This document shows positions 1 to 32,068 of a DNA stretch of 32,068 nt, piece after piece (position 1 is the first letter of the stretch; each line of letters begins with the position of its first letter). The translations under genes were made by a program, and so were the position numbers. The notes beneath the pieces are model-generated. The model saw nothing but the letters and a program-made list of their open reading frames with translations, did no database searches and had not been told where the DNA came from. The stretch is from Cytophagales bacterium (GTDB taxonomy: Bacteria > Bacteroidota > Bacteroidia > Cytophagales > CCMP332). The DNA lies in NCBI GenBank assembly GCA_028282565.1, contig JANQHS010000023.1:1-32068 (forward strand), in the 5' to 3' direction.

Positions 1-1
1 T

Positions 2-1453
2 TGGACGGGAGGTTCGGCCAATTCATGGCTTTGGGCGGTATTTCCAGCGGGAGATCCCTTGGTTGGCAATGGGACTCCAACAGCGGTTCCCAATGTAACG
101 ATCACCGGACTTACACCGGAGTCAAATTATGAGTTTTATGTTCGCGAGGTTTGTCCGACGGGAGATACCTCGCTTTGGGCCGGTCCTTTTGCCTTCACAA
201 CACCGTTTTTATGTCCTCCTAATTCATATTGCTTCCTGACAGGGGGAGCGGTCGGAAGGGATGGGCCGACCCAGGCTCAATTGAATACGGTATATAGTGG
301 TACCAACTTGTCCGGAGCGGTTACATCCGTAAACGGTGTTCAACAATGGAATGTGCCGGCCAGCGGTCTTTATGAAATTGAGGTTTATGGTGCCGAGGGT
401 GGCGGATCGCCAACTCGTCCTGGTGGAAAAGGTGCGAGAATGCGAGGTGAGTTTAACCTCTTGGGAGGATCAGTCCTTCGGGTGATCGTTGGCCAATCGG
501 GCAATCTGAGTCCGACCGGTGCCGGAAACCGTGGAGGAGGCGGTGGTTCATTCGTTTGGGATACCGCGAGCGCAGCACAACCCCTTATTGTAGCCGGTGG
601 AGGCGGAGGTACGAATATTTCTGTCACCTCCGCACTTTCAGGACTTGATGCCGTGACAACTACCGGAGGAACATTCATGGCCAATGGTCTTGGAAACCCC
701 GGGGTGAATGGTAACGGAGCTTCCCCGGGAGGGGCGGGTTATCTGACAAGCTCCTCGAATGAAGATAGCGGGGGGCCTGCTTTGGCAGCCTTGCTTGGTG
801 GCGTTGGTGGGGATGGATATACCGCAGCTACCCATTTCGGTGGATTTGGTGGCGGTGGCGGTGGTGGCGGAAGCCCGAGTACCACCTTCGGAAGTGGTGG
901 TGGCGGAGGATACTCCGGTGGCGCCGGTCAGGGAAGCCCTGGTTCTGTTGGTGGTGGTGGCGGAGGTTCCTTCAATGCCGGGATCAATCAAAGCAATTCA
1001 CCAGGCGTAAGGTCAAATGATGGTGTGGTCATTATCAAGATATTGTCTTCCGGGGCGACAAATGATATTGCTGCTATCAGCATTGATTCCCCGACTGTTT
1101 ATTGTCCCGGTCCTCAAAATGTCGTAGCAACCATTGCTAATTTTGGGTCGAACCAGGTTACTTCAGCAACCGTAAACTGGTCTGTTGACGGTGCAATACA
1201 GACTCCGGCGAGTTTTACGGGTTTATTGGATACGGTCGGCGGTGCAAATCCTTCCTTGTTGCAGGTGAACTTGGGTTCATTCAATTTTTCCACTAACAAT
1301 CCCTACGATATTGCGGTATGGACAAGTATGCCCAATGGGGCTGTTGATACTGTTCCATCGAATGATTCTACATTCAGGACGGTTCAGTCAAGTCTTCCTC
1401 CGCCATCCAACCTGATGCTTGGAGCTTTGACAGCTACTTCTGCCCAGGTCTCA
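2..1453 (+). repeat. Protein-coding tandem repeat, unit 1
   Basis: This 484-codon unit runs from the W of the fibronectin-III motif (W-x-GG-x-x-NSWLW) to the residue before the same motif in the next unit. Its glycine-rich module (about 380-1010) is the most diverged of the three. It also lacks two cysteines that units 2 and 3 both have. Confidence 0.85.
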
Positions 1454-4400
1454 TGGTCGGGTGGATCAAATAACAGTTGGCTTTGGGTTGTTGTTCCTGC
1501 CAGCACTCCGATCGTAGGCAACGGAACTCCAAGTGCAACTCCAAACGTAACGGTCACAGGCCTGACTTCGGAGACTGCTTATGACTTTTATGTGAGGGAG
1601 GTTTGTCCCACGGGGGATACCTCTGCATGGTCAGGCCCATTGTTCTTTTTAACACCCTTTCAATGCCCGCCCAATGCCTATTGCTTTCTCCCTTGCGGTG
1701 CAACTGGTCAATTTGGGCCGACCCAGACGGATTGTAACACAACTTATTCGGGTACCAACCTGGCCGGCAACGTTACGGTTACCGGAGGAATCCAAAATTG
1801 GAATGTTCCCTCCGGCGGACTCTATACCATCGAAGTATTCGGTGCACAGGGTTTTGGAACATTTGGAGGGCGTGGAGCTAAAATGAGTGGCGAATTCGTC
1901 TTTAATACAGCGGATCCTCTAAAAATTCTTGTTGGACAAAAAGGAGCTCCACCTGTAGGTGCAGGGACCAACCAATTCGGAGGAGGAGGTGGAACTTTTG
2001 TCACGGACAACCTGGATAATCCCTACATTATTGCCGGAGGTGGCGGTGGATCTTGGGCGCCAACGCACACCGCGATAACCGATGCGCCAATCACGACCAC
2101 TGGTAATACCGGTGGCGGAGCAGGGTCTACTGGTGGGGCAGGTGGAACAGGAGGACTTGGTGGTGGAACCAGCGTCAGTGGGGACGGCGGAGGTGGATTG
2201 CTTGGAGATGGAGCTGGTGTAGCCGGTGGTCAGGCCTTTGTCAATGGTGGCAATGGAGGAATTACAACAACCAGCGGTGGTGAAGGTGGATTTGGCGGCG
2301 GTGGCGGTGCCAGCAGTTTTAATAACCGCAGGGGCGGCGGAGGTGGTGGCTACTCCGGAGGCGGTGGAGCCCATGGTGGAAGCACCGGATTCCCTGAAGG
2401 CGGAGGTGGTGGATCGTTCAACTCCGGTTCCAACCAGTCGAACATGGCTGGTGTGAGGTTCAATGATGGAGTGGTGATCATAACCCCGCTTTCGAGTGGT
2501 GTTCCGAATGATGTTGGGGCAATTTCAATTGATTCACCCACCGTCTATTGTCCGGGTATTCAAAATGTAGTGACTACCATAAATAATTTTGGTTCGAATC
2601 AGGTGACCTCCGCTACAGTCAACTGGAGCGTGGATGGAGCGATTCAAACCCCGGTATCCTTTACAGGAACACTGGATACTATAGGAGGATCTGGACTAAC
2701 CACCGCCCAGGTGACCCTTGGAGCCTTCAACTTTTCCACGAACAATCCTTATGCACTCAAGGTTTGGACCAGTCTCCCTAATGGCGTTGCAGACACGGTA
2801 AATATTAACGATACGTCAGAAACTATAGCGCAGTCCAGTTTACCTCCTCCAACCGCGTTGACGTTGGGGCCAATGACCGGTACTTCGGCGGAGTTCTCAT
2901 GGGCAGGAGGGGCGAACAATAGCTGGTTATGGGTTGTGGTACCACAGGGAACCCCGATAACGGGAATCGGGACCGCAAGTTCGGTGCCGATGGTTACAGT
3001 CACAGGATTGACATCTGAGACGGCCTATGATTTTTATGTACGGGAAGTCTGTCCTACGGGAGATACTTCACAATGGGCAGGGCCTTTATTCTTCATTACC
3101 CCATTTGAGTGTCCTCCAAATTCATTCTGCTTTCTCCCATGTGGGGCCAGCGGTAGTTCAGGTCCTACCCAATTGGATTGTAATGCTGCTTATGCTGGAA
3201 CTCCCTTGGCTGGAAATGTTACTGTGATCGGCGGAATTCAAAACTGGAATTTCCCTTCCGGTGGAGTTTATACCATTGAGGTCTTCGGTGCCCAAGGCTT
3301 TGGTGCCTTTGGTGGAAGAGGGGCTAAGATGAGTGGAGAGTTCACATTTGGTACTGGTGATCCACTGAAGATCCTTGTCGGACAAAGAGGTGCACCTCCG
3401 GTAGGGTCAGGAACAAACCAATTTGGCGGTGGCGGAGGTACGTTTGTTACAGACCTCTCGAATAGTCCTTACATCATCGCCGGTGGAGGTGGCGGCTCCT
3501 GGGCTACAACCTTTACAGCCGTTACCGATGCTGTGGTAAGCGGCACAGGAAATGTTGGTGCAGGAGCGGGAAGTACCGGCGGAGCCGGTGGAACCGCCGG
3601 GCTTGGTGGTGGCACTAGCAGTCAGGCTGATGGTGGAGGCGGATTATTAGGAGATGGTGGCGGAACAACCGGAGGGTTGGCATATATCAATGGCGGCTTG
3701 GGTGGTGTTGCTGCGACGAGCGGCGGTGAAGGAGGATTCGGCGGCGGCGGCGGCGCGAGCAGCTTCAACAACCGGAGAGCAGGCGGCGGCGGCGGATACT
3801 CCGGCGGCGGCGGATCGCATGGAGGAACTACAGGTTTCCCGGAAGGTGGAGGAGGTGCATCCTTTAATTCCGGAATAAACCAGGATAATGTAGGTGGTGT
3901 CAGGTTCAATGATGGTGTGGTGATCATCACGCCGGTGGCTAGCGGAATCGCCAATGATGTAGGCGTTGTTTCCGTCGATGTTCCTATTGATCCATGTGAA
4001 GGCGTGCTGGATGTTCCTGTGAGTATTCTCAATTTCGGAACTACCCAAGTGAATTCCCTGACCATTAATTGGGAGGTGAATGGTATTCCGCAAACTGCAG
4101 TTCCTTATACCTCTCTTCTGGATACTTTTGGCGGAGCGGGTACTTCTTCTGCTCAGGTGGTGTTGGGCACTTTCAATTTTGTGGCAGGAACACCTGTGAA
4201 TATCAGAGCCTGGACCTCAAATCCGAATGGTGGAGCCGATGGACTTCCATCTAACGATAGCAGTGAAAAGGTGATCAACGCCCTGAACCAGCCGGTGATC
4301 AACTCAACTATGGGTGATGAGGTTTGTGAGGTAGGAGACCTGACCTTGACGGTTAGCGGATCAGCCGGCACCATGGCTTGGTATGACGATCCTACCCTGT

Positions 4401-5029
4401 TGAATCAGGTGGGCACAGGAAATAGTCTGACCATAATTGGTGCAACCAGTAGTCAAACACGCTATGTGCGGGGTGAAAATCCCAACGGCTGCAATACCCT
4501 GCCGGAAACGGTATTTGGAAAAGTCAGTCAGACTCCGGTTTCGGACTTTACTTTCGTCATCAATGGCGCTACAGTTGACTTCACTGAGAATATTACCGGC
4601 GCATTTGATAGCGTGTTATGGAATTTTGGAGACTTTACAAGCAGCACCCAGGTCAACCCCTCCCATACTTATGCCACTACGGGGACAAGGTTGGTCACCC
4701 TTACGGTCTGGGATGGTACCTGTGTGGATGACTCAAGTCATGTACTCTTTGTCAACGTGGGATTGAACGATAGTCAGTTGGCAAGGGATATCCGGCTTTA
4801 TCCGAATCCGAGCTCCGGACAGTTCACCATTGAACTGCCTACCCTGGATAAGGATATGCGTTTTGAGATCCTCGATCTGAAAGGAGTGTTGTTGTTTGAA
4901 GAAGAGGTTGGTTCTGTATCTGATCATTTGAGCAAGGACTTTGATCTGCAGGGATTACCAGTTGGAAATTATGTATTGAAGGTGTACCGGGGTGATGAGT
5001 TCTCCTATCACCGTTTCACAATAAAATAG
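2..5029 (+). CDS. Giant modular T9SS-exported surface protein, 5'-truncated by the window
   Basis: The reading frame is already open at position 2 with repeat sequence, so the true start and signal peptide lie upstream; the internal ATG at 59 is not the start. About 1675 residues are visible. They form three tandem units of about 480 residues, each with a fibronectin-III-like segment, a short Cys-containing segment (CPPNxxCFL), a very glycine-rich module and a CARDB-like beta domain ending near NDSS. After unit 3 come an Ig-like segment (about 4290-4530), a PKD domain (about 4535-4760, WNFGDF and SHTY motifs) and a C-terminal T9SS type A sorting domain (YPNPSSGQF motif near 4800). It is probably secreted across the outer membrane and anchored at the cell surface. 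An adhesin or matrix role is inference; no catalytic motif is visible. A strong terminator follows immediately. Confidence 0.9.
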   Translation, partial: WTGGSANSWLWAVFPAGDPLVGNGTPTAVPNVTITGLTPESNYEFYVREVCPTGDTSLWAGPFAFTTPFLCPPNSYCFLTGGAVGRDGPTQAQLNTVYSGTNLSGAVTSVNGVQQWNVPASGLYEIEVYGAEGGGSPTRPGGKGARMRGEFNLLGGSVLRVIVGQSGNLSPTGAGNRGGGGGSFVWDTASAAQPLIVAGGGGGTNISVTSALSGLDAVTTTGGTFMANGLGNPGVNGNGASPGGAGYLTSSSNEDSGGPALAALLGGVGGDGYTAATHFGGFGGGGGGGGSPSTTFGSGGGGGYSGGAGQGSPGSVGGGGGGSFNAGINQSNSPGVRSNDGVVIIKILSSGATNDIAAISIDSPTVYCPGPQNVVATIANFGSNQVTSATVNWSVDGAIQTPASFTGLLDTVGGANPSLLQVNLGSFNFSTNNPYDIAVWTSMPNGAVDTVPSNDSTFRTVQSSLPPPSNLMLGALTATSAQVSWSGGSNNSWLWVVVPASTPIVGNGTPSATPNVTVTGLTSETAYDFYVREVCPTGDTSAWSGPLFFLTPFQCPPNAYCFLPCGATGQFGPTQTDCNTTYSGTNLAGNVTVTGGIQNWNVPSGGLYTIEVFGAQGFGTFGGRGAKMSGEFVFNTADPLKILVGQKGAPPVGAGTNQFGGGGGTFVTDNLDNPYIIAGGGGGSWAPTHTAITDAPITTTGNTGGGAGSTGGAGGTGGLGGGTSVSGDGGGGLLGDGAGVAGGQAFVNGGNGGITTTSGGEGGFGGGGGASSFNNRRGGGGGGYSGGGGAHGGSTGFPEGGGGGSFNSGSNQSNMAGVRFNDGVVIITPLSSGVPNDVGAISIDSPTVYCPGIQNVVTTINNFGSNQVTSATVNWSVDGAIQTPVSFTGTLDTIGGSGLTTAQVTLGAFNFSTNNPYALKVWTSLPNGVADTVNINDTSETIAQSSLPPPTALTLGPMTGTSAEFSWAGGANNSWLWVVVPQGTPITGIGTASSVPMVTVTGLTSETAYDFYVREVCPTGDTSQWAGPLFFITPFECPPNSFCFLPCGASGSSGPTQLDCNAAYAGTPLAGNVTVIGGIQNWNFPSGGVYTIEVFGAQGFGAFGGRGAKMSGEFTFGTGDPLKILVGQRGAPPVGSGTNQFGGGGGTFVTDLSNSPYIIAGGGGGSWATTFTAVTDAVVSGTGNVGAGAGSTGGAGGTAGLGGGTSSQADGGGGLLGDGGGTTGGLAYINGGLGGVAATSGGEGGFGGGGGASSFNNRRAGGGGGYSGGGGSHGGTTGFPEGGGGASFNSGINQDNVGGVRFNDGVVIITPVASGIANDVGVVSVDVPIDPCEGVLDVPVSILNFGTTQVNSLTINWEVNGIPQTAVPYTSLLDTFGGAGTSSAQVVLGTFNFVAGTPVNIRAWTSNPNGGADGLPSNDSSEKVINALNQPVINSTMGDEVCEVGDLTLTVSGSAGTMAWYDDPTLLNQVGTGNSLTIIGATSSQTRYVRGENPNGCNTLPETVFGKVSQTPVSDFTFVINGATVDFTENITGAFDSVLWNFGDFTSSTQVNPSHTYATTGTRLVTLTVWDGTCVDDSSHVLFVNVGLNDSQLARDIRLYPNPSSGQFTIELPTLDKDMRFEILDLKGVLLFEEEVGSVSDHLSKDFDLQGLPVGNYVLKVYRGDEFSYHRFTIK
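1454..2899 (+). repeat. Protein-coding tandem repeat, unit 2
   Basis: This 482-codon unit starts at the WSGGSNNSWLW motif. Its glycine-rich module (about 1790-2450) closely matches unit 3 in protein sequence, including GGRGAKMSGEF, ILVGQ and IIAGGGGGSW. Synonymous codon choice between units differs extensively. Confidence 0.85.
2900..4280 (+). repeat. Protein-coding tandem repeat, unit 3 (last copy)
   Basis: This unit starts at the WAGGANNSWLW motif and ends near the NDSSEK motif of its CARDB-like domain. The glycine-rich module (about 3240-3890) includes a locally GC-rich run of GGC codons near 3735-3820. The protein then changes to Ig-like, PKD and sorting domains. The end of the unit is approximate. 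Confidence 0.8.
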
Positions 5030-5044
5030 CAGGTGAATGATAAG

Positions 5045-5091
5045 ACCTCCCCGCCGATCTTGGTGATAATCGAGATCTGGGGAGGTTTTTT
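5045..5091 (+). terminator. Rho-independent terminator after the surface protein gene
   Basis: ACCTCCCC (5045-5052) pairs perfectly with GGGGAGGT (5079-5086). The stem continues inward as GATCT (5056-5060) with AGATC (5073-5077), and a run of six T residues (5086-5091) ends the structure. It lies 15 bases after the stop codon. Confidence 0.9.
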
Positions 5092-5137
5092 AATTGTGTT
5101 AAAACTAACCTCGATCAAACAATACTTGATTTCTTGA

Positions 5138-5644
5138 ATGAGGGGAACGGTGCGCTCTGGAAATATCAAAACCCGGATCGGGATTGGCCTTGTGGTGGCC
5201 GGGTTTCTGCTTCCTCTTTTGGGACTGATCGTTCCATTCCTCGGCTTCTCTTCAGGAGTTTCTGCCACGTTGATCGGTTTCTTCATGATCGGCGGACCCG
5301 AGATCTTCATCATTTTGGGAGGAGCCCTGGCCGGAAAGGAAGGGGTGTTGCTGGTCAAGAACAGGGCAAAGCGATTCCTCGGCCTACCGGAAGGAGAGTA
5401 TCCTGCTTCCAGGAGCCAGTACAATCTGGCCCTGTTCCTGATGGTCCTGTGGCTTGTGTCACTCACACTGCCATATTATGTTCCTTTCATAGGCCAATGG
5501 ATTGGAAGCCTGACGATCAAGTGGTACTATTTTGTGCTGGGGGACCTGGTGTTTGTAGTGGCTTTTCTGTTTCTGGGTGGGCATCAAATGATTATCAAGC
5601 TTGGTAAGCTCTTCACCTGGGAGCCATGGGAGTTACCGGAATGA
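5138..5644 (+). CDS. Small polytopic membrane protein of unknown function
   Basis: The 168-residue protein has four likely membrane helices: about residues 12-32, 40-62, 95-115 and 125-150. A short cytoplasmic-type loop (GKEGVLLVKNRAKR, about residues 66-80) follows helix 2, with a conserved-looking GGPE stretch before it. The pattern resembles small membrane proteins annotated as 'transporter suffix domain-containing', but this is from memory and tentative. The ATG at 5138 is chosen because the first helix follows within about ten residues; no clear ribosome-binding site is visible, as is usual in this phylum. The gene stands alone between a terminator and the multicopper oxidase pair. No catalytic or binding residues can be named. 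Confidence 0.75.
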   Translation: MRGTVRSGNIKTRIGIGLVVAGFLLPLLGLIVPFLGFSSGVSATLIGFFMIGGPEIFIILGGALAGKEGVLLVKNRAKRFLGLPEGEYPASRSQYNLALFLMVLWLVSLTLPYYVPFIGQWIGSLTIKWYYFVLGDLVFVVAFLFLGGHQMIIKLGKLFTWEPWELPE

Positions 5645-5749
5645 GATGAATGGACTATGGTCCCAGAATAAACGATATCCATGGGTTTTTCTGTTTCTCT
5701 GGGGCTGAGCTCTGCGAATGCCATGAGCTAACATTGGGCGAAGAAGCCC

Positions 5750-5780
5750 TTTCCGAATAGCTCTATAGGACTTATTTTTG
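5750..5780 (+). promoter_or_regulatory. Putative Bacteroidota-type promoter for the multicopper oxidase pair
   Basis: TATTTTTG (5773-5780) fits the -7 consensus TAnnTTTG. It is preceded after exactly 19 bases by TTTC (5750-5753), a three-of-four match to the -33 TTTG. The -7 element ends only four bases before the GTG start at 5785, so the transcript would be leaderless or nearly so. By chance such octamers occur about 16 times in a window this size, so position rather than sequence is the main support. Confidence 0.5.
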
Positions 5781-5784
5781 CGAG

Positions 5785-6642
5785 GTGATTCGCCTCCTGC
5801 CTTTTCTTGTTTTGTTTTTTTCTGCTTTTCTCGCAAAGGGAGACTTGATCGTTGATTCGCTCTTTGTCAATTCGGGAATGGTTCAAATGGAGTTCGGAGG
5901 CCCAATGTTTCCTTACATATCTCCAAATCAGTCGACGACCTTTGAAAAAGAGGCGGCCAGGTATAGAATATTGCCTGGAGATACCCTGAGGCTCATGATC
6001 TTTAACAATGATAACAAAAGCCACAGCTTTACGATCCGGGGCGGCGGTCAAAGCTCTCCGGTGATTCCTGCGGGTAATAGCGCAAGCTGGGATGTTCATT
6101 TTTCCAATCCAGGGATTTATCAGTTTGCTGATGAGAGCGATCATAATGATGTTCTCGGACTTTCGGGAATGATCATCGTCTGGCGGGGTCTTGACCATGA
6201 GTTCTATTGGTCTCTGAGGGAGCACCAAAGTGACCTCAATGCCAATATCCTGGCCGGGCAGCCTTTTGATCCGGATGACTTTGCTCCGGATTATTTCACT
6301 GTCAATGAAAAAAGCCATCCTGAAGTTCAAAATGATTCGGCAGCAGTGATCTCTGGAAAGGTGGGAGACAGCATTTACATTTTCCTTTCAAATCAGGGAT
6401 TGATGGACCATTCAATCCATTTCCATGGTTACCACATCCAGTTGGTTTATTCATCTATCAATAACTGGCAATTGGACTGGATCAAGGATAGTTTGCCGAT
6501 CAAGGCCCAGGAATCGCAGATATACCTGCTTGTACCGCATCAGGAGGGTACTTTTCCTGTTCATGATCATAATCTTGTAGCAACGACCATTGGCGGAAAT
6601 GCCCCGGGGGGAATGCTGGTTCTCTTTACCATAGATCCATGA
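5785..6642 (+). CDS. Multicopper-oxidase-like protein, subunit with HxHG and HDH sites
   Basis: The 285-residue exported protein begins with a hydrophobic signal peptide (about residues 1-19). The GTG at 5785 is the only possible start, because an in-frame stop lies at 5758 and no other start codon intervenes. Two cupredoxin folds follow. The first (about 40-150) keeps few ligand-like residues. The second (about 185-285) has HSIHFHGYH (H209, H212, H214, H217) and HDH (H260-H262). HDH matches the domain-1 copper motif of two-domain laccases such as Streptomyces SLAC, from family knowledge. There is no HCH motif and thus no type 1 copper cysteine, so alone it should not be an oxidase. The stop codon overlaps the next start (ATGA, 6639-6642), which carries the missing ligands. 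There is no T9SS sorting domain; location is probably periplasmic or in complex with its partner. Confidence 0.85.
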   Translation: MIRLLPFLVLFFSAFLAKGDLIVDSLFVNSGMVQMEFGGPMFPYISPNQSTTFEKEAARYRILPGDTLRLMIFNNDNKSHSFTIRGGGQSSPVIPAGNSASWDVHFSNPGIYQFADESDHNDVLGLSGMIIVWRGLDHEFYWSLREHQSDLNANILAGQPFDPDDFAPDYFTVNEKSHPEVQNDSAAVISGKVGDSIYIFLSNQGLMDHSIHFHGYHIQLVYSSINNWQLDWIKDSLPIKAQESQIYLLVPHQEGTFPVHDHNLVATTIGGNAPGGMLVLFTIDP

Positions 6643-7835
6643 GGAAGCTGTTGTTGATATCCTCCTTCTGTATGGTTTTCGGCTCTGTGTCAGCGCAGGT
6701 CAAGCGTGAGTACACCTTTGATTCGTTCATGGATGGTATTTCTTTGCTGCACACAGGAGACAGCATGAACATCTGGGGTTTTCAGCGACTCCGCCCGGAT
6801 ACTTCTTTGAAATTACTGCCCTCACCAACTATCTATTGTGAACTCGGTGATACGGTGGAGATCACAGTGATCAATACCTCCTTTGAAGGGCATACTATTC
6901 ATCTTCACGGACTTGACGTAGACCAGGCCAATGACGGAGTCCCATCGACTTCCTTCTTCATTCAACCAGGCCAAACAGGTAGGTATTCCTTTATCGCGAC
7001 ACATACGGGGAATTACCTCTACCATTGCCATGTTACCTCGGTCATGCATGTTCAATTGGGGATGTATGGTATGTTGGTGGTGGCAGGGCCCGGGGGTCAG
7101 AAAGAGATGTACCCCGGAGGACCGAAATATGTCAAGGAATATGCCTGGCTTGGTGCTGAGATCGACAAGTCCTGGCATGATGATTATACCAGCATCGGGA
7201 GTTTTACTAACTTTTTTCCAGATTATTTTCATGTTTCCGGGAAGTCCAAACAGCAGATCTGGGAGGACTCTGCGATCTCGATCTACGACGCGCGCATCAA
7301 TGAGCCGATCTTGATCAGGGCATTTAATATTGGCTTTGGGATCCAGGAGTACATCTTTCCTTCCTCATTGACCGTAAAGGCAATTATGTCCGATGGGAGG
7401 GTTTTACCCTCGCAGGTACAGCTCCACACATTGAGATTGTACCCCGGGGAACGCTATGGTCTGATGATGTGGCCCGGCAGCTTTACTCAGGACAGCATCA
7501 CGGTTAATTTTAGGAATATGTTAAGGGATCAACTCTGGGCGACCGATAAGATCCCAATCGAAGTGAATGGTGTTTATGGGATTGAAAAGGAACTAGAGGA
7601 GGAAATCCTGAGTGTATTCCCAAATCCGGGTTCGGGTAAGCTGAATATCCGGACGCAAACCGAGATCCTGGCAATTGAGCTTTATGATGTCCATGGGCAT
7701 CTTGTGTGGACGGGTCACTCCCTTAATGCCGGGGATCATGCAATCACATTGATGGTATCCGATGGAATCTATGTTTTGAAATGCGAGATAGATGGGGGAG
7801 CGGTCACCAAAAGAATTATGGTTCTTTCTGAGTAA
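6639..7835 (+). CDS. Multicopper-oxidase-like protein with type 1 copper motif and T9SS sorting domain
   Basis: The 398-residue protein has a signal peptide (about 1-19, ending near VSAQ). Its first cupredoxin domain (about 60-155) carries HTIHLHG (H85, H88, H90) and HCHVTSVMHVQLGM (H129, C130, H131, H137, M142). These match the HxxHxH and HCH-H-M motifs that supply type 1 copper and half of the trinuclear cluster in multicopper oxidases. The spacing between C130 and H137 is two residues longer than in usual laccases. A second beta domain (about 215-310) has no copper motif. The C-terminus (about 325-398, with FPNPGSGKLNI) is a T9SS type A sorting domain, so this subunit is probably surface-displayed. 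It overlaps the preceding gene by four bases and is likely translationally coupled. Substrate is unknown; metal or phenol oxidation would be guesses. Confidence 0.88.
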   Translation: MRKLLLISSFCMVFGSVSAQVKREYTFDSFMDGISLLHTGDSMNIWGFQRLRPDTSLKLLPSPTIYCELGDTVEITVINTSFEGHTIHLHGLDVDQANDGVPSTSFFIQPGQTGRYSFIATHTGNYLYHCHVTSVMHVQLGMYGMLVVAGPGGQKEMYPGGPKYVKEYAWLGAEIDKSWHDDYTSIGSFTNFFPDYFHVSGKSKQQIWEDSAISIYDARINEPILIRAFNIGFGIQEYIFPSSLTVKAIMSDGRVLPSQVQLHTLRLYPGERYGLMMWPGSFTQDSITVNFRNMLRDQLWATDKIPIEVNGVYGIEKELEEEILSVFPNPGSGKLNIRTQTEILAIELYDVHGHLVWTGHSLNAGDHAITLMVSDGIYVLKCEIDGGAVTKRIMVLSE

Positions 7836-7963
7836 CCACCTGGTAAGGCCCTGTCTGGTTCCAGTGATTCCGCTACGCTCATGCCCTGGGTCCGTACACC
7901 TAATACGGAATTCTTAATTCCTCTTCCCCTTTGTATTTTGGTGCTGATAAAATCTATTAGACT

Positions 7964-8263
7964 ATGAAGATCATTCTTACGATTGTGCTCAGCGCCTTAA
8001 CCACTTCTCTTTTTGCCGGAAACAAACATTGTCTGTTATCGGCGAATTTCTACGTTGATGACGTAAAGACCCTTGAGATCGACTGTCCTCAGGATCAGGC
8101 TACGGAAGATGCTTTCCATGCCAGGGATTTCGCTACCCTGGCTGAAGCATTGGATTTTGTTTCTGATCAGGGATATGAGATTCAGGTGATTGCGCCACAT
8201 AATATCTCCCATGCAGTACATAAGTTTATCATGGGCTATTCAGTGGTATTCAAAAAAGAGTAA
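7964..8263 (+). CDS. Small exported protein of unknown function
   Basis: The 99-residue protein has a short signal peptide (about residues 1-18, cleavage likely after SLFA). The mature part is about 80 residues with two cysteines (in KHCLL and EIDCPQ), compatible with one disulfide. The middle is acidic (DQATEDAFHARDFATLAEALDF) and may form a helix; the end, GYSVVFKKE, looks like a beta strand. I do not recognise the family. It lies 128 bases after the multicopper oxidase pair and is followed by its own terminator, so it may be separately transcribed. Confidence 0.7.
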   Translation: MKIILTIVLSALTTSLFAGNKHCLLSANFYVDDVKTLEIDCPQDQATEDAFHARDFATLAEALDFVSDQGYEIQVIAPHNISHAVHKFIMGYSVVFKKE

Positions 8264-8270
8264 AAGGCCT

Positions 8271-8303
8271 AAGCCCGTTCACTTGAAGTGGCGGGCTTTT
8301 TCT
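8271..8303 (+). terminator. Rho-independent terminator after the small exported protein
   Basis: AGCCCG (8272-8277) pairs with CGGGCT (8292-8297). An inner stem, CACT/AGTG (8280-8283 with 8287-8290), closes a short loop, and a T-run follows to 8301. It lies between convergent genes. On the minus strand the trailing T-run is poorer, so it probably serves mainly the plus-strand gene. Confidence 0.8.
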
Positions 8304-8319
8304 TATTCTCTCGATCTGT

Positions 8320-9222
8320 TCAGGCTACGGCACCTTCTTTTTTATGGTTTAGCCCTATTTTCTGAAGATTCAGATCTCTTTGCAGATCAGCCTCGATCAA
8401 TCCAATCACTCCCGGGTCGTTCAGCATACGGTAATGACCTACCTTCTCCAGGGTTTGCAAAATGACCTTTGGATGGGCTTTTTGAATTTCCACCGAATTG
8501 GAATAGGGAATGACCTTGTCAAATCTGTCATGAATGATCAAGAGGTTGCCGAAATCGATCTCCTTGAGCCATTCCTCCATAATCAGGCTGCTCATTCTTT
8601 CCTTGAGTATGTAATCCGTATACCTTTCGATCACTCTGTATGCCTTGGTGTTCAGCCCGATATGTTCTCCAAAAACCCTCACGGACTCAGAAAGATCGTT
8701 CAATGTACTGAGCATGATCCAGTTTTTGATTTTGTAGGTTGATCGATTGAGAGCATTTGCGGCAACCGCCGAACCCCAGGAATGGGAAACAATGGAGAAT
8801 GGTTCTTTTGGACCAAGACTGTAGATCAGATTCCGCAAAGCCTCTCTGCATTCGAAAAGATTGGAGGATTTTAGCCCGGATCTGCCATGCCCGGGCAGAT
8901 CAAAACTGACTACCCTTTTTCCGGCTTCAGCTAATCTCTGGCCTATTCTTGCCATGCTTCCCGCATTGGAATGCCATCCATGAACCAGTATTACCAGTTC
9001 TCCTGTGGGATCTCCAATCTCATATATCCAACTGTCCTCAGGAGCCCCTGAGATCTGAAACCCTTGGTTTTTATGGTAAAAAGACTTTTCCCTTTTTCTG
9101 AATCTCTTTTTGTAGGGCGGTGTCTTGACAAAAAGATTGAAGGCTTGTTTGCCAGCGTATTCGGGAAATAAAGCCGAGGTCAACCCGAAATATGCTCTGA
9201 TGATTGATTCAATTGTTTTCAT
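8320..9222 (-). CDS. Alpha/beta-hydrolase fold enzyme
   Basis: The 300-residue protein has the usual signs of the fold: HGW (81-83) forming the oxyanion region, LPGHGRSG (109-116), the nucleophile elbow SHSWGS with S148, an acid in HDRFD (D232 or D235) and the catalytic histidine in VGHYRM (H263). It is most like carboxylesterase or lipase-type hydrolases. The substrate cannot be told. There is no signal peptide, although residues 1-25 are moderately hydrophobic. It is the second gene after the TetR regulator on the same strand, 38 bases downstream of it. A palindromic site matching the regulator's own operator sits just before its start codon, so it is very likely the regulator's target. Confidence 0.9.
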   Translation of the reverse strand: MKTIESIIRAYFGLTSALFPEYAGKQAFNLFVKTPPYKKRFRKREKSFYHKNQGFQISGAPEDSWIYEIGDPTGELVILVHGWHSNAGSMARIGQRLAEAGKRVVSFDLPGHGRSGLKSSNLFECREALRNLIYSLGPKEPFSIVSHSWGSAVAANALNRSTYKIKNWIMLSTLNDLSESVRVFGEHIGLNTKAYRVIERYTDYILKERMSSLIMEEWLKEIDFGNLLIIHDRFDKVIPYSNSVEIQKAHPKVILQTLEKVGHYRMLNDPGVIGLIEADLQRDLNLQKIGLNHKKEGAVA

Positions 9223-9228
9223 AGTTTT

Positions 9229-9244
9229 ATACCGATTGGTATAT
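9229..9244. promoter_or_regulatory. Putative TetR operator in front of the hydrolase gene
   Basis: ATACCGATTGGTATAT contains the dyad ATACC-N4-GGTAT, with one asymmetric base pair in the core. It lies 6 bases upstream of the hydrolase start and shares the ATACCnATTGGTATAT core with the perfect palindrome at 9889-9906 upstream of the regulator gene. A second promoter for the hydrolase may therefore be controlled here. Confidence 0.7.
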
Positions 9245-9260
9245 TTTAGGCCAAAATTTT

Positions 9261-9866
9261 TTATTTCTTCAGTTCTGTTTCAATAACCTGATCCAGGTGA
9301 TCCATCATGTCATTGATGCATCCAGGGTCCTCAGTGAGTACACCCAGAAAAAGGCTTCCTTCGATCATGGCAAAAATTCTGTTGGCGTAGACCATGGGAT
9401 CAATGTCGGATCTGATATCACCTTTTTCAATTCCATTGAGAATAATGTCTACGATCTTTCCTCTGATCTTGATCGTCATTTGCTTTACCCTTGCAAACAG
9501 CAGGGGGTTCTGGTGATTGGAGTCAACCCCTCCGGTAATGATCGGGCAGCCCCCAAAATCAAACGCATAGGCATAATATTGGCGATAGAATTCGTTCACG
9601 GCCCTCAATTGTTCCAAAGGAGCTGTATGCCTTCCAACGAATTCGTTCAGGTTCCCAAGTATGATCTTCAAGTTGAAATTGAAAGCAGCCAGGGCCAGGT
9701 GTTCCTTGTTTTCAAAGTGACCGTATATCGCGCCCTTGGTCAGGCCTGTTGCCATGGTCAGATCCGATAAGCTGGTTCCGGCATATCCGTGCTTGCTGAA
9801 AACGGGTGCCACTGTTTCAAGAATGAACTGTTTGGTCCTTTGAGATTTGGAAATTGCTGTTTCCAT
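9261..9866 (-). CDS. TetR/AcrR-family transcriptional regulator
   Basis: The 201-residue protein has an N-terminal TetR helix-turn-helix (about residues 10-58) with the typical GYAGTSLSDL, GLTKGAIYGHFENKEHL pattern. It is followed by an all-helical ligand-binding and dimerisation domain (about 70-200). Length is normal for the family. The ligand is unknown. It is a predicted repressor of itself and of the hydrolase gene downstream, because near-identical palindromes precede both. A possible -7 element, TATTTTTG, lies on the minus strand at 9874-9881, and the operator at 9889-9906 overlaps the spacer of that promoter, fitting repression by occlusion. Confidence 0.93.
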   Translation of the reverse strand: METAISKSQRTKQFILETVAPVFSKHGYAGTSLSDLTMATGLTKGAIYGHFENKEHLALAAFNFNLKIILGNLNEFVGRHTAPLEQLRAVNEFYRQYYAYAFDFGGCPIITGGVDSNHQNPLLFARVKQMTIKIRGKIVDIILNGIEKGDIRSDIDPMVYANRIFAMIEGSLFLGVLTEDPGCINDMMDHLDQVIETELKK

Positions 9867-9873
9867 GTCAAGG

Positions 9874-9881
9874 CAAAAATA
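9874..9881 (-). promoter_or_regulatory. Putative -7 element of the tetR promoter
   Basis: TATTTTTG on the minus strand fits TAnnTTTG and ends seven bases before the regulator's ATG. No convincing -33 TTTG is seen at 19-21 bases upstream; that space is occupied by the operator palindrome. Confidence 0.45.
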
Positions 9882-9888
9882 GTGAAAA

Positions 9889-9906
9889 ATATACCAATTG
9901 GTATAT
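9889..9906. promoter_or_regulatory. TetR operator, perfect 18-bp palindrome
   Basis: ATATACCAATTGGTATAT is identical to its reverse complement. It lies 22 bases upstream of the regulator gene's start. The same half-site is found at 9229-9244 before the hydrolase gene. Adjacency to a TetR gene and duplication of the site make an operator role very likely. Confidence 0.85.
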
Positions 9907-10127
9907 TCTATAAGAAAGAGTTCCCTCAGTTGCTTGAAAATGTTTTGATAATTTCAACTGAGGCCCTTTTTCAAAGGACTATACTTTTTATTTATAATGA
10001 TTCTAAATTAATTGGCCAATTCAATAATTTTTCCCTGGTGTTGGATCATAAGCAATTGAATTTCAATTAAATATGCGTTCGGAAGCAGAGTTATCCACAA
10101 TCATGATCTGATCCTGCAAAGGGCCTG

Positions 10128-10158
10128 TTTGATGCTATGGGTTCGGTAATTAGATTTG
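10128..10158 (+). promoter_or_regulatory. Bacteroidota-type promoter of the act-cox operon
   Basis: TTTG (10128-10131), a 19-base spacer and TAGATTTG (10151-10158) match the phylum consensus TTTG-N19-TAnnTTTG exactly. The -7 element ends 25 bases before the actA ATG, giving an expected leader of about 20 bases. No other comparably good promoter was noticed further down the operon. Confidence 0.8.
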
Positions 10159-10183
10159 TGCAGCTTTAAGAATCGTACTGCCG

Positions 10184-11491
10184 ATGTATATTGAAATACG
10201 AACGCTTTCTGAAAAATTCGGAAAGTTTTTTCTAACCGCTACGCTACTGCTGTCTTTCACCCTGGCCCATTCACAGGATGAAAATGTTGAACCCGCAGCC
10301 GAAGAAACTACTGAGGAAACCGCATCCGAAGGAGGAGGTTCCGATGAGTTGATCCAGGTAGGAGTTACGGTTTACGAAGAGAATTGTACCCAATGCCATA
10401 GGTTCAATTCGGTTGTGGTAGGCCCGGCATTAAAGGATGCCCATACAAGGTGGTCTTCCAAAGAAGAACTGCTCCATTTCATTCAATATCCTCAAAAGGT
10501 GATCGATGGCGGGGAAAATGCCCATGCAAAAGAGCTATACGATCAATATAAGCAGTACATGCCGAATCATGATTTCCTCTCTGATAATGAGTTGGAGGGC
10601 TTATATGCTTTTATCGTGGCTGAAAGCACGAATCCCTTTCATGAGGTAGAAAAGGCGGAAGAAACTTTAGCCTCAGCTGACGGATCCGGTACGGGAGGTG
10701 CTGGAACCGGGGTATCCGAAGAGTTCCTGATGGTGATCATCGTCATTCTTATCGTGATCCTGCTCTCGATCATTGTTGCCCTGACCCTTTTAATGGGCTT
10801 GATGAAGCGCTTCGTAGATTCCCGTGATGATATCAGCGAAGAGGAAAGGGAATACATCAGTCCTGGCTTCAACCTTGTGGCCATGCTGCGTTCCAAACCA
10901 TTTGTCAATACTGTAGTTCTGCTATTTGTCCTCTTTGCATTGAAGTCCGGGATTGACGGGCTCTATTCGGTCGGTATCCAGCAGGGATATGCGCCTACTC
11001 AACCGATCAACTTTTCTCATAAACTCCATGCGGGCATGTATGAGATCGAATGCCAGTATTGTCACACGGGGGTTACCAAGAGTAAGAACGCCAATATTCC
11101 ATCGGCAAACATTTGTATGAATTGCCATAATTCCGTCAAAGTTGCGTCTCCGGAGATCCAAAAGATCTACGCGGCCGTTGAAAAAAATCGCCCTATAGAA
11201 TGGGTAAGGGTTCACAATCTTCCCGACTTGGCTTATTTCAATCATTCTCAGCACGTTGCTGTGGGAGAATTGGAATGTCAGACCTGTCATGGCCCGGTCG
11301 AAGAGATGGAAGTGATCCAACAATATTCTCCTTTGACCATGGGGTGGTGTGTGAATTGCCATCGTGAAACACTGGTCAAAGCAGAGGGAAATGAATACTA
11401 TGATAAGCTGATGGAGTTCCACGACGGAGAAAATGCGGGGATGACCGTGGAGGACATTGGTGGACTAGAATGTTCCAAGTGTCATTATTAA
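10184..11491 (+). CDS. actA: Alternative complex III subunit ActA, multiheme cytochrome c
   Basis: The 435-residue protein is the periplasmic multiheme electron carrier of the ActABCDEF quinol oxidase complex. A signal sequence or anchor spans about residues 15-30. An acidic linker leads to a class I cytochrome c domain with CTQCH (C68, C71, H72). Two membrane segments follow (about 181-206 and 240-258). The C-terminal part carries five more CxxCH motifs at C290, C311, C365, C389 and C430, the last ending one residue before the C-terminus. That makes six heme c sites, one more than the five usually described for ActA; the extra one is the N-terminal domain. It is the first gene of a long operon, 25 bases after a clear promoter. 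Electrons would pass from ActB through these hemes to ActE or the oxidase. Confidence 0.93.
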   Translation: MYIEIRTLSEKFGKFFLTATLLLSFTLAHSQDENVEPAAEETTEETASEGGGSDELIQVGVTVYEENCTQCHRFNSVVVGPALKDAHTRWSSKEELLHFIQYPQKVIDGGENAHAKELYDQYKQYMPNHDFLSDNELEGLYAFIVAESTNPFHEVEKAEETLASADGSGTGGAGTGVSEEFLMVIIVILIVILLSIIVALTLLMGLMKRFVDSRDDISEEEREYISPGFNLVAMLRSKPFVNTVVLLFVLFALKSGIDGLYSVGIQQGYAPTQPINFSHKLHAGMYEIECQYCHTGVTKSKNANIPSANICMNCHNSVKVASPEIQKIYAAVEKNRPIEWVRVHNLPDLAYFNHSQHVAVGELECQTCHGPVEEMEVIQQYSPLTMGWCVNCHRETLVKAEGNEYYDKLMEFHDGENAGMTVEDIGGLECSKCHY

Positions 11492-11513
11492 TATCTAATC
11501 TGAAGACGATTAT

Positions 11514-14500
11514 ATGAAGGAAGGAAAAAAAGTTTACTGGCAGGGGCTCGAGCAGCTTAACCAGGATCCTGAATTCCTGAAATACGCTGATAAGGAATTT
11601 CCTGAATACCTGCCTGTGAAAGAGCAGAAGAATGGTCAGCCTGAGGATTCCAATGTTGATTTGGGAACCGACAGGAGGGACTTCTTAAAGCTCATGGGAT
11701 TCTCAGTAGCAGCCGCATCACTCGCGGCCTGTGAGGCTCCTGTCAGAAAGGCTATTCCATACCTCAATAAGCCGACGGATGTCGATCCCGGTGTTGCCAA
11801 CTATTATGCGTCAACCTATTCTCAAGATGGCGACTACTGCAGTGTTCTGGTGAAAACCCGTGAGGGCAGGCCTATTTTCATCAAAGGAAACAAGATGTCC
11901 GATGTTACCCAGGGTTCGATTAACTCAAGGGTGATCGCATCAGTACTGGATCTATACAATAAGGATCGATTAACGGGACCGAAGACCAAGGGGCAGGATT
12001 CCGATTGGAAAACAGTGGATGCTGAGATCAATCAGAAGATCAGCTCAATCACAAATTCCGGTGGAAAAATTGCCCTGGTGAGCAAGTCGGTCACCAGTCC
12101 ATCCACGCTTAATCTGATTTCTGAGATCCAGGAACAATATCCGGGAGTTGAGCACATACAATATGACGTAAACTCCAATTACGGTATCAGAAAAGGCAAT
12201 GAGATGTCATTTGGGGTTGGGTTTGTTCCGGCCTATGACTTTTCAAAAGCCAAAACCATAGTCAGTATCAATGCTGACTTCCTGGGATCATGGGTTTCAC
12301 CCATAGAATATTCAAGACAATACGCTCAGGGAAGAAAGGTGGGTAAATCAAAGAAGAAAATGTCCAGACATTTTCAGTTGGAATCTTTGTTTACCATGAC
12401 CGGTGCGAGCGCTGATTACCGCAGCAAGATCAGGCCTTCCGAAGAGGGCGATGTTGTCAAAGCGCTTTACAATATGTTAGCTGCCAAAACCGGTGGAGCA
12501 TCTGTTTCAGGTGGTGATGGAAGCTATAATTATCTTGACCAGGCTGCTGATGAACTGCTCAGGAGCAAGGGGAAATCACTGGTGGTCTGCGGATCAAATG
12601 ATCCAAATGTCCAGACTCTTGTGAATGGCATCAATTACATGCTTGAGAACTACGGTCAGACCATCGATCCAAGCAAAGGAAATACATCAAGGCAGGGTGA
12701 TGATCGCAGAATGGTTGATTTTGCCAATGGTCTTTCCAGCGGTGAGTACAAGGGTGTTGTCTTTTTAAACTGTAACCCTGTTTATGATCACCCATTAGGC
12801 GGCAAGATCAAAGAAGGTATTAAGAAAGCTCTTCTTTCGATCTCTACGGCTATGGTTTCAGATGAGACCGCCGTTGAGGTGCAATACAATTGTCCATCGC
12901 ATCACTTTCTTGAGTCATGGAATGATTCCATGCCGAGGAAGGGATCTTACAGCCTTGCTCAGCCGACCATCAACCCTTTATTCAATACAAGACAGGCTGA
13001 GGAATCCCTGTTGCGTTTCGCAGGGCGTGATGATTCCTATTACGATTATGTGAGGAACTACTGGAAAGAGAATGTTTATAATGCGGAGACTGCAGAAAAG
13101 TCATTTGACCTTTTCTGGGATCGTTGTCTTCATGACGGTGTTCATGAGGTAGAGACACCTTCGGAGGAGGGATTCGACATGGTTCCTGTGCTGATCTCCG
13201 AATCGATGGGAACCGCTGCATCTGGAATATCAGCTGAAGGTCAGGGTATGGAATTGGTGATCTACGAATCCCATAATATAGGTTCAGGTGAAATGGCTAA
13301 CAATCCCTGGTTACAGGAAACTCCTGACCCGATCTCTAAGGTCTGCTGGGATAATTATATTTCTATCAGCGTGCCTGACGCCAAAGAGCAGGGTATCAAC
13401 CAGGACGATCTGCTAACATTGACGGCAAGTGGAAAATCTGTCACACTGCCAGCCTTGATACAACCAGGACAAACCGCTGGAGTTCTCGGAGTTGCATATG
13501 GCTACGGAAGAACGAATTCCGGGAAGGTAGGTGATGGGATTGGAGCAAATGTCTATCCCATGGCTGGTAGCGATGGTTATGTGAATTATTCTATTACCAA
13601 AGGAGTTTCGCTGGCCAAAGCAACTGGAACAAGGAAACTTGCTCAGACACAAACCCACCATACCTATATGGGTAGGGATTTTGTGATCCAGGAGACCACG
13701 TTGAACGAATACAAAAAAGATGCATGGGCGGGCAGATCCTTTCCCAAGATCTCCACCTATGATGGAAAAACCGCTCCGAAGAATATTTCACTTTGGAAAG
13801 GGCATAAATACCCTAATCACCATTGGGGGATGGTTGTTGACCTGAATAGCTGTACAGGGTGTTCTGCTTGTATCGTCTCTTGTAATTCTGAAAATAACAT
13901 TCCCGTTGTTGGAAGGGATGAGGTGATCAATAGAAGAGAAATGCATTGGCTCAGGGTCGATCGCTACTATAGCAGTGATAGTGATCATTGGCAGGGCGGT
14001 GAAGTTCCTTCCGATAACCCTGAGGTTGTTTTTCAGCCTATGATGTGCCAGCAATGCAACAATGCTCCCTGCGAAACTGTATGCCCGGTTGCAGCGACAA
14101 CGCATAGCACTGAGGGGCTGAACCAAATGGCTTATAACCGCTGCATCGGAACCAGGTATTGCGCCAATAACTGCCCCTATAAGGTTAGAAGATTCAACTG
14201 GTTCAAATACCATGACAACAGGCAATTCCCTGATAATCTTGGTATGAACAACGACCTTGGTAAAATGGTCTTGAACCCAGATGTGACTGTAAGGTCAAGA
14301 GGGGTTATGGAAAAATGTACTTTCTGCGTGCAAAGGGTACAGGAAGGAAAGCTCACCGCCAAGAAGGAGGGAAGGAAAGTGAAAGACGGAGAGATCACCA
14401 CAGCCTGTGCGGAAGCCTGTCCTACCGAAGCATTGGTTTTCGGGGATATGAATGATCCTAAGTCACGTATCAGTGAGGTTCTTTCCAGCGAAAACAAGGA

Positions 14501-14594
14501 AAGAGCATTCCATGCACTGGAGGCGATCAGGGTAGCACCGAATGTGTCCTACTTGACCAAGGTTAGAAATAAGGAAAAAAGTAATCAAGCATAG
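11514..14594 (+). CDS. actB: Alternative complex III subunit ActB, molybdopterin-oxidoreductase-like Fe-S protein
   Basis: The 1026-residue protein joins a molybdopterin-oxidoreductase-like part (about residues 85-750) to a ferredoxin-like part (about 760-1000). A twin-arginine motif, RRDFLK (R54, R55), is followed by a lipobox ending at C73 (SLAAC). This indicates Tat export and lipid anchoring after an unusual N-terminal extension that is common in this family. Cluster cysteines include CTGCSAC (C780, C783, C786, C790), CQQCNNAPCETVC (C845 onward), CIGTRYCANNC and CTFC with ACAEAC. In known complexes ActB carries three 4Fe-4S clusters and one 3Fe-4S cluster and no molybdenum cofactor. It takes electrons from quinol oxidised at ActC and passes them to ActA. 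It follows actA by 22 bases. Confidence 0.95.
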   Translation: MKEGKKVYWQGLEQLNQDPEFLKYADKEFPEYLPVKEQKNGQPEDSNVDLGTDRRDFLKLMGFSVAAASLAACEAPVRKAIPYLNKPTDVDPGVANYYASTYSQDGDYCSVLVKTREGRPIFIKGNKMSDVTQGSINSRVIASVLDLYNKDRLTGPKTKGQDSDWKTVDAEINQKISSITNSGGKIALVSKSVTSPSTLNLISEIQEQYPGVEHIQYDVNSNYGIRKGNEMSFGVGFVPAYDFSKAKTIVSINADFLGSWVSPIEYSRQYAQGRKVGKSKKKMSRHFQLESLFTMTGASADYRSKIRPSEEGDVVKALYNMLAAKTGGASVSGGDGSYNYLDQAADELLRSKGKSLVVCGSNDPNVQTLVNGINYMLENYGQTIDPSKGNTSRQGDDRRMVDFANGLSSGEYKGVVFLNCNPVYDHPLGGKIKEGIKKALLSISTAMVSDETAVEVQYNCPSHHFLESWNDSMPRKGSYSLAQPTINPLFNTRQAEESLLRFAGRDDSYYDYVRNYWKENVYNAETAEKSFDLFWDRCLHDGVHEVETPSEEGFDMVPVLISESMGTAASGISAEGQGMELVIYESHNIGSGEMANNPWLQETPDPISKVCWDNYISISVPDAKEQGINQDDLLTLTASGKSVTLPALIQPGQTAGVLGVAYGYGRTNSGKVGDGIGANVYPMAGSDGYVNYSITKGVSLAKATGTRKLAQTQTHHTYMGRDFVIQETTLNEYKKDAWAGRSFPKISTYDGKTAPKNISLWKGHKYPNHHWGMVVDLNSCTGCSACIVSCNSENNIPVVGRDEVINRREMHWLRVDRYYSSDSDHWQGGEVPSDNPEVVFQPMMCQQCNNAPCETVCPVAATTHSTEGLNQMAYNRCIGTRYCANNCPYKVRRFNWFKYHDNRQFPDNLGMNNDLGKMVLNPDVTVRSRGVMEKCTFCVQRVQEGKLTAKKEGRKVKDGEITTACAEACPTEALVFGDMNDPKSRISEVLSSENKERAFHALEAIRVAPNVSYLTKVRNKEKSNQA

Positions 14595-14597
14595 ATA

Positions 14598-15962
14598 ATG
14601 AGCGTAGTCGTTTCATCTGTCAGAACACCACTGATCACGGGCACGAAGACATTGCACGATGTGTCTGATGATATCTGCCGTTATGTAGAGAGACCCCCAA
14701 GCAAATCCTGGATGGTCGCCATTGCATTGTCGCTGGCAACCCTTGGTTTTGGTGTTTACTGCCTTTACCGTACCCTTTGGGATGGTATCGGGGTTTGGGG
14801 TCTGAACAAGACCGTTGGTTGGGCCTGGGATATCACCAACTTCGTGTGGTGGGTTGGTATCGGTCACGCTGGTACCCTTATCTCAGCCATCCTTCTTCTT
14901 TTCAGGCAGAAATGGCGGATGTCGATCAACCGGGCTGCAGAGGCGATGACCATCTTTGCTGTTATATGTGCTGCGACATTCCCATTGATCCACATGGGCC
15001 GTCTTTGGCTTGGTCTGTATTGGGTCCTTCCACTGCCAAACACTTTTGGTTCGCTCTGGGTGAACTTCAATTCCCCGCTGCTTTGGGACGTTTTCGCGAT
15101 CACAACATATTTCACCGTTTCACTTGTTTTCTGGTACCTGGGCCTTATCCCGGATTTTGCTACAATACGCGACAGAGCAAAACTTCCATGGAGAAAGAAA
15201 TTTTACAGTGCTTTAAGTTTCGGTTGGACAGGAAAAGCCAGAGACTGGAATCATTATGAAACAGTAGCCTTGATATTGGCCGGACTGGCAACTCCTTTGG
15301 TCCTTTCGGTACATACCATTGTAAGTTTTGACTTCGCCACTTCCGTTATACCCGGTTGGCATACGACGATCTTCCCTCCATACTTCGTTGCCGGAGCTAT
15401 TTTCTCCGGTTTCGCTATGGTATTGACCCTCTTGATTATTACAAGAAGGGTTTTTCATTTGGAAAATTATATCACGCTCTATCACATGGAGTTGATGAAT
15501 ATTGTGATCATCGTGACCGGCTCGATCGTCGGTATCGCATACATCACAGAGCTTTTTATGGCTTGGTATTCGGGTGTGGAAGCCGAATGGTATGCCTTCC
15601 GAAACAGGGCTCTTGGACCATATTGGTGGGCATATTTTTCGATGATGACCTGTAATGTGGTATCACCACAGTTATTCTGGTTCAAGCCCATCAGGAGAAG
15701 TATCGTTTCCACATTCGTCCTTTCCATCATTGTGAACATTGGAATGTGGTTCGAAAGGTTTGTGATCATCGTGACCTCACTTCATAGGGATTATCTTCCC
15801 TCCAGTTGGGCGATGTTCACTCCAACATTGTACGACGTAGGAGACTTCCTGTTGACATTCGGGTTCTTTTTTACGGCATTCCTGCTGTTTGCCAAATTCT
15901 TCCCGGTGATCAACATTGCTGAAGTTAAAACAATATTGAAATCAGATAGTCAAAAGTCATAA
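14598..15962 (+). CDS. actC: Alternative complex III subunit ActC, NrfD/PsrC-type quinol-binding membrane protein
   Basis: The 454-residue NrfD-family integral membrane protein has about ten hydrophobic helices. It is expected to bind and oxidise menaquinol close to the 3Fe-4S cluster of ActB. Conserved-looking stretches include WWVGIGHAGTLISA (about 93-106), IHMGRLWLGLYW and MWFERFVIIVTSLHRD near the C-terminus. Length is normal. The start at 14598 lies three bases after the actB stop. ActF is a diverged relative lower in the operon, as is usual. Confidence 0.95.
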   Translation: MSVVVSSVRTPLITGTKTLHDVSDDICRYVERPPSKSWMVAIALSLATLGFGVYCLYRTLWDGIGVWGLNKTVGWAWDITNFVWWVGIGHAGTLISAILLLFRQKWRMSINRAAEAMTIFAVICAATFPLIHMGRLWLGLYWVLPLPNTFGSLWVNFNSPLLWDVFAITTYFTVSLVFWYLGLIPDFATIRDRAKLPWRKKFYSALSFGWTGKARDWNHYETVALILAGLATPLVLSVHTIVSFDFATSVIPGWHTTIFPPYFVAGAIFSGFAMVLTLLIITRRVFHLENYITLYHMELMNIVIIVTGSIVGIAYITELFMAWYSGVEAEWYAFRNRALGPYWWAYFSMMTCNVVSPQLFWFKPIRRSIVSTFVLSIIVNIGMWFERFVIIVTSLHRDYLPSSWAMFTPTLYDVGDFLLTFGFFFTAFLLFAKFFPVINIAEVKTILKSDSQKS

Positions 15963-15965
15963 CCA

Positions 15966-16496
15966 ATGGATCTGAAGAAAAATTATTTGGTAGGGGTATT
16001 TGATGATGATGATGTGTTGCTGAATGCGATACCCAAAATACGCGAATCAGGCATCAAGATCGAAGATGTATACACCCCGTTTCCTGTTCATGGAATCGAA
16101 GAAAAGCTGGGTTACAAGCGCTCGAAAATGTCGGTAGCGGCTTTCTGTTTCGGAATGTGCGGAACTTCTTTTGCGATTTGGATGCAAACCTGGATGCTGG
16201 GATTCGATTGGCCCATGATCATCGGTGGTAAGAACTTCATTTCCGCGCCTCCATTTGTTCCAGTGACCTTTGAGTTGACGGTGTTGATCGGTTCTCTTGG
16301 AATGGTGGGAACATTCTTTGTGATGGCCGGGCTTGCTCCCTGGGCCAAGCCAAGGATCTTTGATCTGAGAAGTACGGATGATAAGCATGTGATGGCCATT
16401 GACCTCGCTGCCAACAGCAGAAGTGAAAATGAAATTCAGGGAATGCTTCAGAGCAATGGGGCAGCTGAAGTGTACCGTAAAGATTTTGAAGATTAA
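15966..16496 (+). CDS. actD: Alternative complex III subunit ActD, DUF3341 family
   Basis: The 176-residue DUF3341 protein has a cytoplasmic N-terminal part (about 1-55, with GVFDDDDVLLNAI and VYTPFPVHGIEE). Two membrane helices follow (about 58-78 and 95-118), then a short tail. In solved complexes ActD packs beside ActC and ActF and has no cofactor. The fingerprint DVYTPFPVHG is characteristic of the family. It starts three bases after actC. Confidence 0.93.
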   Translation: MDLKKNYLVGVFDDDDVLLNAIPKIRESGIKIEDVYTPFPVHGIEEKLGYKRSKMSVAAFCFGMCGTSFAIWMQTWMLGFDWPMIIGGKNFISAPPFVPVTFELTVLIGSLGMVGTFFVMAGLAPWAKPRIFDLRSTDDKHVMAIDLAANSRSENEIQGMLQSNGAAEVYRKDFED

Positions 16497-16500
16497 TACC

Positions 16501-17142
16501 ATGAGGATCTATCTATATACATTAGCTATCGCGGTGGCGATGGTTTCCTGCAGGGCAGGAGGAGAGAACCAGGGTACGGAGTATGCTCCGAACATGTATC
16601 ACTCGGTGGCCTATGAGCCATTGAAGCAGGTCAAGGACAAGTCAGCAGGTCTTTGGGTGAACTCAACGGATGAGAATGTGGGAGAGTACTATAGCTCCAA
16701 TCCCAATAACCCTTATGGGATGAATATGAGGGAGCCCGTTGCCAATACCATTCCAAGAAGGTCTTATAACGGAGCAGGCACGGATGTCTATTTTGAGGCC
16801 GAAAGGGTTCATAAGGATAGTCTTGCATACAGTGCTGCAAATCTTGAAAACCCCTTTGCCGAGGGTGATGAACTCGTTCTCGAAGAGGGAAAACAACTCT
16901 ACCTGACCTATTGCCAGCATTGTCATGGAAAAACAGGTAACGCCGACGGGAAAGTTGCTGCGATGTATCCGGGAGTTCCAAAATATAATTCAAGAGCCTT
17001 GAAGGATATCTCTCAGGGACATATCTACCATGTCATTACACATGGGAAGGGAAGAATGTGGCCACACGCCTCTCAGGTGGCTCCTGACGAAAGGTGGAAG
17101 ATCGCCAGGTATGTACAAAAACTCCAAAAAGGGGAATCTTAA
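16501..17142 (+). CDS. actE: Alternative complex III subunit ActE, monoheme cytochrome c lipoprotein
   Basis: The 213-residue protein begins with a lipoprotein signal peptide ending in the lipobox MVSC (C17), so the mature protein is anchored by lipid. This dictates the start at 16501; the longer open frame from 16399 merely overlaps actD. One heme c site is visible, CQHCH (C138, C141, H142), with M186 in GRMWPHA as the likely sixth ligand. Residues 18-115 form a non-heme region contacting the complex in known structures. The protein is the probable electron exit toward the CuA centre of CoxB, consistent with CoxB lacking its own cytochrome c domain. Spacing to actD is four bases and to actF ten. 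Confidence 0.95.
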   Translation: MRIYLYTLAIAVAMVSCRAGGENQGTEYAPNMYHSVAYEPLKQVKDKSAGLWVNSTDENVGEYYSSNPNNPYGMNMREPVANTIPRRSYNGAGTDVYFEAERVHKDSLAYSAANLENPFAEGDELVLEEGKQLYLTYCQHCHGKTGNADGKVAAMYPGVPKYNSRALKDISQGHIYHVITHGKGRMWPHASQVAPDERWKIARYVQKLQKGES

Positions 17143-17152
17143 AAACTGAACT

Positions 17153-18499
17153 ATGAGTCAAATGGACCAATTTGAGTTTACAGGAAAGCAAAAGAGGAAT
17201 GTATTTCTGATCCTCGTTATCGGTTTGGTGCTGATGGTTTTGGGGATCTTCATTGAAATGTCGGGTGGCGGAGGGCATCATGAAGAGCATGGTCTGCTGA
17301 ACAATTCATCTGGCCAGGTAGCCAGTCTGATGGCTCATGATCAAGCAGAAGGTTCTCATGCGGAAGAAGCCGGCGGGCATCACGGATACCATTGGTATCA
17401 AAGGCTTTATGCTAACCTGTGGATCAACAATATGTACTTCATGGGTATAGGTATAATTGGCCTGTTCTTTTTTGCGATCCAATACGTTGCAAGGGCGGGC
17501 TGGTCTGCTTCGATCATCAGAGTGATGCTGGCCTACGCACATTGGATTCCTTATGGAGCGGTATTGATCATATTGGTCTTCTTTCTCGCGAATCATGATC
17601 TATTTCACTGGACTCATGAGTCATTATATGTGGAATTCTTAGAGGATGGAAGCCCAAATCCTGAATACGATGAGATCATCGTTGGAAAAGCAGGCTTTCT
17701 GAATATGCCCTTCTACTGGGCAAGAATGCTCATTGGCCTGGGTGTGTGGACAGGGGCGTTCTTCCTATTGAGAAAATACACCCTTGCTGAAGATCAGGAA
17801 GGCGGAACAAAGTATTACCATAAGTCCGTGACAACCTCGGCGATTTTCATCATATTCTTTGCGGTCAGCTCCTCGATTCTTGCTTGGGATTGGATCATGT
17901 CTATCGATACTCACTGGTATAGCACCATGTTTGGTTGGTATATTTTTGCCTCTTGGTTTGTAACGGGCCTTGCTTCGATCACCCTGATGACAGTCTGGCT
18001 GAAGAAGTTGGGTTATCTGCCGATGGTGAATGAGAACCACATTCATGATCTTGGAAAATTTGTTTTTGGGTTCAGTATTTTCTGGACTTATATCTGGTTT
18101 AGTCAGTTCTTATTGATCTATTATGCCAACATTCCGGAAGAGACTGTTTACTTCTGGGAAAGACTGAATTCACATACTTATGCGCCACTGTTTTATTTGA
18201 ATTTGTTGCTCAACTTTTTTCTACCCTTCCTGTTATTAATGACAAGGGATTCGAAGAGACAATGGCTGATGTTAAGGATCGTAACTTCTATTGTTATTGT
18301 GGGACACTTCATTGACTTCTATCTGATGATCACTCCGGGTACATTGAAAGCTCATGGGGGGATAGGGTTTATGGAAATCGGCACATACCTGGTCTATCTT
18401 GGTCTGTTTGCCTTCGTCGTGCTAAACGGGCTGTCGAGATACAAGTTGGTTCCGGCTAATCATCCAATGTTGGAAGAAAGTGTTCATCACCATATTTAA
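17153..18499 (+). CDS. actF: Alternative complex III subunit ActF, NrfD-like membrane protein
   Basis: The 448-residue protein has about ten membrane helices and is a paralog of ActC. In known complexes it lacks a quinol site near a cluster and is structural or possibly proton-conducting. The N-terminal half has a long periplasmic-type loop rich in histidine and acidic residues (GGGGHHEEHG and GSHAEEAGGHHGYH, about residues 40-82), perhaps able to bind metal. Typical stretches include WDWIMSIDTHWYSTMFGWY (about 245-263) and WYQRLYANLWINNMYF. It is followed ten bases later by coxB, so complex III and oxidase genes are co-transcribed. Confidence 0.94.
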   Translation: MSQMDQFEFTGKQKRNVFLILVIGLVLMVLGIFIEMSGGGGHHEEHGLLNNSSGQVASLMAHDQAEGSHAEEAGGHHGYHWYQRLYANLWINNMYFMGIGIIGLFFFAIQYVARAGWSASIIRVMLAYAHWIPYGAVLIILVFFLANHDLFHWTHESLYVEFLEDGSPNPEYDEIIVGKAGFLNMPFYWARMLIGLGVWTGAFFLLRKYTLAEDQEGGTKYYHKSVTTSAIFIIFFAVSSSILAWDWIMSIDTHWYSTMFGWYIFASWFVTGLASITLMTVWLKKLGYLPMVNENHIHDLGKFVFGFSIFWTYIWFSQFLLIYYANIPEETVYFWERLNSHTYAPLFYLNLLLNFFLPFLLLMTRDSKRQWLMLRIVTSIVIVGHFIDFYLMITPGTLKAHGGIGFMEIGTYLVYLGLFAFVVLNGLSRYKLVPANHPMLEESVHHHI

Positions 18500-18508
18500 T
18501 TTCTAGAG

Positions 18509-19558
18509 ATGCTAAATTTATTAATTGGTCTTGGTGTACTTTTAGTCTTACTGGTTCTTTTCCTCCTCTTTCGTCTTGGTGGGACGGTTGCGGTAGTCAA
18601 AGGGACTCATAAAAAGAGGGAGACTTCTGCAAACAATATCAATGCATTCCTGCTGCTCTTTATGTTCATTGTGGGCATTCTTGCGGCCTGGTACTACAAC
18701 GGTCATTTGGCAGAGCATTTCCTTCCGGAATCGGCATCAGAGCATGGTCATTGGACCGATGAGCTATTCTGGGTGACCACTGCGATCATCCTGGTTGTTT
18801 TCCTGGTCACGAACTTTGTTTTATTCTATTTTGCCTTCCGCTACAGGTACAGAGAAGGGAATCAGGCCACCTTCTATCCTGAGAACAACAAACTCGAAAT
18901 TATTTGGACCGTTATCCCCGCAATTGTTCTGACCCTCTTGGTCCTTGCCGGATTAAGGACCTGGGGTAAGATCATGCTTTCGGATATTCCCGAAAACGCC
19001 CTGAAGATCGAAGTGAAGGCCAAGCAATTCGCCTGGGAAGTGCGCTACCCCGGCGAGGACAATGAGTTTGGGCCCTACGATTTCAGGCTGATCGATGCAA
19101 CCAATCAGTTTGGTGTGGATTTTACACAGCAAGCTGCTTTGGATGATTTCGTTCCAAGAAAGATCTATTTGCCAAAGGGCAGGCCGGTTTTTCTGAAGAT
19201 CAGAGCTGTAGATGTACTGCACAGTGTCTATATGCCGCATTTCAGGCTAAAGATGGATGCTGTTCCGGGAATGGAAACACAGTTCCTTTTTACACCTACC
19301 ATCACCACCGATGAAATGAGGGCCAAGACCGGCAACCCCGAATTTGATTATGAACTTGCCTGCACAGAGATCTGCGGGCGGGGCCATTTTGCCATGAGAA
19401 TGGAAATTGTGGTATTGGAAGAAGAGGAGTTCAATACCTGGTATGCTGAACAAACTCCATGGGCCGAATCGAACGTGGACTATGTCAAAGAAGCGATTCA
19501 AAAAAGGGGAACCAACCAGGCTCTTCTTGAAAAATTAGAAAACAAGAAATCTTCTTAA
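18509..19558 (+). CDS. coxB: Cytochrome c oxidase subunit II
   Basis: The 349-residue protein has an N-terminal helix (about 3-20) and two more helices (about 46-64 and 85-115), then a periplasmic cupredoxin domain. The binuclear CuA site is complete: H238 (VLHSVY) and CTEICGRGHFAM with C285, E287, C289, H293 and M296. There is no C-terminal cytochrome c domain, so this is an aa3-type rather than a caa3-type subunit. The electron donor is likely ActE in a complex III-oxidase supercomplex, as described for Flavobacterium johnsoniae. Three bases separate it from coxA. Confidence 0.96.
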   Translation: MLNLLIGLGVLLVLLVLFLLFRLGGTVAVVKGTHKKRETSANNINAFLLLFMFIVGILAAWYYNGHLAEHFLPESASEHGHWTDELFWVTTAIILVVFLVTNFVLFYFAFRYRYREGNQATFYPENNKLEIIWTVIPAIVLTLLVLAGLRTWGKIMLSDIPENALKIEVKAKQFAWEVRYPGEDNEFGPYDFRLIDATNQFGVDFTQQAALDDFVPRKIYLPKGRPVFLKIRAVDVLHSVYMPHFRLKMDAVPGMETQFLFTPTITTDEMRAKTGNPEFDYELACTEICGRGHFAMRMEIVVLEEEEFNTWYAEQTPWAESNVDYVKEAIQKRGTNQALLEKLENKKSS

Positions 19559-19561
19559 TCA

Positions 19562-21430
19562 ATGGAAGCGAACACTGAACAAGCAGTTGCCCATGCTCAT
19601 GATGTACACCACGATCATGAGCATCATGAAGGGAATTTCATAACCACCTACGTCTTTTCTCAGGATCATAAAATGATCGCCAGGCAATTCCTGATCACCG
19701 GATTGCTCTGGGCTCTCATTGGAGGAGGGTTGTCCATCGTATTCAGGTTACAGCTTGGATTTCCGGAAATGGATATGTCCTTCCTCGAGCCTTTCTTTGG
19801 AAAGTGGATCGTAGATGGCAAAATGGATCCTGAATTTTACCTGGCGGCGGTGACCATGCACGGTACCATTATGGTATTCTTTCTTCTCACAGCCGGGCTA
19901 TCTGGTACGTTTTCGAACCTCTTGATCCCCCTCCAGATCGGAGCCAGAGATATGGCATCTCCTTTTCTGAACATGCTTTCCTACTGGGCATTTTTTCTGT
20001 CAAGTGTATTTATGTTCATTTCTCTATTTCTTGAGACCGGTCCGGCCTCAGGGGGATGGGTTATTTATCCACCTCTGAGTGCACTTCCACAAGCCATGAG
20101 TGGTTCGGGACTTGGAATGACACTTTGGCTCATTGCCATGGCGCTTTTTATTGCTTCGGTTCTTCTCGGCGGTATTAATTACATCAGTACGGTGATCAAC
20201 ATGAGGACGCGTGGAATGTCCTTTGGCAGAATGCCGTTGACGATTTGGGCCTTTTTTATCACAGCAATTATCGCTCTTCTTTCTTTTCCGGTTCTGTTTG
20301 CTGCGGCTCTGCTGCTGATCTTCGACAGGTCTTTCGGTACGAGTTTCTTCCTTTCGGATATTTATATCGGGGGAGAGGCTTTGCAACACGTGGGAGGGAG
20401 CCCTTTGTTGTTCCAGCATTTGTTCTGGTTCCTGGGACATCCTGAAGTATATATCATTATTCTCCCTGCCCTGGGTCTGGCCTCTGAGGTGATCGCCACG
20501 AATTCGCGAAAGCCGATCTTCGGATACAAGGCCATGATCGGCTCTATGTTGGCCATCGCATTGCTTTCATTTATCGTTTGGGCCCATCACATGTTTGTGA
20601 CAGGAATGAATCCATTTCTTGGATCGGTGTTCATGTTGCTGACGCTGATCATCGCCATACCATCTGCGGTAAAAGCATTTAATTATATCACTACTCTGTG
20701 GAAGGGAAATATCGTATTTACGCCGGGAATGTTGTTTGCCATTGGTCTGGTTTCACTTTTTATTTCAGGAGGTGTAACAGGGATCATTTTGGGTAATTCT
20801 GCCCTGGATATACAGCTTCACGATACTTATTACGTGGTTGCTCACTTTCACCTGGTGATGGGTGCATCGGCCTTTTTTGGAATGATGGCCGGAGTATACC
20901 ATTGGTTTCCAAAGCTCTTCGGTAGAATGCTTGACGAAAGACTTGGCTATATTCATTTCTGGATGACCTTCATCGGTGTTTATCTGGTTTTCTTCCCTAT
21001 GCACTATTTGGGAATTAGCGGTTTCCCCAGAAGGTATTATTCATTCACGAATTTTGACGCCTTTCAGGGCTATGTTGAATTGAACGAATTCATCTCCTTG
21101 GCAGCCATTATGGCGTTCATTGGGCAGTTGATCTTCGGATTTAATTTCTTCTATTCTATGTTCCGAGGACGATTGGCTCCAAAGAACCCTTGGAGGTCCA
21201 ACACCATTGAATGGACCACAGAAAGATTCCCCGGGCATGGAAACTGGAAAGGCGAGATACCTGCTGTATATCGCTGGCCTTATGATTATAGTAAGCCCGG
21301 AGCTGCAGAGGATTTTATTCCTCAAACCACTCCTCTTTCGGAGACACCGGAATCAAATCTTCCGGAAGAACAGGAACAGGTCGACCGGGAAAAGGGTGCT
21401 CCTGCTGATGGTGAAGCAATTAACTTATAG
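19562..21430 (+). CDS. coxA: Cytochrome c oxidase subunit I (A1-type heme-copper oxidase)
   Basis: The 622-residue catalytic subunit has all metal ligands: H100 (TMHGT) and H430 (VAHFH) for low-spin heme a, H428 for heme a3, and H293, H342 and H343 for CuB. The cross-linked tyrosine is Y297 in GHPEVY, and E295 of that motif marks an A1-type oxidase with a D-channel glutamate. It reduces oxygen to water and pumps protons. The extreme N-terminus is histidine-rich (seven His in about 14 residues, near residues 10-25) ahead of the first helix; the C-terminal tail (about 590-622) is acidic and probably disordered. It is followed by ctaB. Confidence 0.97.
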   Translation: MEANTEQAVAHAHDVHHDHEHHEGNFITTYVFSQDHKMIARQFLITGLLWALIGGGLSIVFRLQLGFPEMDMSFLEPFFGKWIVDGKMDPEFYLAAVTMHGTIMVFFLLTAGLSGTFSNLLIPLQIGARDMASPFLNMLSYWAFFLSSVFMFISLFLETGPASGGWVIYPPLSALPQAMSGSGLGMTLWLIAMALFIASVLLGGINYISTVINMRTRGMSFGRMPLTIWAFFITAIIALLSFPVLFAAALLLIFDRSFGTSFFLSDIYIGGEALQHVGGSPLLFQHLFWFLGHPEVYIIILPALGLASEVIATNSRKPIFGYKAMIGSMLAIALLSFIVWAHHMFVTGMNPFLGSVFMLLTLIIAIPSAVKAFNYITTLWKGNIVFTPGMLFAIGLVSLFISGGVTGIILGNSALDIQLHDTYYVVAHFHLVMGASAFFGMMAGVYHWFPKLFGRMLDERLGYIHFWMTFIGVYLVFFPMHYLGISGFPRRYYSFTNFDAFQGYVELNEFISLAAIMAFIGQLIFGFNFFYSMFRGRLAPKNPWRSNTIEWTTERFPGHGNWKGEIPAVYRWPYDYSKPGAAEDFIPQTTPLSETPESNLPEEQEQVDREKGAPADGEAINL

Positions 21431-21461
21431 CTAGGTCAGATTGAGGCTGAGTTTCACAGGG

Positions 21462-22313
21462 ATGATCAGAAGCGTAGGAGAACTGGTAAAGTTCAAGCTA
21501 AGTCTGCTCGTATTGTTTTCTGCTTTTGTGGGATACTTCCTGGGCAAAGGCGGAATACTCAATGCACCCCTTGAGCTGTTGGGGCTGTTGATCGGGGGCT
21601 TCCTGATTACCGGAGCGGCAAACTCGGTGAATCAGATCCTGGAGAGAGATCTTGATGCGCTCATGGATCGTACAAAAAGTCGTCCTATCCCCAGTGGGAA
21701 AATAGGCGTTGTGCAAGCTATGGTTTTGGCCAGTTTGCAGGCTGTGTTGGGATCTTTTGCACTTCTATTTTTCGTAAATATCAGCGCCGCGCTCATCAGT
21801 CTTTTGTCCTTGGTATTGTATGCTTTTGCCTATACGCCATTGAAGAGAATCACTCCGGTTGCCGTTTTGGTTGGAGCTATCCCGGGAGCTCTCCCACCGC
21901 TTATTGGATGGGTAGCAGCTACAGGACAGGTTACATTCCCCGGTGTTGTTCTGTTTTCAATCCAGTTTTTATGGCAATTCCCGCATTTCTGGTCAATTGC
22001 CTGGATCATGGATGAAGATTATAACAAGGCAGGATTCCAACTCCTTCCTTCCCCGACGGGAAAAAGCAAAAAGTCCGCCTTCCATTTGTTTTTTTATTCG
22101 CTTTTCCTCCTGCCGATTGCGATCGTCCCGATGAAGATCGGAATGACTGGAATGTGGGGTACAATGGCATTGTTAGCCGGTGGGCTCATGATGGTATATT
22201 TCTCCTATGAGCTCTTAAAGACCTCAAGCAACCTGGCGGCCAGAAAGCTGATGTTTTCTTCGTTTGTCTACCTTCCTCTTGTTCAAATCTTCTTAATGAT
22301 CGATCTGGTATGA
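21462..22313 (+). CDS. ctaB: Protoheme IX farnesyltransferase (heme O synthase)
   Basis: The UbiA-family prenyltransferase adds a farnesyl group to heme b, giving heme O, the precursor of heme A for CoxA. The signature NQILERDLDALMDRTKSRP (about residues 52-70) contains the Asp-rich prenyl-diphosphate site, and about eight membrane helices follow. From the ATG at 21462 the protein has 283 residues. A TTG at 21441 in the same frame would give 290 residues, and its spacing from an AGGTC sequence is plausible, so the start is uncertain. No heme A synthase gene (ctaA) is seen in this window. It overlaps the next gene by ATGA. Confidence 0.93.
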   Translation: MIRSVGELVKFKLSLLVLFSAFVGYFLGKGGILNAPLELLGLLIGGFLITGAANSVNQILERDLDALMDRTKSRPIPSGKIGVVQAMVLASLQAVLGSFALLFFVNISAALISLLSLVLYAFAYTPLKRITPVAVLVGAIPGALPPLIGWVAATGQVTFPGVVLFSIQFLWQFPHFWSIAWIMDEDYNKAGFQLLPSPTGKSKKSAFHLFFYSLFLLPIAIVPMKIGMTGMWGTMALLAGGLMMVYFSYELLKTSSNLAARKLMFSSFVYLPLVQIFLMIDLV

Positions 22314-22903
22314 CAGGACAGGAACAATTGCTTATGCAGAACTATCAGGCTCCGAGAAGGCCGCTTTCGATGAATCCGAGGAAGTTTATCCTTTGGCTGT
22401 TCATTGTTTCGATATCCATGCTGTTTGCTGCACTAACCAGCGCATATATGGTGAGAAAATCAGAAGGCAACTGGCTCAATGTCGAAATGCCCACCCTTTT
22501 CTGGATTTCGTCAGCCATTATCCTTATTTCAAGTTTGACCATGCATCTTGCCGTACGGTCGGCGGGAAAAGATGATTTTTCGAAATTGAAGACCTGGATA
22601 TCGCTTACCCTTGTTCTGGGGTTGGGCTTTTTGATCACACAATATATGGGTTGGTCGGAGCTGGTGACTTCGAACGTCTATTTTGTTGGAAATCCGGCAG
22701 GTTCATTTGTATATGTTTTCTCGGGACTACATGGCTTGCATATAGTTTCGGGAATCGTTTTTCTGGCCATAATATTCTACCTTGTTCTGGCTCAAAAGGT
22801 CCATTCAAAAAACATGAACAGCGTTCAGATGTGCGCAACCTTCTGGCATTTTTTGGACGGACTTTGGCTATATTTGTTTACCTTTTTATTGTTAAATCAT
22901 TGA
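22310..22903 (+). CDS. coxC: Cytochrome c oxidase subunit III, first copy
   Basis: The 197-residue protein has five membrane helices of the subunit III family. Typical stretches are FSGLHGLHIVSG (about 137-148) and ATFWHFLDGLWLYLFTFL near the C-terminus. Its length equals the short form of subunit III, without the two N-terminal helices of the mitochondrial type. Its ATG overlaps the ctaB stop (22310-22313), suggesting translational coupling. A second, longer paralog follows directly; two tandem subunit III genes are usual in Bacteroidota cox clusters. Confidence 0.93.
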   Translation: MTGQEQLLMQNYQAPRRPLSMNPRKFILWLFIVSISMLFAALTSAYMVRKSEGNWLNVEMPTLFWISSAIILISSLTMHLAVRSAGKDDFSKLKTWISLTLVLGLGFLITQYMGWSELVTSNVYFVGNPAGSFVYVFSGLHGLHIVSGIVFLAIIFYLVLAQKVHSKNMNSVQMCATFWHFLDGLWLYLFTFLLLNH

Positions 22904-22909
22904 TTGAGA

Positions 22910-23677
22910 ATGGCTTCTACAATTACCGCTGATACTAAAATAAATTGGGGAGGAGGGAATGAACCTTTTAAGGCCAGCTATGGAAAGCTGATGATGTGGT
23001 TCTTCCTTCTTTCGGATGCCTTTACTTTTTCTTCATTGCTGGTGTCCTATGGATTGGTTCGATTCAGTTTTCCTGCGTTTTCAGGTCCCGGAACCTTCGA
23101 GTTTTCTCACGAATGGTGGCCCGTTCCTGAAAGGGTGTTCGAAGCCTTCCCCGGAATGCATGCACTGGGTATTGAATCCGCCCCCTTGGTTTTCGTGGGT
23201 CTGATGACCTTTATCCTGATCATGAGTTCCGTTACCATGGTTTTGGCCGTAGAAGCCGGGCATAGGGGTAGTAAGGAGGAAGTGGAGAAATGGATGCTTT
23301 GGACGATTATAGGTGGTCTTGTCTTCCTGGGATGCCAGGCTTGGGAATGGACGCATTTTATTGTAGGAACCGAGCATGGTTTGACTTTTCAAGAGCTGAT
23401 CAACGGGGAATGGGTTACGAGAACGATCTATGGTGCCAACCTCGTGGAGAACGAATATGGTCCTCAGCCTTTTGCTGATTTCTTCTTTTTCATTACGGGT
23501 TTTCACGGATTCCACGTATTCAGTGGTGTGGTCATTAACTACATCATTTTCTACAATGTGATGCTTGGGACTTACGAAAGAAGGGGGAGCTATGAAATGG
23601 TTGAAAAAGTTGGTCTGTACTGGCACTTTGTAGACCTTGTTTGGGTATTTGTATTCACATTTTTCTATCTGGTTTAA
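22910..23677 (+). CDS. coxC: Cytochrome c oxidase subunit III, second copy
   Basis: The 255-residue paralog has the same five-helix core, ending in FHGFHVFSGV and YWHFVDLVWVFVFTFFYL. Compared with the first copy it has an insertion of about 50 residues in the first half (about 50-90, around FEFSHEWWPVPERVFEAFPG) and another around residues 150-185. The ATG at 22910 is preferred over a TTG six bases upstream that abuts the previous stop. Subunit III stabilises proton uptake in subunit I. It is followed by the subunit IV gene nine bases later. Confidence 0.93.
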   Translation: MASTITADTKINWGGGNEPFKASYGKLMMWFFLLSDAFTFSSLLVSYGLVRFSFPAFSGPGTFEFSHEWWPVPERVFEAFPGMHALGIESAPLVFVGLMTFILIMSSVTMVLAVEAGHRGSKEEVEKWMLWTIIGGLVFLGCQAWEWTHFIVGTEHGLTFQELINGEWVTRTIYGANLVENEYGPQPFADFFFFITGFHGFHVFSGVVINYIIFYNVMLGTYERRGSYEMVEKVGLYWHFVDLVWVFVFTFFYLV

Positions 23678-23686
23678 AAAATAACT

Positions 23687-23995
23687 ATGGCTCACGATAC
23701 GACTTTGACACCTGAAGAAGCTTCCAAGAAACAGATCAGAACGATCTGGAAAGTAGCGGGATTGTTGGCGGTAGTCACGCTGATCGAATTTGCGATCGCA
23801 TTTTCTCCGGTTAATCAGACCTTGAAGATCTTCATATTTGTAGGCCTGACAATCGTGAAGGCGGCATACATTGTTGGAGAGTTTATGCACCTGAGGCATG
23901 AAGTCAAATTTCTGATTTGGAGTATTCTACTCCCGATGATCTTTGTTTGCTGGTTGATCGTTGCGCTGATCGTCGAAGGAGGTAGCATACACTAA
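23687..23995 (+). CDS. coxD: Cytochrome c oxidase subunit IV (prokaryotic COX4 type)
   Basis: The 102-residue membrane protein has three helices (about 22-40, 47-65 and 75-95). The stretch VKAAYIVGEFMHLRHE (about 57-72) is characteristic of the bacterial COX4 / CyoD-like family. It is a small accessory subunit of the oxidase, and position after the two subunit III genes is canonical. Confidence 0.88.
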   Translation: MAHDTTLTPEEASKKQIRTIWKVAGLLAVVTLIEFAIAFSPVNQTLKIFIFVGLTIVKAAYIVGEFMHLRHEVKFLIWSILLPMIFVCWLIVALIVEGGSIH

Positions 23996-23996
23996 G

Positions 23997-24551
23997 TTGA
24001 GATCCAAAAGTCTTAAAGCCGGAATCCTTGCCATATTAGTAGTGATTCCGGCTTTTGTTTTTGTATTCCTGGAAATATTCGGAGAGAATGTTTTCGCCCT
24101 TCCGTACAAATACCCGATTGGGTATTACGGTGATGAAAGGGTGGATTCTATCTTTAGCGAGGTATTCCCGGGGATGGACATTCAAATTTGCTCCGGTGCT
24201 CCGAACAACGACACGCTTTATTTGAAGTGGACCGGGACTTTGTTCAGCTCCTTTTACGCTCCAACCTTTATCCTTCCTCAAAATGAGTCTTCGAAGAAGG
24301 AAACAAGCATGTTCAGGCAGCGGTTAATATCAAGGGTGGGAGAGGGTAGGATCAAGGTTAAGACCTATAAACCCTTTGAGGGAAGCGAGATCAACTACAA
24401 GGGCCTACCGGACAATCAGGATGGAGATATGGATAGGGCCTTTCTTATTGACCCCGCCGGATTTTTTAGGGGTTCCTATAACCTGGAAGATATAGACGAG
24501 CAGGAGCGGGCGATAGTGGAAACAGAGATCCTTTTGAAAACAGCTAACTAG
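23997..24551 (+). CDS. Degenerate Sco-like membrane-anchored protein without copper-binding cysteines
   Basis: The 184-residue protein starts with TTG one base after the coxD stop, because the membrane anchor (about residues 8-28) follows at once and no ATG is available before residue 60. The rest faces the periplasm. In this gene order the slot is normally filled by a Sco/SenC copper chaperone, and the C-terminal part (DRAFLIDPAGFFRGSYN, about 145-161) looks like the final strands of a Sco thioredoxin fold. However, the CxxxC motif is absent; only a single cysteine (QICSG, about residue 63) is seen and the usual conserved histidine is not. It may therefore be a scaffold or a diverged assembly factor. 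The Sco assignment rests on position and a short motif, so it is tentative. Confidence 0.6.
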   Translation: MRSKSLKAGILAILVVIPAFVFVFLEIFGENVFALPYKYPIGYYGDERVDSIFSEVFPGMDIQICSGAPNNDTLYLKWTGTLFSSFYAPTFILPQNESSKKETSMFRQRLISRVGEGRIKVKTYKPFEGSEINYKGLPDNQDGDMDRAFLIDPAGFFRGSYNLEDIDEQERAIVETEILLKTAN

Positions 24552-24559
24552 GAAGAAAT

Positions 24560-25075
24560 ATGTACAGGAATTTGATCATCGGCATTTCGGTATTGGTACC
24601 ACTCATCGTATTTCTTCTTTATCTCTTCCCCGCTGAACCCAGGCAGGATTTGGGGTGGATCTCGTTTTTGCCCGCATTCAATGCATCTGTGAACTCGGTA
24701 ACCGCGATCTTACTGGTGCTTGCCAGGATTGCTATTCTCAAGGGTAATGAAAAAAATCACCGAAATCTCATGCTTACTGCCTTTGGGTTTTCGGGTGTTT
24801 TCTTGGTCTCTTATCTGATCTATCATTCGTCTGCCGAGCCAACTTCGTACGGAGGAGAAGGATTGCTCAAAGGACTCTATTACATTCTGCTTGTCTCGCA
24901 TATCATCCTTGCTGCTCTGGTCCTTCCGCTGATCTTATTTGCCATTTACTTTGGCCTTACGGAAAAAAGGAAGCAACATAAAAGAATTGTGAAATGGACT
25001 TTTCCGATATGGCTCTATGTGGCGATTTCGGGGGTTCTGGTATATTTATTGTTAAGTCCCTACTATACTTCTTAA
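24560..25075 (+). CDS. DUF420 membrane protein, probable oxidase assembly factor
   Basis: The 171-residue protein has about five membrane helices. The helical hairpin with FLPAFNASVNSVTAILLVLAR (about 32-52), NHRNLML and YLIYHSS, followed by KGLYYILLVSHIILA, is characteristic of DUF420. Family members in Firmicutes (CtaM/YozB) are needed for function of aa3-type terminal oxidases, so a role in heme-copper oxidase assembly is likely. The last third (QHKRIVKWTFPIWLYVAISGVLVY) is typical. It starts eight bases after the Sco-like gene. Confidence 0.9.
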   Translation: MYRNLIIGISVLVPLIVFLLYLFPAEPRQDLGWISFLPAFNASVNSVTAILLVLARIAILKGNEKNHRNLMLTAFGFSGVFLVSYLIYHSSAEPTSYGGEGLLKGLYYILLVSHIILAALVLPLILFAIYFGLTEKRKQHKRIVKWTFPIWLYVAISGVLVYLLLSPYYTS

Positions 25076-25099
25076 TTTTATATCTGATTGGAAGGAGCC

Positions 25100-25372
25100 A
25101 TGTATAGATTCTTAGCCACCGTCCTTGTCGTCTTATTTTCCATAGGTGTTTCGTATTCCCAATGCGCAATGTGCAAGGCAGCCGCGGAACAGGCCAGTGA
25201 CGGGGAAACGGGAAGTTATAACTCCGGTATCCTGTACCTGATGGTCATTCCCTACATACTTTTCTTTTTCCTGGGTTATTTCTGGTACCGCCAGAGCAAA
25301 AGAAATCGTGAAAAAAGGGAGGCCATAGAGCATCAGATAAAAAAGCACATTCCTACATACTCTTCTAATTGA
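25100..25372 (+). CDS. Small exported CAMC-motif membrane protein of the cox cluster
   Basis: The 90-residue protein has a signal peptide (about 1-20), a CAMC dithiol motif directly after the likely cleavage site (about residues 22-25), a linker of about 20 residues, one membrane helix (about 45-64) and a basic cytoplasmic tail (QSKRNREKREAIEHQIKKH). The ATG at 25100 is chosen because GGAAGGAG at 25090-25097 forms a good ribosome-binding site, one of few in this window. A TTG 12 bases upstream is less likely. Similar short CAMC proteins recur beside Bacteroidota oxidase genes (recollection, not checked). Its position suggests a role in metal or thiol handling during oxidase assembly, which is inference. 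Confidence 0.75.
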   Translation: MYRFLATVLVVLFSIGVSYSQCAMCKAAAEQASDGETGSYNSGILYLMVIPYILFFFLGYFWYRQSKRNREKREAIEHQIKKHIPTYSSN

Positions 25373-28300
25373 AGCTTCCCTTTTCCATTTTCTCCGACAG
25401 AAGGTTTTGGAAAGGGGTCTATTCAATCTCCTTTGTTGTTTTTCTGCTCCAGGCAATTGCCATTTTGAATTATCCAAATACTGTCGGGGCCAGAATTGAG
25501 GATCAGATCAGGACCTTTGCCCGTGAGGCGGATTATTGCTTCACCCAGGGCGAATTTGATCTGGAAGGCTTTTCCGGGGCGGCTTATTTATACCATGACG
25601 ATGTTCTCCGCAGGTGGAACAGCGCTGATTACCTTCCTCCTTCATTTTTTATTTCGGAAAGAGATTCCCTGGTATATGCCGAAGCATCAAAGAAGTACAT
25701 GGTGCTGTACAAGGTTGAGCATATCAAAGAAAATGCTAAGATCAATTTGGTCTTGCTGATCCCTCTATTTCAGGAGTCTCCGAGGAATAGCACGATCATC
25801 CAGGATGAATACAATGAGGATCTGTTCTACCTCGCCGGCCTGGGCCCCGATTCTTTCGAAGGATCTTCCAGAGGAATCACTGTTTTTGGGGAAGATCTGA
25901 TCCATTTTTCGCTTGACTATGAAAGACTCCAACTACCGATGTGGTGGAGGATCATCGACAGTCTCTTTTTACTATTGATCCTTGTTGGAGTTCTAAACGG
26001 ATCAGGAAGGCCTTCCAATCGAAAATCCCTATCACAACTCCTTAAGGTTGGCTTCTTCTGGTTATTCGGTTCCCTGATCTGCGCACTTTGGCTTGAATTC
26101 AGTTTCGATGTTCTGATGCTCACTTTTTTCTTATCCGGTTCGTCCTGGTTGGTGTATCAAAAAAGGAAGCAGCATACAGGCGTCCTGCTCGGAAATATTT
26201 CGACCTCGGTTAAGAGCATCGTTATCCTTGGAATCTCTGTGTTCTTTGGTTTTTTTCTTAACAATTGGATCGAAATAGATCCATCTTCTTATCTGGGTTT
26301 GAACCTTGGGCTTAACAAGGGCTCTTTGATTAATTACCTCATTTTTTCTTCCGGAATGCTCTTCTTTATATTGAGCCTATGGGTTCTTCATGGGGAAATA
26401 AAGGAAAAGAGGGCTCAGATCCTGATAGGAGTAGTGCTGCTTCTTACGGCCTTTGTTTTGTCGATAATTCAGGATTCATTGGTTTGGGCATGGTTTCTTC
26501 CACCGGCTCTGACCTTCTTGATGTTCGCCATCGCTTCGGGCCATGCGGAATTTGCATTTCTTCCGGTTCTGCTATTGATCTTCATTACTTGCTCGGCATT
26601 TGTAACAAGAGATCTTTCCTTGGGGCAGCGCCTTTCGCAGTTTGAGGAGATTATTCTTTCCATCAACCGCCCAGAGGATTCCAGAATTCAAAATGACCTC
26701 AAAAAAGCTGATAGCTCCATTTATAAGGACCCATTGGTCCTAAGCACCTTCAAGAGGACTATGGGAACTTTTAAGGCTGCCGAAAAGAAGATCCTGAGGT
26801 ATCATTTAAAAGATTTCCAGGGGTATTATGCTCTTGGACTCTCTTTCTTCGATCATATGGGCAGAAACCTACAACCCGATAAAAGCACTCTGAATCTTTC
26901 ATACTATCAGAATGAATATTTTGAGGATCAACCCGGGCTCTCCAACCCCAATATTATGGTCATCAATAATTCTACCGGCCATGTGCAGGAATTCTCCATG
27001 CTGGTGAAAATAGCAGAAGAGGACAAAACTTTGGGCTGGATACTCGTGCAGGGAATAAAACGAGAGGGATTCAGCGGTGGGGTCGGGCCGGTCATATCAT
27101 CTCTGGAGGGCTTGAGCTTTAATTATTCATATTGGCCTTATTCCTCTTTCAAAATATCCAAGGAAAAGGGACTGTTATGGGATGATTGGGTAGAGAGCGA
27201 AGCCCTCAAAAGTGAACTAGCTGATTCTATCTCCTTTCATTTTGATATGATGGGTTCATTATCCTTCGATAAGGAAGGGCTCTTCCTTCGTGCCGTGGTT
27301 TTTGATGACACCGGATACGGTCTTGCTTTTCCTTTTCCGGGGTTTTTCTCTATGATCGGCAATATGCTCATCCTGGCTATCGCCTTTGTCAGCTATTTTT
27401 TGTTGATCTACCTGATCCAATTTTTGGGTTCTTTCCATCCTGAGGTAAAATGGGGCCTCAGGACCAAAATGCAATTGCTATACCTTCTGGCGATCATTAT
27501 CCCGCTAGGAATTTTTTCTCTGGTGCTCTTCGTCTCTCAATCAAATACCTTCGAAGAGAACCTTAGGGCAAAGGATCTGCTTAAGGCCAAGAACTTTTAC
27601 AATCTGACCAAGGCAAACTTCCAGGATTTCCTGGGTGGAGAGCTCTCAAGGAGAGGTTTTATTCAGGCCACCAAGAACCAGGCTGAAGAAGATGGGCTAA
27701 ACATTTCGGTTTATGATCAAACGGGAACCATGTTCTATACCGACTTTCCATCATTGTACAAGAGTCATATTTTTTCTTCACTCATCGATCCGAATCTCTT
27801 TTTTGATCAGACCGGGATCGATCTCAACTACAGGAAAATACAAAAATCCAAAGTCAAGTTCGGAACTGTGGTATTTCCACTCATGTCCAGTAATGGTTCT
27901 CCCTATTACTATCTGTTTGTGCCGTTTTTTGACAATTATAAAAAGATCGAAAGGGAGCGTGAGAGGCTTGGAGTGATCACACTTGGGCTTTTCGGTCTGT
28001 TTTCATCTCTCTTTATTTTCATAGCATTCACCTTGACCAAAAGATGGCTTTTGCCCCTGGATATTCTTTCAGGTCAGTTAAAACAGATCCGTCTGACTGA
28101 AGATCCTAAACCGATCGAGTGGAAGGAAGATGACGAAATAGGAGAGGTTGTCGGTGCCTATAACCTGATGATCAGCAAGCTGATCGAGAGCCGTGAGGCA
28201 CTGAGTATTTCCAAACAGGATGAGGCTTGGAAAGAGATGGCGAAGCAGGTTGCACACGAGATCAAAAATCCATTAACGCCGATGAGGTTAAGGATACAAC

Positions 28301-28890
28301 AGGTGCTTTCTTCCTTGTCCAAAGACAAGATTGGCAACCGGGACCTGATCAGGTATCTTGAGGACGCGCTGAGGAATATTGATCTGGTCAACGAGACCGC
28401 GAAATCATTCCAGGGTTTTGCCTCTCTTCCCGAACCCAAAAACCGCGATATCGATTTCAGGCAATTGCTGCAGCAGGTGATCTCTCCCTTCTCTGCCCAC
28501 CCTCAAGCCGAGATGAGGTTTGAAGTACAGGGACGAGATTTTGCTTTCAATGCCGATCCAAAGATCCTTGGAGGTGCTTTTCTCAATCTGATTTTGAATG
28601 GTTTGCAGAGTGTTCCTTCGGAAAGAAGGCCAAGATTGCTTGTCAGACTTGAGAAGGGAGAAGATCAATGGGTGAGAATCAGCTTTCATGACAATGGTAC
28701 CGGTGTGAACGAAGATCTGGCTGACAAGATTTTTGAAGCTCATTATACAACCAAGAAATCCGGTTCGGGACTCGGATTGCAGATCGTCAAGAGAAGCATC
28801 GATGTTTATAAGGGAGAGGTGCTTGTCGGAAAGAGCGAAATGGGTGGTGCCAGGTTTACGGTTTCTTTTCCTCCTCAGAAAAGAAGCTAG
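25369..28890 (+). CDS. Large NtrY-like multi-membrane-pass sensor histidine kinase
   Basis: The 1173-residue kinase starts with TTG in a TTGA overlap with the upstream stop codon, and the first helix (about 12-32) needs this start. An extracytoplasmic region (about 33-185) is followed by a block of about seven helices (190-430), a second extracytoplasmic region (about 435-655), two helices (about 660-725), a third sensor segment (about 727-855), a helix and a HAMP domain (about 880-935). The catalytic core has an H-box AHEIKNPLTP with H963, an N-box LNLILNG, and GTGVN plus GSGLGLQIV G-boxes. The phrase EAWKEMAKQVAHEIKNPLTP is NtrY-like. No response regulator gene is adjacent. The overlap suggests co-expression with the respiratory operon. 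Confidence 0.88.
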   Translation: MKLPFSIFSDRRFWKGVYSISFVVFLLQAIAILNYPNTVGARIEDQIRTFAREADYCFTQGEFDLEGFSGAAYLYHDDVLRRWNSADYLPPSFFISERDSLVYAEASKKYMVLYKVEHIKENAKINLVLLIPLFQESPRNSTIIQDEYNEDLFYLAGLGPDSFEGSSRGITVFGEDLIHFSLDYERLQLPMWWRIIDSLFLLLILVGVLNGSGRPSNRKSLSQLLKVGFFWLFGSLICALWLEFSFDVLMLTFFLSGSSWLVYQKRKQHTGVLLGNISTSVKSIVILGISVFFGFFLNNWIEIDPSSYLGLNLGLNKGSLINYLIFSSGMLFFILSLWVLHGEIKEKRAQILIGVVLLLTAFVLSIIQDSLVWAWFLPPALTFLMFAIASGHAEFAFLPVLLLIFITCSAFVTRDLSLGQRLSQFEEIILSINRPEDSRIQNDLKKADSSIYKDPLVLSTFKRTMGTFKAAEKKILRYHLKDFQGYYALGLSFFDHMGRNLQPDKSTLNLSYYQNEYFEDQPGLSNPNIMVINNSTGHVQEFSMLVKIAEEDKTLGWILVQGIKREGFSGGVGPVISSLEGLSFNYSYWPYSSFKISKEKGLLWDDWVESEALKSELADSISFHFDMMGSLSFDKEGLFLRAVVFDDTGYGLAFPFPGFFSMIGNMLILAIAFVSYFLLIYLIQFLGSFHPEVKWGLRTKMQLLYLLAIIIPLGIFSLVLFVSQSNTFEENLRAKDLLKAKNFYNLTKANFQDFLGGELSRRGFIQATKNQAEEDGLNISVYDQTGTMFYTDFPSLYKSHIFSSLIDPNLFFDQTGIDLNYRKIQKSKVKFGTVVFPLMSSNGSPYYYLFVPFFDNYKKIERERERLGVITLGLFGLFSSLFIFIAFTLTKRWLLPLDILSGQLKQIRLTEDPKPIEWKEDDEIGEVVGAYNLMISKLIESREALSISKQDEAWKEMAKQVAHEIKNPLTPMRLRIQQVLSSLSKDKIGNRDLIRYLEDALRNIDLVNETAKSFQGFASLPEPKNRDIDFRQLLQQVISPFSAHPQAEMRFEVQGRDFAFNADPKILGGAFLNLILNGLQSVPSERRPRLLVRLEKGEDQWVRISFHDNGTGVNEDLADKIFEAHYTTKKSGSGLGLQIVKRSIDVYKGEVLVGKSEMGGARFTVSFPPQKRS

Positions 28891-29645
28891 CCCTTCCAGC
28901 TTGCCCGAGCTTCACGAACCAGCTTGGAGCTCATCATGAAATCCTCCAATTCCTTGCAGTCCGCTTCCATAATATTGGATTTATCTCCCTGCCATAGCTT
29001 TTCGCCCTTGTAGAGAAAAATAATGTTATCGCCGATCTCCACAACAGAGTTCATATCATGGGTGACCACAACCGTTGTAGTCTCAAACTCATCGGTGATC
29101 TCTTTGATCAGGTTGTCAATGGTGATCGAAGTACCCGGATCCAAACCCGAGTTCGGTTCATCACAAAACAGATAATTGGAGTTCATCACAATAGCCCTGG
29201 CGATGCCCACCCTTTTTTTCATTCCTCCGCTAAGTTCACTCGGCATTTTTGAATTCGAATTCTCTAAATGAACTCTCTCGAGGCAAAAGTTTACACGGTC
29301 AAGTTTTTCCTCGGCCGTCATCTTAGTTAGAAGATCTAAAGGGAAGCGGACATTTTCTTCAACGGTCTTGGAGTCAAACAGGGCGCTTCCCTGGAAAAGC
29401 ATACCGATCTCCCTCCTGATGTTCTTTCTTTCCTGCCTGTCTGATCTAAAGAAGTTTCTGTCATTGTAAAAAACATCGCCTTCATCCGGGGTTATCAGGC
29501 CTACAATACACTTGATCAGCACACTCTTTCCGGTACCGCTGGCTCCGATGATCTGGTTTACCTTTCCTTTTTCAAATTCTCCGTCTATTCCCTTGAGAAT
29601 CGGTTTCCCGTTGAAGCTCTTGACGATATTATCGAATTTGATCAT
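28887..29645 (-). CDS. mlaF: MlaF-type ABC transporter ATP-binding protein
   Basis: The 252-residue ATPase has Walker A GASGTGKS (about 34-41), Q-loop FQGSALFDS (about 83-91), signature LSGGMKKR (about 138-145), Walker B YLFCDEP with SGLDP (about 158-170) and the switch histidine VVTHDM. The FQGSALFDS Q-loop and the LSGGM signature are typical of Mkl/MlaF ATPases that drive phospholipid transport between the membranes. Its ATG overlaps the permease stop (TGATG on the minus strand), so the two are coupled. Its stop codon interlocks with that of the convergent kinase gene. No MCE-domain (MlaD) gene is seen in the window; it may lie elsewhere. Confidence 0.92.
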   Translation of the reverse strand: MIKFDNIVKSFNGKPILKGIDGEFEKGKVNQIIGASGTGKSVLIKCIVGLITPDEGDVFYNDRNFFRSDRQERKNIRREIGMLFQGSALFDSKTVEENVRFPLDLLTKMTAEEKLDRVNFCLERVHLENSNSKMPSELSGGMKKRVGIARAIVMNSNYLFCDEPNSGLDPGTSITIDNLIKEITDEFETTTVVVTHDMNSVVEIGDNIIFLYKGEKLWQGDKSNIMEADCKELEDFMMSSKLVREARASWKG

Positions 29646-30376
29646 CAGGTCAGAAGGAGTTGGGCAAGCAGGTAATCAGCCGTTAGGATTGCGATACAAC
29701 TTGTGGTTACGGCCTTGGTACTTGCCTGACCTACTTCCAGGGCGCCTCCTTGTGTATAGAAACCCCAAAAAGATGAAATAGATGAGATCAAAAAAGCAAA
29801 CACAACCGATTTGATCAATCCAAAGGTCACGTTGAACTCAAGAAAATCTGCCCTCAGGCCATATACGTATTCCTCTTTTGTGATCACTTCCGAAAGAATC
29901 CCGGCCACATATCCACCATAGATCATGAGACCTGCAGCAAGGATCACCAACAGCGGGTATACGATCAGGGAAGCTATGACCTTTGGTAGAACCAGATAGG
30001 ATACCGAGTTGATCCCCATTACCTCGATCGCATCTACCTGCTCGGTAATGCGCATGGTGCCCAATTCACTTGCCAGATTGGATCCAACCTTTCCGGCAAA
30101 TACAATTCCCATGACCGTAGGGGCCAGTTCCAAAATCGCCATATCTCTTGTGACCAGGGAGATCACATAATCGGGAATAAAGGGACTGATCAGGTTATAG
30201 GCTGTTTGTACTGCTGTCACAGCCCCCATAAAAGTCGAAACCAGCACAAAAATGAAGACCGAGCCTACTCCGATCTTATAACATTCATCCGTCACCAGCT
30301 TCACATATACCTTAAATGGCTCACGCTGAGTGATCATCTGTTGAAGGAAGAGAATATACCTGCCGAAAAGCTTCAT
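29645..30376 (-). CDS. mlaE: MlaE-type ABC transporter permease
   Basis: The 243-residue permease has about five to six helices. It contains the MlaE family hallmark ELAPTVMGIVFAGKVGS (about 85-101), then SNLASELGTMRITEQVDAIE and VMGINSVSYLVLPKV. It is the membrane partner of the ATPase encoded next and presumably moves phospholipids to keep outer-membrane asymmetry. It is transcribed divergently from the dehydrogenase gene; a possible promoter lies at 30388-30421. Confidence 0.93.
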   Translation of the reverse strand: MKLFGRYILFLQQMITQREPFKVYVKLVTDECYKIGVGSVFIFVLVSTFMGAVTAVQTAYNLISPFIPDYVISLVTRDMAILELAPTVMGIVFAGKVGSNLASELGTMRITEQVDAIEVMGINSVSYLVLPKVIASLIVYPLLVILAAGLMIYGGYVAGILSEVITKEEYVYGLRADFLEFNVTFGLIKSVVFAFLISSISSFWGFYTQGGALEVGQASTKAVTTSCIAILTADYLLAQLLLT

Positions 30377-30387
30377 AAGAGCAGCTA

Positions 30388-30421
30388 CAAAAATATAAAT
30401 GTGAAATATCCCCTAGTCAAA
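30388..30421 (-). promoter_or_regulatory. Putative promoter of the mlaEF pair
   Basis: On the minus strand TTTG (30421-30418), a 22-base spacer and TATTTTTG (30395-30388) approximate the phylum consensus; the spacer is two or three bases longer than usual. The -7 element ends 11 bases before the permease ATG. For the divergent dehydrogenase only a seven-of-eight match, TATATTTC (30429-30436), is seen. Confidence 0.45.
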
Positions 30422-30449
30422 GTATCAGTATATTTCCAACAATTAAACG

Positions 30450-31160
30450 ATGGAAATGGAAAGACTTGCAGTAGTCACGGGAGGCACAAGGGGAATCGGC
30501 AAGGCGATCGCGACCAGATTCCTTGAGGAGGGATTTCATGTGATCGTTTGCTCTCGAAAAGAGAGTCACTTTACTGACATGCAGAAAGAATTGTCTGAAG
30601 GCAATCGAAGCAGGTTAGAGTTTTACCGGGCGGACCTTGGAGTAAAAAGCGAGGCAGAGGCTTTTGGAGATCATGTGCTAGGATCCGGGAGGCCTGTTGA
30701 GGTCCTCGTTAATAATGCTGGTATATTTCACCCTGGAGAAGTTCATGAGGAGCCTGACGGGACGCTTGAGAATATGATCAACGTGAATCTGTATGGACCC
30801 TATTGGCTCAGCCGAAAACTCATCCCTCAAATGATGGAGAAGGGCAGGGGGCATATTTTCAACATGTGTTCTACGGCCAGCATTATTCCTTACACAAACG
30901 GTGGAGCTTATTGTATTTCAAAATTTGCACTTCTGGGCTTTTCAAAGCTTTTGAGGGTGGAGCTCATGGATAAAGGTATCAGGGTCACAGCCGTTTTACC
31001 GGGAGCAACGTGGACCGATAGCTGGAGCTCAAGCGGTATGGGACAAGAGAGGTTTATTAAAGCTGAGGATGTTTCAGAACTTATTTATTCGACCTATAAA
31101 CTTTCTCCCTCCGCAAATGTTGAAGAGATATTGATAAGACCACAAAAGGGAGATGTTTAA
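30450..31160 (+). CDS. Short-chain dehydrogenase/reductase (SDR)
   Basis: The 236-residue classical SDR has the nucleotide-binding motif TGGTRGIG (10-17), NNAG (88-91), an active-site serine in CSTAS (S141 or S144), and Y154 with K158 in YCISK. R14 in the glycine motif and SRK after strand 2 (36-38) suggest NADP(H) preference. It is similar to 3-oxoacyl-ACP reductase-like enzymes, but the substrate cannot be told. ATG at 30450 is used; the ATG at 30456 is also possible. The stop lies two bases before the ispG start, so the two are probably co-transcribed. Confidence 0.93.
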
Positions 31161-31162
31161 TT

Positions 31163-32068
31163 TTGCGGTCTGCAAATGATAAAAGGTTGTTGCCCGAATC
31201 GCTGATCAAATATATTCGAAGAAAGGCTGTCGAAGTCAATATTGGAGGAATTCCCCTTGGAGCTGAGCATCCGATCAGGGTTCAATCCATGACCACGGCC
31301 GATACCATGGATACGCAGGCTTCTGTTGAAGAGTCCATGAGGATCATTGATGCAGGTGCCGATTATGTTCGTCTTACCGCTCCAAGCATAAAAGATGCAG
31401 CAAACCTGGAAGTGATCCGGAAGGAGCTCAGAGCAAAAGGATACAATACTCCCCTGATCGCAGATATTCATTTCACTCCAAATGCGGCAGAGCTGGCAGC
31501 AACCTATGTGGAGAAGGTCAGGGTGAATCCTGGCAATTATGCTGACAAAAAGAAATTTGAGACCATCGAATATACCGATGAGTCCTATCAGACCGAGCTC
31601 GAAAGGATCAGAGAAAAGTTTGAACCCCTGATCAAGATCTGCGAAGAGCATCATACTTCCATGAGGATCGGAACCAACCATGGCTCCTTGAGCGACAGGA
31701 TCATGAGTCGTTACGGGGATACGCCTCTGGGAATGGTGGAATCAGCACTGGAATTCATTCGCATTTGTGAAGACAAGGGCTATTATGAAATAGTGCTATC
31801 CATGAAAGCCAGTAATCCCCAAGTCATGGTACATGCCTATCGCCTGCTTGTGGATCGATTGGAGGAAGAGAAGTTAAAGAATTACCCTTTGCACCTGGGA
31901 GTCACCGAAGCCGGTGAAGGTGAGGATGGGAGGATCAAATCCGCCATTGGAATTGGGATGCTGCTCGAGGACGGAATAGGGGATACTGTCAGGGTGTCTC
32001 TTACCGAGGCTCCGGAATATGAAGTTCCCGTAGCTCAGGCCCTGGTTGATAAATATGAAGGAACTCAA
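31163..32068 (+). CDS. ispG: 4-hydroxy-3-methylbut-2-enyl diphosphate synthase IspG (GcpE), 3'-truncated
   Basis: An open frame without stop runs to the window end (302 codons visible). It encodes the N-terminal TIM-barrel part of IspG, which reduces MEcPP to HMBPP in the MEP isoprenoid pathway. Recognisable stretches are VNIGGIPLG (about 25-33), [34 protein letters not shown] (about 95-102), [25 protein letters not shown] and [11 protein letters not shown]. The [12 protein letters not shown] / [10 protein letters not shown] portion and [17 protein letters not shown] are as in the long IspG form of Bacteroidota and plants. The 4Fe-4S cysteines lie beyond the window. The TTG at 31163, two bases after the dehydrogenase stop, is the only reasonable start in frame. 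Confidence 0.93.

Follow-up and report, generated by a model that had tools for sequence, protein, structure and literature searches.

A pair of overlapping cupredoxin genes

The window, by which we mean the whole analysed stretch of 32,068 nucleotides, holds two consecutive genes, here called A and B, whose coordinates and features are given in Table 1. A signal peptide is apparent at the start of both proteins (judged by eye for B). The two open reading frames and their coupling through four shared bases are present as an earlier reading, made from the sequence only, had described them. The same holds for the residues listed there, namely H212 and H214 (HFHG) with H260 and H262 (HDH) in A, which lacks a type 1 copper cysteine, and H85, H88 and H90 (HTIHLHG), H129-C130-H131, H137 and M142 in B. 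These motifs are not chance occurrences, since Pfam assigns Cu-oxidase_2 to A and both Cu-oxidase_3 and Por_Secre_tail to B, and the ligand positions are conserved. B is the only Cu-oxidase_3 match in the window's genome.

Table 1 Features of the A-B gene pair in the window
Feature	Position	Strand	Description and basis
Gene A	5785..6642	+	GTG start; 285 aa; predicted secreted two-domain cupredoxin protein, no sorting tag
A domain 1 (d1), cupredoxin-like	5845..6189 (approximate bounds)	+	Weak Cupredoxin_1 match; hhalign to B domain 1; ligand table
A domain 2 (D2), HFHG/HDH half of the predicted trinuclear cluster	6286..6639	+	Cu-oxidase_2, E 9e-9
A H212 and H214 (HxH)	6418..6426	+	Invariant in A of 24/24 pairs
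A H260 and H262 (HDH)	6562..6570	+	H260 in 24/24; H262 in 23/24 (Q in L064)
ATGA overlap, A stop/B start	6639..6642	+	Read from the sequence; 4 bases
Gene B	6639..7835	+	398 aa; predicted secreted two-domain cupredoxin protein with T9SS tag
B domain 1 (D1), predicted type 1 copper site and HxxHxH/HCH cluster half	6708..7088	+	Cu-oxidase_3, E 1.2e-19; D1 of 3G5W, E 1.1e-15
B H85 (type 1), H88 and H90 (trinuclear)	6891..6908	+	Intact in 23/24 pairs
B H129, C130, H131, H137 and M142 (HCH...H...M)	7023..7064	+	Intact in 23/24 pairs
B domain 2 (d2), ligand-less counterpart of A D2	7131..7574 (approximate bounds)	+	Alignments to D2 of 3G5W, A and L035; HxH and HDH absent
B T9SS type A C-terminal sorting domain	7614..7823	+	PF18962 (Por_Secre_tail), E 3.6e-9; TIGR04183, E 3.1e-9

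The type 1 copper set of B (H85, C130, H137 and M142) lies in its N-terminal domain together with the cluster histidines H88, H90, H129 and H131; domain 2 of B has no matching ligand pairs. Conversely, domain 1 of A is devoid of type 1 and cluster ligands, the H85 position alone still being histidine in 18 of the 24 A proteins that we compared (see below), and domain 2 of A is homologous to domain 2 of the two-domain oxidases 2ZWN and 3G5W and of the single-chain relative L035. As the sequence-only reading had proposed, the eight predicted trinuclear-cluster histidines and the type 1 set are complete only on adding A to B, and each protein contains a second, copper-less beta domain.

Among solved structures, 2ZWN and 3G5W come closest to A and also rank among the top relatives of B. 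AlphaFold modelled A poorly (pLDDT 39 from the single sequence, 49 with three alignment rows). A Foldseek search with the latter model returned the type C enzymes 2ZWN and 3G5W first, with TM scores of only about 0.3, so that these matches carry little weight.

Distribution and linkage of A and B

A-B pairs were found at 24 loci in at least 21 Bacteroidota genomes, and in all 24 B is the next gene downstream of A on the same strand. This includes L033 and 20 loci newly recovered with A as the query. The genes overlap by exactly four bases in 10/24 pairs, and 12 more overlap otherwise or lie at most 12 bases apart; at L074 the gap, counted from the first ATG, is 230 bases. Since two phylum-wide samples (395 and 321 genomes) gave no further pair, the family is patchy and was found mainly in the window's class. 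A search of plasmids with A returned distant single-chain oxidases only.

In a search of about 390 genomes from the class, a strong A match occurs in 16, and the strong B matches fall in exactly these 16. As the B profile was built from B genes beside A, this co-occurrence arises partly by construction and mainly shows that the sample holds no intact orphan B. No intact A or B without its partner turned up in these genomes, i.e. the case of each gene occurring alone, which would have spoken against the sequence-only reading, was not encountered. That reading had also called for a search for conserved adjacency, which is borne out at every locus, and for fused versions, of which we found none. 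One candidate fusion (L078:1483-3561), a single open reading frame of 692 codons with both motifs, was rejected. Because the last residues of A are out of frame and the signal peptide of B is retained inside, it represents a frameshifted junction (an indel or a sequencing error).

The phylogenetic tree recovers three groups, namely A (100/99), B (100/95) and the single-chain set (94/90). The A and B distances over the 24 pairs are correlated (Mantel r 0.69, a value reached in 0 of 5000 permutations), which is what joint inheritance of the pairs would produce. Approximately unbiased (AU) tests did not reject a grouping of B with the type C single chains (p = 0.46) or of A with them (p = 0.25), so that the tree is compatible with A and B as sisters from one duplication within the lineage as well as with their separate recruitment. 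At one locus (L072, genome G1080) the pair occurs in a large-protein version, in which A is the C-terminal part of a chain exceeding 1000 residues and B bears a long C-terminal extension.

Complementary ligand sets across the pairs

For the ligand comparison, A, B and their single-chain relatives were aligned jointly. The four ligands of A and the eight ligands of B are all kept in 23/24 pairs, down to about 30% identity, and the ligand sets of A domain 1 and B domain 2 are lost throughout. Taken together, the type 1 H, C, H and M and the eight cluster histidines of a multicopper oxidase are thus present in 23/24 pairs. The sole exception, L064, is affected in both genes, with H262Q in A and H90Y and H137N in B. 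Its genome (G550) contains four paralogous A-B pairs, and as the other three (L043, L059 and L066) are intact, L064 reads as a joint decay of A and B. Four further apparent exceptions (L076, L079, L081 and L082) were discarded: HNH replaces HDH there and every histidine is kept.

All twelve ligands occur in one chain in the single-chain relatives L035, L036, L135 and L136. In contrast, a B-like gene that stands without A in genome G153 has lost six of the eight ligands, including the cysteine and all histidines of the HxH and HCH motifs, and the A-less B-like gene of genome G290 shows a similar loss. Such ligand loss in the missing partner's absence is what an obligate partnership predicts.

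A proposed active site between A and B

Two-domain multicopper oxidases are homotrimers, and their trinuclear cluster lies between adjacent protomers, domain 1 of one being joined by domain 2 of its neighbour (PMC13151041; PMC3192119). Given this architecture, an obligate A-B hetero-oligomer is the best explanation of our findings. Within A and B, a complete ligand set results only when domain 1 of B is paired with domain 2 of A, and a homotrimer of either chain alone would lack half of every site. We consider it very probable that a single secreted multicopper oxidase of type C descent is made up of A and B as its two subunits and functions only as a hetero-oligomer. Homology, complementarity and linkage together suggest that the two probably share a site, with the position of the interface taken from the homologous enzymes. 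The hetero-oligomer proposed in the sequence-only reading is therefore likely right, although its origin has to be corrected (see below).

We infer the complex, its copper loading and catalysis from the genes, their ligands, homology, complementarity and linkage. In the mechanism that we propose, related genes, which most simply would have arisen by tandem duplication, retained opposite halves of the active site. B would have kept domain 1 with the type 1 copper ligands H85/C130/H137/M142 and the cluster ligands H88/H90/H129/H131, and A would have kept domain 2 with the other cluster half, H212/H214/H260/H262. The contact between domain 1 of B and domain 2 of a neighbouring A would house the cluster. 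Single electrons from a reductant would enter at the type 1 copper of B and cross the HCH bridge to the A-B interface, where they would reduce O2 to water; all other D1-D2 contacts would be inert. The assembly may be a mixed trimer (A-A-B or A-B-B) or an even-numbered complex. Because an A/B trimer would hold only one complete interface, the geometry of the homotrimers is not simply transferable.

Alternatively, B might be a homotrimeric type 1 electron-transfer protein or a partial oxidase, and A an independent copper binder rich in histidine that acts as an accessory protein or chaperone, so that they would cooperate but have no active site in common. We regard this as very unlikely. It would agree with the full type 1 site retained in B and with the metal-related genes that adjoin one of the pairs, but B also retains H88, H90, H129 and H131, which are trinuclear ligands in the family and which its own domain 2 cannot complete to a cluster. 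A, in turn, retains exactly the complementary four histidines at homologous positions, and both genes of L064 decayed together.

It is also conceivable, though very unlikely, that the A-B complex forms and is no longer an oxidase, having become a copper sensor, store or scaffold on the conserved site. All twelve catalytic positions are kept to about 30% identity, as catalysis predicts, and ligands are lost where the partner is missing. These observations argue against such a role, even though the pair comes with no substrate evidence and its A-less relatives, having lost their copper sites, apparently persist as non-catalytic proteins.

Probable descent from type C two-domain oxidases

A proposal on the origin of the putative hetero-oligomeric oxidase follows from aligning the two chains. 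In a comparison of 23 A with 21 B proteins by hhalign, A and B matched with a probability of 99.7 and an E-value of 1.7e-25, colinear over both domains. The all-ligand single chain L035 likewise matched A (E 3.8e-17) and B (E 1.8e-28), with both domains covered in each case. As both chains align through both domains with each other and with L035, the copper-less domains are decayed counterparts of the partner's active domains.

Types B and C of the two-domain oxidases are defined by the order of their copper sites (PMC13151041). The type 1 site lies in the first cupredoxin domain of B, which is the type C order. In the SLAC-type (type B) laccases, with which the sequence-only reading had compared the pair, it lies in the C-terminal domain, and that comparison does not hold. 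The idea of a fission falls as well, since each chain is a complete two-domain, type C-like protein. Based on their sequences, A and B are complete related chains that have lost opposite ligand halves, i.e. a case of reciprocal loss and not of fission. Splitting of a SLAC-type enzyme followed by addition of two unrelated beta domains, as the division of the ligand motifs between two genes might suggest, is extremely unlikely given that the type 1 copper is in domain 1 of its chain instead of domain 2, that both chains are complete two-domain type C homologs and that their copper-less domains align with the copper domains of the partner.

By homology, the pair is derived from type C two-domain oxidases. 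Both A and B possess two cupredoxin domains per chain, colinear with this family, and the type 1 ligands in the N-terminal domain are present in B and lost in A. Yet the pair departs from the family in that the trinuclear ligands are not in one chain, four being in B and four in A in 23/24 pairs. The three-domain oxidases L113-L116 were considered as the closest relatives and rejected.

Comparison with known oxidases

The multicopper oxidases are a textbook example of domain duplication, ranging from two-domain homotrimers to the six-domain ceruloplasmin. The latter is a eukaryotic protein whose six cupredoxin domains, arranged with pseudo-threefold symmetry in one polypeptide, form one complete trinuclear site, the other interfaces being inert. 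An A/B heterotrimer would resemble ceruloplasmin in that one interface holds the cluster, but would consist of two polypeptides instead of one. In heterodimeric fungal laccases such as POXA3, the large chain holds the whole active site, and the oxidase subunit MnxG carries a full oxidase site as well. POXA3 of Pleurotus ostreatus is likewise built from two different subunits, there a laccase chain and another small protein (PMC3129051), and the Mnx manganese oxidase (MnxG with MnxE3F3) is a multicopper oxidase that works in a hetero-complex (PMC5622069). In contrast to A and B, no homologs of MnxE and MnxF were known, and neither of these subunits is a decayed copy of MnxG.

The type C enzymes, represented by the Nitrosomonas europaea blue copper oxidase (3G5W) and a metagenomic laccase (2ZWN), have the same two cupredoxin domains per chain and the same ligand layout, with type 1 and HxxHxH/HCH ligands in domain 1 and HxHG and HDH in domain 2. 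In these enzymes the full ligand set sits on a single chain that assembles into homotrimers, whereas A and B each carry one half and neither could make a site by itself. SLAC-type laccases share with the pair the two-domain chains and a cluster common to subunits, the latter as proposed for A and B; they differ from B in having the type 1 copper in the second domain and are homomeric. In the copper nitrite reductase NirK, domain 1 also holds the type 1 copper and the site lies between protomers, and the NirK profile matches both proteins weakly. A and B score far below the NirK cut-off, however, and jointly hold a full trinuclear ligand set.

Our search of the literature on hetero-oligomeric or split multicopper oxidases, which covered few subscription journals, returned no split-ligand case and only heterodimeric laccases, the examples being fungal. 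The pair would represent a step that we did not find described, in which related subunits, each lacking the half kept by its partner, are locked in a hetero-complex. This origin of an obligate heteromer is open to testing, since all-ligand single chains are extant alongside 23 intact pairs, one doubly decayed pair and ligand-poor orphans.

Possible export through the type IX secretion system

The PF18962 sorting domain is present in 21/23 B proteins and in 0/23 A proteins, in line with the earlier statement that only B is tagged for the type IX secretion system (T9SS). The gene for the SprA translocon is present in the window's genome. B thus combines the signal peptide, the sorting domain and a translocon gene expected of T9SS cargo, and A lacks the sorting domain. 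The tag of B would bring the enzyme to the cell surface, and the pair raises the question of how an untagged subunit gets there when only its partner has a type IX signal. Should the enzyme act at the surface, A would have to travel with B or exit by another route. As the T9SS moves folded cargo (PMC9251779), piggyback export of untagged A on B is possible; a literature search combining T9SS and piggyback gave no clear example among the titles that it returned. A fuller scenario, which we put forward tentatively and with some doubt, is that an obligate hetero-oligomer, having arisen through reciprocal loss of half-sites, would be assembled in the periplasm and exported folded through the type IX system, with A riding on B.

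Gene neighbourhoods

No neighbour common to all loci points to a substrate. About half of the loci encode a small secreted protein, here called C, in the vicinity of A or immediately upstream of it; C bears a C-x4-C motif, is mostly T9SS-tagged and has no other Pfam domain. It occurs at L121, L126, L127, L128, L129, L131, L132 and L133, and also at L117 and L145. In G153 (L117:3275-6169), an A-less block consists of a tyrosinase gene, the C gene and the ligand-poor B-like gene, with C in the middle, and the same tyrosinase/C/B-like block without A is found in G290 (L143/L145). One may speculate that a tyrosinase in place of the A-B oxidase hints at phenol or catechol oxidation. At L121 (4519-12000), genes for an MntR/DtxR-like regulator, a TonB receptor and a CusA/CzcA efflux pump lie close to the A-B pair, a neighbourhood that fits metal biology instead of phenol oxidation. 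TonB receptors also occur near the pairs of L126 and L127.

The window's own neighbours of A and B provide no functional hint. Upstream of the pair (59-5029) lies an open reading frame of 1656 codons that contains several glycine-rich repeat modules and a PKD-like stretch and whose C-terminal end is T9SS-like. Positions 10184-23677, judged by eye, appear to encode alternative complex III and, after it, cytochrome c oxidase and a heme O synthase.
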